Below are positions 1 through 64,000 of a DNA stretch of 64,000 bases, one piece after another. Both the position numbers and the translations under genes were made by a program. The notes beneath the pieces were generated by a model. That model ran no database searches. It had not been told where the DNA came from and saw only the letters and a list, made by a program, of their open reading frames with translations. Within the stretch, counting starts at the first letter, position 1, and each line of letters opens with the position of its first letter. Origin of the DNA: Siphonodentalium dalli (taxonomy: Eukaryota > Mollusca > Scaphopoda > Gadilida > Siphonodentaliidae); assembly GCA_032622095.1 (NCBI GenBank), contig CP136067.1:136155990-136219989 (forward strand), written 5' to 3'.

Positions 1-410
1 ACATCATGGTAATTAAACATGTCTCACTCACACCATAGCAAATTCGCAGGACCCACCCACATCGTAGCAAATTAGCAGGACCCACCAACATCGTAGTAAA
101 TTAGCAGGACACACCAACATCATATCAATTAAGCAGGACCCACCCACTTCATAACAAATTAGCAGGACCCACCACATCATAGCAATTAAGCAGGACTCAC
201 CAACATCATAGCAATTAAGCAGGACCCACCCACATAATAGCAATTAAGTAGGACTCACCAACATCGTAGCAAATTAGCAGTACCCACCCACATCATAGCA
301 ATTAAGCAGGACCCACCCACATCATAGCAATTGAGCAGGACCTACCCACATCATAGCAATTGAGCAGGAATCACACGCATCGTAGCAAATTAGCAGGACC
401 ACTTAACCAT
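1..410. repeat. 29-bp tandem array (minisatellite)
   Basis: About 13-14 imperfect head-to-tail units of 29 bp built on CATCATAGCAATTAAGCAGG followed by ACCCACCCA. Units vary at the AATTAAG/AAATTAG step and in the CACCCA/CACCAA spacer. The left end is cut by the window. The same core recurs at 12,484-12,550 and, as an inverted pair, at 14,550-14,680 and 29,560-29,690. Reading frames through it (e.g. 28-243, -) only translate the repeat and are not genes. Confidence 0.9.
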
Positions 411-865
411 TTGTTTACTAAATACTCATTGATGAGTAGTTCCCTTAGGAAATGTTCAGATAATAAGTTCAACAAAACGTGCTCATATATCCTTATCATC
501 CCTCCAAACGAATAATATACCATTCCAATGTATACTGTTATAACTGCGTGGGAGATATCATTCAGTATAGACACATCCAACTTACAGGACACCGAGGGCA
601 CCGTCACACCCCGTATTAAAGCTCGTGGGCTCTACCAATACAACATTCAATTCAAATTTTGCAGCGTTCAGACATGACGATTTTGTATGTTCAGATATCC
701 TCAAATCAACAAATCGTGGGGTGAAGGAGAAGATTACTCGATCTTCTCGACCATCCCGCGCGCCTCGAACCCAACTACTCTCTTTATGCGGACAATTTTC
801 CATTCAGTATAAACATGGTTAACTAGAGTTGGCTTCTCGTGACTACACAAAAAACATTTCACCTT
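411..865. other. No recognisable feature
   Basis: Single-copy-looking sequence between the 29-bp array and the first MITE. Two overlapping short frames on opposite strands (582-803 - and 625-822 +) resemble nothing I recognise. Confidence 0.5.
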
Positions 866-1329
866 TTAAAGATACGGGCAGCATTGGTGGTGGGTATGCG
901 GTTAAAATATTCAGCTCCGTCAAAAACCGCCATAAACAGAAAGAATAGTAAAATATAGACAGACCATTACGAAATATGGCATAAACAGTAAGTTATTGTC
1001 AAATGTTTTTCCTTTGTTGTTAGAGAACCTGGCTTTTGTTTAGATCCGGATTTGGTAAACATAAAGAGCGCTATTTGTTACTGTTTTCCTGATATGGATA
1101 TCATAAAGAGCGTTTATATCATTTTTGTGTGATTAACCAATAGAATTGCGCTGTGTTATGTAAAGAGAAGCAAAACTTCTGTAACACAGCAGGTTCTTGT
1201 TTACATACACCATCGTACTGATTATGTTTGGCATATGAACAAAACTTTATATATTTTAATATTCCTTCCGTTGATGGCGATTTCAACAAATACGAATATT
1301 TCGGCAACGAACGCCGCCCGTGCCTTTAA
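866..1329. mobile_element. TTAA-flanked MITE, AGGYAC family, copy 1
   Basis: TTAA at 866-869 and 1326-1329 bounds a ~456-bp element whose ends are AGATACGGGC and GCCCGTGCCT, an inverted pair with one mismatch. The interior aligns with 24,980-25,420 and 39,956-40,396: all share a block around GTCAAAAACCGCC, the word TCCTGATATGGA, and two AAAGAGCG motifs (1073-1080, 1105-1112). There is no coding capacity, so it is a non-autonomous DNA transposon. TTAA target duplication fits piggyBac-type transposition, although the terminal bases are not the usual CCC. Confidence 0.7.
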
Positions 1330-1394
1330 GAATAACAGTTATATATTCCTTTCTTGTTCAGTGCATTTTGGTAATCTCTGTCTCTGCGAACACC

Positions 1395-2159
1395 TCAATC
1401 ATCATCATCATCATTGTTCTGGATTGTCAACGGCTCGTCGATGTGGCAGATAAACGGATAGCCGTTCCCGAAATCACATTTAATGTCATCCCACTCGTAG
1501 GCGCTAGTTGATTTCAGTTGAATACATTTGCCGGTGGCGTCGGGAGCTTGAAAACTCCATCTGAACCAGGTCATCGGACTTTCGTCGTAGAATCTCCAAT
1601 CAGCGGCCCCTGCGTTGTTGTTACCATCTATCCACCATTTAACAATATCAGGATATCCAGTGGTGAGAATATCTGCTATCCATTCCTGTGCCGATGGCGA
1701 TTTTATTACCAAGAGATGTCCACCATCGTCCATGCAGGTTGAGCCGGCCACTTCCCACTTCTGTTTCTGGTCTGCGTATATTTTATACCAACCCGATATG
1801 GTGGATTCGTATTTGTACTCCGGTGGCACAACGATTGACGTTTTTTGCTTTCTCCCGTTCATCCGATAGAACTTTGTATCAGGTCGCGATCCAGTGCATT
1901 CGATCTGTTTCGGAATGCAACTGTGTACTTCGCATTCATGTGTGTTTTTAGCGAAAGTGAAACCCAAGCATCTGCTGTCTTCCGAGCACACCAAAGAACA
2001 TTCCAATTTTGACCGCAATTCATTCCATCCCAATTTGCAAATGTTGCAATATAAGTTTTCTAATTCTGCCACAGATTTCCCTTGGTTGTACCTCACTTCT
2101 GAACATGTTGCTCGTGATATAAGAAGTAGAATAACATAGAGTGCTCTTCTATCTCCCAT
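1395..2159 (-). CDS. Secreted PAN/apple + C-type lectin domain protein
   Basis: Single-exon frame of 254 residues from the ATG at 2159. An upstream in-frame ATG at 2297 would add 46 residues without signal-peptide character, so I chose the inner start, which begins MGDRRALYVILLLISRATCS, a good secretion signal. Residues ~21-100 look like a PAN/apple module (LYCNIC, CSLVCSEDSRCLGFTFA, ECEVHSC). Residues ~120-245 form a C-type lectin domain with the expected cysteines (GSTC, GKC, IKCD, FIC), a WIDG core and a WDD motif in place of WND. The EPN/QPD sugar-specificity motif is poorly kept (QAPD), so calcium-dependent sugar binding is uncertain. The C-terminus is an aspartate run encoded by a (GAT)n microsatellite. 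Proteins of this layout are secreted lectins often linked to molluscan immunity; that role is inferred here. A damaged paralogue lies 3 kb away on the same strand. Confidence 0.85.
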   Translation of the reverse strand: MGDRRALYVILLLISRATCSEVRYNQGKSVAELENLYCNICKLGWNELRSKLECSLVCSEDSRCLGFTFAKNTHECEVHSCIPKQIECTGSRPDTKFYRMNGRKQKTSIVVPPEYKYESTISGWYKIYADQKQKWEVAGSTCMDDGGHLLVIKSPSAQEWIADILTTGYPDIVKWWIDGNNNAGAADWRFYDESPMTWFRWSFQAPDATGKCIQLKSTSAYEWDDIKCDFGNGYPFICHIDEPLTIQNNDDDDD

Positions 2160-2329
2160 TTTTGTAAATGTATGTTCTCTAAGATTAATGGTCGTTATAA
2201 TGCCACTGATCAGTGACCTGTTTAGCGGTGGCGTGGTACCGTTCGCGCAGTGGTTCGGATTAATGTGATATTGTTGTTTGGACACACACACATTCACCCC
2301 ACATAATAAGAGTATGACTGTTTACGATC

Positions 2330-2720
2330 ATGGAAATTCTTTTGTGATAACCGCATCAGACACTCTGCGTTGTTATGGACAAATATCGATGGCCTGTATA
2401 ATTCACGAGGGGGAAACTCGTTTCTTATTCCCGTATATAGATGATTCTGAGGGACCTACTTGGACAATCTACGTTGTTTCTAGAAATGTATTAATATCCT
2501 AAATCAGTTGAAGAGGAATTTACGGCGAGGCACTCGTTTTGCGTGTCCCAGAAATGCTTTTGTGAGAACCTCCTTTGACAATCTGCGCTGTATGTGGAAA
2601 TATGTATGAGCCAGAGCATTTTAATAACAATTGCAAGAGGGACGAGGCGTTCTCGATTTCCGTGAATGTTTTTGACGCATTCTCATCAATCATGAATTTG
2701 AGTGTGTTTTAATCGATTGG
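2330..2720. repeat. Degenerate ~110-bp tandem repeats upstream of the lectin gene
   Basis: Three to four poorly conserved units recognisable by a CTTTTGTGATAACC-like word (about 2338, 2443, 2557, 2666), then a GGACAATCTRCGTTGT-like word and a GAGGGRRACTCGTTTC-like word. The same units follow the lectin pseudogene at 5640-6050, so they were duplicated along with the gene. Confidence 0.6.
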
Positions 2721-2967
2721 AAGCAGTAGATTATATTGGGCTCAGTCCTGGTAACATGGATCCCTACCTATGTGGGCGTGTGGGGTGTTGTACATGTGGG
2801 TTTCTGGTGTCTCACCCCAACTTTGGCATAACTTTCAACAGTTGGAAAATTATGCGAAATGGAAATTCCTTAGCAAATAATAGATTCTAATTGGTTCATG
2901 CGTATCTACAGCTTCTATTTGCTTTAACCTTTCCATGAGTGGAGCTTCCTGAATTTTGAGAAAATCC

Positions 2968-3012
2968 TGTGCCAATGCATTCTCTTATATATGCGAATCT
3001 CCCATAGGGAGT
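2968..3012. repeat. Fragment of the piggyBac-like hairpin MITE
   Basis: The stretch from CTGTGCCAATGCATTCTC through TTATATATGCGA to CCATAGGGAG matches the hairpin arms of the element at 46,268-46,652 almost base for base. Only one arm is present, so this is a truncated copy. Confidence 0.7.
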
Positions 3013-4479
3013 TCATGTGGAGTTTATTTGCCACGAAATATTTATTCAAGTCATGCAATTAAGAAAAAAGAGCTTTCGACTTTTTCTCCGCTTGCAACAA
3101 CAAAGAGCCAAGCAAACCCTCGAACAACGCACATGCACAGTAAGGGCGCGTTCACACACGAGCAAATTTGCCTGGCATTATTTTTGGCGCGCACTTTGAC
3201 ACAGAAAGCAAACGAACGCATAAATGCTTATATAATGTACCTGTACCCGCAGCCAATTACGCCAGAAGCAAAAACTATGTTGTTCCACCTCTAACGATGC
3301 CACCGAAATTAGGCTGTAAATAGCATTAAATTATCTCACAAGAATCAATCATATAGGCATTTGAAGGAAAGTGCCAACAGCACCGTTACATACAGAACAA
3401 CACAATTCAACTTGTCGTAAGCTTTGGTAAAGATGCATTTCATACCCATTTGCCGTTCATATTCTTGTTGTCGTCCAAGATTTTATCCCGACTATTCAGA
3501 AAAAAGATATGGTCAAAGTTATTTTTTGGAGAATAGCATTCACATCTTCCTTATTTTGTGAGTCCATGGTCGATATCTGATGTCTGAGATCACAAATCAT
3601 CACCACTCTGTGTCCATCTCACAACCCACGGTAGGGAATCACGTGGTTTCGAGGTTGGTGAGTACCGCACATTAAAAATGGTCAAGACGAGTGAAAATGC
3701 ACACAACCATAATATATGAGGAATTGACGCTAAACATAGCATTATTACTGTTACGATCATAACTATGCTACTTTATTTGTTTTAAATGTTGATACCTTAT
3801 GTGTTCGGGAATACTCACTGAGTACTTTTCTAGAAGATTCTGACCAAAGTTGACAGTCGGAGGTGCGTGGAATACACCAGTCCATACATCTAGGAGAATC
3901 CTTCGACTGGCAACTTTCAGAATGTTAGAGCAAACAACTGTGAGTTTGGACAAAAATGAGGTATAAGCTAGCTTATATAGCATAATTATGCTTGTAGCTG
4001 CCAAAATACTATGTAATAAATCATTTTATTACATGATCCTACCATTATTCCATTCAATAAACCCATTCTATAAATTTTTATTTTAAACGTTCGTTGCATA
4101 ACAGGAAATAGTGCCTATTGACCTTTTACTTCCGATTTGTCGCCTGTTTACATTCCGATATTTGCCCAACAAATTATAATGACTGAAGAGTTTGAAAAGT
4201 TATGTCATTAATTATACGCCAATAAATACGCCAAAGAGTCTTTATTTATCTGGGACTATTTCTTTACGCGGGTAAATAACGCATAGTTACGGGAAACGTC
4301 ATCGCATGCCTTATATAAGCCGATGTTAGTTTCGCGTCCAATTTGTTTATTTAAATATGTTTTATTGAGGGTTTGTAATGTAATCAATAGAATCTGCAAC
4401 TCGTCCAGTAAATTAGATAATTCCGCTATAAACTGGGAACTCGTTGTAGATCATCTATATCCTAGTTTATTACCTTTTT
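3013..4479. other. No gene recognised; one TIR-like word
   Basis: AT-rich intergenic DNA. A word near 3146-3180 (GGGCGCGTTCACACACGAGC, then a CTGGC core) resembles the terminal repeat of the element at 8841-10,089 and may be a solo end of a related MITE. The frame 2956-3294 (+, 112 aa) has no recognisable domain. Confidence 0.4.
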
Positions 4480-5560
4480 CTGGATTGTCAGTTACGGCTC
4501 TTCGACGTGGCAGATAAACGGTGGACTATTATGGCAGTACATGTCGCATATCTCCGTTTGTAGCCACTAATGACCTCCAGTTGAATAATTGTTTTTCAGA
4601 ATGGGCTACATCGATGCCCAGGCCATCAGAATCAGAGATCACTGAGTCGCGGCCATATTTGGATCCATCCAGCCCCCATTCCGCGGTTTAAGTTCTACAG
4701 GTCAAAGTTATGGATGTAAATTCCATATATGGAGTTTTGAATATTCATGAGTTCCATATATGGATTTCATGAATAGTACTGAATTCCATATATGGCATGC
4801 AACAATAACTTTGACATGTAAAACACTTAAACCGCGGAATGTGGGGCTGGATAGATCAAATATGGCCACGACTCAGTGATCTCCCGTATTGCATCATGGC
4901 ATATTCAATCAGCGGCAATGTTGTTACCATATATATGCATAATTTGACCGCAACATAATTATCCGGACGGAGTTGCTGCTATCCAACACCGCGGCGCCTG
5001 TAATTTATTGCCAGGAGATTACCACAATCGGACCTCCAGATATTCAGATATTGTCGGTTGTTTCCCAGACCTGTTTCGCCGACCCTTTTATTATATACCA
5101 ACCGCTTATTGTGGATTCGTATTTGTAATCCGGTGGCACGTGGATTGCAGCATTTCTTCCGATTGCAACCAATCTGCCTCGGAACAAAATGGTGCAATTC
5201 ACATGCATGTGTGTCTTCCGCGAATGCAAAACCCAAACATCTGCTATCTTCCAAGCAAACAATTAAAGGAACACTCAAGTTTCGACCGCAATCCTATCCG
5301 CCCCAATTTGCAGATACTAAAATATAATTTTTTTTATAAATGTGCTGCTGCGTGCTTTTCTTTTATTGTATCTCATATCATAACCTGATTCCCATGATAC
5401 AAAAACGTAATAGTATAGAGGGCTCTTCTGTCCATAATTGCAGGTAAATGTTCACGGAGATTGAAAGTTTGTTAAAAACGCTGATCAGTGACTTGTTGAT
5501 TGTGGTACGGTTCGGTGTGGCGATTTGGAATACTGTGAAAAATATGAGACTGGTGGATGA
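4480..5560 (-). pseudogene. Lectin pseudogene (paralogue of the 1395-2159 gene), MITE-interrupted
   Basis: Collinear with the intact gene: 4480-4600 matches its C-terminal coding end (same GACGTGGCAGATAAACGG context), 4900-5110 the middle of the C-type lectin domain, 5110-5340 the PAN region (short pieces such as LEDSRCLGFAFAED and HACELHHF survive in different frames), and 5415-5560 the 5' flank, including a GCTGATCAGTGACYTGTT word. The frame is broken repeatedly and no ORF exceeds ~100 residues. Within the lectin-domain part, 4634-4893 is a palindromic MITE with no counterpart in the intact copy. I infer gene duplication with flanks, then decay and insertion. Confidence 0.8.
4634..4893. mobile_element. 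Palindromic MITE inside the lectin pseudogene
   Basis: Long inverted repeats of roughly 85 bp: the left arm runs from AGAGATCACTGAGTCG through GGCCATATTTG to CCGCGGTTTAAGT, and the right arm is its near-exact reverse complement. The loop holds three units of about 31 bp, each with a perfect CCATATATGG (4723-4732, 4754-4763, 4786-4795). No coding capacity. It sits in the lectin-domain region of the pseudogene. Confidence 0.8.
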
Positions 5561-5599
5561 ATAATGGTCCATATACCGTTGTTCGGACATGCGCGCCTT

Positions 5600-6100
5600 C
5601 TTTCTCGATCAATATTACGCCGAGGACGACTGGTTTCCGATTCCATGAGATACTTTTGTGATAACCTACTTGGACAATCCGCATTGTTTATTTGTGCATT
5701 TGTGCATATATCAATAGCCTAGAGTAGTGTAACAGCAATTCGCACAGAGAAACCCCTTCCTGGATTCCAGTCGATGCTTTTGTGAGGACCTCCTTGGAGG
5801 GACACTCTACGTTATGAAAATATATGAATGGCCCAACAGAATTTAAGAACAATTGACGAGGGAAAATTCGTTTCTGGTTCCTGTATACGTATGATTTTCG
5901 AGGACCTCTACGTTGATAATGGAAATATTGTATACCAGTGGAATGCAACATTTTAATAGCAATTCAACAATGAGTTCACGGAAACAATTTTGTGAGAACA
6001 TCCTTGGATAATCTGTTTCTATATAGATCTATGTATCAATGACGTAGATCATTTTAAGGGTCATACGCACGTTTTGTCAAATTTTCCTGGTATGTCAAAA
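5600..6100. repeat. Degenerate ~110-bp tandem repeats upstream of the lectin pseudogene
   Basis: Units recognised by CTTTTGTGAKRACCT, TGGACAATCYGC and GAGGGAAAATTCGTTTCTGG-like words, homologous to 2330-2720. They extend the paralogy beyond the coding region to about 6.0 kb. Confidence 0.55.
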
Positions 6101-6860
6101 TGGATTTTCTCAAAATCTATTAGGAATATCTTTGTGAAATTTGGTACAGGCGATTATTGTGACACAATAATTTAAGAACCATCGACATTTGGATATTATT
6201 ACCTCATTTACTTTACTTCTATGGCATGAAATATATCTAAAATATCACTGTTTTCAGGTACCCAGAACTTCTGTAAAATATATATATTTTTTAAAGTGCA
6301 GTTCATATATCCATGGAATCATATCTCATGGTCATGAGAGGGGACATGGGTCATGGGTCCATAACCAAGTTAAAGCTGATCACAATATCTCCTAACAGTG
6401 TGGCCTAATTCATGCTGATTGCTCCCTGCTTGAGTGGACCACACTGCATATCAACATTTGTTTCCAATGGGCTGGAATATCTGTGATGCTTTATTCTTCA
6501 TTTGTATACAGTGGTAACTGGACCCGGGGGCGTTATTAGATATAGGTCCCCATTCACCCCAGATGTCACTAATAATTAATTTATATATTTTTTGGCCAGA
6601 GGCTCGGGGCTGAAAAATGTGTACGTATGGGTAATTTGACCCGGAGAATCTTATTAGATAGTCCCGTTGACCTCAAATTTATCTCTTAAAAGGGCAAACA
6701 TAATTAACTACCTGATGAATTATATACCCTGGTCGGTGAAAATTGAAACACGTGGATATGACACATGTACAACGTGATTTAAAACAAATCTATTAATCAT
6801 TTTATAGAACTAACAGGAAATTGTCTGGCTCCGTCATTAATTATTTCCGTTTCGAGATGA
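6101..6860. other. No recognisable feature
   Basis: AT-rich sequence without a convincing frame or repeat. The short + frame at 6189-6395 resembles nothing known to me. Confidence 0.4.
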
Positions 6861-6863
6861 CCG

Positions 6864-7189
6864 CTATCTTTCAAGTTGAAGTTGCAGAATTTCTCGTTTC
6901 ATGTTTTCATTTTCTTCAACAAGTTCGAGATTCGCCATTTCGCTGGAATGTTTCTCCGCAGCTAGAATCCTCTCCATTGGTTTAAGTCTCTTCTGAGTCG
7001 TCGTATTGCTCGCGCTGTGAGGGAATCTGCTAATTCGAGGACTTGTATGTTTTCATCCGTTGTAGTCAGTCTTTTGTACTTTTTCGAAGATGCACCATAT
7101 ACTGGTATCAACAAGTGTTCCATGTCATAATTGATTGGTTTTTTTTCTGGATAACTGATTGGTTTTTTTTCTTCTGGATAATGATACAT
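6864..7189 (-). pseudogene. Possible decayed coding segment, basic region + coiled coil
   Basis: Two overlapping frames look as if they were once joined. The frame from 7189 ends in a basic stretch (ARAIRRLRRDLNQ). In another frame, from the ATG at 6977 to the stop at 6864, 37 residues follow with heptad-like leucines (ERILAAEKHSS, LELVEENENMKREILQLQL). Together they suggest a basic-region/leucine-zipper-like or generic coiled-coil segment broken by one frameshift. I recognise no family. It may be a pseudogene, a TE remnant or chance. Confidence 0.25.
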
Positions 7190-8840
7190 ATTCTAATAGA
7201 TGGGCAATATTGGATCCTATCTGGACTTATGAACGTGAACGTATTGATCATATATGGAGATGGTTTTGTCATCGACCGCCTTCAACACCTTTGACTAAAC
7301 TATCTATCTATACGTAAGTATACGTAGCTGCCCACCATCCTTCCCGATACACCAAAGCATCTGATATTTGTTTTTTACTTTATTAACTCCTTAGTCACTA
7401 ATTTAGAATTTGAAAATACCACGCCTATACAGAAAGTGGGGGCAATGCCATAGATATAGGTTCCAATACATACGGCATATATTGCTATGTAGTGTTTATA
7501 TATATCCTAGAATAATATAGGGACTGTTTGCCGTGTGTATGGAGCCTCTGTGTGTTGTAACTTGTAATACTTTTCCCACAATGACGTAGAGCAGACCACC
7601 CTATTACCAAGAAGGGCGTTATGGAACAACATCTGTACAATATATACTAATCCTTTTATTTCAGACAAAAAGAACGCCCTTATCCCTGCCACGTGGGTGT
7701 GTATGGGGTATGTAAACACGTGACTTATATATCTAAGGAATTAATAAAGACATTTAACATTTAAAAAAAATGTTATAATAACAATAAATAATCTTCATAA
7801 TTGGCACATTACGCGTATAGAACAAACATGTTTCAGTATATTGAGAAATTATTTTTCATATCACATATCCTGGCCCTAATATTCCATTGGTCTGTCATAA
7901 TGTTTGTGTATGTAAGTCCACGTATAAATGCCATGAATACCATTTATTCACAAAATATAACAATAAATGCTGTACAATGTACCAAATCTAACCATCACAA
8001 ATCCGAAAGCTACCATGAAGAGGCGCCCTAATCAGCCTGTATATATTAATCGACAACAGATGAATTTAACAGGTGCTGTCTTATACTTTGGCCATTTTAG
8101 TGTCCCTCTTTCCCCAACAAATCATCCCTTGGAGATTATAACACTATGTGGTCCATTATCTTAAATGTGTACATAGTTTGATTTGATAGTTTTAACTAAT
8201 AAGCTTATCTAGCACTTCCTACTCCCCTCATTATATTTCCATTTGTCACCTCTCTGGCTCAGCGTGAAATTTCCAACCTTCATAATTTACTAATCCAAAA
8301 AAGCCCATAGGGCGAAGCTTTCGGATTCTGTTACTGTTTTATTATTATATTGTGTCGACTTATATGAACTAATACTCTTTTATACAAAACAAAATAAAAG
8401 CGACATAGAGTAAGCCGGTAAAATGAGTCTTTTTGTCTAACCGCCTGTTCGCAGAAGCGACCATTGCTCCAGGCTGTATAATGCAATTATCTCATTGGTT
8501 CACACATCTAATTGCGGTAGGGTCAATTGGGTCGGTCCCTGGTTATCAGAGACGACGCGATCCCTGGAATAATAGGATGTCAGAATTATTTCAACACGCA
8601 ATAATTAAAGATGTGAGATCTGAAACGACGTCGGTTGCAAAAGCAAAATGAATGGGACAACAGAATGGGACCATTACCAATCTTGTAAGCACGATGTGTT
8701 TCAAAAATGTTGAAATTAATTATTTTTAGCTCAGAACCCAGATAAAAATAAAACAAATTCTCATAAATCATAAGTTGCATATTCTAGATGACCGAATTAT
8801 GTAATCACCAAGTATACGCGTTAATTTGTGACTGTGTGTT
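7190..8840. other. No gene recognised
   Basis: AT-rich intergenic DNA with short frames only. The stretch 7130-7180 has two TGATTGGTTTTTTTTCT-like repeats. Confidence 0.4.
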
Positions 8841-10089
8841 AGGGTACGTTCATACACTGGCAAGTTTGTACTGCATTTTTATTTCTGGCATTTTCTCTCA
8901 GAAAAACCGTACGGTACCAGAATATGAACGGCAACATTCATATAGCATTCATATAGCATTCATATAGCATTCATATAGCATTCATATAGCATTCATATAG
9001 CATTCATATAGCATTCATATAGCATTCATATAGCATTCATATAGCATTCATATAGCATTCATATAGCATTCATATAGCATTCATATAGCATTCATATAGC
9101 ATTCATATAGCATTCATATAGCATTCATATAGCATTCATATAGCATTCATATAGCATTCATATAGCATTCATATAGCATTCATATAGCATTCATATAGCA
9201 TTCATATAGCATTCATATAGCATTCATATAGCATTCATATAGCATTCATATAGCATTCATATAGCATTCATATAGCATTCATATAGCATTCATATAGCAT
9301 TCATATAGCATTCATATAGCATTCATATAGCATTCATATAGCATTCATATAGCATTCATATAGCATTCATATAGCATTCATATAGCATTCATATAGCATT
9401 CATATAGCATTCATATAGCATTCATATAGCATTCATATAGCATTCATATAGCATTCATATAGCATTCATATAGCATTCATATAGCATTCATATAGCATTC
9501 ATATAGCATTCATATAGCATTCATATAGCATTCTATAGCATTCATATAGCATTCATATAGCATTCATATAGCATTCATATAGCATTCATATAGCTTGCAT
9601 ATAGCATTCACATAGCATTCATATAGCATTCACATAGCATTCACATAGCATTCACATAGCATTCATATAGCATTCATATAGCATTCATATAGCATTCATA
9701 TAGCATTCATATAGCATTCATATAGCATTCATATAGCATTCATATAGCATTCATATAGCATTCATATAACATTCATATAACATTCATATAGCATTCATAT
9801 AAAAACGACGTGAGGAGTAAATTGTCGGTAGTTCCAATATTAAGGTGCTACCAACACTTTGCTTTAAAATGCCTGTATAATTGATTCTTGCGAGATAATT
9901 GCATGCTATATACAGGCATCTATAGTATCGCTACTAGTGGAACTACATATTTTTAACTGTTCATACTGTGGTACTGATGCATTCTACATGCATGTTTCCG
10001 ATCACAATCTGGTAACATTGGCTTTCCTGTGAGAAAATGCCTGTAAAACATGCTATGCATATAGACTTGCCAGTGTATGAACGTACCCT
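8841..10089. mobile_element. TIR element carrying an 11-bp satellite
   Basis: Perfect 25-bp terminal inverted repeats: the left end at 8841-8865 begins AGGGTACGTTCATACACTGG, and its exact reverse complement occupies 10,065-10,089. Between them are ~70 bp of unique left arm, the satellite (8934-9801) and ~260 bp of right arm. No transposase is present, so it is non-autonomous. I could not fix a target-site duplication; the flanks read GTT and TAA. The superfamily is undecided. Confidence 0.75.
8934..9801. repeat. 11-bp satellite, about 79 copies
   Basis: Nearly perfect tandem repeat of CATATAGCATT over ~868 bp. Variants cluster towards the right end (CATTCACATAGC, AGCTTGC, ATAACATTC) plus one 2-bp deletion near 9533; the left two thirds are essentially uniform. 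That pattern suggests recent expansion from the left. It lies wholly within the TIR element. Confidence 0.95.
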
Positions 10090-11045
10090 TAACCAGCAGA
10101 TCAGGCACATCCTGAATTCCACTATTACAGTGGTAATCCACTATTATAGTGGTATATGAACTTAACATATTCGTGTTTCCGTTATATGCGTAGGGAATAG
10201 GATACGGCACGGCACGCAAATTTCACTCTTAACAATATCGCCGAGAATGAACAGTATTCCCACAAACTCGTTGTGCAATCTTTTGCGCCAGCTTTCTTAT
10301 CAATAATATTTATAATATATGACTCTCTAAATGATAATAACAGGATGACTAAGCAAGACAAGTTAAAACATTCTGGAATTTGGCCCATTGATCTGATGAT
10401 AAGAATTAATACACTGCGAATTGGCGTGTATTGTTGAATTTGGCCACAAAGAAACTGATTCCAGGATGACGAGAAGCGGAGTCCTACAATCGGTTTATGT
10501 GGTCAAAATCAATAGGCAAAGCAAATATGTGTCACGTATATGGTAAACAAAGTAATAAAAGTACAAAACTACACTGTATCTTCATTCCGAATATGACTTG
10601 AGTGTGTCTCTATATTAGTGACTATAGAGAAACAATGTATGCATCACCAAGTTGAACCCTCGTGTGTATCATACACGTATTTTAGCTGTGTAAAGGCTGC
10701 AAAAATAAACCATGGCTTTATTTTAACACGTGCTAAAATAAAGCAAGAACGGCTACTTCAACTATCATAATAAAGGCACGTTCCCAGAACTACAAACGAA
10801 AATCTTGCAATCGACTAAAATTTTTCCTAAATAAATTCCCCATTAATTTCTTAACCTATTTAAACAAATTTAATAGATGTTAACGACTTTTAAACTTTAG
10901 TGATGGATAAAACAACGCCGATATAGTTTGACGAGATGACTCGGCAAATGGGTAACCTCGCTAAAGCTCGGTCCCCACTTACTGAATCATTCTTGCGAAA
11001 ATAAACCTTGTATCTTCAAAGTTGTATCATACGAAGGAATCGCCG
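10090..11045. other. No gene recognised
   Basis: Intergenic AT-rich DNA. Around 10,660-10,750 is a weak foldback with CACGTATTTTAGC and GCTAAAATAAAG in inverted order. Confidence 0.4.
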
Positions 11046-11049
11046 AAAA

Positions 11050-11190
11050 AAAAACGAACGAAGCAAGCGAAATAACAAAGATGTTTTTTCGCTTTCGTCG
11101 TTTGATTTTTTCGCTTGCTTCGTTTGATTCTTTCCACGAAGGAACCGAAATAATTGAGATTATTTCGCCGCGAAGGAACCGAAGGAAGCG
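11050..11190. repeat. Short nested inverted and direct repeats
   Basis: AACGAAGCAAGCGAA (11,057-11,071) is exactly inverted at 11,110-11,124. Next come a CGAAATAAT/ATTATTTCG hairpin and two direct copies of GAAGGAACCGAA. Overlapping + and - frames across it rich in K, R and F are products of this composition. Confidence 0.7.
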
Positions 11191-13054
11191 AAAACACAAA
11201 ACGAAAAATGTATGTGGCGGAAACAGCTATGACACCAAGTTTCTCGATATACGGAACCGTCACAATACTGGGTGACATATAAGGGCTTTTAAAAAAAAAA
11301 GTGGGCTATTTCTGTCCATCAACATTTTTCTTTAGAAAAATGTATTAATTATCACATTTTTTTATTTTGAGATATAAGATGGGATGGGGTCGACTTGTTG
11401 CAGACCGTATATCATCCGCTCCTTGATATCTCTACAATCCAGAGACCCTGAATATGGCAAAAATGGCCATTTATGTCTGTCCCATTTTCCGAAATCTTCC
11501 CAAAAACAGACATTTTAGTATAATATATGACCATTAAATACCACTTTATTAGACAATTTGCATCATATGTAACATACCTGATAATAAAATCACAAAATAT
11601 GCGGAATTTGTATCAAGTAAAGTGACATAATTTAGGTCACAAACCTGTCCCACGATTGGTGGCCCCTACTGTTACCAAGAGAGAAACACATAATACAACA
11701 GTCTTGGCATTGGGGAATGAGGAAGTGCTAAATACACACAACTAAGCAACTGTTATCCGCTGGTCGGTACAGTTAATTTGCCCGTAATTGACAGTATCAT
11801 TCATCAAACAGGTGAGTACATCGGGAGTGTGTCACTACTGTTACCCATACATACAGGTCTGTTAGTTTATTATTACACAAATGTTTCTCTTCTTAGTTTT
11901 GTCCAATGTGATCCACGTGATGCAACACATACATTTTGTTACATTCCAATGGACGACCGGTGGAAATCCCCTTTATAAACCCGAAACGTCCCTACTGTTA
12001 CCGTCCCTACTGTTACCCTTTAAATTGTAACAGTAGTGAACATTTTGGTAACAGCATGGACAAAATTAAAAAATAGGCATGAGTAAGTATTAGTTTGCAT
12101 ATCGTAATGATTTTGACATCACGGAGCTCTGGCTCCTGGCTTATAACATTAATATTTTCACATATTTTACCCGTCATTCCTGTCCCATTCAGATAATGCT
12201 GGACGTGGTAACAAGAGGGACATTGTGGTAACAGCAATGACAACCCATAACACAGTTGTTATTTTTGGCAGTGAATTGACACATAGTTGTATTTCCATGC
12301 AGAACACCTTCCATTTCTGTCTTCCACACACTTATTTTTGGTATAGAATGTTTTCTGTTATTACTTGGTTGAGATCCAGTAAATGAAAGTATACGTGCTC
12401 ATTGGCAATGATCAAACAGTTTTCACATTCACTTAGGGCACATTCCCATGCCCAACATGTAAACTGTCAGATATAGACACACCCCTGGTCAAGTGGTTCG
12501 GCTAATATGCTATGATGCTGGCAGCCCTGCTGATTTGCTATGATTTCAAAAACTCACGAAATTGAATGACTGCGTGATGTCCACGGTACATGTATGTGAA
12601 AAGGTCTTTTAATTGTGAGGTGCTATATTCTAAATCCAAACAAAGAATCTCCACCATTCCACAGCGATTCCATTAGTCATTTACGGCACACATAAAATAT
12701 ACGGAGTTTGCTATCGCCAGTATTTAACGAGACCGCTACTCGTGTGTAAACAAATATCAATGAGCAAACGGTGTTGGATAATAGCTATCAACATATATAC
12801 TAGTAGTAAAAGGTGCACTAGCATTGTACATGATCACCTGCCATGATGCAGAAGTCAGAAGTTGATCAATCTAAACCTGTCCATGTCAAAATTTCCTTTA
12901 AGGCCAGTTACAGCAAGTGGGGTTTGCATTTTTTCCCAGAACACTAGGCGGGGGTGGATGGATGGTCCAGCAGCACAGCTAACACATTTTTCCTGGCCCT
13001 GTAATTTTTTCCTACAGTCATTTTTTCTTCAAAATGGGTCAAATAGTTTTAAGT
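11191..13054. other. Intergenic; scattered CTACTGTTACC words and a 29-bp-array relic
   Basis: No gene recognised. The word CTACTGTTACC recurs at about 11,666, 11,837, 11,991 and 12,003, and as GTAACAGTAG at 12,028, with GGTAACA at 12,050, 12,207 and 12,228. At 12,484-12,550 two units related to the 29-bp array occur (GCTAATATGCTATGATGCTGG, then CCCTGCTGATTTGCTATGAT) after the word CCCCTGGTCAAGTGG, which also borders the foldback at 14,550. Confidence 0.45.
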
Positions 13055-13399
13055 ATGCTTGTGTTATGTAATAGGTATGCACTTAGCTTTTGGTTTAAGT
13101 TCACCATCAGTTAATAATGAGGGATGACACCAAGTGGCAATAAAAAGGTCAGCTTGCTAAATGTTTTCATCAAGGATCTATCTGTGCACATTGACACGGA
13201 AAGGTTCAGATTTAAATAGTTCTAATAAAACTTATTTATTCAACCTGATATAAATGAAAACAACACAAAAATAAATTCTTCAAAAATGTGTAAACTCTTC
13301 ACTGAACTCTTCAAATAAAAATAGAATATTCTAAAAAACATAATAAAATAAAACAAAGGTGTTAAAATAAACTTTGACCGATTTCAACGATATTCGGTA

Positions 13400-13660
13400 T
13401 ATGGGTCTCGGGTCACCTCTAGATGGGAGTTTCCAAATTTGAATGATTTTTTATGACAAATATGGCCGCTGGCAGCCATCCTGGATATTACTCTTTGTAT
13501 GACCAAATCCTTTAGCGCATCTTATAGGTCACATTTCTCACCCAATCGTCACCAAACTTCATACGGATCTTCGAAGTGTCCTCTAGATGGGAGCCTCCAT
13601 GTTTTCCCCAACATTTGTTCCAAACAAACATGGCCATTTTGAATTTCAAATGTCAATCCA
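13400..13660. repeat. Degenerate direct repeat, ~154-bp period
   Basis: CTCTAGATGGGAG occurs at 13,427 and 13,581 with similar flanks (ATTCGGTATATGGG / TTCATACGGATCTTCG; TTTCCAAATTTG / CCTCCATG). It is non-coding, and copied at about 28,410-28,670. Confidence 0.55.
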
Positions 13661-13953
13661 TCAGCATACCATACAGCCCACATTTATTGGAGATTTGTTT
13701 TGAAACTTTACAGTCTTGTTGGTAAATAAAAAAGAAGGAATCTTCTATAATCATAATACGGAACATTGATCAGATAAGATCATCAAAAATGGTCATTTAA
13801 AGCAGTTTGGATGGGGTGAATCCCTATTCCAGAATCGGAACAAAATAGGGGGGGGGGTGAGTACCCAGAGGGTGGAAAAAAATTAAAAAGCGCATATTAA
13901 GGATCTTATTAGTGACACAACACTTCACAAGAGGCTAGACATACATTTGTAAC

Positions 13954-14119
13954 TACAGTAATGCTCTAATTAATCGACTCCTTAACCACAGCAGAATTAC
14001 GGGTAACTCCGGGAGAGCTTTCCGATGAATGGCAACAAGCCATATATCCGACTAAATCCTGAAAAGTTACACATAATTCTGCTGTGGTTAAGGGGTCGAT
14101 TTCTTAGGGCACTACTGTA
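13954..14119. mobile_element. pogo/Tigger-like MITE (copy A)
   Basis: A 162-bp element (13,956-14,117) with ~40-bp imperfect terminal inverted repeats: CAGTAATGCTCTAATTAATC then CTTAACCACAGCAGAATTA at the left, and the reverse complement of CAGTAGTGCCCTAAGAAATC then CTTAACCACAGCAGAATTA at the right. It is flanked by TA on both sides. CAG-starting ends and TA duplications are typical of pogo-type Tc1/mariner elements. No coding capacity. Confidence 0.75.
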
Positions 14120-14549
14120 TCTGTGTTCGGGCACATCAAATATATTTGTTGTCTTTCCTCTTGTAATTTGTCTTTGGTTGTGTTCGCCATTTCGATGGAC
14201 AACTACATGTACATGTACTGACATCAAATGACTGAAATGAGTCAAAATTTAGCAGTGCAACCAATTACCGGTATATAGATAAACAGAATTAAATAGCATC
14301 CAAATTCCAAATGAGCATAAATGATAAAACAAACTTTATTGAGCACACTTTTAATACTAGTAATTACAGCTACAATGAAAGCAACTAATAAAAATTCTAA
14401 GTTTGGTAAAACTGTCTGTATACAAAGTTTATCTGACCGTGATGAATAAAACCTATAAATGGGATCATATACATGTATGTTAGATATCATTACATGATTA
14501 TTTGAAAACACATATCCGTATGGAAAACAAACTATTTTACCACTGGCCA

Positions 14550-14685
14550 AGTGGTCCTGCTAATATGCTATGATGCTGGTGGTCCTGCTGAATTGCTATG
14601 ATGCGGGTAGTGCAATTCATAGCAATTAAGCAGGACCCAACCGCACCATAGCACATTAGCAGGAACACTTGAACAGGGGTATATT
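14550..14685. repeat. Foldback of two units of the 29-bp repeat family (copy A)
   Basis: The left arm (CAAGTGGTCCTGCTAATATG then CTATGATGC, second unit CCTGCTGAATTGCTATGATG) is followed by the inverted right arm (TAGCAATTAAGCAGGACCC, then ATTAGCAGGAACACTTGAAC). The units are those of the array at 1-410. The arrangement suggests a small inverted-repeat mobile element from which the tandem array could have grown. Confidence 0.7.
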
Positions 14686-14689
14686 TACA

Positions 14690-15350
14690 GTGTCAAATCG
14701 AATGGGCATCTTTTAACAATATTTTTGAACAATTTCCTAGAAGTGTTCGAAAATTGAGAACTGAATTTATAATTTTTTTAATGAGGTTTCGATTGAAAAC
14801 TTTCTAACTTAGCTCATCAGGATTAACAGACTACCAGTATGTTTGGTATATTTTTCTGTAATCGACACCTGCTGAGGTGGGGAAATATCATCCATTGTCG
14901 CACAGCTATATTCTCTTTCCCAACAAAGTCCATAGAACATACCGGTACATGTAAAATTACAGCTATGCTTTAATTAATCAACTCGCCTTATAAAGGTTGA
15001 CCACCGGGTATTACTGCAGTATTCAGGCGTGTTCATGCGATCAACCGCAGTCAGTTATACCGCCGCAGAATGTGGTCCACCTCACATTTGCAGTTAGGCT
15101 GTATTTTTCATGTGATGTTTATATGAATTTTGTTTTAAAGTTGACATTGTAACCACACCAGAATTTGTTTTTATTGTTTCAATATGTCTAGATAGAATTC
15201 AGAATTTTTGTGGTAAAATCAATTAACTTGGTTATCACAGTTAGCACATATTATTGTGGTAAGATTACCAGCGGATACCGCATGTCAACAGGGACTGCAT
15301 GCTCTAATTAATTATCAGGTCTAAAATGTTTATACTGGATACAGTTCATT
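14690..15350. other. No gene recognised (copy A; copy B 29,700-30,361)
   Basis: AT-rich. Near 14,962-15,040 the words CAGCTATGCTTTAATTAATC and GGTATTACTGCAGTATT loosely resemble the ends of the pogo-like MITE and could mark a decayed relative. Confidence 0.35.
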
Positions 15351-16319
15351 TTAAAGGTACTCAATCCGGTTCGATGTTCCCCATATAATCAGATTCCAAC
15401 AACATCATACATTTGTATTTAGAAAAGCTGCTTCAGTTACGGTATCAGAATTGATTAATTGCCCTAAAATAATGCTAACCACTGTCAACTAAAGTATACA
15501 ATTGCCTGACATATGTTATTTATCAACATGTTGTTCTACAAAATTTGGCCTTATTATCAACAGAAAGCCTCTTGATTTTAGAGTTATCCATCTTCATCTG
15601 AAATTTGGTCCGAGACCGTGGGCCACTATTAATTCTTGATCGTGAAAAATGTGGGCCACTATTAATTCTTGATCGTGAAAAATAGTATATTTCAAAAAAT
15701 GATATCTAATAACTCTGAGCTTTGACAGGTGGGTTCCTCGACTCGTACCAAATATCTTTTACCCCCAAGTCCAAATAAATAGTAATGCGCGAGCGTTAAT
15801 TCAGGGGGCCATTAATCGGATTATGCATCTTTAAATTCAAATACAGTTTAAAGATGCATAATCCGATTAAGTGCCCCTCATTTACTATTTACATGTATAT
15901 GGAATCGGGGGGGGGGGGGGTAAACATATTTTAATCAAGTCGAGGGACCCACCTACATGTATCAAAGCTCAGAGTTATTATATATCGATTTTTGAAATTT
16001 TAATATTTATCACCATCGATACTTAATAGTGGCCCAGAAAAATTTGACGAGCCGACGGTCTCAGACCAAATTGCGGATGAAGATGGATAACTCTAAAATG
16101 AAGAGGCTTTGTGTTGATAATAAGGCCAAACTTCGTCGAATAGCATGTTAATAAATATAACGTATCAGGCAATTTTATACTATACATGTAGTTGACAGTG
16201 GTTAGCATTATTTTTGGGCAATTAATCGATTCTGATAACTGAAGCAGCATTTCTAAAAAAAATGTTGTTGTTGGAATCTAATTATATGGGGACCATCGAA
16301 TCTGATTGAGCACCTTTAA
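15351..16319. mobile_element. ~0.96-kb palindromic element flanked by TTAA (copy A)
   Basis: TTAA at 15,351-15,354 and 16,316-16,319 encloses arms that stay inverted almost to the centre: AGGTACTCAATCCGGTTCGA pairs with the complement of the AGGTGCTCAATCAGATTCGA end. The short centre (about 15,815-15,870) has AAAGATGCATAATCCGATTA paired with TAATCGGATTATGCATCTTT. Arms differ by roughly 10-15%, so it is not a fresh inversion. A 33-bp unit is duplicated at 15,618-15,683 in this copy only. The AGGTAC end and TTAA site link it to the MITEs at 870 and 24,980. Confidence 0.8.
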
Positions 16320-16348
16320 TAGTTAGCTATATGAGTTATATACACATA

Positions 16349-16738
16349 AGGCGACACCAATTTTTAAGTCCGGTTTACGAACACCTCCTACAACTTTTTT
16401 TCCATTTCATGAAAAAAAATTTAACTTTTTTGTCCCAAATTTTTTTACACACGTACTGATTTTCATGTGCTGTCGCATCCGGTTCTGCTTATAATCATTT
16501 GCAGATCCATATTTTCATGTATTTCATGACAAGAAATGTCTTGTTTGGTTCAGAATTTCACTCGAAAAAAAATTTTCTCACAATTTTTGTAAAATTTATG
16601 TCAAATTTCAAGATTTACTTGATATAAATTGGGGGGACAATTTTTTTGATTTTGATTTTTGTCCTTCCTGCAACTACTTGTTTTCTCCCCACATCAGCCC
16701 ACATGTTCGTAAACCAGACTTAAAAATTGGTGTCGCCT
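16349..16738. mobile_element. 390-bp MITE with ~34-bp TIRs (copy A)
   Basis: The left end AGGCGACACCAATTTTTAAG continues TCCGGTTTACGAAC, and its reverse complement ends the element at 16,738 with one or two mismatches. The interior is T-rich and non-coding. No clear target duplication (flanks ATA and AATA). Confidence 0.8.
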
Positions 16739-18240
16739 AATAGACATTTAAACTTTGAAAATTGTAGGTTTCCGGATGATAACTTCAGTTTGTGTGATCA
16801 TATCTGAACCAAATGTGGTATGTAAGTTTATCAGACCAAAATACAGGTCAAGTTCGAATATGGGTCTGCTCCGCCCATTTTTGCGAGAGTTATGGCCCTT
16901 TTTCGACTTAGAATTGTGTTAATTTCTGGTTTCCGCATCATAATTTTAGTTTGTGTGATCAAATCTGAATCAAATTTGGTATGATAGTTTATTATCCACC
17001 ATTTCATGGGACACTGGTTGGATTGTTCTGAAATGTAGTATCGGATTTAGGGGTCCTTAATATATTTTTCAGACAAGCTGATGCCCCAATGAAGCCACAT
17101 TTGCTGAAATAGTATCCAAAACATCAACATATCAAGAGCCATTTGACTGAATTAGATAAAAATATATCACTTCGGTCTGTTTAAGCTGGAAAATACTCAA
17201 AATTTGTATAATTTTCTGCGATTATATCTGCATACTAGCCTTTTTGCTGAATCGTGAATGCCGGTTATATTGCCGTGTGAAATCCTAGTACCAGATAACA
17301 TTGGGTATGTATATAGCATACCACCTGAAAATGGATTGAATATCACATACCAAAGCGGGGTGGGGGTGTGTGTGACACCCCCCTTGATCATAGTCTATAT
17401 TCTACAGGGTATGTTAACTGTTTCGAGTTGGTGCAATTAATGTGATTGTTTAATCTCTACCATCTGAAATCTATTTATAGCATATTTTGCTATCTGAAAA
17501 ATTGCTACTGATATAAAAAAGGTTAAAGCTGGTGTGTCTCTTTCCCGATGTTCTGTTTACATGTACATTTGGGGGTTTATGAGTCAAATAATAACAGGCA
17601 ACATGTCCTTCTAACACTAAGAAATAATGTGTTATTATGAACCAGGACAAAATATGACTATTTCTGGAGCATTACAGCACATTATTACAAATCTAAATTT
17701 GTAAGCAGTAAGATAATGACAGGAAACATGTCCTCAGACTAAGAAATAATTTTTTGGTATGTATTTCACATCACAGCTCATGTGTATACTCACATTAGTT
17801 TATGTCATTCAAAGGGAGAAACCCATTTAGAAAGTTTAAATGAGACAAAACTACATCACTGTAGATGTAGTTGCAAGGTACTTTTGTGTCCACCGGTATG
17901 TCATGTACCGGTATACATTGCAACTACATGTACATATAACTTGCCTAACATACCATATACATGTATGAAGAGGGAATATGCAAGTGTTTTTTAATCAAAA
18001 TTTTAACCCAACTCTTGTTGTCAGTAAGTTTTAACCCATGCAGTTTAATGAGTTTATATATTTATATATTACATGTGTTTCTATACATGTATTTTATCTT
18101 TAGTTAGTTTGTTGTCCTTGAATAAACTTGTATTGCTGCACAATCAGATTCCTTAATGTTCTACTATACTAAAACAACTCCATTGATAACAATACCCCTG
18201 CATCCCATCAAAATCTACTTCATTGCCATCCTCATCATTT
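16739..18240. other. No gene; degenerate ~161-bp direct repeat at the left (copy A)
   Basis: GTTTCCGGATGATAACTTCA (16,768) recurs as GTTTCCGCATCATAATTTTA (16,929), each followed by GTTTGTGTGATCA and a TCTGAAYCAAATKTGGTATG-like word. Beyond that I see only AT-rich sequence with ACATGTACAT words to 18,240. Copy B is 31,716-33,215. Confidence 0.45.
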
Positions 18241-18247
18241 CACTTTG

Positions 18248-18975
18248 GTATCCCCACCCAGATGTACCTTGGTGTTATTCACCCAGGTGTTCCTTGATGT
18301 TTCCTACCCATGCGTACCTTGGTTTTTCCCACCCAGTTGTACCTTGGTGTTTCTTACCCAGGTGTACCTTGGTGTTTTCTTACCCAGGTGTACCTTGGTG
18401 TTTTACTGCCCAGGTGTACCTTGGGGTTTCCTTACCTGGGTGTACCTTGGGGTTTTCTAACTCAGGTGTATCTCAATGGGAAATCCACCTGGGTAAGAAA
18501 ACACCAAGGTACACCGGCGTAAGAAAACACCAAGGTACACCTGGGTTGGAAACATCAAGGTACACCTGGGTGGGGAACACCCAGGTAGGAAACATCAGGG
18601 TACACCTGGGTGAATAACACCAAGGTACACCTGGGTGGGAAACACCCAGGTATGAGACATCAGGGTACACCTGGGTGAATAACACCTGGGTACACCTCGG
18701 TGGGAAACACCCAGGTAGGAAACACCAGGGTACACCTGGGTGAATAACACCAAGGTAACCTGGGTGGGAAACACCCAGGTAGGAAACATCAGGATACACC
18801 TGGGTAAATAACACCTAGGTACACCTCGGTGGGAAACACCCAGGTAGGAAACACCAGGGTACACCTGGGTGAATAACACCCAAGGTAACCTGGGTGGGAA
18901 ACACCCAGGTAGGAAACACCAGGGTACACCTGGGTGGGAAACACCCATCTATGGTACACCTGGTGTGGTCACCTG
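18248..18975. repeat. Inverted minisatellite, CCCAGGTGTACCTTGGTG family (copy A)
   Basis: Left arm (18,248-18,478): about nine units of ~25 bp reading ACCCAGGTGTACCTTGGTG plus a TTTTCTT-like spacer. Right arm (18,484-18,975): the same unit in reverse complement (TACACCTGGGTG, AACACCAAGG). The right arm has a higher-order period near 65 bp, marked by CCCAGGTAGGAAACA at about 18,714, 18,778, 18,843 and 18,908. Degenerate CCCAGGT words continue to 19,140, next to the zinc-finger pseudogene. ORFs of 113-153 aa on both strands here are repeat translations. Confidence 0.9.
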
Positions 18976-19035
18976 TGTAATTACACCCAGGTTTATCCAT
19001 ACCAGGGTTTTTATCCAGTTTCAGGTGGGTAAATC

Positions 19036-19676
19036 ATGGTAAAACCCAGGTTTCGCGGGGTCTTGATGGTTGGTGGATGTCTTGGTAGATTTTTTCCCTG
19101 GGTTTCGGCCCAAAAAACCTGGGTGGATTTACCCAGGTACATTTTTATATGGGAAACGCCGTATAGGTGTGATATCTGTCCGGCAGAATTCAGTCAAAGT
19201 GGTAACCTAAATCAACATAAGAGGAGCCACACGGGTGAAAATCGATATCAGTGTGATTTGTGTCAGAAGAAGTTCAGCCACCAGCATACTCTGATTCAAC
19301 ACAAGAGGATCCACACGGGAGAAACGCCGCATAACTGTGATATTTGTCAGAAACATTTCAGTGAACGTTCTTTCCTAAATGAACACAAGGGGTCCACACG
19401 GGACAAAAGACATTTTATTGTGATATTTGCCAGAAGTATTATCGTTACCATTCTAGCCTATCCAGACACAAGAGGATCCACATGGGAGAAACGCCTCATA
19501 AGTGTGATATTTGTCAGAAGTATTTCCGTTACCATTCTAGCCTATCCATACACAAGATGGCCCATACGCGCGGGAGAAAAGCTACACACATGTGATATTT
19601 CCAGAAGATATTCGCGGACCGCAGTCACCTAATTCAACACAAAATGATACACACGACAGAAGTGGGACACTTGTGA
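19036..19676 (+). pseudogene. C2H2 zinc-finger gene remnant (copy A)
   Basis: The frame from 19,036 encodes three recognisable C2H2 fingers at residues ~43-65 (YRCDIC..FSQSGNLNQHKRSH), 71-93 and 99-120, with TGE-type linkers. Finger 3 then loses its final histidine by a 1-base deletion near 19,388. Two more finger sequences follow in the +1 frame (CDICQKYF with RYHSSLS) to ~19,565, where a 2-base insertion restores the first frame. A sixth finger is broken by a 1-base deletion near 19,602. The reading would close at 19,674-19,676, with AATAAA at 19,725. An intact ancestor would have had at least six fingers and bound DNA. The breaks are the same in copy B, so they predate the duplication. The first ~40 residues of the frame are translated minisatellite, so the true N-terminus is lost. 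Confidence 0.85.
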
Positions 19677-19739
19677 TATTCGTTACAAGGATTTCTTTTT
19701 ATATTTTATGCATTTCATTTGTTAAATAAAACATAATAT

Positions 19740-20210
19740 ATTTTAAATCCAGTGGTTTTTGATGGTAGGTAGCGCATGGGTGTGTTCCGGTCTCTCATGT
19801 GGCTTGAATCCATTGGGGATCATAATGGAATTAATGGTCTTAGGACTATTTTCTTATGCTATCCCCGATGGTTTTTGGTCACCTGTTAGTGCCGGACAAC
19901 TCCTTTACAGTATCATACCCTGTATAAACGCCATACTCATGCTGGGCATTGGTAAACTGCGGAAGTGGTAATGTACCATAATAATGGTGCATTACATCCT
20001 TCCGCAGGTGACCTACATGTATGTTCAGTAAAAAATCAAATAATTTGATATTCTACATCTTTACTGTTGATATGTTAATCTGTTACTTGTTACATGTATC
20101 TCACATATATATCATGTATTCCTGTTTAATTTTATCTATACGTGTAGGTTGTCCTATACCAATATGTTTAAAGACCATTAAAACGTATCTTATCTTATCT
20201 TATCTTATCT
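19740..20210 (+). mobile_element. LINE 3' end with pentanucleotide tail (copy A)
   Basis: A block around AATGGAATTAA..CTTAGGACTATTTT..ATCCCCGATGG..GGTCACC matches the 3' region of the LINE at 51,940-52,010 (AATGGAATTAAG..TTAGAGAACTTTTT..ATCCCTGATGG..GGTCAC). It ends in a (TCTTA)n-type tail at 20,186-20,210; the other element ends in (TCTAA)n. This is a heavily 5'-truncated non-LTR element. The 70-aa frame at 19,759-19,971 lies in this untranslated-type sequence and is not a gene. Confidence 0.65.
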
Positions 20211-20420
20211 AGCCCAAAACCACAACTTGATGGGGAACACGGGGTAACTTACGTTTTACTTGCTACTCACCATACAATTAATTATTTCGCCATCCGTCTC
20301 AAGTCCTGGTAAAACAATTTAATAAATGCATGTATAGGTTGACTCTGTTTTCGCATTTCCTCCATGTAGGTCGCGACGCGATCGATTTGTCTTCGAATTT
20401 CGTTGGTTCACATTTAATAT

Positions 20421-21505
20421 GTTTATATATTATATCTCGCGTGACTTTCTCGCATCTGATTGGCTGCACACTGCTGTACTATTTTACGATAGTACCCAGT
20501 TGGATTCCAACATGCCTACTATTCTTTTTCTATTTATAGTAACAAACTCGTTTACCGCATATCCGGTTGTTGTAATATCGGTATATCATTAGATTTATTG
20601 GTGAATTGTAATGATCTTACAAATGTCCGATCATAGCTATCCAATGTATTTAATAGTGTGTCCGTTTAGTTGGCAAGCGACCAGTCCTAATTTTGTAATG
20701 CCAGTAGACGTTATTTATAACTTCCTTTCCGTTCGCCGAAATGTCTTTGCTAATGACGTATTAATAGAAATAAATGTAAAAATCATGGTGATATGTTGTT
20801 AGATGTAACTAATAGCAATAGTTATGGTCCACTGCTAATACACTGCCATCGTCAAAAGAATGTCGTAAATTGTAAAATCTGAGACCAATTTCCAAAGTTC
20901 ACGGTAAATAAATATGTGACAAAATCTATCTCTCTAACCCACCTATATTAGATATCACGTGACTTTCTCGCCTTCTGATTGGATGCACAATGCTATACTA
21001 TAATCCTATCGTACCCCTATATGATTCATACTCGCCTATACTATTCTTTTTATATTTATAGTAACAGACACATTTCGCGCAATCCGATTTCCACCTGGAG
21101 ACACGACCAATCTAAAACTATACATTTTACGATACGATATTGGGATATCATTAGACTTATTGGTGAATTTTAATGATCTTACACAATTAGGTCCGATCAT
21201 AGTTATCCAATGAATTTAAAAGTTTTTCCGTTTAGTTGGAAATCGGACAGTTCATATTTTGTAATGTCAGTGAACGTTAGTTATAACTTCCGTTTTCATC
21301 GAACATAAAAAGTTAACTTCTGAAATTTCGCCAATATGTCTTTGCTAATGATGTGTTTACAGTAATAAACGCATGAACCATGCCGAGATGCTGTTAGATG
21401 TAACAAATACCATAGATATGCTCCCATGTGATCGTCAACAGATTGCCGTAAACTGTAAAATCTGAGACAAGTTAAAAAAAATCACGGTAAATAAAAATGT
21501 GACGA
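20421..21505. repeat. Diverged ~520-bp tandem duplication (copy A)
   Basis: Unit 1 (20,421-20,930) and unit 2 (20,944-21,505) share, in order, CGTGACTTTCTCGC, TGATTGG.TGCACA, ACTATTCTTTTTVTATTTAT, a GGTGAATTKTAATGATCTTA-like word, GTCTTTGCTAATGA, TGTAAAATCTGAGAC and CACGGTAAATAAA. I estimate 75-80% identity, so it is much older than the 15-kb duplication that contains it. No long ORF. Confidence 0.75.
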
Positions 21506-21567
21506 AATCAGAAATACAAATGGTGTGATAATTGACACCAATGTTCGATATAATATAATAAATAATG

Positions 21568-21662
21568 CATGTCTTGTTGTTGACTATACCAAAATAGTGG
21601 CCTATTCGTGGACTATTCCTCCTCGGTGACCACTATTTTGGCATAGTCAACGACAAGACATG
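21568..21662. repeat. Hairpin with ~35-bp arms (copy A)
   Basis: GCATGTCTTGTTGTTGACTA, then TACCAAAATAGTGG, is mirrored by CCACTATTTTGGCATAGTCA, then ACGACAAGACATGT, with ~25 bp between. Probably a tiny MITE or foldback end; copied at 36,544-36,638. Confidence 0.75.
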
Positions 21663-22880
21663 TATTATCTATATATACTATCCCAAGTTATATCTAGTAT
21701 TATACCAAGGGTAACTGTCCTATTCCGAAGAAAAGTCTTGATACAATTATTGCTTTTCAAAGTGAATTTCCCCCCAAAATTTGTCGGAAATGCTCTTCAA
21801 AATAAGGTGCATATGATTATTGTGTCATATAATATGTTCTGATTCTGCAATGATGAAGGCGATATCTTACATGGAAGAGTCTTCATGGGTGGAACCAGAA
21901 GTGCATTGCAGTTGTCTGCAAAACGTACGTCTGGACAATAAACTCACAGCTCAACTTCGTCGATAACTTATTCAATAGTGAGATTTCGCACGTCAAACAA
22001 CTTGATATTTTAAGGGCGTTGTCAACCCATTTCCCCTAAATTTGATGGAGTTAAAATAAAGGAGTCCATTCAATTATATTAGTAATCACAGAAACCAATC
22101 CCATGTTATGATGGATTATCTTAGAAATCCAAATGTTTTAAAAATATTCCTTTCTAACGGAAATCCAACAAACACAAAAATCAATTTCTAAAAAAACATA
22201 TGGAAATGTGTACAGAACATTGTGAAGAATGATGAACAATAAACACATTCCGGAGGGCTATGTGTAATTTTCGCTGACATATGTGGCACCTGGTCAGATC
22301 CACACTTACCTATAACACATGTTTATCTACCGCTCACTACCTTTATTGACTACATAAAGCCTGCATAATAAACGTTACGTTTATTGCGTCAGTGCAGCTT
22401 TATTAGATCAGCGTGGCTTTAATAGGTTAGTACTACTTTCATGGCGTAATTGTATATGTAAATTGCGCAGTAACTACTACTAACTAGGGACATCAACCGG
22501 CCTAAATGACGTCATTGCGATTTGAGAACCTTTTTTTCGTCCATAATTCACTGTTATTGATACAATATTAGTAAAAGGGATACTAATTAGTTTACTTGAC
22601 CTCATAAATATGGGTATATCCTGTCTACCCGGCAGGCAGAGATTAACGACTTGGCCGGCGGAGATTATAGTCCATATCAAAACACCTGCGGTCCAGTGTT
22701 GTCACAGTCCATAACTGTTGGTGGTGAATAACGTTTAATAGCGTGAGCCACATTCAGTTTATTTATTTTACACGTTTTATTATTTGTTTGTAAAGATGTA
22801 TTATGAATTATTATCAGTGTTTTAAGTAGAGTTCACTACTGAATATATATACTGTTAGATTCCCTGGTCTGACATAAACA
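21663..22880. other. No gene recognised; 5' flank of the MULE gene (copy A)
   Basis: Intergenic, moderately AT-rich. I looked for terminal inverted repeats of the downstream transposase gene here and found none. Copy B is 36,639-37,856. Confidence 0.35.
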
Positions 22881-22882
22881 CG

Positions 22883-24443
22883 ATGGCAAGCACACAAGTG
22901 AACGTAAATTATATTCCAAATACTAGAGGTGGAAAGTATCTGGTATATGATGACTACAAATTCTCCGTTAAATCAAGGAGAAATGATCGAATTCATTGGC
23001 GATGTTGTAAGAAAGACTGCCGTGCAACCACCAACACTGAGAACGATATGGTGATATCCAACAGCGGCAACCATAACCACGAACCTGATTTCAACCAAGT
23101 AGCAGCAGAATCCTGGATTGCAGACATCAAAAAGCTTGTCAAGACAAGTAACAAGCCAGTAACAACGCTATACCAGGAAGAAATAGGAAGTATGTACTGA
23201 GTAAATTTAATTTCGCATTCTCATTAATCTGGCAACGCTCTTTATATTAGTATTCAGAAAGAAAACTAAGCAAGTAATAACTAAAGTAAAACTGGTGTAA
23301 TGTTATATTATATATATTATAATTATTATTAAAGAATAGAGAATACTAAGCAAGTAATAACTCTATTAATGTTTATAATTTATAACATATTACAGCGTCA
23401 AAACAGCATTGTATCATGCCAGAGCCGAAAACCAGCCAAAGTTACCAATTCATCGTTCAGGAGTCGACCTTCCTGATGTATACAAAACAACAGCCAACAA
23501 CCACAACTTCCTACTAGCCGATGACGGATAGACTGAAAAGATTCTGATATTCGCGACCAGAGAAAATCTAGAAAATTTAGCTGTTGCCGGAACGATCTTC
23601 TGTGATGGAACGTTTGAGAAAAGCCCAACGATCTTCTTTCAACTGTACACGATACACGCATTCGTCGCCGGAAAGATGTGCCCTTTGGTGTATGGCTTAC
23701 TTCCCAACAAGACCCAACACACATACCAACGCTTCTTCAATCTGGTGAAAGAAAGGGCAGCAGAACTCGACATCACCATCAGCCCAAGTGGAATTTTCAC
23801 AGATTATGAGACAGCTGCCCAAAACGCCCTGGCAGCTACATTTCCGTCAGCTACAATGAAAGGATGCCTATTCCATTACGGCCAAGCAGTGCTGAAGAAT
23901 GTTAAGAAATGCCACCTACAGCAGCTATACGAAGACACTGAAGGCAACGACCAAAAGACCCTGATAAGAAGAGCTCTAGCCCTCCCTATGGTTCCTGTCG
24001 AGATGGTTGGTGATGCCTGGTTCGAAGCGCTGGACGATTACCCTGCGACAAGCAACACAGGTCTCGATGAAAACGTCACCAAGTTCACGGATTACATCAC
24101 CGAGTTCTGGGTGGAAGGGAGCCATGGCCGCCAGCTATGGAATCACCACGACATAATTGGTCCAAGAACGACAAATCATGTGGAAGGATGGCACCGAAAA
24201 CTGCAGTTGGTGTTATCTTGCTCACACCCGAACATCTTCAGGTTGATAGATTTCCCGAAGAAAGAGCAAGCTTACCAGGAAGCAACCGTCATCCAATTGA
24301 GAGCGGGTGGAAGGATTGGCCCATGCAAGATGCGATATCGCAAAGTTGACAATTCCATCAGACATTTCAAGAGAGTTTTCGGCGCAGGCGAAATAGATAT
24401 TCTCGAATACATGGATTCAGTATCAAATAGTATCAAACATTAA
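22883..24443 (+). pseudogene. FLYWCH + MULE-type transposase gene, one in-frame stop (copy A)
   Basis: Exon 1 (22,883-23,189) encodes a FLYWCH zinc finger: a GGKYLVYDDYKFSVK start, WRCCKKDCRA, and the HNHEPD end. A GT at 23,190 and an AG at 23,405-23,406 would remove a phase-1 intron and join the frames into LYHARAENQ. Exon 2 (23,407-24,443) encodes a MULE-type DDE transposase: D in FCDGTF (codon 23,604), D in FTDYE (23,802), the CLFH cysteine-histidine pair (23,865 and 23,874), and E in NHVEGWH (24,183). A TAG at 23,529-23,531 sits in frame between the linker and the first D, so the product is truncated unless read through. Everything downstream is intact. The enzyme would cut and move its own DNA in the nucleus; this copy is probably inactive or domesticated. 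No terminal inverted repeats were found. The stop is also in copy B. Confidence 0.85.
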
Positions 24444-24975
24444 TGTGCTATAATTCATGTTATGTTATATTGATAGTATTTGTTATATATATCTTGAGTA
24501 TTTAATAAATTTGTTGAAATATATCACATGTGCATTTCTTCGTTCATAATGCAACTTCCGGTGTCCGTTCAGTGGAGGGATTAATATGTGTGGATAGGGC
24601 GAATATCGGCCTTTCGTTAGACACCAAAATGAGCCCTCTGCGCGCTGTATTCCTGGAGTTTTGAATTTTCCAAAAACCCCAATTATCCTCATCGTCCGGC
24701 CGCTCACCGCCGTCGAAATTAGCCATCGCCACCAATTTCCAGTAACAATTATGATAAAAACTATAGTCGGCAGCTCTGTGATGTTGAGGATTATCACACC
24801 TGCCCCAACACCTACCCGAAACAATAGCCGCCTGGTGAACAGGACGACCCCATAAATATGATGCCGTCATCGAAGTAATGGACGACAAACTTAGATAAAT
24901 GACAGAATTCCCCCAACAAAAGGCAAGTTTTACGCGATGGATAAATAAAATATGTAGCTATACTAATGCTGTCGC
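24444..24975. other. 3' flank of the MULE gene; no gene recognised (copy A)
   Basis: AATAAA-like words lie near 24,503. Two overlapping minus-strand frames (24,483-24,824 and 24,544-24,888) have no recognisable domain; they are kept in copy B only because the DNA is nearly identical. Confidence 0.35.
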
Positions 24976-25424
24976 TTAAAGGTACGGTTGGCCTTGGCGG
25001 TGGGTATCCTGTGAAAATATTTACACCCGTCAAAAACCGCCACAAACAGAAAGAACATAAAAATGTAGACATACTTTGTCCGTATACAAATAAGACAAAG
25101 GCATAACAAGTTACTTTTCTGGTGTTTGTTTATATTATGATGGTAAACACAAAGAGCGTTCTTTGTTGGTGAATTCCTGATATGGAACTAATAAAGAGCG
25201 TTTATGCCATTTGTGTGTGATTAGCCAGTAGCATTGTGCTGTCTTCTGTAACACAAACAGGCTCTTGCTTAGGTAAAATATAGTAGGTCTTTGTGATAAC
25301 ATGCTGTTTACGCGATGGTCATGGTATATATGAACGAAACTGTATGCGTTTTAATGTTTTTCTGTTTACGGTGATTGGAACAAATATGAATATTTTCGAC
25401 AACTAAGGCCTCACGTGCCTTTAA
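24976..25424. mobile_element. TTAA-flanked MITE, AGGYAC family, copy 2 (in copy A)
   Basis: TTAA at 24,976-24,979 and 25,421-25,424. The 441-bp element starts AGGTACGGTT and ends CACGTGCCT, and is homologous along its length to 870-1325. It contains AAAGAGCG at 25,151 and 25,193. Confidence 0.75.
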
Positions 25425-25518
25425 ACGGTTTATGTCCCCTCGGGGGATTTGGCATCTATTGGACTCGACAGAGCCTCGCCCAATAGATGCTCAACCCCCC
25501 CTCACGTACATAAACCGT
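25425..25518. repeat. Double hairpin next to the MITE (copy A)
   Basis: The outer pair ACGGTTTATGT (25,425-25,435) and ACATAAACCGT (25,508-25,518) is perfect. The inner pair GCATCTATTGG (25,452-25,462) and CCAATAGATGC (25,480-25,490) is also perfect. In copy B the loop has lost three G residues but both stems remain. Confidence 0.8.
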
Positions 25519-25539
25519 GTAAGCGACGGCACTAGCTAC

Positions 25540-26245
25540 ATTTATTTATTTATTTATAGTTTAGGCTGGGCCATGCTTCATCATGGAATAAACCACATTA
25601 TGATATTATAATCCAACATCAGCGCGTGTGCTCGATGATTTTCACTGCTGCAGACATGAACCGTACTCACAATGTGATATTGAAAATGAGAGTCTACCAT
25701 GCAGGAACCATCTATATAGATACACTTGTGAATTGTGAAAAAGTTACCCAGCTTAATACAATTGCATGTACATGGATATAGCAACCATGTATTTGTTTGT
25801 TTCAATAAAATTACCGACTCAAGAATGCATGTACTAACATTTATACGGCCAAATAGTTGAATCACTTCGCAATATTGAACAATAATTTTCCTTCAGTCAC
25901 GTTTCAGCCCGACCTCATTGATTATTTTATTGGTGTAAACATATTTTTATTTCCAAATCCAAACAGATAGCATAATATACAGATGCCACATATAAGTGTT
26001 AATATATGGAAACGAGGAGCAGACAACATGCCCGATGGCTTATATGAAGTATTCTCCTCGTTGGCTACATGCCCGTCCCACAATAAGTGAGGGAGGTGGC
26101 TACTTGCTCCGTCCACAATAAGTGAGGGAGGGGTATAGTTCAGACGGGAAGTGTTGGAAATAAAGGGTTTTGGAGAATGGGAGATAAATATCAGAATTTG
26201 AGTTAGGGATGGAAAAGAGGAAAAAGATTGTGTTAGGGATGGCAG
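25540..26245. other. No gene recognised (copy A)
   Basis: AT-rich DNA with an ATTTATTTATTTAT microsatellite at 25,540-25,555 and two CCACAATAAGTGAGGGAGG words (about 26,078 and 26,114). Confidence 0.35.
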
Positions 26246-26247
26246 GA

Positions 26248-26249
26248 GG

Positions 26250-26281
<32 letters not shown>

Positions 26282-26312
26282 AGAGATAGAGAGAGAGAGA
26301 GAGAGAGAGGGA
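26248..26312. repeat. (GA)n microsatellite (copy A)
   Basis: Two GA runs separated by GGGGGGAGAGATA. Copy B (41,223-41,280) is shorter, as expected for a hypervariable tract. The 270-aa minus frame 25,922-26,734 runs through it and is broken in copy B. Confidence 0.95.
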
Positions 26313-26401
26313 GACAAGACGGGGACATATGAAGTCGTGAGATGGTGACACTGTGGGTTGTTTTCAATGACTGTTGTTGCGTGATTAAAAGCTCGTATTA
26401 T

Positions 26402-26590
26402 CAGGGGGGGGGGGTCAGGAAAATAATTACCGATACAAGGTGGACATTTTGTGTTTTTCAGTTTTGGGGACCCACCACCTCGGGAGCGTAAGTTTTTTCC
26501 ACCCACGTCTGAGACACCCACCGGGACCGTAAGTATTTTCCCCCCAGGTCTGGGACACCCACCCCCAAAATTGATGAAAATCGTGTAAAT
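26402..26590 (+). repeat. G/C-rich dispersed repeat (copy A)
   Basis: A G-run, then TCAGGAAAATAATTACCGAT, ACAAGG, GGGGACCCACCACCTCGGGA, GCGTAAGT, and GACACCCACC-type words. Related sequence is at 48,434-48,600 (+) and 46,130-46,205 (-), and in copy B at 41,372-41,560. It is non-coding and probably a SINE-sized or MITE-type element; its ends were not resolved. Confidence 0.6.
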
Positions 26591-26919
26591 TCTACTTAAT
26601 AATGTGTTGTTGGCAGGGTAAGGGTATCTCATTGTTTCTGCACCGGAACTGAGAGAACGCTGATTAATTACACCCGCACAAAATAAACAAACAAAGCACA
26701 TGGCTGAAAAATATGCCAACAAAACCAGTGACAAAACCTTTAAAAGCCCAAATAGTTATGGTTATAAAGGTAAAATACAACTTTAACAGGATAGATGTGT
26801 CCCTTATTAGCAATAGGTTAAAATATGTGCATGTGTATTGTGTAAAGTAAAAACACCATCAATTTGATTAAATAAACACAGTTCCAGTCCTCTCCATGTG
26901 GGAACTCACTGGTGAGCAA

Positions 26920-27120
26920 TGAGGAGCTCCCCTTAAAATCATTCTAGGCGAGTGGCGAGTAGCTCTCCTACAAAATGTCGAGGCGAGTAGTATCCCAGCA
27001 GGAGATGCCGAAGGCATCACCCGAAGGCCTGATGGGGGCGAGTACGGGAGGGGGTCTCCCCCCGTAAAATTTTGAAAATTAGATGCTCTGAGATTTAATC
27101 TGGAGCCTTTTAATGCTCCA
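26920..27120. repeat. Probable dispersed G-rich repeat (copy A)
   Basis: GATGCCGAAGGCATC is a perfect short palindrome, followed by GGGGGTCTCCCCCCGTAAAA, TTTTGAAAATTAGATGCTC and paired GGAGCC/TGCTCC words. It resembles a class of G-rich interspersed repeats common in marine invertebrates, but there is no second independent copy in this window apart from copy B (41,890-42,090). Confidence 0.3.
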
Positions 27121-27233
27121 ATGCGTTTTTATTTCTCTCATCCAAGTTAATACATGTATAGCATAAGGATATTGAGATATATAATTATATAAACAATAGA
27201 TATATATAAATATTATACAATAGATATGTATAT

Positions 27234-27545
27234 ATGGTTCCGGGTCGATGGCATTTTGAAATTCGATGAATGTATTCCGAGTTTTATTCTGACATCGCTA
27301 CTATAGCTTATTGTCGCCAAGAGTAATGACGGCGCAATCTCGAGTGAAACCTTGTTGATTGGAGTAAACTATTTAATCGCAACGCTGACATAAAAGGTTG
27401 ATATCTTCACAGTCACACATGTGTGTTTAGATTTAGGTACAAATAATAGGTTACTACATGTAGGTCGTCAATTTTAGTATTTATACAATCGATGATTGCC
27501 ATATCGTTCACTAGTGACTATCGTATAATTGATTCCGGGAACCAT
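27234..27545. mobile_element. Possible MITE with short TIRs (copy A)
   Basis: ATGGTTCCGGGTCGAT at the left and ATTGATTCCGGGAACCAT at the right are inverted with mismatches, bounding ~310 bp of non-coding DNA. Copied at 42,202-42,513. No clear target duplication. Confidence 0.3.
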
Positions 27546-27879
27546 ACATATATACTAATATACCAACATAAAAGCCAAGTATTAATATCATAACGTATGA
27601 CTATTTAAATAATCAATTATAACTGATATAAATATACTTGAATCCTCATTGCGCTTGTTGGCAGGTATATATTTACTTTAATTCTTGGTTCACATCCATT
27701 CATCAATGTGGATGCTCAGCTAGCTAAATTCAGCAGAAAGTTTGAGACTTTCTGTCAAAATCCCGCATCTGACCATCACCATAGATGAATGAATGTTAAT
27801 CCGTGTCGTCTGTTCGAATCTACACATATATCATAGCAGATCAAAATTAGACAGATTCGTGACGAGAAATTTCGATGCA

Positions 27880-28066
27880 TTAATTGTGATCTGAGAATAC
27901 GTTCGAGATGATCCGAATGAAAGAACAAATTCTGCGTAGTAATATGGGATTCTTCATTTTGAAAATTTCATTTATCGCGGTAGCATTTATTCGTCTACGA
28001 TATTTTGGTTGTAAAAAGCGTTTTCTTACATCCGTAAAGAACTCACATTCCAATAGATAATGAAAT
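27880..28066 (-). pseudogene. Orphan C-terminal fragment of a LINE ORF, cut at the duplication junction
   Basis: Reading from the junction, the frame gives FHYLLECEFFTDVRKRFLQP and continues to a stop at 27,880-27,882. This is the usual C-terminal tail after the CCHC-like motif of non-LTR retrotransposon ORF2. The rest of the ORF is missing here but present next to copy B (43,034-45,545), where the frame continues. The cut at 28,066 therefore marks the duplication breakpoint. Confidence 0.75.
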
Positions 28067-28964
28067 GCTTCTGTTATGTAATAGGTATGCACTTAGCTTT
28101 TGGTTTAAGTTCACCATCAGTTAATAATGAGGGATGACACCAAGTGGCAATAAAAAGGTCAGCTTGCTAAATGTTTTCATCAAGGATCTATCTGTGCACA
28201 TTGACACGGAAAGGTTCAGATTTAAATAGTTCTAATAAAACTTATTTATTCAACCTGATATAAATGAAAACAACACAAAAATAAATTCTTCAAAAATGTG
28301 TAAACTCTTCACTGAACTCTTCAAATAAAAATAGAATATTCTAAAAAACATAATAAAATAAAACAAAGGTGTTAAAATAAACTTTGACCGATTTCAACGA
28401 TATTCGGTATATGGGTCTCGGGTCACCTCTAGATGGGAGTTTCCAAATTTGAATGATTTTTTATGACAAATATGGCCGCTGGCAGCCATCCTGGATATTA
28501 CTCTTTGTATGACCAAATCCTTTAGCGCATCTTATAGGTCACATTTCTCACCCAATCGTCACCAAACTTCATACGGATCTTCGAAGTGTCCTCTAGATGG
28601 GAGCCTCCATGTTTTCCCCAACATTTGTTCCAAACAAACATGGCCATTTTGAATTTCAAATGTCAATCCATCAGCATACCATACAGCCCACATTTATTGG
28701 AGATTTGTTTTGAAACTTTACAGTCTTGTTGGTAAATAAAAAAGAAGGAATCTTCTATAATCATAATACGGAACATTGATCAGATAAGATCATCAAAAAT
28801 GGTCATTTAAAGCAGTTTGGATGGGGTGAATCCCTATTCCAGAATCGGAACAAAATAGGGGGGGGGGGTGAGTACCCAGAGGGTGGAAAAAAATTAAAAA
28901 GCGCATATTAAGGATCTTATTAGTGACACAACACTTCACAAGAGGCTAGACATACATTTGTAAC

Positions 28965-29130
28965 TACAGTAATGCTCTAATTAATCGACTCCTTAACCAC
29001 AGCAGAATTACGGGTAACTCCGGGAGAGCTTTCCGATGAATGGCAACAAGCCATATATCCGACTAAATCCTGAAAAGTTACACATAATTCTGCTGTGGTT
29101 AAGGGGTCGATTTCTTAGGGCACTACTGTA
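28965..29130. mobile_element. pogo/Tigger-like MITE (copy B)
   Basis: Same as 13,954-14,119, with TA at 28,965-28,966 and 29,129-29,130. I saw no difference from copy A. Confidence 0.75.
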
Positions 29131-29560
29131 TCTGTGTTCGGGCACATCAAATATATTTGTTGTCTTTCCTCTTGTAATTTGTCTTTGGTTGTGTTCGCCA
29201 TTTCGATGGACAACTACATGTACATGTACTGACATCAAATGACTGAAATGAGTCAAAATTTAGCAGTGCAACCAATTACCGGTATATAGATAAACAGAAT
29301 TAAATAGCATCCAAATTCCAAATGAGCATAAATGATAAAACAAACTTTATTGAGCACACTTTTAATACTAGTAATTACAGCTACAATGAAAGCAACTAAT
29401 AAAAATTCTAAGTTTGGTAAAACTGTCTGTATACAAAGTTTATCTGACCGTGATGAATAAAACCTATAAATGGGATCATATACATGTATGTTAGATATCA
29501 TTACATGATTATTTGAAAACACATATCCGTATGGAAAACAAACTATTTTACCACTGGCCA

Positions 29561-29696
29561 AGTGGTCCTGCTAATATGCTATGATGCTGGTGGTCCTGCT
29601 GAATTGCTATGATGCGGGTAGTGCAATTCATAGCAATTAAGCAGGACCCAACCGCACCATAGCACATTAGCAGGAACACTTGAACAGGGGTATATT
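29561..29696. repeat. Foldback of 29-bp-family units (copy B)
   Basis: Same inverted pair of units as 14,550-14,685. Confidence 0.7.
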
Positions 29697-30361
29697 TACA
29701 GTGTCAAATCGAATGGGCATCTTTTAACAATATTTTTGAACAATTTCCTAGAAGTGTTCGAAAATTGAGAACTGAATTTATAATTTTTTTAATGAGGTTT
29801 CGATTGAAAACTTTCTAACTTAGCTCATCAGGATTAACAGACTACCAGTATGTTTGGTATATTTTTCTGTAATCGACACCTGCTGAGGTGGGGAAATATC
29901 ATCCATTGTCGCACAGCTATATTCTCTTTCCCAACAAAGTCCATAGAACATACCGGTACATGTAAAATTACAGCTATGCTTTAATTAATCAACTCGCCTT
30001 ATAAAGGTTGACCACCGGGTATTACTGCAGTATTCAGGCGTGTTCATGCGATCAACCGCAGTCAGTTATACCGCCGCAGAATGTGGTCCACCTCACATTT
30101 GCAGTTAGGCTGTATTTTTCATGTGATGTTTATATGAATTTTGTTTTAAAGTTGACATTGTAACCACACCAGAATTTGTTTTTATTGTTTCAATATGTCT
30201 AGATAGAATTCAGAATTTTTGTGGTAAAATCAATTAACTTGGTTATCACAGTTAGCACATATTATTGTGGTAAGATTACCAGCGGATACCGCATGTCAAC
30301 AGGGACTGCATGCTCTAATTAATTATCAGGTCTAAAATGTTTATACTGGATACAGTTCATT

Positions 30362-31296
30362 TTAAAGGTACTCAATCCGGTTCGATGTTCCCCATATAAT
30401 CAGATTCCAACAACATCATACATTTGTATTTAGAAAAGCTGCTTCAGTTACGGTATCAGAATTGATTAATTGCCCTAAAATAATGCTAACCACTGTCAAC
30501 TAAAGTATACAATTGCCTGACATATGTTATTTATCAACATGTTGTTCTACAAAATTTGGCCTTATTATCAACAGAAAGCCTCTTGATTTTAGAGTTATCC
30601 ATCTTCATCTGAAATTTGGTCCGAGACCGTGGGCCACTATTAATTCTTGATCGTGAAAAATAGTGTATTTCAAAAAATGATATCTAATAACTCTGAGCTT
30701 TGACAGGTGGGTTCCTCGACTCGTACCAAATATCTTTTACCCCCAAGTCCAAATAAATAGTAATGCGCGAGCGTTAATTCAGGGGGCCATTAATCGGATT
30801 ATGCATCTTTAAATTCAAATACAGTTTAAAGATGCATAATCCGATTAAGTGCCCCTCATTTACTATTTACATGTATATGGAATCGGGGGGGGGGGGTAAA
30901 ACATATTTTAATCAAGTCGAGGGACCCACCTACATGTATCAAAGCTCAGAGTTATTATATATCGATTTTTGAAATTTTAATATTTATCACCATCGATACT
31001 TAATAGTGGCCCAGAAAAATTTGACGAGCCGACGGTCTCAGACCAAATTGCGGATGAAGATGGATAACTCTAAAATGAAGAGGCTTTGTGTTGATAATAA
31101 GGCCAAACTTCGTCGAACAGCATGTTAATAAATATAACGTATCAGGCAATTTTATACTATACATGTAGTTGACAGTGGTTAGCATTATTTTTGGGCAATT
31201 AATCGATTCTGATAACTGAAGCAGCATTTCTAAAAAAAATGTTGTTGTTGGAATCTAATTATATGGGGACCATCGAATCTGATTGAGCACCTTTAA
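30362..31296. mobile_element. TTAA-flanked palindromic element (copy B)
   Basis: TTAA at 30,362-30,365 and 31,293-31,296. It lacks the second 33-bp unit found in copy A, so the tandem unit was gained in A or lost in B after duplication. The G-run in the loop is also shorter. Confidence 0.8.
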
Positions 31297-31325
31297 TAGT
31301 TAGCTATATGAGTTATATACACATA

Positions 31326-31715
31326 AGGCGACACCAATTTTTAAGTCCGGTTTACGAACACCTCCTACAACTTTTTTTCCATTTCATGAAAAAAATTTTA
31401 ACTTTTTTGTCCCAATTTTTTTTACACACGTACTGATTTTCATGTGCTGTCGCATCCGGTTCTGCTTATAATCATTTGCAGATCCATATTTTCATGTATT
31501 TCATGACAAGAAATGTCTTGTTTGGTTCAGAATTTCACTCGAAAAAAAATTTTCTCACAATTTTTGTAAAATTTATGTCAAATTTCAAGATTTACTTGAT
31601 ATAAATTGGGGGGACAATTTTTTTGATTTTGATTTTTGTCCTTCCTGCAACTACTTGTTTTCTCCCCACATCAGCCCACATGTTCGTAAACCAGACTTAA
31701 AAATTGGTGTCGCCT
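31326..31715. mobile_element. 390-bp MITE (copy B)
   Basis: Same ends as 16,349-16,738, with small differences in the A/T runs near 31,390-31,420. Confidence 0.8.
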
Positions 31716-33223
31716 AATAGACATTTAAACTTTGAAAATTGTAGGTTTCCGGATGATAACTTCAGTTTGTGTGATCATATCTGAACCAAATGTGGTATGT
31801 AAGTTTATCAGACTAAAATACAGGTCAAGTTCGAATATGGGTCTGCTCCGCCCATTTTTGCGAGAGTTATGGCCCTTTTTCGACTTAGAATTGTGTTAAT
31901 TTCTGGTTTCCGCATCATAATTTTAGTTTGTGTGATCAAATCTGAATCAAATTTGGTATGATAGTTTATTATCCACCATTTCATGGGACACTGGTTGGAT
32001 TGTTCTGAAATGTAGTATCGGATTTAGGGGTCCTTAATATATTTTTCAGACAAGCTGATGCCCCAATGAAGCCACATTTGCTGAAATAGTATCCAAAACA
32101 TCAACATATCAAGAGCCATTTGACTGAATTAGATAAAAATATATCACTTCGGTCTGTTTAAGCTGGAAAATACTCAAAATTTGTATAATTTTCTGCGATT
32201 ATATCTGCATACTAGCCTTTTTGCTGAATCGTGAATGCCGGTTATATTGCCGTGTGAAATCCTAGTACCAGATAACATTGGGTATGTATATAGCATACCA
32301 CCTGAAAATGGATTGAATATCACATACCAAAGCGGGGTGGGGGTGTGTGTGACACCCCCTTGATCATAGTCTATATTCTACAGGGTATGTTAACTGTTTC
32401 GAGTTGGTGCAATTAATGTGATTGTTTAATCTCTACCATCTGAAATCTATTTATAGCATATTTTGCTATCTGAAAAATTGCTACTGATATAAAAAAGGTT
32501 AAAGCTGGTGTGTCTCTTTCCCGATGTTCTGTTTACATGTACATTTGGGGGTTTATGAGTCAAATAATAACAGGCAACATGTCCTTCTAACACTAAGAAA
32601 TAATGTGTTATTATGAACCAGGACAAAATATGACTATTTCTGGAGCATTACAGCACATTATTACAAATCTAAATTTGTAAGCAGTAAGATAATGACAGGA
32701 AACATGTCCTCAGACTAAGAAATAATTTTTTGGTATGTATTTCACATCACAGCTCATGTGTATACTCACATTAGTTTATGTCATTCAAAGGGAGAAACCC
32801 ATTTAGAAAGTTTAAATGAGACAAAACTACATCACTGTAGATGTAGTTGCAAGGTACTTTTGTGTCCACCGGTATGTCATGTACCGGTATACATTGCAAC
32901 TACATGTACATATAACTTGCCTAACATACCATATACATGTATGAAGAGGGAATATGCAAGTGTTTTTTAATCAAAATTTTAACCCAACTCTTGTTGTCAG
33001 TAAGTTTTAACCCATGCAGTTTAATGAGTTTATATATTTATATATTACATGTGTTTCTATACATGTATTTTATCTTTAGTTAGTTTGTTGTCCTTGAATA
33101 AACTTGTATTGCTGCACAATCAGATTCCTTAATGTTCTACTATACTAAAACAACTCCATTGATAACAATACCCCTGCATCCCATCAAAATCTACTTCATT
33201 GCCATCCTCATCATTTCACTTTG

Positions 33224-33951
33224 GTATCCCCACCCAGATGTACCTTGGTGTTATTCACCCAGGTGTTCCTTGATGTTTCCTACCCATGCGTACCTTGGTT
33301 TTTCCCACCCAGTTGTACCTTGGTGTTTCTTACCCAGGTGTACCTTGGTGTTTTCTTACCCAGGTGTACCTTGGTGTTTTCCTGCCCAGGTGTACCTTGG
33401 GGTTTCCTTACCTGGGTGTACCTTGGGGTTTTCTAACTCAGGTGTATCTCAATGGGAAATCCACCTGGGTAAGAAAACACCAAGGTACACCGGCGTAAGA
33501 AAACACCAAGGTACACCTGGGTTGGAAACATCAAGGTACACCTGGGTGGGGAACACCCAGGTAGGAAACATCAGGGTACACCTGGGTGAATAACACCAAG
33601 GTACACCTGGGTGGGAAACACCCAGGTATGAGACATCAGGGTACACCTGGGTGAATAACACCTGGGTACACCTCGGTGGGAAACACCCAGGTAGGAAACA
33701 CCAGGGTACACCTGGGTGAATAACACCAAGGTAACCTGGGTGGGAAACACCCAGGTAGGAAACATCAGGATACACCTGGGTAAATAACACCTAGGTACAC
33801 CTCGGTGGGAAACACCCAGGTAGGAAACACCAGGGTACACCTGGGTGAATAACACCCAAGGTAACCTGGGTGGGAAACACCCAGGTAGGAAACACCAGGG
33901 TACACCTGGGTGGGAAACACCCATCTATGGTACACCTGGTGTGGTCACCTG
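33224..33951. repeat. Inverted minisatellite (copy B)
   Basis: Same unit order and higher-order structure as 18,248-18,975. One substitution was seen in the left arm (TTTTCCTGCC for TTTTACTGCC). Confidence 0.9.
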
Positions 33952-34011
33952 TGTAATTACACCCAGGTTTATCCATACCAGGGTTTTTATCCAGTTTCAG
34001 GTGGGTAAATC

Positions 34012-34652
34012 ATGGTAAAACCCAGGTTTCGCGGGGTCTTGATGGTTGGTGGATGTCTTGGTAGATTTTTTCCCTGGGTTTCGGCCCAAAAAACCTGGGT
34101 GGATTTACCCAGGTACATTTTTATATGGGAAACGCCGTATAGGTGTGATATCTGTCCGGCAGAATTCAGTCAAAGTGGTAACCTAAATCAACATAAGAGG
34201 AGCCACACGGGTGAAAATCGATATCAGTGTGATTTGTGTCAGAAGAAGTTCAGCCACCAGCATACTCTGATTCAACACAAGAGGATCCACACGGGAGAAA
34301 CGCCGCATAACTGTGATATTTGTCAGAAACATTTCAGTGAACGTTCTTTCCTAAATGAACACAAGGGGTCCACACGGGACAAAAGACATTTTATTGTGAT
34401 ATTTGCCAGAAGTATTATCGTTACCATTCTAGCCTATCCAGACACAAGAGGATCCACATGGGAGAAACGCCTCATAAGTGTGATATTTGTCAGAAGTATT
34501 TCCGTTACCATTCTAGCCTATCCATACACAAGATGGCCCATACGCGCGGGAGAAAAGCTACACACATGTGATATTTCCAGAAGATATTCGCGGACCGCAG
34601 TCACCTAATTCAACACAAAATGATACACACGACAGAAGTGGGACACTTGTGA
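34012..34652 (+). pseudogene. C2H2 zinc-finger gene remnant (copy B)
   Basis: Translation identical to the copy at 19,036, with the same three frame breaks. No sign that either copy is kept by selection. Confidence 0.85.
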
Positions 34653-34715
34653 TATTCGTTACAAGGATTTCTTTTTATATTTTATGCATTTCATTTGTTA
34701 AATAAAACATAATAT

Positions 34716-35186
34716 ATTTTAAATCCAGTGGTTTTTGATGGTAGGTAGCGCATGGGTGTGTTCCGGTCTCTCATGTGGCTTGAATCCATTGGGGATCATA
34801 ATGGAATTAATGGTCTTAGGACTATTTTCTTATGCTATCCCCGATGGTTTTTGGTCACCTGTTAGTGCCGGACAACTCCTTTACAGTATCATACCCTGTA
34901 TAAACGCCATACTCATGCTGGGCATTGGTAAACTGCGGAAGTGGTAATGTACCATAATAATGGTGCATTACATCCTTCCGCAGGTGACCTACATGTATGT
35001 TCAGTAAAAAATCTAATAATTTGATATTCTACATCTTTACTGTTGATATGTTAATCTGTTACTTGTTACATGTATCTCACATATATATCATGTATTCCTG
35101 TTTAATTTTATCTATACGTGTAGGTTGTCCTATACCAATATGTTTAAAGACCATTAAAACGTATCTTATCTTATCTTATCTTATCT
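34716..35186 (+). mobile_element. LINE 3' end with pentanucleotide tail (copy B)
   Basis: Second copy of 19,740-20,210, with the same tail near 35,162-35,186. Confidence 0.65.
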
Positions 35187-35396
35187 AGCCCAAAACCACA
35201 ACTTGATGGGGAACACGGGGTAACTTACGTTTTACTTGCTACTCACCATACAATTAATTATTTCGCCATCCGTCTCAAGTCCTGGTAAAACAATTTAATA
35301 AATGCATGTATAGGTTAACTCTGTTTTCGCATTTCCTCCATGTAGGTCGCGACGCGATCGATTTGTCTTCGAATTTCGTTGGTTCACATTTAATAT

Positions 35397-36481
35397 GTTT
35401 ATATATTATATCTCGCGTGACTTTCTCGCATCTGATTGGCTGCACACTGCTGTACTATTTTACGATAGTACCCAGTTGGATTCCAACATGCCTACTATTC
35501 TTTTTCTATTTATAGTAACAAACTCGTTTACCGCATATCCGGTTGTTGTAATATCGGTATATCATTAGATTTATTGGTGAATTGTAATGATCTTACAAAT
35601 GTCCGATCATAGCTATCCAATGTATTTAATAGTGTGTCCGTTTAGTTGGCAAGCGACCAGTCCTAATTTTGTAATGCCAGTAGACGTTATTTATAACTTC
35701 CTTTCCGTTCGCCGAAATGTCTTTGCTAATGACGTATTAATAGAAATAAATGTAAAAATCATGGTGATATGTTGTTAGATGTAACTAATAGCAATAGTTA
35801 TGGTCCACTGCTAATACACTGCCATCGTCAAAAGAATGTCGTAAATTGTAAAATCTGAGACCAATTTCCAAAGTTCACGGTAAATAAATATGTGACAAAA
35901 TCTATCTCTCTAACCCACCTATATTAGATATCACGTGACTTTCTCGCCTTCTGATTGGATGCACAATGCTATACTATAATCCTATCGTACCCCTATATGA
36001 TTCATACTCGCCTATACTATTCTTTTTATATTTATAGTAACAGACACATTTCGCGCAATCCGATTTCCACCTGGAGACACGACCAATCTAAAACTATACA
36101 TTTTACGATACGATATTGGGATATCATTAGACTTATTGGTGAATTTTAATGATCTTACACAATTAGGTCCGATCATAGTTATCCAATGAATTTAAAAGTT
36201 TTTCCGTTTAGTTGGAAATCGGACAGTTCATATTTTGTAATGTCAGTGAACGTTAGTTATAACTTCCGTTTTCATCGAACATAAAAAGTTAACTTCTGAA
36301 ATTTCGCCAATATGTCTTTGCTAATGATGTGTTTACAGTAATAAACGCATGAACCATGCCGAGATGCTGTTAGATGTAACAAATACCATAGATATGCTCC
36401 CATGTGATCGTCAACAGATTGCCGTAAACTGTAAAATCTGAGACAAGTTAAAAAAAATCACGGTAAATAAAAATGTGACGA
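35397..36481. repeat. Diverged ~520-bp tandem duplication (copy B)
   Basis: Same pair of units as 20,421-21,505. Confidence 0.75.
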
Positions 36482-36543
36482 AATCAGAAATACAAATGGT
36501 GTGATAATTGACACCAATGTTCGATATAATATAATAAATAATG

Positions 36544-36638
36544 CATGTCTTGTTGTTGACTATACCAAAATAGTGGCCTATTCGTGGACTATTCCTCCTC
36601 GGTGACCACTATTTTGGCATAGTCAACGACAAGACATG
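36544..36638. repeat. Hairpin with ~35-bp arms (copy B)
   Basis: Same as 21,568-21,662. Confidence 0.75.
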
Positions 36639-37858
36639 TATTATCTATATATACTATCCCAAGTTATATCTAGTATTATACCAAGGGTAACTGTCCTATT
36701 CCGAAGAAAAGTCTTGATACAATTATTGCTTTTCAAAGTGAATTTCCCCCCAAAATTTGTCGGAAATGCTCTTCAAAATAAGGTGCATATGATTATTGTG
36801 TCATATAATATGTTCTGATTCTGCAATGATGAAGGCGATATCTTACATGGAAGAGTCTTCATGGGTGGAACCAGAAGTGCATTGCAGTTGTCTGCAAAAC
36901 GTACGTCTGGACAATAAACTCACAGCTCAACTTCGTCGATAACTTATTCAATAGTGAGATTTCGCACGTCAAACAACTTGATATTTTAAGGGCGTTGTCA
37001 ACCCATTTCCCCTAAATTTGATGGAGTTAAAATAAAGGAGTCCATTCAATTATATTAGTAATCACAGAAACCAATCCCATGTTATGATGGATTATCTTAG
37101 AAATCCAAATGTTTTAAAAATATTCTTTTCTAACGGAAATCCAACAAACACAAAAATCAATTTCTAAAAAAACATATGGAAATGTGTACAGAACATTGTG
37201 AAGAATGATGAACAATAAACACATTCCGGAGGGCTATGTGTAATTTTCGCTGACATATGTGGCACCTGGTCAGATCCACACTTACCTATAACACATGTTT
37301 ATCTACCGCTCACTACCTTTATTGACTACATAAAGCCTGCATAATAAACGTTACGTTTATTGCGTCAGTGCAGCTTTATTAGATCAGCGTGGCTTTAATA
37401 GGTTAGTACTACTTTCATGGCGTAATTGTATATGTAAATTGCGCAGTAACTACTACTAACTAGGGACATCAACCGGCCTAAATGACGTCATTGCGATTTT
37501 AGAACCTTTTTTTCGTCCATAATTCACTGTTATTGATACAATATTAGTAAAAGGGATACTAATTAGTTTACTTGACCTCATAAATATGGGTATATCCTGT
37601 CTACCCGGCAGGCAGAGATTAACGACTTGGCCGGCGGAGATTATAGTCCATATCAAAACACCTGCGGTCCAGTGTTGTCACAGTCCATAACTGTTGGTGG
37701 TGAATAACGTTTAATAGCGTGAGCCACATTCAGTTTATTTATTTTACACGTTTTATTATTTGTTTGTAAAGATGTATTATGAATTATTATCAGTGTTTTA
37801 AGTAGAGTTCACTACTGAATATATATACTGTTAGATTCCCTGGTCTGACATAAACACG

Positions 37859-39419
37859 ATGGCAAGCACACAGGTGAACGTAAATTATATTCCAAATACT
37901 AGAGGTGGAAAGTATCTGGTATATGATGACTACAAATTCTCCGTTAAATCAAGGAGAAATGATCGAATTCATTGGCGATGTTGTAAGAAAGACTGCCGTG
38001 CAACCACCAACACTGAGAACGATATGGTGATATCCAACAGCGGCAACCATAACCACGAACCTGATTTCAACCAAGTAGCAGCAGATTCCTGGATTGCAGA
38101 CATCAAAAAGCTTGTCAAGACAAGTAACAAGCCAGTAACAACGCTATACCAGGAAGAAATAGGAAGTATGTACTGAGTAAATTTAATTTCGCATTCTCAT
38201 TAATCTGGCAACGCTCTTTATATTAGTATTCAGAAAGAAAACTAAGCAAGTAATAACTAAAGTAAAACTGGTGTAATGTTATATTATATATATTATAATT
38301 ATTATTAAAGAATAGAGAATACTAAGCAAGTAATAACTCTATTAATGTTTATAATTTATAACATATTACAGCGTCAAAACAGCATTGTATCATGCCAGAG
38401 CCGAAAACCAGCCAAAGTTACCAATTCATCGTTCAGGAGTCGACCTTCCTGATGTATACAAAACAACAGCCAACAACCACAACTTCCTACTAGCCGATGA
38501 CGGATAGACTGAAAAGATTCTGATATTCGCGACCAGAGAAAATCTAGAAAATTTAGCTGTTGCCGGAACGATCTTCTGTGATGGAACGTTTGAGAAAAGC
38601 CCAACGATCTTCTTTCAACTGTACACGATACACGCATTCGTCGCCGGAAAGATGTGCCCTTTGGTGTATGGCTTACTTCCCAACAAGACCCAACACACAT
38701 ACCAACGCTTCTTCAATCTGGTGAAAGAAAGGGCAGCAGAACTCGACATCACCATCAGCCCAAGTGGAATTTTCACAGATTATGAGACAGCTGCCCAAAA
38801 CGCCCTGGCAGCTACATTTCCGTCAGCTACAATGAAAGGATGCCTATTCCATTACGGCCAAGCAGTGCTGAAGAATGTTAAGAAATGCCACCTACAGCAG
38901 CTATACGAAGACACTGAAGGCAACGACCAAAAGACCCTGATAAGAAGAGCTCTAGCCCTCCCTATGGTTCCTGTCGAGATGGTTGGTGATGCCTGGTTCG
39001 AAGCGCTGGACGATTACCCTGCGACAAGCAACACAGGTCTCGATGAAAACGTCACCAAGTTCACGGATTACATCACCGAGTTCTGGGTGGAAGGGAGCCA
39101 TGGCCGCCAGCTATGGAATCACCACGACATAATTGGTCCAAGAACGACAAATCATGTGGAAGGATGGCACCGAAAACTGCAGTTGGTGTTATCTTGCTCA
39201 CACCCGAACATCTTCAGGTTGATAGATTTCCCGAAGAAAGAGCAAGCTTACCAGGAAGCAACCGTCATCCAATTGAGAGCGGGTGGAAGGATTGGCCCAT
39301 GCAAGATGCGATATCGCAAAGTTGACAATTCCATCAGACATTTCAAGAGAGTTTTCGGCGCAGGCGAAATAGATATTCTCGAATACATGGATTCAGTATC
39401 AAATAGTATCAAACATTAA
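37859..39419 (+). pseudogene. FLYWCH + MULE-type transposase gene, one in-frame stop (copy B)
   Basis: Exon 1 37,859-38,165 and exon 2 38,383-39,419 by the same splice logic as copy A. The catalytic residues are the same (D codons at 38,580 and 38,778, E at 39,159) and so is the in-frame TAG at 38,505-38,507. One amino-acid difference was seen in exon 1 (D for E before SWIADIKK). Two copies sharing the stop and almost no other change fits a duplication after inactivation. Confidence 0.85.
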
Positions 39420-39951
39420 TGTGCTATAATTCATGTTATGTTATATTGATAGTATTTGTTATATATATCTTGAGTATTTAATAAATTTGTTGAAATATAT
39501 CACATGTGCATTTCTTCGTTCATAATGCAACTTCCGGTGTCCGTTCAGTGGAGGGATTAATATGTGTGGATAGGGCGAATATCGGCCTTTCGTTAGACAC
39601 CAAAATGAGCCCTCTGCGCGCTGTATTCCTGGAGTTTTGAATTTTCCAAAAACCCCAATTATCCTCATCGTCCGGCCGCTCACCGCCGTCGAAATTAGCC
39701 ATCGCCACCAATTTCCAGTAACAATTATGATAAAAACTATAGTCGGCAGCTCTGTGATGTTGAGGATTATCACACCTGCCCCAACACCTACCCGAAACAA
39801 TAGCCGCCTGGTGAACAGGACGACCCCATAAATATAATGCCGTCATCGAAGTAATGGACGACAAACTTAGATAAATGACAGAATTCCCCCAACAAAAGGC
39901 AAGTTTTACGCGATGGATAAATAAAATATGTAGCTATACTAATGCTGTCGC

Positions 39952-40400
39952 TTAAAGGTACGGTTGGCCTTGGCGGTGGGTATCCTGTGAAAATATTTAC
40001 ACCCGTCAAAAACCGCCACAAACAGAAAGAACATAAAAATGTAGACATACTTTGTCCGTATACAAATAAGACAAAGGCATAACAAGTTACTTTTCTGGTG
40101 TTTGTTTATATTATGATGGTAAACACAAAGAGCGTTCTTTGTTGGTGAATTCCTGATATGGAACTAATAAAGAGCGTTTATGCCATTTGTGTGTGATTAG
40201 CCAGTAGCATTGTGCTGTCTTCTGTAACACAAACAGGCTCTTGCTTAGGTAAAATATAGTAGGTCTTTGTGATAACATGCTGTTTACGCGATGGTCATGG
40301 TATATATGAACGAAACTGTATGCGTTTTAATGTTTTTCTGTTTACGGTGATTGGAACAAATATGAATATTTTCGACAACTAAGGCCTCACGTGCCTTTAA
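39952..40400. mobile_element. TTAA-flanked MITE, AGGYAC family, copy 2 (in copy B)
   Basis: TTAA at 39,952-39,955 and 40,397-40,400, otherwise as 24,976-25,424. AAAGAGCG at 40,127 and 40,169. Confidence 0.75.
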
Positions 40401-40491
40401 ACGGTTTATGTCCCCTCGGATTTGGCATCTATTGGACTCGACAGAGCCTCGCCCAATAGATGCTCAACCCCCCCTCACGTACATAAACCGT
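40401..40491. repeat. Double hairpin next to the MITE (copy B)
   Basis: Same stems as 25,425-25,518. The loop reads CCCCTCGGATTTGG, where copy A has three more G residues. Confidence 0.8.
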
Positions 40492-41222
40492 GTAAGCGAC
40501 GGCACTAGCTACATTTATTTATTTATTTATAGTTTAGGCTGGGCCATGCTTCATCATGGAATAAACCACATTATGATATTATAATCCAACATCAGCGCGT
40601 GTGCTCGATGATTTTCACTGCTGCAGACATGAACCGTACTCACAATGTGATATTGAAAATGAGAGTCTACCATGCAGGAACCATCTATATAGATACACTT
40701 GTGAATTGTGAAAAAGTTACCCAGCTTAATACAATTGCATGTACATGGATATAGCAACCATGTATTTGTTTGTTTCAATAAAATTACCGACTCAAGAATG
40801 CATGTACTAACATTTATACGGCCAAATAGTTGAATCACTTCGCAATATTGAACAATAATTTTCCTTCAGTCACGTTTCAGCCCGACCTCATTGATTATTT
40901 TATTGGTGTAAACATATTTTTATTTCCAAATCCAAACAGATAGCATAATATACAGATGCCACATATAAGTGTTAATATATGGAAACGAGGAGCAGACAAC
41001 ATGCCCGATGGCTTATATGAAGTATTCTCCTCGTTGGCTACATGCCCGTCCCACAATAAGTGAGGGAGGTGGCTACTTGCTCCGTCCACAATAAGTGAGG
41101 GAGGGGTATAGTTCAGACGGGAAGTGTTGGAAATAAAGGGTTTTGGAGAATGGGAGATAAATATCAGAATTTGAGTTAGGGATGGAAAAGAGGAAAAAGA
41201 TTGTGTTAGGGATGGCAGGAGG

Positions 41223-41280
41223 CAGAGAGAGAGAGAGAGAGAGAGAGGGGGGAGAGATAGAGAGAGAGAGAGAGAGAGGG
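41223..41280. repeat. (GA)n microsatellite (copy B)
   Basis: Shorter allele of the tract at 26,248-26,312. Confidence 0.95.
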
Positions 41281-41371
41281 AGACAAGACGGGGACATATG
41301 AAGTCGTGAGATGGTGACACTGTGGGTTGTTTTCAATGACTGTTGTTGCGTGATTAAAAGCTCGTATTATC

Positions 41372-41560
41372 AGGGGGGGGGGTCAGGAAAATAATTACCG
41401 ATACAAGGTGGACATTTTGTGTTTTTCAGTTTTGGGGACCCACCACCTCGGGAGCGTAAGTTTTTTCCACCCACGTCTGAGACACCCACCGGGACCGTAA
41501 GTATTTTCCCCCCAGGTCTGGGACACCCACCCCCAAAATTGATGAAAATCGTGTAAATTC
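41372..41560 (+). repeat. G/C-rich dispersed repeat (copy B)
   Basis: Same as 26,402-26,590, with a shorter G-run at its start. Confidence 0.6.
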
Positions 41561-42201
41561 TACTTAATAATGTGTTGTTGGCAGGGTAAGGGTATCTCAT
41601 TGTGTCTGCACCGGAACTGAGAGAACGCTGATTAATTACACCCGCACAAAATAAACAAACAAAGCACATGGCTGAAAAATATGCCAACAAAACCAGTGAC
41701 AAAACCTTTAAAAGCCCAAATAGTTATGGTTATAAAGGTAAAATACAACTTTAACAGGATAGATGTGTCCCTTATTAGCAATAGGTTAAAATATGTGCAT
41801 GTGTATTGTGTAAAGTAAAAACACCATCAATTTGATTAAATAAACACAGTTCCAGTCCTCTCCATGTGGGAACTCACTGGTGAGCAATGAGGAGCTCCCC
41901 TTAAAATCATTCTAGGCGAGTGGCGAGTAGCTCTCCTACAAAATGTCGAGGCGAGTAGTATCCCAGCAGGAGATGCCGAAGGCATCACCCGAAGGCCTGA
42001 TGGGGGCGAGTACGGGAGGGGGTCTCCCCCCGTAAAATTTTGAAAATTAGATGCTCTGAGATTTAATCTGGAGCCTTTTAATGCTCCAATGCGTTTTTAT
42101 TTCTCTCATCCAAGTTAATACATGTATAGCATAAGGATATTGAGATATATAATTATATAAACAATAGATATATATAAATATTATACAATAGATATGTACA
42201 T

Positions 42202-42513
42202 ATGGTTCCGGGTCGATGGCATTTTGAAATTCGATGAATGTATTCCGAGTTTTATTCTGACATCGCTACTATAGCTTATTGTCGCCAAGAGTAATGACGG
42301 CGCAATCTCGAGTGAAACCTTGTTGATTGGAGTAAACTATTTAATCGCAACGCTGACATAAAAGGTTGATATCTTCACAGTCACACATGTGTGTTTAGAT
42401 TTAGGTACAAATAATAGGTTACTACATGTAGGTCGTCAATTTTAGTATTTATACAATCGATGATTGCCATATCGTTCACTAGTGACTATCGTATAATTGA
42501 TTCCGGGAACCAT
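42202..42513. mobile_element. Possible MITE with short TIRs (copy B)
   Basis: Same as 27,234-27,545. Confidence 0.3.
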
Positions 42514-42847
42514 ACATATATACTAATATACCAACATAAAAGCCAAGTATTAATATCATAACGTATGACTATTTAAATAATCAATTATAACTGATATAAA
42601 TATACTTGAATCCTCATTGCGCTTGTTGGCAGGTATATATTTACTTTAATTCTTGGTTCACATCCATTCATCAATGTGGATGCTCAGCTAGCTAAATTCA
42701 GCAGAAAGTTTGAGACTTTCTGTCAAAATCCCGCATCTGACCATCACCATAGATGAATGAATGTTAATCCGTGTCGTCTGTTCGAATCTACACATATATC
42801 ATAGCAGATCAAAATTAGACAGATTCGTGACGAGAAATTTCGATGCA

Positions 42848-45545
42848 TTAATTGTGATCTGAGAATACGTTCGAGATGATCCGAACGAAAGAACAAATTC
42901 TGCGTAGTAATATGGGATTCTTCATTTTGAAAATTTCATTTATCGCGGTAGCATTTATTCGTCTACGATATTTTGGTTGTAAAAAGCGTTTTCTTACATC
43001 CGTAAAGAACTCACATTCCAATAAATAATGAAATTAATCACCAATGTATTTGTGACACTTTGGGCATATTATGTCAGCGATATCAATATTATTCCATCGC
43101 CCCGTCTCTATAGGTAGCTGGTGGTTACATGTACGGAATCTGCATAATGTTAACCGGTTTCTGGTATCAAGAATGCTCAAGTAATCTTCAAAATTGATAT
43201 CTTGTTTGAACATTTTGTATATAATTTCCCTACTGCCCGAAGCCTCTAGATAATTTTTCCATTTATTACGGAATCTACAAATAAGGTTGCACTCAATGTA
43301 TGAGAGTAATCGATCAATACAGAGAATTTTACCTATATCCATTAAGTGGATGTGACCACATTCTGTTAAAGTTTGCTTAACTTTGTTTATCCACGTGAAA
43401 TTAGAGGATGAGATATTACTGAGTTTTAGCGCCGACATATATAATATTTTACAATATCTATTACAATTCATATTTACTACTTTCAACCAGTACTTCACCA
43501 CGCGCATGTTTATTAATATATCAATTGGCATACGGCCGCTCTCTTCATACAACATATAATTGCATGTGGATGGTTTTAGCCGTAAAATAAACTTACAAAA
43601 TTTTCTATGTATATTCTCAATTATATCATTATTTCCTGTACCCCAAATTTCAGATCCATAAGCAAGTATGGGTACAACTTGTGCATCAAATAAATCAAAT
43701 TGGTCCTTTACCGACAGGCAGTGTGCTCTTAATTTGGTGATTATAGCGTACATTGCTCTAGTGGCTTTATCTACAAGCACCTTCTTTGCCTCCGTATATG
43801 AACCAGATTTAGTATGTAGTATTCCCAGGTAATTGAATTTTTTAACAACTTCAATTTCCCTCCCATTATAGAATATTTTCTCATTTTTGGAAGGCTACGC
43901 TTTGATATCAACATTATTTTAGTTTTATCGATATTAACTGTTAATTTCCAAATTTAACAGCACTTATAGAATGAATACAAAGCAGTTTGAAATTTTGCAG
44001 GTGTTTCTGCCATTATTACAGTATCATCTGCATACAAAATTACAAAAAAGTTTCATATAGATGTTCAAATTGTTTTCAATATCATCCGACAATTTTGACA
44101 GACCAATAACTCCTGTATTTGTCAGATAAGATTCCAAGTCGTTTACGTACAGTGCAAAGAGTATTGGTGAAAGATTCGCACCTTGTCGGACACCAGATAA
44201 ACATGGAAAGTAATTGGAGTGCTCATTTCCTAGTTGAACTTTGGACTTAATGTTCGAGTACATATTGCAAATGACTTTAAATATTTTTCCATTAACACCG
44301 TTAGATAAAAGTTTGTGCCATAGTCCCTGTCTCCATACTTTATCAAATGCTTTTTCAAAACCAATGAATGCACAATATAAGCTTCTGTTATATATATCTA
44401 CAGGTATGTACAGTAAAAGTTATCAAAGGGAGAAAGATCAATGATTCATATGTACCTAGTAATTTCTGTCAGCATGTGAAGAACAAAGATATTATCAACT
44501 GTGGAATATCCTTTTCTGAAACCGGATTGATTTTCTTTCATTACTTCATGTTCTTCTAGATATGTGTTGATCCTATTTGATAATATTTTGGTAAATAATT
44601 TCCCAAAACAACTGAGTAAAGTAATTGGTTTATAGTGTTTAGGGTAACTTGAATCTCCTTTATTTTTATATATGGGAATAATGGTTCCAATTCCCCAGGA
44701 ATCAGGTATACACCCAGAATCCAAGACTAGATAATTTTTTTTACAGTATATGTCTTTAAGTGTATCAGCCGAGGCTTTTATAAATTCATTTAATATTCCG
44801 TCATCTCCAGGTGATTTATTATTACTGAGACTATATAGCGATCGCGATTTTTATTTCCTCGTCTGTAATAGGTTTGTTAAGTGTGTCATTCCCATGCGTA
44901 GTTGTATCATCAGTAGCCAATTTGGGATCGTTTGTGTAGGTTATGGCATTTATTTCTCGGAAATAATTCTCAAGATCTTTTATTTGTAATAAACTGTCTG
45001 TTAGTTTTCTTTTCTTATTCAATATAGACAAAAAATTTCTCGAGTCGCCCTTTTTAAGTTTAGTCATTTCACCAGATATCTTTTCTCTGTGATATCTCAT
45101 GGCATTATCCATTGTAATCTTGTATAGTTTAGCTGTTTCACGCGCTACGTTTCTAGTCAAATTATTACTTTTAGACCTGTTGTTTCGTTCTGCCTTTCGG
45201 TATTCCTTCCTGGTTAGTTTACACGCTGGGTTAAACCAATGCTTGTTAGATGTTCTATATCTATTTTTCTTTATGTTACTTACTTGTCCCAGTCCAAATG
45301 TTTTATCTGCAGAATTATGAATTACATGTGTTAATTTTGATACAACATCGTTTATCTCTGTACAGCTAGGATAATCAGTTTCGTGTTTATAGATGGTCTG
45401 TCGTATAGCATCGATATCATCTGGGTCTAAATTATATACAAATTCAATATATTTTGTGCGATCCCATCTACGCCTAGGTCGGTTTTTATGCGAGTCATAA
45501 TTTCTTCGTGCTTAATTGAATCGATTAATATCTCAGATATCCAAT
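42848..45545 (-). pseudogene. 5'-truncated, frameshifted LINE (non-LTR retrotransposon) ORF2
   Basis: On the minus strand one ORF2-type protein can be followed in pieces: a post-endonuclease linker (45,545-44,831, with ARETAKLYKITMDNAMRYHR); reverse-transcriptase fingers (44,724-44,446, with YRPITLLS-like KHYKPITLLSCFGKLF and SGFRKGYST); palm motif GVRQGANLSPILFALYVNDL (from ~44,200); catalytic YADD at 44,034-44,023; thumb and C-terminal domain (43,780-43,034, with YGSEIWG, LCRFRTCNHQLP and ICPKCHKY). Across the edge of copy B the frame continues as FHYLLECEFF to a stop at 42,848, with a TAA at 43,034-43,036 where E is expected. Several frameshifts and stops make it dead. The endonuclease domain is missing. 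Clade not certain (jockey/CR1-like group). Confidence 0.85.
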
Positions 45546-46129
45546 CAGTGAACAACACGTTATTTTGTGACTTAAGACACTGTAGTCATGTATCGACATC
45601 GACCATGTACTTCGACCACGTGGTCACTGTATTTATCGTTTATTCAATATCTTGACTCATATCATTAATATAAACAAATGAGGCCAACGGTTTTTCGGCT
45701 TTTTGACAGCAAATCAATCTAATGGGTCATACATTACCGGTATTTATTTAAAAGTACTAGGGTTTCCAGTGGGATTTCAAGGAATGCGGGAACCAAGAAC
45801 TTTTAAGCAATATGAATTTCTATGTTAGAGGATACCTGCGTGTATAATAGTTTTAAAAAGCCATGATAAACTATGAGAAAAGATGAGAATGGATTTTTTT
45901 TCATTGCAATTTTTTTCCTCGACCAAAACCGGACCCACCCCATAGTTTCAACTGTTAAAGGGAGAAATTGTGGACAAAAATAAAAACATAGAGCCCCCCT
46001 CACTTGTATAAGGCTATAGCATGCACTATTATATGAATATGATTGGTTCAATTCATTTTGAAGCTGTAATTTGTCTTAGAAATGAGTTTGGAAAAAAATT
46101 GCATGACAAACAAAAAATCTGCATTCCGG
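45546..46129. other. No recognisable feature
   Basis: Short frames only. The 5' truncation point of the LINE lies near the left edge. Confidence 0.4.
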
Positions 46130-46205
46130 GCTCGGGGACACCCACCCACCCGGTCCTTGTATCCAGTAATTATTTTCCGACCCCCCTGGTATTATATGTA
46201 GTAAT
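46130..46205 (-). repeat. Fragment of the G/C-rich dispersed repeat
   Basis: In reverse complement it reads GGGGGGTCGGAAAATAATTA, then CTGGATACAAGG and GGGTGTCCCCGAGC, matching 26,402-26,470. Confidence 0.6.
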
Positions 46206-46263
46206 CGTCATGCGCCAGGCGTCATGGGATGGGGGGGGGGGGGGGGGTCGATCAGAATTACCG

Positions 46264-46656
46264 TTAACCCTTTACCCAACAAACCGGCCAAAACCGGCCA
46301 AATAAAGCTTCAACAGCCTAAAATATCTTCGGTCTGTCTCAATATACAAATATGGATATCATTGGAACGGCTCCTTGACCACATTGTGATAGTTACAGTT
46401 ATGCCCTGTGCCAATGCATTCTCTTATATATGCGAGTCGACCATAGGTCGCCTCGCATATATAAGAGAATGCATTGGCCTAAAAAAAATCTTTTTTAAAC
46501 ACTTTTTACCATTTTTTCTTACATTCTTTAACAATTTTATAATTTTTAATGTGTTAAGCCAATCCATTCTCTTATATATGCGAGGCGACCTATGGTCGAC
46601 TCGCATATATAAGAGAATGCATTGGCACAGGGCCGTTCTGTTGGGTAAAGGGTTAA
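46264..46656. mobile_element. piggyBac-like MITE with nested hairpins
   Basis: Flanked by TTAA at 46,264-46,267 and 46,653-46,656; the ends are CCCTTTACCCAACA and its exact inverse. TTAA duplication with CCCTTT-type ends is characteristic of piggyBac elements. Inside are two ~72-bp near-perfect palindromes (46,406-46,477 and 46,557-46,628), each built from GCCAATGCATTCTCTTATAT-type arms around CGACCATAGGTCG-like centres and in mutually inverted order, so the whole element is a palindrome of palindromes. The spacer is T-rich. No coding capacity. A one-arm fragment lies at 2968-3012. Confidence 0.85.
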
Positions 46657-47480
46657 CACGTTACATCGGTCAAAAGTAAGTAAACACACAGGTAGCAACG
46701 AGTGTTTAGAGTCAAAATATGTCGTGGACTATATATCTTCCATGAGAACAACAACATATTCAACAGAACTAACCCGAAACGGAACAATTCCTATCTCAAG
46801 GGTGTTCACTGTGAATATCGCAGCGTCAATCGTATATACAGGATAATAACAAGTCAATAACATACAAAACAAGAAAACCAATATCAGAAATGTAATGCGC
46901 TCAAGATCATATATTATATACCCATGATTGTAATTATAGAATATAAAATATATTGGTTTTGCGAATGACAAACTCAGAATTCCGTTAAAATAACAATAAC
47001 AACCAGCACCTAATTAACGAACCGGCGGCCGACTCAATCGTCTCCGACCACAACCCCCATGCAGTGGGCTGCAGAACGAATAATGTCTATAAAATTTGAA
47101 ATATAAGACTTACAAATTATCTTTTTCATTTCTTTTATTTGTAATTGGCATATATAGCTTATCACAAACCAAAAATCAACATTATTGACATAATGTTAAC
47201 GACAATAAACGAAATTGAAATTCCCAACTACAACTTTTACCGGACTCGGCCTCCGGTCGCAGTTCGATTTTTAATCCTCCCAAAAATTCCAATTCTATAA
47301 ATAAAACACCCATGCGCCCAGGCGAAACAGGAATATCTACATTAGTATACACGCTGAGCTCGCGTAATACTCATTATTGGAATGCATATATTGTGGGGAA
47401 TATCATGCTGCCGCATAACGCAGCCGGAATCGAGAGCTATTCGTTACCCGTACACGTGATGGCATCATGGAATCTTTTTG
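46657..47480. other. No gene recognised
   Basis: AT-rich, with a more G/C-rich patch at 47,010-47,070. No family resemblance seen in the short frames. Confidence 0.4.
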
Positions 47481-47486
47481 TTCTCA

Positions 47487-48190
47487 TTATGTATGTCTGT
47501 ACTGCATTAAATATTGGTTTGTTTTCGCAAAGGCTAAACTCTCTTGATCCCAACAACAGAGTGTTCTCATATAGGATAACGTTGGGTAGGGAGTCATATG
47601 GTTCTCTTCTGGGCTCTTAATAAAATTTAATCTTAACGAGATAGTGGATGTTGACTCAATTCCCCAAATAAACATTAGGGGTTATATTTTACATGCTTAT
47701 CTGTCAGGTCACCGCTCAGGTGGCTGCAGTTCAGATTTAACCGGGTATGAACGATATGAGAGTTACGGCATTTACTATGATACAAATAGACAGATGGGCG
47801 TCTATTGTCATGGATGAGTTTCTTTTTGAAGTCTTCGGGTGTTCTGCTGCTCTTTATAGTTTCCGACAGTTTGTTCCATTCATTAATTGCAGCTGGTAAG
47901 AACTAATCCATATAATAGTCATAGTTAATATTCAGGGGTAGTCTTATATGTTCAAACCTGAAGTTATATCTCGAATTGCTTGCCTGAATTGGTCGTACGT
48001 AATTTCTTAAAATTGATGTCCATCATGGACAGCAGATATTAACATGTCTTGTCAATTCTGTAATCGCACAGGCAATATCTGACCCAATTCAATAGAGCGG
48101 TTCAGCAAAACTCATAAATTCTCCGTGTTGATACATGTAACTGGCACCCATATATTGTCACAGCAGCCTGGGTAACTTTATCACAAGTTT
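47487..48190 (-). pseudogene. LINE ORF C-terminal fragment
   Basis: Minus-strand pieces in shifting frames read like the C-terminal domain of a non-LTR ORF2: AAINEWNKLSETIKSSRTPE (~47,895-47,835), DFKKKLIHDN, HTRLNLNCSHLSGDLTDK (~47,755-47,700), a FIWGIESTS segment in place of the usual CxCG..E..H finger, then FAKTNQYLMQYRHT near the end (47,487). Stops and frameshifts are frequent. It differs in sequence from the other LINEs here. Confidence 0.65.
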
Positions 48191-48433
48191 CTGTTCTTCA
48201 TTCAACAGATAGATAATATCGTGCATTATAATTATATGCACTTACCACCGACTCTCGGTTTTGCGGGCACAATATGTGCATGGTTACGGGGGTTTGTTAA
48301 TTCACACTGTACGCAGTGGACATTTATAGTCTGACGTCTCATTGGCCGAACACTGAGTATTTGAGTTTTATTGTCGGACACCGCCAGGACACGTAGTCAA
48401 CAAATCAACTGCATGTTTTCACCTTTTTTGCCA

Positions 48434-48600
48434 CAGTAGGGGGGGGGGGTGTCAGGAAATATTCCAGGATATAAGGTTGTAATTTTTGTTTTATTTAATT
48501 ATTGGGGGCCAGCACCCCGGGAAGGTAAGTTTCCTCTTGTCATATCACGGACACCAACCCCTTCATCGAAAGTTGTTCCCAAGGCAAAATAGGAGGAATA
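48434..48600 (+). repeat. G/C-rich dispersed repeat, diverged copy
   Basis: G-run, GTCAGGAAATATTCCAGGAT, ATAAGG, GGGGGCCAGCACCCCGGGAA, GGTAAGT, CACGGACACCAACCCC, in the same order as 26,402-26,590. Confidence 0.6.
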
Positions 48601-50200
48601 AAATGTATTAAATAACTATGCGGATGAGATGCCAATCATTCATAACGAGAAGCACCAAAAAGATCAGAAAATCCCCCAACACACGGGAATTAAACTTGTC
48701 GAAAATGTTTCAGCATCCATACCCACAGGTTAGGCACATCATCGTTCAGTATATATATGCGATTCGATCCACAATTTATGATGGGATGAACAACTTCAAC
48801 TCTGTATTTAGTCTTCAAATCGAACTTGGCAGAGTGCCAATGAAGTGACTGATTGCCCGGGGGGTGCTTTTTTATTCCTAGATGTGACCGAACGTCTTAT
48901 TTCTAGACGAATTCTTTGGTTAAAATAACACAGAAAATGGCGTAATGTGGAATTTGTGCATGAGTGTCATGGACACATAGCACGTACGAAAAACAGAAAA
49001 TTTAATCCAAAGAGTTCTATCTCCAAAGTATTTTTCGTGATTACACCCACAATATCATACCTGTCGTCTCGATACTCGTAATAGTGTTTTTACAGCAGCT
49101 ATGCACCCGCCATGTACCGGTACTATATTCCATATATCTAAATGACTAACACGAATACATCAAGGTGGGTGTAACGGTTTCAACTTGCAAACAAATCGAA
49201 ATTCGGACACCGGCTTTTACCTGGAACTTCTCCCGCTGTTATATACCGACGATACCATAATTATATCGAACACAAATAATAACTAACAATAACTCCAACA
49301 ATAACTAATTAAATTCGCAGAATAGTGCGATATTTGGAAGGTGAAAAAACCATTTCGAAAACAATGTTGTAATATTCGGAAGTCGCACGAAAAATAAGGA
49401 GGCACAATTCAGTTTAAATTCAGAAGAAAATAGAAATTGTAAACAACTATATATACCTCTGATCGAGGTTGGACACGTTATATTTGATTATGAGCGGGTG
49501 GTTACGCGGGTACGAATTCTCAGTAGTGTTAGGATAGTGTCATTTGTCACGAATGAGAAGAAGTTTTCTAAAAAAAAAAATGTATCCCCTTACAAAGCTG
49601 GTGTTTCGCCGGGGTTTATTATTTTTCTGAGACGGCTTCAATCGACAGATGTCTTAATCGGGCCCTGTGATGGCTGAACAAAACTTAAAATATGCTGTGG
49701 ATGTTCTTCATTCCATTTATATATCAGCCATACTGCAGCCATATATATGTTATCAAATAATAAAAAAAACTAAAGCCGTTGACCATCAGGAGTGATTTCA
49801 GAGAAATATCCGATGATGTTACTCAAATGTTCCGTTCTAGAGTTATTCCTCTCTTATTTCTACCGTATGTATGTGGTTGGTTCGAATTTGCCGATAACCA
49901 TGGAAGTTTCCAAGAGTAGGAGATGTCGGTCCTTCGGTGGTGCAGCTGGAAATTCAAATATGATCGGATAGAGTTATCACACAAATGATCCATTACACTC
50001 AGCTTCCGAACATCCAACCGTTATGTTACCACACGCCTTTCCATTACTTTTACATTAAACATATTTTAATGTATCTAGAAAGATAGTATACATAGGGATC
50101 GAGGCACAAGTTACAAACGTCGGATTTCAAGTCGGATATTGTTATTGAACCAAATTTTGTCTTTCGACCGTTTGTCTTTCGACCGTATCCTAACTGTAGT
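48601..50200. other. No gene recognised
   Basis: 1.6 kb of AT-rich DNA with no frame above 76 residues that I recognise. Near 50,155-50,190 the word GTCTTTCGACCG is repeated directly. Confidence 0.4.
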
Positions 50201-50204
50201 TTAT

Positions 50205-50485
50205 GGTATAGTGATTCGCATTATTTCAAAGAATTTGACATAGAAAAATTGCACGAAGTTATCAATGTCATTCTCAATCTGGAGGAGATTGTCCCAATTT
50301 ACATCATTTATTAAAATTGCCGTTATTTGGAAGTCGCCGCGATTATAGTTCCATATGTTCCTTTGGAAAGAAGGGGTGGACAGTTTATCAACATTTAATT
50401 AGATGGTCGCATAAACACCTAAGTGGTCCGAAATGTCTAAGTAAAGGATGTCGGCATCCCGCACTTGGATGCCAGGGCTTATAAT
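50205..50485 (-). pseudogene. LINE endonuclease C-terminal fragment
   Basis: On the minus strand the reading gives YLDISDHLGVYATI, where SDH matches the conserved catalytic SDH of apurinic-type LINE endonucleases. It then has an in-frame TAA, followed by NVDKLSTPSFQRNIWNYNRG and NVNWDNL, typical of the linker after that domain. It is head-to-head with the + strand LINE that starts ~30 bp away. No complementary reverse-transcriptase part adjoins it. Confidence 0.7.
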
Positions 50486-50516
50486 GATGGGCCCAAACCA
50501 AAATCGTCGCGGATGT

Positions 50517-52322
50517 ACATGTAGCAGTTATTTGTATTTAACAAATAGAATGCAAGCAGTAGATATATATGGTACTCTATCCAAATTTGAACGTATCACC
50601 TGTGGTGTCCATCAAGGATAAATCTTAGGCCCCCTTCTTTTCCTACTCTATGTGAACGATGCTAGCCAGGCTGTGGATTGTCACCTCCTTCTATATGCGG
50701 ATGACTCTGCCCTTTTGGTTTCAGGTTGTGATGTCCGCGCTATTGAGCAGAGGCTCAGTTCAGAAATGAATAAACTGAAATTATGGTTGGTTGACAACAA
50801 ATTGTCCTTACATTTAGGGAAAACAGAATCAATTCTGTTTGGGTCTGGAAAGAAACTTGTAAAACACTCTGAACTGAGGGTCTGCTGCGATGGCGTTGAC
50901 ATCGCACCAACTAAATCTGTTAAATATCTGGGGGTGTTCCTCGATCAGAGGCTAAATGGTGAAATGATGGCAGAGCATGTTCTAAGTAAGGTAAATGCAA
51001 AACTGAAATTTTTGTACAGAAAAGCAAACTATCTGAATGAAAAATGCAGAAAACTTCTAATTAATGCTCTTATTCAATGTCATTTTGACTACTCAAGTGG
51101 TTTTTGGTTCTCTAGTCTGACAGTAAAAACCAAAAAGCGTCTTCAAGAATCTCAAAACAGACTTGTCAGATTTATCATGAAACTAGATCGCATGACTCAT
51201 ATTGGTTATAATGAATTTAAACATGTTAAATGGCTTCCAGTGAGTGATAGGGTAGACTTCAGAAAAATACTGATGGTACTAAAAATCTCGGAAAAGAAAG
51301 CTCCAGCATATCTAGATAATAATTTTATATTAGCTAGTACTCATTGTACATATGTAACTCGATCAGGGACCCTGAAATACTCATTACCCTCTGTAAAATC
51401 CAAGGGCATCCACAGTTTCTATTATACAGGAGCGAAACTGTGGAATGGTCTAGATAAAGTATACCATACTCGTGCCCCTTTTGATCTCAAACACTGGAAA
51501 ATTTGCATTAAACAACACCTACTAGAGAAATTGATGAACAGAGAAGAAAATCCATTTGCCTTTTACTAGGAACAATCTATTTTATCATCTTTTAACTAGA
51601 ATTTCCTCAATACAGCAGTTCAAGTTATATGGTAATGTACGATGACAGTATTTGGCCAGTTGCATATATTGTTACTGCTGCCTGTATTTCGGGTTTCCAT
51701 CTTTCGGTCATGGACAGACCAGTCCAAAGCCGGCCATACATGGCAGTGGTGCGTATATGCAGGTGGCGAAGGGCTGTTGAAGTTACATTACTTGCGTATT
51801 GACTTATTTTATTAGCTTTTCCTCTCCATATAAGTCTCGTTCTGAAATGGCTTTTATTTAATTTATATTCTAAATACTTTTATACATTGTCTTCCGAAGT
51901 TTCGAACTTCACTCACTGCCCATGTACCGAAAGCCACCAGGGACCGCAATGGAATTAAGTTCTCATTTAGAGAACTTTTTGCGTTATCCCTGATGGTCTC
52001 AGGTCACATGAGTATTTCTATTTTTATACAGATTTCTGCCACATAATTTACCTATATTCTGACGGCAACCTCTATAAAATAAAATGAATTAATTTTTGAG
52101 AAAATTGATATATCCTCTTACGGTATATATCAATTATTTACACAGTCTGAACTCTAACTGTCTCATCAACATATAACATATTTATATTTAATATAAACTA
52201 TTATAATTATAATATGTATATATTGTTGTGTATTATATTGATTCAACTTGTAAACATACCCATAATATGTATTCATGTAAACCTGAACTATCAAAATAAA
52301 ATCTAATCTAATCTAATCTAAT
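50517..52322 (+). pseudogene. 5'-truncated LINE: reverse transcriptase C-terminal half, 3' UTR and tail
   Basis: The frame enters at ~50,517 (YLYLTNRMQAVD), meets a TAA at 50,619-50,621 where the GVPQGSILGP motif should have S, then runs open to 51,569 with YADDSALL (catalytic aspartates), NKLSLHLGKTESILFGS, KYLGVFLD and a long C-terminal domain ending NPFAFY. The 305-residue ORF opens at a GTG, not an ATG. The 3' UTR (51,570-52,300) contains a block shared with 19,790-19,870. The element ends in (TCTAA)n at 52,302-52,322, as CR1/L2-type LINEs do. One clear stop and 5' truncation make it inactive, but the open frame suggests a recent insertion. Confidence 0.85.
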
Positions 52323-52439
52323 TCTTCTTCTTCTTTCTTCTTCCGATTTCAGTCCACCATCAACAGGCTGATGATTATGACTAATTTATTTTGGCAACGA
52401 CTGGCGATAATTTCTCTTCATGATTAGGGTTTGTGATAA

Positions 52440-52830
52440 AATAATTGATTTGATTTGAATTTGATTTGAATTTTTTGTTTTTGTTTTTTTGTTTTGTTTT
52501 TTTGTTTTTTTTGAATTTGGAGGTCATGATTAGTTGATTGGATTCTTTACTGGGTCGATTGGGTTTTCTGGGACGTCCAGCTTGGATATAGTTGGTTCAT
52601 CATCCTGGTCCTGAACTCATCGACTGGAATGATGGTGACTATTTCTGTTGGTATAGCATTCCATTCTCTTATGGTCCGGGGAAAGAAAGAAAATTTATGG
52701 TAATCGTAGTTGGATTGTGGAATTAGGTAGCCAACCGCATTAGTGTGCCTGGATTCTCTTGTTCTTTTAGCACATTCATCAATTTTTATTCTAGTCGGAG
52801 ATGTAGTCACATTTCTGAATGCAAAAATAA
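52440..52830 (-). pseudogene. LINE ORF C-terminal fragment with a short tandem tail
   Basis: The 87-residue minus frame (52,547-52,810) contains RTRESRHTN..YLIPQSNYDYHKFSFFPRTIREWN, ending DEFRTRMMN. FFPRTIREWN is the hallmark C-terminal motif of many non-LTR reverse transcriptases. Its 3' side ends at about 52,440 in repeats of TTCAAATCAA (read on the minus strand), consistent with a LINE tail. Upstream sequence is frame-broken. Confidence 0.75.
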
Positions 52831-52839
52831 TCCGTGGTA

Positions 52840-53140
52840 TTTTTCAATTTGGACGATGTATCAAGATAAATCCCCATAGTAGCATTACGTTTTGGGAGAT
52901 ATCTAACGCCTTTCCATCGCTTTTGGATTGATAGTTCCTGGTCTGAGCTTGGGTTTCATTTCCACAATCACGTAATACTCCATGGATTCCTCGCACAGTT
53001 TGACAAATCACAGCTATAAATCACCGATAATATATATATAAAATGTCCATTGGGCGCATATAATCTAATATTCGGCCACCAATCGTTATTTTTATAACGA
53101 TTAAAAAAAATTCCGAAGTTAGCCGAAGATTTTGTTGTAG
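52840..53140. other. No gene recognised
   Basis: Possibly further LINE remnants on the minus strand next to 52,830, but no motif is clear enough to call. Confidence 0.3.
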
Positions 53141-53146
53141 ACGAAG

Positions 53147-53218
53147 TCACGTGATCATCAGCCCGATCACGTGATTGTCACATGTAAACAGAAGCATAGC
53201 ACGTGATCGATCACGTGG
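53147..53218. promoter_or_regulatory. Four CACGTG sites in 70 bp
   Basis: Perfect CACGTG hexamers at 53,148, 53,168, 53,200 and 53,212, three of them extended to TCACGTGAT or GATCACGTG. CACGTG is the E-box core bound by bHLH-ZIP factors (USF, MITF, Myc families). No promoter or gene could be tied to it; it may equally be the centre of a decayed palindromic element. Confidence 0.4.
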
Positions 53219-53219
53219 T

Positions 53220-54700
53220 AACTCATTGACAACGCATAGATACGCGACGGCGGTATTTTAAGTTTGCATGTAGTCGATCGCGGCCTTTGAAGATTGTCGC
53301 GTTATCACACTGCGAATGCAAAACTTCGCCGAAAACATCGCCTTTCTCGTAATTTAATGTCTTTATCGTGTTATTATTACTATTATTATATGTATCGCGA
53401 TGTGTTGTTACTATAAAGCCATGCCCGTATATTATTCAGTTTTGCGCGCATTTATCTATATATAAACGCGTGCTCGTGTTTATATATATTTTTTCGTTAC
53501 CGGAATAGTCCAAGTTATATTATATATGCATATCAAGATTGCATATATACGCGAAAACTTGCACAGTTATTAGGCAATTATCATCTCGTAAACATTCCAA
53601 TTTCCAGATGCCATTAGTCGTGTGTCAATAAAGAGCGTTTCGTTTTAATTTATCGTAACGCGGTAAAACAACACAAAATTGGTTTATTGCTGTCGGATTT
53701 AATCAATTATAATCAAGTCATTCATTACCAATATGATATGATAAGTTCATTTTTCCTTGGTTATGAATCATGTATATATTTGGGCAATATGGTGTTTATA
53801 TATATTTCGGAATATTGCTTCCCCCACCCCAAAACAATCTAGCCGACTGTCACTGATGGAAATTCACTGCATCTATGCATGGTTATTGGCCTATAAAATT
53901 AGCACTCTAGCGATGCGGTCTATTGAATATCCAGGTCATAAATCGACCTCTATGTGTCAATTACGCATAACAATAGGGTTATAAAATATATAAATGTTCG
54001 CCGTGGTTCGTTTAAACATCCAATCATATATAACACTTTTTGAAGGAGGGATAATAATCCGGTTTAATATTGAATCACATATTCAAGTGCTCTTTATTCG
54101 CAATATATCGTAATAGTGAACGCTCTTTATCGTGTCAAGGTAAAGGGACTCGACTTAGAACAGTTGTTCTAGTGATTGTTTACTGATTACAACAATACAG
54201 GTCAATACATGTACATGAACTTCCGATATGCATGCTTTATATATCCTTCCATCATTGTCATAGCAATTTCCGCTTTATTAAACTCTTTTTATTCGTACCA
54301 TATTAGGAAAACTCTTAACATGGAACGCTCTTTATTGAGCCATGGTGAAGGAAATGGGGACTTAGAATAGTTGTCATCGTGAATTATTCATCAACATACT
54401 CCCCACTTTAACTGCAATTGTATGTATTCGTAACCATGACTGACTCGTCAAATTAAACGCTCTTTATCTGGTATATGTAATCGGTTTCTGATTTTGCGCA
54501 ACGAGTTTCCCACAGAAATCCTGCCAAATGTCACGTAAACGAACATCGTTTGGAAATGAATACAGCATATGCCTAACTGAGAGTCACTAGAATGAATGAA
54601 TGATTGTAAATACGGGACACTCGGGGCATATATACGGAAAATTAAAACAACATCGCGAACACGCACCCGAATAAAGTTCACATGCCGGCTCGTGTTTTTA
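53220..54700. other. No gene; cluster of CGCTCTTTAT motifs
   Basis: AT-rich. AAAGAGCG or CGCTCTTT, nearly always in the form ATAAAGAGCG / CGCTCTTTAT, occurs at 53,630, 54,121, 54,326 and 54,458, with a one-base variant at 54,088. None is inside a repeat I can otherwise define. Confidence 0.5.
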
Positions 54701-54879
54701 TAAGCTTTATACGAAAGTGTTATCTACCCCGCTCAATCGTCCCTCTATATTTTTTGTCAAAACAATACCGTAACTTTCCAAACAGCACTTAAGACAAATC
54801 ACAAGTGAAGATAACTCACCGCGCGATGACAATTCACCATGTGTACCCGCAGCCAGGGTTGGCGCTGGACCCAAATTTT

Positions 54880-54950
54880 CTCTTGCCAAAATTTTTGCCA
54901 AATGAATTTTTTTTTTGCCAAATGAAATTTTTTTTTGCCAAATTAAATCG
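54880..54950. repeat. TTTTGCCAAAT short tandem repeat
   Basis: Four units of TTGCCAAAWTK separated by T-runs. Frames across it are spurious. Confidence 0.75.
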
Positions 54951-55088
54951 AAGGTCAAATTGGGGAAAAATAAGGAAAATTAGCGTTTTTATCTTTATTC
55001 ATATAAAACGTAAATAGATACAGGTAAAATGACAACAAATCAATATTAAATGTTAATAGAAGACACAATACATTTAGACAAGCAATTG

Positions 55089-55375
55089 TCAAATACTAGC
55101 AATGGCGTCATGGAATTCAGCGACACTTTGGTGATGGGTGTACGTGGTATGTTTGTCGACTTTTAGTGCTGCCAAGTCGCTGTTACCCTGGTCGATGCAC
55201 AGTTCGTTGAGGTCACCTAATATGCTGTTGGGTAGCTGATGCTTTGCTATGAAGTAAGCATTTTTCATAGCAGCGACAACGGATTTCTCGGCTTTGACGA
55301 CGGCAGTTTTGTGGACTTCTTTCATGTTTTTTGATTCGTTGATCATTTGTACGGCAATGTTGTGAGAATTTATGC
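55089..55375 (-). CDS. Possible internal exon, ZNF862/KIAA1586-like (hAT-derived) protein
   Basis: From a TTTCAG acceptor (minus strand, ending at 55,376) an open frame reads HNIAVQMINESKNMKEVHK, then VKAEKSVVAAMKNAYFIAKH, QLPNSILGDLNELCIDQG, to a stop at 55,089. The pattern of a Lys/Glu-rich helix, then NAYFIAKHQLPN and a short hydrophobic helix, resembles the segment before the hAT-like core in ZNF862/KIAA1586-type proteins, which come from hAT transposases. A GT near 55,100 could be a donor. Upstream, ELTPENVAKVYHRKQDCSW (minus, ~55,540-55,485) may belong to another exon. No catalytic or dimerisation region follows, so it may be a gene fragment or TE remnant. The resemblance is from memory and unverified. 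Confidence 0.35.
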
Positions 55376-55579
55376 CTGAAAATTAAATATATCCACATAT
55401 ACACACAATCATTAAAATAATTTTGATGAGCTAGAAGTATTTTTATATATATATATTTTTTTAAAACATTATAAAATAATTTCCACGAGCAGTCCTGCTT
55501 TCTATGATATACTTTTGCCACGTTCTCTGGTGTTAATTCGTTTACAATCTTTGTGGCTCAATTGCCGTTAATTAATCTT

Positions 55580-56400
55580 GGATTATTTCATTTCAACATG
55601 AGACAATATATATATCAGAGCAGCTAATATTTATATTAAATCATTTTTGAACCATTACATTTAAAATAGTATCAGATAATGAGTTTTTCCATTCGAATAT
55701 TAATCCACCTCGAATTTATAGAGTTATTGTTCTTGTTGCGGGCCGCAGCTGATGTCGATTCCGGATTTTCCATCGCCATATAGGTAGACATAATTAACTC
55801 CGACTCCGATTCCCTGTTTTTAATAAGTTTACCTCGCTTGACGTCATGCGAGGTTTTGCGACGGAGATAGCCGACAACCGGTGGTGGTATTATTTATTTA
55901 TTTTTCGGCTTATTTATTACGCGATTTTTATGGGACTTGGATCATTGTGATCACAATGGGGGTGGCTTTCCGATAGAGTTTTGTTGTTTCATGAGGATAG
56001 TAATCCTTTAAGGGGGAGGTCAAGTGACCAATTTTGAATGAGGATTTCCATACAAATCTGCGGAGCAAAAGTTACAGAGCCCATACTTCTGAGTGTGACT
56101 TGATGTGGCATTGAAAACGACAGGTGTCTATCTGGCGGGTCCGCTTGGAACTTGTTCCATTATAATGTCATCACCATGCCAAGGCATCCGTGTGGCAACG
56201 ACTGTAAATAAAAATATATGTATGCGTAGTTGGAAAACATTTAACAGGACTGAATCGTCTGAATTCACGAACAACATTGGGTGTGTCTCCTGTTATACGT
56301 GGCAATAAACCCTCTCCAAACACGCAATGCATGCTATGCGTACTGGCATGCAACACTAGGTTTATAATGGTCGATAAAAGGTTTGACCAAGAAAACATTT
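55580..56400. other. No gene recognised
   Basis: AT-rich with a few G/C-richer patches (55,735-55,880). No convincing frame or repeat pair. Confidence 0.4.
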
Positions 56401-56402
56401 GG

Positions 56403-57450
56403 TCTAAATTGGTTTTTATTCGATTTTGAAAAGGACTATATCCCTATAACATATCCAAAATCCGCTAAAGTCTGTTTTGAGCATTTGCTTGTAATTCAAG
56501 ATGGCTTCCAAGATGGCTGCCATTTTCCGATAAGTCATTTCAGTGCAATTATAGTGAGGTGTGTTCCAACCGGACCCGCCAGATAGATATCTGTCATATG
56601 TATATATCTGGTAGAGATTTTGTGAAGCTAAGGCATAACGCAACTTTTGTATGCCAAAATTGGAACGCCCCGTCAAGATGGCAGCCAAAATGGCGGCCGG
56701 AAGTGGAATAATGGATATTCCAACTCAATAGTATCATAATTCTTCATTTGGCTCAAAGTGTCTGCCAAAATATGAAAAATGCTACATGTATATATTGACC
56801 CACTGTGCCATGCAACATCGTTCACGTTGTGGTTAATACACACAATTGACAATTCTGTCTTATATACATCGAATACTAACATTTCTACACCTTGGTTATT
56901 TGTTACTATTTTGACCACTGACATTACAAGAATAATTGTTTTCTATCAAAAACTTTACAACAAAATCGGCAATCTGAATTGTGACTTTTTTGTGAAATTT
57001 GATACCGCGTTCTGTAAAATCGAATTTTTTAGTGATCGGAAGGGGTGGGGACCAATGGTCAGTTAAGATGAAAAATACAAAATAAAGTCAGAAGATGAAA
57101 AATACAAAATAAAGTCATAATTCTCAACCAGTTCCAGACAGCAGAAACTGATCTTAAAAATATTAGTAAAGAACGTAAATATTTCCACTTCCGGTCGCCA
57201 ATTTGGCGGCCATCTTGGACGGGGCGATCTAATTTGGCACAAAAAGGTTGCATTATGCCTTAGCGTCACACAATTGTATACATATGCATACATATGACAC
57301 GATTTTCTCACTATCATTGCATCAAACTGACTTATCGGAAAATGGGAGTCCTCTTGGACGCCATATTGAATTACAAAAACGCTCAAAGCGGATTTTGGAT
57401 ATGTTATAGAGGATATATTCCTCTTCAAAATGGAATAAAAACAACTTAGG
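56403..57450. mobile_element. ~1.05-kb foldback element
   Basis: Arms of roughly 330-340 bp are inverted. At the outside, CTAAATTGGTTTTTATTC (left) mirrors the right end, which in reverse complement reads CTAAGTTGTTTTTATTC. Further in, CATATCCAAAATCCGC, CGATAAGT, CATATGTATA, GCTAAGGCATAA and a stretch of CGCCCCGTC, AAGATGG and GGCCGGAAGTGGA pair with their complements, ending near 56,710 and 57,180. Arms differ by ~15-20%. The centre is AT-rich. Short frames on both strands show no transposase. Target duplication not resolved. Confidence 0.75.
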
Positions 57451-58235
57451 TGTGTTTACACATTAGCCGGCTAAGATCCTATCCGCTGTAGTCGGTTACT
57501 GATAACAATAGAGTGTTTATACTTCACCGGATAAGAGTTGAAGCTATCCGGCGTTGCATCTATCCGGTTTTCATCTTCTGGACAACATGATTTAATACAA
57601 GCATATGGTTGTCGTATGGATTGTAATTCGCTCTGCAGATGTTTACCTGGTATCAAACCATCATGGACAGAGACGTGGTTAGAGGGTCTCCGTTGTGGGG
57701 GGGGGGGGGTGCCCACTTTGGGAATTCCAACTGCAACTGCACCCCCATTAAATCAGGCCAAACACAATTTTTTTCGGAATTTCATTGGTACCACCGCCCC
57801 CTTGCACCTCAACTCCCCATTACAGGACTTGCTGAACGGCTCTTGTTGCTTGTTGTCACTATAGTCAGACGGATGAAAAGAACCATGACACTATATACCC
57901 GGTATCAGAACATTTATATAATTGAACCTGACAATTGCATAAATCCTAACATTTAGTGATCTAATTGCAGACAAGTTGACACGGCCAAGAGCGAGATACC
58001 AGGAAATACCGGTCATGGTTCGGCCCAGTGTGAGAACATTTCGAAATCTGAACAAGAAAATCGCAAAATCCTAGCATCTGGACCGGCCTCAACCTTTCCT
58101 AGTGTTGTTGGAAATTTCAAACCTGACACCCCCCACTTAGGTTGGAATATTTCAAACTGATGACCATTTCAGTCCATATTTTTGATAAAATGTAGGAAAA
58201 TATTGTTCTCTTAAATTAACTAGCAGTGTTATCTA
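57451..58235. other. No gene recognised
   Basis: Contains a G-run at 57,697-57,710 and several TATCCGG words (57,465-57,570). The frames at 57,538-57,956 (+) have no recognisable domain. Confidence 0.4.
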
Positions 58236-58755
58236 TCTATACTATAATCTCATATATATTTTGAAGACCTCTGTCTGTCTGTTTGTCTGTTTGTCTGTTT
58301 GTCTGTAATTTATACATCTACGATTCTCTACCGATCGGGACGAAACTTGGTACGTGTGTGTAGTTTGACCAGGCGGTGGACGTTGTCGTATTGGCGAGCC
58401 CGTGTGGCGCCCGTGCAGCGCATGCGCAGACGAGATCTCGGAAACGGGTGGAGCTATCGACTTGAAATTTGCTACGTGAATGTATCTTGCCCCGGATACG
58501 AATTTTATCGGATCGCCGAGCCCGTACGACGCCAGCTTCGCGCATGCGCAGACCAGATCTCGGAAACGGGTGGAGCTATCGACTTGAAATTTGCTATGTG
58601 AATGTATCTTGCCCCGGATACGAATTTTATCGGGTCGCCGATCCCGTGCGACGCCAGCTTCACGCGTGTGCAGACCAGATCTCGGAAACGGGTAGAGCTA
58701 TCGACTTGAAACTTGGTTTTTGAATAGCCCGGACAACGTCGGGCTCATCGGCTAG
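58236..58755 (+). mobile_element. Helitron 1 (non-autonomous, 520 bp)
   Basis: Starts TCTATACTATAATCTC after an A and ends GGCTAG before a T, the A|TC...CTAG|T arrangement of Helitrons. A GCCCG-GACAACGT-CGGGC hairpin (58,727-58,744) lies 11 bp before the end, as expected for the 3' terminator. After the 5' end come (TGTCTGTT)n and the word CGGGACGAAACTTGGTACGT. It carries about three units of a 122-bp satellite. No Rep/helicase gene, so it moves only with outside enzymes. Confidence 0.85.
58434..58700. repeat. 122-bp satellite within Helitron 1
   Basis: GATCTCGGAAACGGGT recurs at 58,434, 58,556 and 58,678, exactly 122 bp apart. Each unit also has GAGCTATCGACTTGAAAYTT, CTTGCCCCGGATACGAATTT and GCGCATGCGCAGAC. 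The same unit occurs in Helitrons 2 (59,720-59,850), 4 (61,660-61,945) and 6 (63,590-63,860). Confidence 0.9.
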
Positions 58756-58763
58756 TCTATCTA

Positions 58764-59960
58764 TCTATACTATATATTTTGAGACTTCGTATATATGTGT
58801 GTGTGTGTGTGTGTACTTCATAGAATCCAAAACGCGTGTAAAGATTGAGCTCAAACTTCCTATGTAAGTGTCAAATCGCACCGACACGACCGTGGTCAAG
58901 GTTTAGAGAAGCTCAGAGCACCCGTTCTCCAATCTCAAATCACCGCAAAGGCACGGCGGGGGTTAATCAAGTGATTATTTAGTGAGCGTTTGTTTTTGAC
59001 GCATCTCTATAAAGAGCGTCTGTTTGCCATTCAACGTTATTTGCATCTGCAGAGAGATATACGGAACATACATTAAATTTAAAAAACATTTGTTTCTGAC
59101 CAACCCTGCGAGCACGGATGGCGCGCTTTGTTTTTACAGTATATAGTTATATACCGAAATCATCCCAGATAATCACGAATATAGCATCAGATTTCTCCCC
59201 AGATATATCGTTATAAAGCTACTGGAATCTGCCAATCTACGGGAAATTCCAGGGAATGCCGATTGAGCTCAAACTTGCTACCCACGTTAAGTGTCATATA
59301 TATGAGTGTGTCCTTTATAGACTCGAACCGATTGAGCTCAAACTTGCTAAATAAGAAAATAGCCCCCAAGCCGTAAATATCAACAACAACGATATTGCTA
59401 CCTACGAGGAGCAACGTTATTAGCATCTGCAGAATTATGCAGAGAGAAAGTGCTTTCCTATTTTTAGAACGCAACACATGTTTACGTCGCGTTGGTGATT
59501 GAGGTTCACAACGGGGTTAATTGACTGTCCGCTCTTTGCGACGATGAGGTTCACGGCGGGGACTATTGACCAACACTCACAATTTCGTCTTTTGCATCAG
59601 ATGCCAACACCTCGACCGATCGGGACGAAACTTGGTACGTGAGTGTAGTTTGACCAGGTGGTCGTCGCTGTCGTATTGGCGAGCCCGTATTGGCATGCGC
59701 AGACGAGATATCGGAAACGGGTGGAGCTATCGACTTGAAATTTGGTATGTGAATGTATCTTGCGCCGGGTACACATTTTATCGGGTCGCCGAGCCCGTGC
59801 GACGCCAGCTTCGCGCATGCGCAGACCAGATCTCGGAAACGGGTGGAGCTACCGGGTACAAATTTTTCTTATTGAAACGCGTGGAGCTAAAAATTAAAAA
59901 TATATATATAAAAAAATGTCATGTTTCGGACAAGCCGCCGGTGGCGGGCTAACCTGCTAG
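58764..59960 (+). mobile_element. Helitron 2 (non-autonomous, ~1.2 kb)
   Basis: Starts TCTATACTATATATTTTGAG and ends CCTGCTAG, with a CCGCC-GGT-GGCGG hairpin (59,935-59,947) 13 bp before the end. Contains a (GT)n run, a GATTGAGCTCAAACTTCCTA block, AAAGAGCG at 59,011, and about one and a half 122-bp units near its 3' side. Follows Helitron 1 with only TCTATCTA between. Confidence 0.85.
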
Positions 59961-61121
59961 TCTATACTATATATTTTGAGACTTCGTATATATGTGTGTG
60001 TGTGTGTGTGTACTTCATAGAATCCAAAACGCGTATACAGATTGAGCTCAAACTTCCTATGTAAGTGTCAAATCGCACCGACACGACCGTGGTCGTGGTT
60101 TAGAAAAGCTCAGAGCACCCGTTCTCCAATCTCAAATCACCGCAAAGGCACGGCGTGGGTTAATCAAGTGATTATTTAATGAGCGTTTGTTTTTGACGCA
60201 TCTCTATAAAGAGCGTCTGTTTGCCATTCAACGTTATTTGCATCTGCAGAGAGATAAACGGAACATACATTAAATTTAAAAAACATTTGTTTCTGACCAA
60301 CCCTGCGAGCACGGATGGCGCGCTTTGTTTTTACAGTATATAGTTATATACCGAAATCATCCCAGATAATCACGAATATAGCATCAGATGTCTCCCCAGA
60401 TATACCGTTATAAAGCTAATGGAATCTGCCAATCTACGGGAAATTCCAGGGAATGCCGATTGAGCTCAAACTTGCTACCCACGGGAAGTGTCATATATAT
60501 GAGTGTGTCCTTTATAGACTCGAACCGATTGAGCTCAAACTTGCTAAATAAGAAAATAGCCCCCAAGCCGTAAATATCAACAACAACGATATTACTAAAT
60601 ACACGTTTTCGGCAATGTGAGAGTTTTCGGGGAGCCGTGATGCCAACAACAACGACCCGAAGCCCTGAATGCCAACAACAGATTCAATGCAATGTTATCT
60701 ATTATGCAGAGAGACGACATTACGACGGGTACGGCAGACTCAAAATATTATGCAGACAGATTTCCCGACGGGAAGCGTTTGTTTTAAATTCAATGCAATG
60801 TTATCGTAGAGAGATTTCACGAAACAAAGAATGCGTTGTCTGTCGTTCCTAGGAAGGGGGGATTTCTACGGGTAAATTTTTCCGCCAGAAACAAAAAAAT
60901 TAATTAAAACAATTTACAATTTAATTAAAACAATATAAAATTAAAAAAAATTAACAATAAAAAAACAATTCAGAAACAAAATATATTGAATTTAAAAAAC
61001 ATTAAATTCATATTCAAAAATAAAAAACCAAAATAAATAAAAACAAAATAATTACAAAAATGTCATGTTTCTGAAACAAAGCCATGGGACGAATGCCGCC
61101 AGTGGCGGGCTAACCTGCTAG
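59961..61121 (+). mobile_element. Helitron 3 (type alpha, 1161 bp)
   Basis: Its TCTATACTATATATTTTGAG start directly abuts the CTAG of Helitron 2. The first ~600 bp match Helitron 2 closely. The 3' part is different: an A-rich tract (60,880-61,060), then CATGTTTCTGAAACA and a GCCGCCAGTGGCGGG hairpin before CCTGCTAG at 61,118-61,121. No 122-bp unit. Confidence 0.85.
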
Positions 61122-61125
61122 TCTA

Positions 61126-62016
61126 TCTATACTATATATTTTGAGACTTCGTATATATGTGTGTATGTGTGTGTGTGTGTACTTCATAGAATCAAAAACG
61201 CGTGTACAGATTGAGATCAAATTTCGTATGTAAGTGTAAAATACCACCGACACCGCCGTAGTCGTGTTTTCGAGAAGCTCTGAGCACCCTTTATCCACTC
61301 CCAAATCACCGCAAAGGCACGGTGGGGGGGGGGGGGGGGGGGGGGTTAAGGCAAAAACGCTCTTTATCTATACCTTATACGGAGGTTTTAACAATTAACG
61401 CTCTTTATTGCAATGGACGTGGCTAAACGATACCCCATGCGTCCGATGCGGATTCCAATGGACGTGGCTAAACGACTGACCCCATGCGTCCGAAATACGG
61501 ATGCGGACGAAATGCAACTAAAAAGTCAGAATTGATCTAAGTGCTCGAAATATTATGCAGAGGGATTTCACGACGGGATTAATTGACTGTCCGCTCTGAA
61601 GTTTAGGACGGGGAGGACGGGTACCATGAATTAACTCATTGAAAAACAAAGAATGCGTTATCTCGCAAACGGGTGGAGCTATCGACTTGAAATTTGCTAT
61701 GTGAATGTATCTTGCCCCGGATACAAAATTTATCGGGTCGCCGAGTCCGTGCGACGCCAGCTTCGCGCATGCGCAGACGAGATCTCGGAAACCGGTGGAG
61801 CTATCGACTTGAAATTTGGTATGTGAATGTATCTTGTCCCGGGTACGAATTTTATCGGGTCGCCGAGCCCGTGCGACGCAAGCTTCGCGCATGCGCAGAC
61901 CAGATCTCGGAAACGGGTGGAGCTATCGACTTGAAATTTGGTTAAATTAAAAAAATGTCATGTTTCTGAAACAAAGCCATGAGACGAATGCCGCCAGTGG
62001 CGGGCTAACCTGCTAG
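61126..62016 (+). mobile_element. Helitron 4 (type beta, 891 bp)
   Basis: Same 5' start, with a long G-run (61,322-61,345), two CGCTCTTTAT motifs (61,358 and 61,399), ACGTGGCTAAACGA repeated, and 122-bp satellite units at 61,660-61,945. Ends with the same hairpin and CCTGCTAG as type alpha. No protein-coding gene. Confidence 0.85.
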
Positions 62017-62023
62017 TCTTCTA

Positions 62024-63086
62024 TCTATACTATATATTTTGAGACTTCGTATATATGTGTGTGTGTGTGTACTTCATAGAATCCAAAACGCGTGTACAGA
62101 TTGAGATCAAATTTCGTATGTAAGTGTAAAATCCCATCGACACCGGCGTAGTCGCGTTTTCGAGAAGCTCTGATCACCCTTTATCCACTCCCAAATCACA
62201 GCAAAGGCACGACGGGGGTTAATCAAGTGATTATTTAATGAGCGTTTGTTTTTGACGCATCTCTATAAAGAGCGTCTGTTTCCCATTCAACGTTATTCGC
62301 ATCTGCAGAGTTATACGGGAACGCAAACGTTATCGCTCGAAATTTATTTCCTGCGAGCACGGATGGCGCGCTTTGTTTTTACAGTATATACCTTCGGTAT
62401 ATACCGAAATCATCCCAGATAATCACGAATATAGCATCAGATTTCTCCCCAGATATACCGTTATAAAGCTACTGGAATCTGCCAATCTACGGGAAATTCC
62501 AGGGAATGCCGATTGAGCTCAAACTTGCTACCTACGGGAAGTGTCATATATATGAGTGTGTCCTTTATAGACTCTAACCTATTGAGCTCAAACTTGCTAA
62601 ATAAGAAATTAGCCCACAAGCCGTAAATATCAACAACAACGATATTACTAAATACTCGTTTTCGGCAATGTGAGAGTTTTCGGGGAGCCGTGATGCCAAC
62701 AACAACGACCAGAAGACAGATTTCCCGACGGGAAGCGTTTGTTTTAAATTCAATGCAATGTTATCGTAGAGAGATTTCACGAAACAAAGAATGCGTTGTC
62801 TGTCGTTCATAGGAAGGGGGGGGGGGATTTCTACGGGTAAATTTTTCCGCCAGAAACAAAAAAGTTTATTAAAACAATTTACAATTTAATTAAAACAATT
62901 TAAAATTAAAAAAAATTAACAATAAAAAAACAATTCAGAAACAAAATATATTAAATTTAAAAAACATTAAATTCATATTCCAAAATAAAAAACAAAAATA
63001 AATAAAAACAAAATAATTACAAAAATGTCATGTTTCTGAAACAAAGCCATGGGACGAATGCCGCCAGTGGCGGGCTAACCTGCTAG
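62024..63086 (+). mobile_element. Helitron 5 (type alpha, 1063 bp)
   Basis: Collinear with Helitron 3, including AAAGAGCG at 62,267, the AAATTCCAGGGAATGCCGAT block, the A-rich tract and the terminal hairpin. It is shorter by a ~100-bp gap around 62,300-62,340 and 62,710. Confidence 0.85.
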
Positions 63087-63860
63087 TACTATATATTTTG
63101 AGACTTCGTATATATGTGTGTGTGTGTGTACTTCATAGAATACAAAACGCGTGTACAGATTGAGATCAAATTTCGTATGTAAGTGTAAAATCCCACCGAC
63201 ACCGCCGTAGTCGTGTTTTCGAGAAGCTCTGAGCACCCTTTATCCACTCCCAAATCACCGCAAAGGCACGGCGGTGGTTAAGGCAAGAACGCTCTTTATC
63301 TATACCTTATACGGAGGTTTTAACAAGTAACGCTCTTTATTGCAATGGACGTGGCTAAACGATACCCCATGCGTCCGATGCGGATTCCAATGGACGTGGC
63401 TAAACGACTGACCCCATGCGTCCGAAATACGGATGCGGACGAAATGCAACTAAAAAGGCAGAATTGATCTAAGAGCTCGAAATATTATGCAGAGGGATTT
63501 CACGACGGGATTAATTGACTGTCCGCTCTGAAGTTTAGGACGGGGAGGACGGGTACCATGAATTAACTCATTGAAAAACATAGAATGCGTTATCTCGCAA
63601 ACGGGTGGAGCTATCGACTTGAAATTTGCTATGTGAATGTATCTTGCCCCGGATACAAATTTTATCGGGTGGCCGAGTCCGTGCGATGCCAGCTTCGCGC
63701 ATGCGCAGACGAGATCTCGGAAACCGGTGGTGCTAACGACTTGAAATTTGGTATGTGAATGTATCTTGCCCCGGGTACGAATTTTATCGGGTCGCCGAGC
63801 CCGTGCGACGCAAGCTTCGCGCATGCGCAGACCAGATCTCGGAAACGGGTGGAGCTATCG
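63087..63860 (+). mobile_element. Helitron 6 (type beta, 3'-truncated)
   Basis: Begins TACTATATATTTTGAG, having lost the first bases (TCTA) at the join with Helitron 5. Otherwise it matches Helitron 4 (ACGTGGCTAAACGA pair, CGCTCTTT at 63,290 and 63,331, 122-bp units). It stops at GGAGCTATCG, inside a 122-bp unit, without hairpin or CTAG. Confidence 0.8.
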
Positions 63861-64000
63861 TACTATATATTTTGAGACTTCGTATATGTGTGTGTGTGTA
63901 CTTCATAGAATCCAAAACGCGTGTACAGATTGAGCTCAAACTTCCTATGTAAGTGTCAAATCCCACCGACACGACCGTGGTCGCGGTTTAGAAAAGCTCA
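63861..64000 (+). mobile_element. Helitron 7 (5' end, cut by the window)
   Basis: A new TACTATATATTTTGAGACTT start directly after the truncated Helitron 6, followed by the GAGCTCAAACTTCCTATG variant found in Helitrons 2 and 3. The array evidently continues past the window. Confidence 0.8.

Follow-up and report, generated by a model that had tools for sequence, protein, structure and literature searches.

The head-to-tail array of Helitrons at the right-hand end of the window, the 64,000-nucleotide stretch of Siphonodentalium dalli contig CP136067.1 that was analysed, is probably a pile-up of non-autonomous elements, each inserted into the 5' end of a like resident. Head-to-tail Helitrons have been regarded as the signature of rolling-circle concatemers. 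In this array the sequence of one junction is available both in the presence and in the absence of the member added last, and it fits a single insertion into a resident 5' end. If this is general, Helitron arrays, and the satellites possibly grown from them, would begin as target choice, and target recognition by the transposase could be probed directly, the Helitron's left end serving as bait.

Seven same-strand elements were counted between 58,232 and 64,000 (Table 1), which bears out the preliminary description of at least seven head-to-tail elements in one orientation. Beyond the window the array extends to at least 68,677 (members E1 to E10), and one more start lies farther off. At most junctions in the window a CTAG end abuts the next TC or TCTA start. 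The gaps after CTAG had been described as 0-8 bp of TCTA alone; corrected, the spacers ahead of the TACTATA core are 0-12 bp with TCTA units included, one 11-bp spacer is TCTTCTATCTA, and the E6/E7 join at 63,860 reads GGAGCTATCG|TACTATA, with a 3'-truncated element instead of a CTAG end. A truncated join of the E6/E7 type is seen again at 66,352, 2,492 bp on (893 bp at 99.1%), and its recurrence within the array indicates that some local copying or conversion took place.

Table 1. Features of the array and of the surrounding duplication (window coordinates).
Feature	Coordinates	Strand	Basis
E1, separate subfamily; 3' end GTCGGGCTCATCGGCTAG plus stem-loop	58232..58755	+	sequence comparison, stem-loop check
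Pair of additional TCTA units preceding E2 (three with E2's own)	58756..58763	+	
E2; head alpha-like, tail holds part of the 122-bp repeat	58764..59960	+	
E3, alpha type	59961..61121	+	
E4, beta type; an extra TCTA (61122-61125) precedes its own TCTATACTATA	61122..62016	+	
TCTTCTA on the left side of the insertion point, read as a remnant of the 5' end of resident E6; joined directly to E6 in copy A	62017..62023	+	
E5, 1,063-bp Helitron of the delta subfamily (head beta-like, tail alpha-like), at A|T in the 5' end of E6	62024..63086	+	
E6, beta type, resident read as invaded by E5; 3' truncated, without CTAG	63087..63860	+	
E7, alpha type; the window stops inside it, and it reaches 65,007 in window-relative coordinates	63861..64000	+	
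Large segmental duplication, partner copy A	50739..64000	.	aligned blocks

The assignment to presumably non-autonomous Helitrons with TC...CTAG ends and a 3' stem-loop is also supported. Canonical Helitrons begin with TC and end with CTRR, carry a stem-loop some 10 nt from the 3' terminus and insert at A|T with no target duplication, and the array elements agree with this. The termini are TCTATACTATA...CTGCTAG, bounded by the comparison with and without E5 and by empty sites at a solo insertion (L046). The stem is CCGCC/GGCGG with a 3-nt loop, 13 nt from the 3' end in E3 and E5 and 10 nt in E1 and E2. The folds of E2, E3 and E5 are unremarkable against shuffled sequences (27-32 of 200 as good), and that of E1 is better (4 of 200). 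Insertion is at A|T without target duplication, as TCTTCTA^TACTATA for E5 and ATTGA^TATAAT for L046. Empty sites had been named in the preliminary description as the test of these ends. At L046 the outcome agreed with them: the empty sequence was read in two of the three host-repeat copies examined, the third being missed by the search anchor, and the occupied site has precisely the form A|TC...CTAG|T. The equivalent site in a further copy of the host repeat (on C1) holds a 3,323-bp Helitron of another subfamily, ATTGA|TCTATACTATA...CTGCTAG|TATAAT. The exception to A|T is L022, where the primary target is G^T, again without duplication. The 3' flank of L046 reappears 2.9 kb downstream, which is unexplained. 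The A|T target and the TC/CTAG ends do not fit Helentron/Helitron2 (DINE, HINE), a group described as having a T-rich target with Ts flanking both ends (PMC4067079).

The region has a near-identical duplicate 88.7-89.9 kb upstream, here called copy A. The blocks aligned between it and the window (50,739-64,000) are 99.1-99.9% identical, and 43,100-50,700 is likewise duplicated with an identity reported as 100%. The array is present in copy A without E5 (62,024-63,086). When exactly these 1,063 bp, from TC to CTAG, are taken out of the window array, the remaining sequence differs from copy A by a single mismatch and an indel of 8 bp over 3,929 bp. E5 lies between the A and T of TCTTCTA^TACTATATATTTTG (TCTA^TACTATA), four bases into the 5' end of E6. 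On this sequence comparison E5 reads as a single Helitron insertion at A|T in the 5' end of a resident E6, and we infer that copy A is the empty state. The duplication may itself consist of two haplotypes that the assembly retained, in which case the with/without comparison would still hold, between alleles.

It is unlikely that copy A instead lost E5 from a formerly larger array by precise excision or deletion. In favour of such a loss, E5 has seven private substitutions among 24 copies compared, more than expected from the divergence of the two region copies (0-0.9% per aligned block), and clean Helitron excision has been proposed in maize (PMC2267711). If E5 was inserted, the excess of private changes over this low divergence calls for an unsampled donor or for two copies from different alleles; among the compared copies the nearest relative of E5 is 98.7% identical, and no closer donor was found. 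Homologous deletion through the E5/E6 heads would leave TCTTCTATCTATACTATA, and through the E4/E5 tails CTAG|TACTATA. Neither junction is in copy A, so homologous deletion is disfavoured, and the E6 head in copy A has E6 bases, not E5 bases, at the sites that discriminate the two. An excision would need to have regenerated the A|T site with single-base precision.

The preliminary description took the alternation of alpha and beta types as a dimer repeat, a higher-order unit arising by concatemer formation or unequal exchange. Elements 3-4 and 5-6 are indeed similar in order, and local tandem amplification occurs at other loci, as in the repeated units at L026, while the recurring truncated join points to some local copying or conversion in this array. 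Unequal exchange that doubled an alpha-beta dimer after an initial side-by-side insertion, in the manner of a higher-order satellite, is nevertheless very unlikely. The supposed alphas, E3 and E5, align as two separate blocks, one of 710 bp at 89.7% identity and the other of 373 bp at 96.8%. E4 and E6 are 97.9% identical over 774 bp, a figure that E4 equally reaches with the L019 beta of contig C8 (97.9% over 865 bp). The closest relatives of E3 among the sampled sequences are alphas on other contigs (L020 and L021, 99.5%), in a table of alphas that leaves out copy A; the corresponding table of betas keeps E4 of copy A. Successive multi-element units are thus not closest to each other, as those of a higher-order satellite would be. 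Copy A is short of E5 alone, not of a dimer, which indicates that the second "alpha" came alone, and its order is alpha-beta-beta without alternation. Alpha-beta neighbours were also sought elsewhere, as had been proposed, and were found with junctions that differ between loci: L016 has no TCTA, L018 one, the window two and L019 one and one, and the join at L017 is fused. Loci of the L016-L019 type were retrieved with an alpha-beta query and their frequency is uninformative; their varied junctions fit independent assembly and not a moving dimer. On the evidence of copy A, the E3/E5 divergence, the E4-L019 identity and the varied junctions, the alpha-beta dimer is rejected as a unit of duplication or transposition, and the alternating pattern looks like a coincidence of insertion order.

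Rolling-circle concatemers, in which several head-to-tail units arise in one transposition event, are a highly improbable source of the array. Tandem Helitron arrays are cited in favour of rolling-circle transposition in PMC5876387, and identical neighbours do occur: the pairs at L017 (1,143 bp) and L022 (1,161 bp) are each 100% identical, and the site of the L022 pair is uninterrupted in 34 of 40 listed matches. In a plain concatemer the internal junction would be expected to read CTAG|TCTATACTATA, with a single TCTA on the outside, but both pairs have no TCTA inside and two outside, as in nested insertion of siblings. Window neighbours belong to different subfamilies, and E5 is present or absent alone. 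L026 has four 1,159-bp units that are 99.9-100% identical, and the identical neighbours at these three loci point to local copying.

If the array grew by insertion into resident 5' ends, the other junctions would have the same origin as that of E5, every newcomer carrying one TCTA. A newcomer that lands four bases into a resident would have the resident's TCTA on its upstream side and no TCTA on its downstream side, which would give gaps of 0, 4, 8 and 12 bp. A Rep/helicase transposase encoded elsewhere in the genome may favour targets that resemble its own left-end cleavage site, with R^T followed by a TATA-rich tract as the favoured sequence. The 5' end of a resident would then be the best target, and every insertion would rebuild it; local tandem copying, seen as identical neighbours, would be a second process. 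The host 3' flanks of five insertions match the element's own 5' end at a mean of 7.0/13 positions versus 5.3/13 for R|T sites in the window (resampling p = 0.008, with a score picked after the sites were seen and two ambiguous flanks, L016 and L055, excluded). We tentatively propose a Helitron lineage specific for its own left end, which might target and rebuild resident 5' ends into thousands of polar, self-renewing arrays whose TCTA count logs insertion order. The target of IS200/IS605, which move by HUH-type transposition, is the left cleavage site; these elements are bacterial and have no helicase, and the likeness is an analogy only. The G|T target, the identical neighbours at L017, L022 and L026, the lack of an E5 donor above 98.7% and a non-significant TCTA test speak against pure accretion.

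Counted by hand over E2-E10, the window has nine TCTA for nine elements and copy A eight for eight. TCTA-less junctions after an extra-TCTA junction were not significantly more frequent (10/31 versus 7/35, p = 0.20; 7/36, p = 0.18 with one omitted pair that met the distance rule). This test used 86 of 100 listed junctions, leaving out 14 taken for isolated, and paired neighbours at distances below 1,700 bp, which gave 40 pairs; pairs at other loci came from a subset without L021 and part of L017. TCTA-rich starts were not enriched where no recognised element end was present (p = 0.46), a class of 20 that mixes host flanks with element ends missed by the motif, after removal of exact duplicate starts.

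Maize Helitron adjacency by consecutive insertion is known; the present analysis contributes the scale and the pair of copies with and without one member. In the maize case, two different elements stand CTAG against TC, read as consecutive insertion and not tandem replication, and insertion is not always at AT. That case is one locus with an unclear insertion order, whereas here a duplicate locus shows the state without E5, the newcomer sits within the 5' end of the resident and thousands of junctions occur in the one genome. Bat Myotis Helitrons (Pritham and Feschotte, as quoted in PMC2267711) have perfect head-to-tail junctions, but were read there as tandem repeats; here the elements of the window array are unlike, and at one step the two copies differ by a single element. 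For FoHeli4 of Fusarium oxysporum, one element is described as inserted 2 bp ahead of another's 5' terminal sequence, and self-insertion is proposed as a source of composite elements (PMC5148889); it is a single case with non-canonical ends, in contrast to the TC/CTAG ends here. Helitrons also prefer sites near Helitrons (Yang and Bennetzen 2009, as quoted in PMC12477314), which likewise gives clustering through insertion preference, but of nearness and not of the resident's exact 5' end.

The genome has 151 matches to PF14214 (Helitron Rep), and about 30 of those listed are in open frames longer than 1,500 aa. At eight of these loci (L029-L036, about 1.5 kb per side) a search for matching ends with a loose start motif produced a single poor match (L036). 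The 2.7-kb stretch ahead of the Rep gene at L057 has 29-38 bp blocks in common with the 122-bp repeats and no more. At C1:13,748,231 an array element beside a Rep gene begins like E1, which does not settle the gene's element of origin. No autonomous element with the exact array ends was found at these loci.

The CTAG-to-start junction pattern occurs at least 4,809 times genome-wide and 0 times in a reversed control, and is therefore not due to chance. The commonest class counted has one TCTA (1,576 places) and fits outer A^TC insertion, a concatemer and tandem duplication equally. The E5-type unit has at least 46 other full-length copies, 35 of which span 1-1063, from 40 scored places of 2,650 candidates. 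By eye, the 3' side of 23 E5-type elements at 20 loci is directly another element's 5' end in 20, host sequence in 2 and ambiguous in 1, and the 5' side is another element's 3' end in 19 of the 23. Of the 10,907 exact 3' ends in the genome, the first 100 listed lie on C1, and 42 of these run directly into a family 5' end. What looks like a repeated spacing of three elements is seen at C1:49,029,028-49,036,469.

The array of non-autonomous Helitrons lies on contig C7 of a 2.23 Gb genome assembled in nine contigs, where the window occupies C7:136,155,990-136,219,989. It starts at 58,232, extends beyond the window end, and carries every recognized element end on the + strand. Recognition of these same-strand ends confirmed the head-to-tail Helitron array, with seven elements (E1-E7) in the window. 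E8 to E10 follow, and beyond E10 comes a more distant start. The elements begin with TC(TA) and end with CTAG, which is preceded by a stem-loop. The spacers, described earlier as 0-8 bp of TCTA only, are mostly TCTA units, but they range from 0 to 12 bp and one reads TCTTCTATCTA. E6 has an improper 3' end, with GGAGCTATCG joined directly to TACTATA of E7 (63860). The same join is seen again at E8/E9 (66352), 2,492 bp away, with 893 bp in common at 99.1%, and the recurring truncated join reads as local duplication or conversion.

Positions of array elements beyond the window and of further features
Feature	Frame	Position	Strand
E8	window-relative, outside window	65,012-66,352	+
E9	window-relative, outside window	66,353-67,523	+
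E10	window-relative, outside window	67,524-68,677	+
Row of four alpha units	L026	3577-8205	
Fused alpha and beta	L017	4179-6179	
Three-element spacing pattern	genome, C1	49029028-49036469	
Other Helitron(s) at the L046 site	genome, C1	158824932-158828254	
Rep gene between family 3' ends	genome, C1	13738734-13748231	-
15-kb stretch in two copies	window	13055-43034	
11-bp tandem array	window	8935-9802	
Retrotransposon-like open frame	window	43034-43780	-

The array is part of a duplicated region spanning at least 43,100 to 80,884, of which the second copy (copy A) is found 88.7-89.9 kb upstream. Identity between the copies is 99.1-99.9% over long alignment blocks, and 7,601 bp are reported at 100%. 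The two copies differ at E5. Copy A has the array as in the window minus this element; once 62,024-63,086 is removed, the window array aligns to it across 3,929 bp with a single mismatch and a single 8-bp indel. The copy A join reads CTAG TCTTCTA^TACTATATATTTTG, and the window join reads CTAG TCTTCTA/TCTATACTATA...CTAG/TACTATATATTTTG. At positions that distinguish E5 from E6, the E6 head of copy A has the E6 bases. The pattern is that of a single Helitron having inserted four bases into the 5' end of the resident E6, at A^T. Recombinational deletion between element heads or between tails would leave joins unlike that of copy A. The two regions may be haplotypes retained in the assembly, and the reading of an empty and a filled site stands even then. 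We infer that the direction of change was insertion and that other junctions arose likewise.

E5 is a mobile unit in its own right. At least 46 further full-length matches were found, 35 of them aligned over positions 1-1063 (40 of 2,650 candidate places scored). Neighbors were judged by eye for 23 E5-type elements at 20 loci. The 3' side abuts an element 5' end in 20/23, host DNA in two (L046, L053) and is ambiguous in one (L055). The 5' side abuts an element 3' end in 19/23, the exceptions being L045 (within alpha-like sequence), L046, L047 and L053. E5 has 7 private substitutions, and its donor was not found among the compared E5-type copies, the best of which is 98.7% identical.

Empty sites were identified for insertions elsewhere. 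L046 is an insertion into a dispersed host repeat, and its joined flanks match uninterrupted copies (24 of the 40 matches listed cross the site unbroken). ATTGA TATAAT spans the site in 2/3 copies examined, in agreement with the expected A^T target. In a C1 copy the flanks are ~3.3 kb apart and the edges read ATTGA/TCTATACTATATATTTTGAGAACTCC and CCTGCTAG/TATAATATAAAC; therefore, another Helitron occupies exactly this site. Only the edges were read, so the 3,323 bp would be one different Helitron or several, of another subfamily judging by the start. Two insertions at one A^T site hint at a site preference. L022 holds two alpha elements inside a different repeat, for which 34 of 40 matches listed cross the insertion point and two of the other six are L022's own flanks. 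Empty sites were found here as well, but all three copies examined read GGGTTAG TTTTTATATATTT, which places the first insertion at G^T and not A^T.

At the five clear host 3' flanks, similarity to the 5' end of the element itself averages 7.0 of 13, against 5.3 for 9,306 R^T positions across the window (p = 0.008). A site inside alpha-like sequence, GCCAA^TCTA, recurs at L016, L018, L020 (twice), L024, L027 and L045, even though alpha offers 114 AT dinucleotides, of which two lie within ATCTA. Some of these insertions may descend from one event. We hypothesize that the transposase accepts sites resembling its own left-end cleavage site. The 5' end of a resident element would therefore be a favored target, and every insertion would rebuild it.

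The genome contains 10,907 exact family 3' ends and 4,809 junctions of ACCTGCTAG to TACTATATATTTTG 0-12 bases apart, 1,382 without TCTA and 1,576 with one; reversed-sequence controls gave 0 matches. A family 5' end directly follows 42 of the first 100 exact 3' ends listed (C1; other start types uncounted). Each element would bring one TCTA. By hand count, E2-E10 have nine TCTA per nine elements and copy A eight per eight, and sampled loci have 92 TCTA units for 97 strict starts. The rule is not shown for the whole genome because the neighbor test of this accounting was not significant (10/31 versus 7/35, p = 0.20; with 7/36, p = 0.18).

The preliminary description proposed an alpha-beta dimer as a higher-order unit, formed by rolling-circle concatemers or unequal exchange. 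Element relationships contradict such a unit: among 23 compared, the nearest relatives of E3 are alphas located on other contigs (99.5%), and E4 has the same identity (97.9%) to the L019 beta as to E6. Alpha precedes beta at L016-L019 with differing joins, and these loci, found by an alpha-beta query, are uninformative on the frequency of that order. At L017 an alpha and a beta are fused into one element with the inner 3' and 5' ends lost. Local copying is real at some loci, given their near-identical units. The L022 alphas are identical across 1,161 bp with two TCTA ahead of the first and none between, and the L017 pair (1,143 bp) shares these traits. L026 is a case of local tandem amplification, with four alpha units of ~1,159 bp that are 99.9-100% identical and carry two TCTA each. 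Junction spacings of 1301, 1118, 1302, 1301, 1118 and 1301 on C1 look like a genuine repeated three-element unit.

One adjacent Helitron pair in maize is ascribed to consecutive insertion in a passage that discusses both orders, and AT is described there as not the target every time (PMC2267711). Tandem arrays are otherwise cited in support of rolling-circle transposition (PMC5876387), and one FoHeli4 insertion is placed 2 bp ahead of another's 5' end (PMC5148889). In searches of the open-access literature, we noticed no Helitron array documented both with and without one of its members and no Helitron junction counts on this scale.

A Rep gene on C1 (C1:13743912, 1,614-aa open frame) is flanked on its own strand by exact family 3' ends that are separated by 9.5 kb, a candidate place for an autonomous partner. 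Same-orientation Rep gene pairs at C1:114628540/114638548 (10.0 kb apart) and C2:141795020/141803591 (8.6 kb) are possibly neighboring autonomous elements. The window also contains a 15-kb stretch in two adjoining copies (99.8-99.9% identical), a tandem array of 11-bp period (self-identity ~98%), and an open frame that by eye resembles part of a non-LTR retrotransposon protein, in a region with matches at dozens of genome places.
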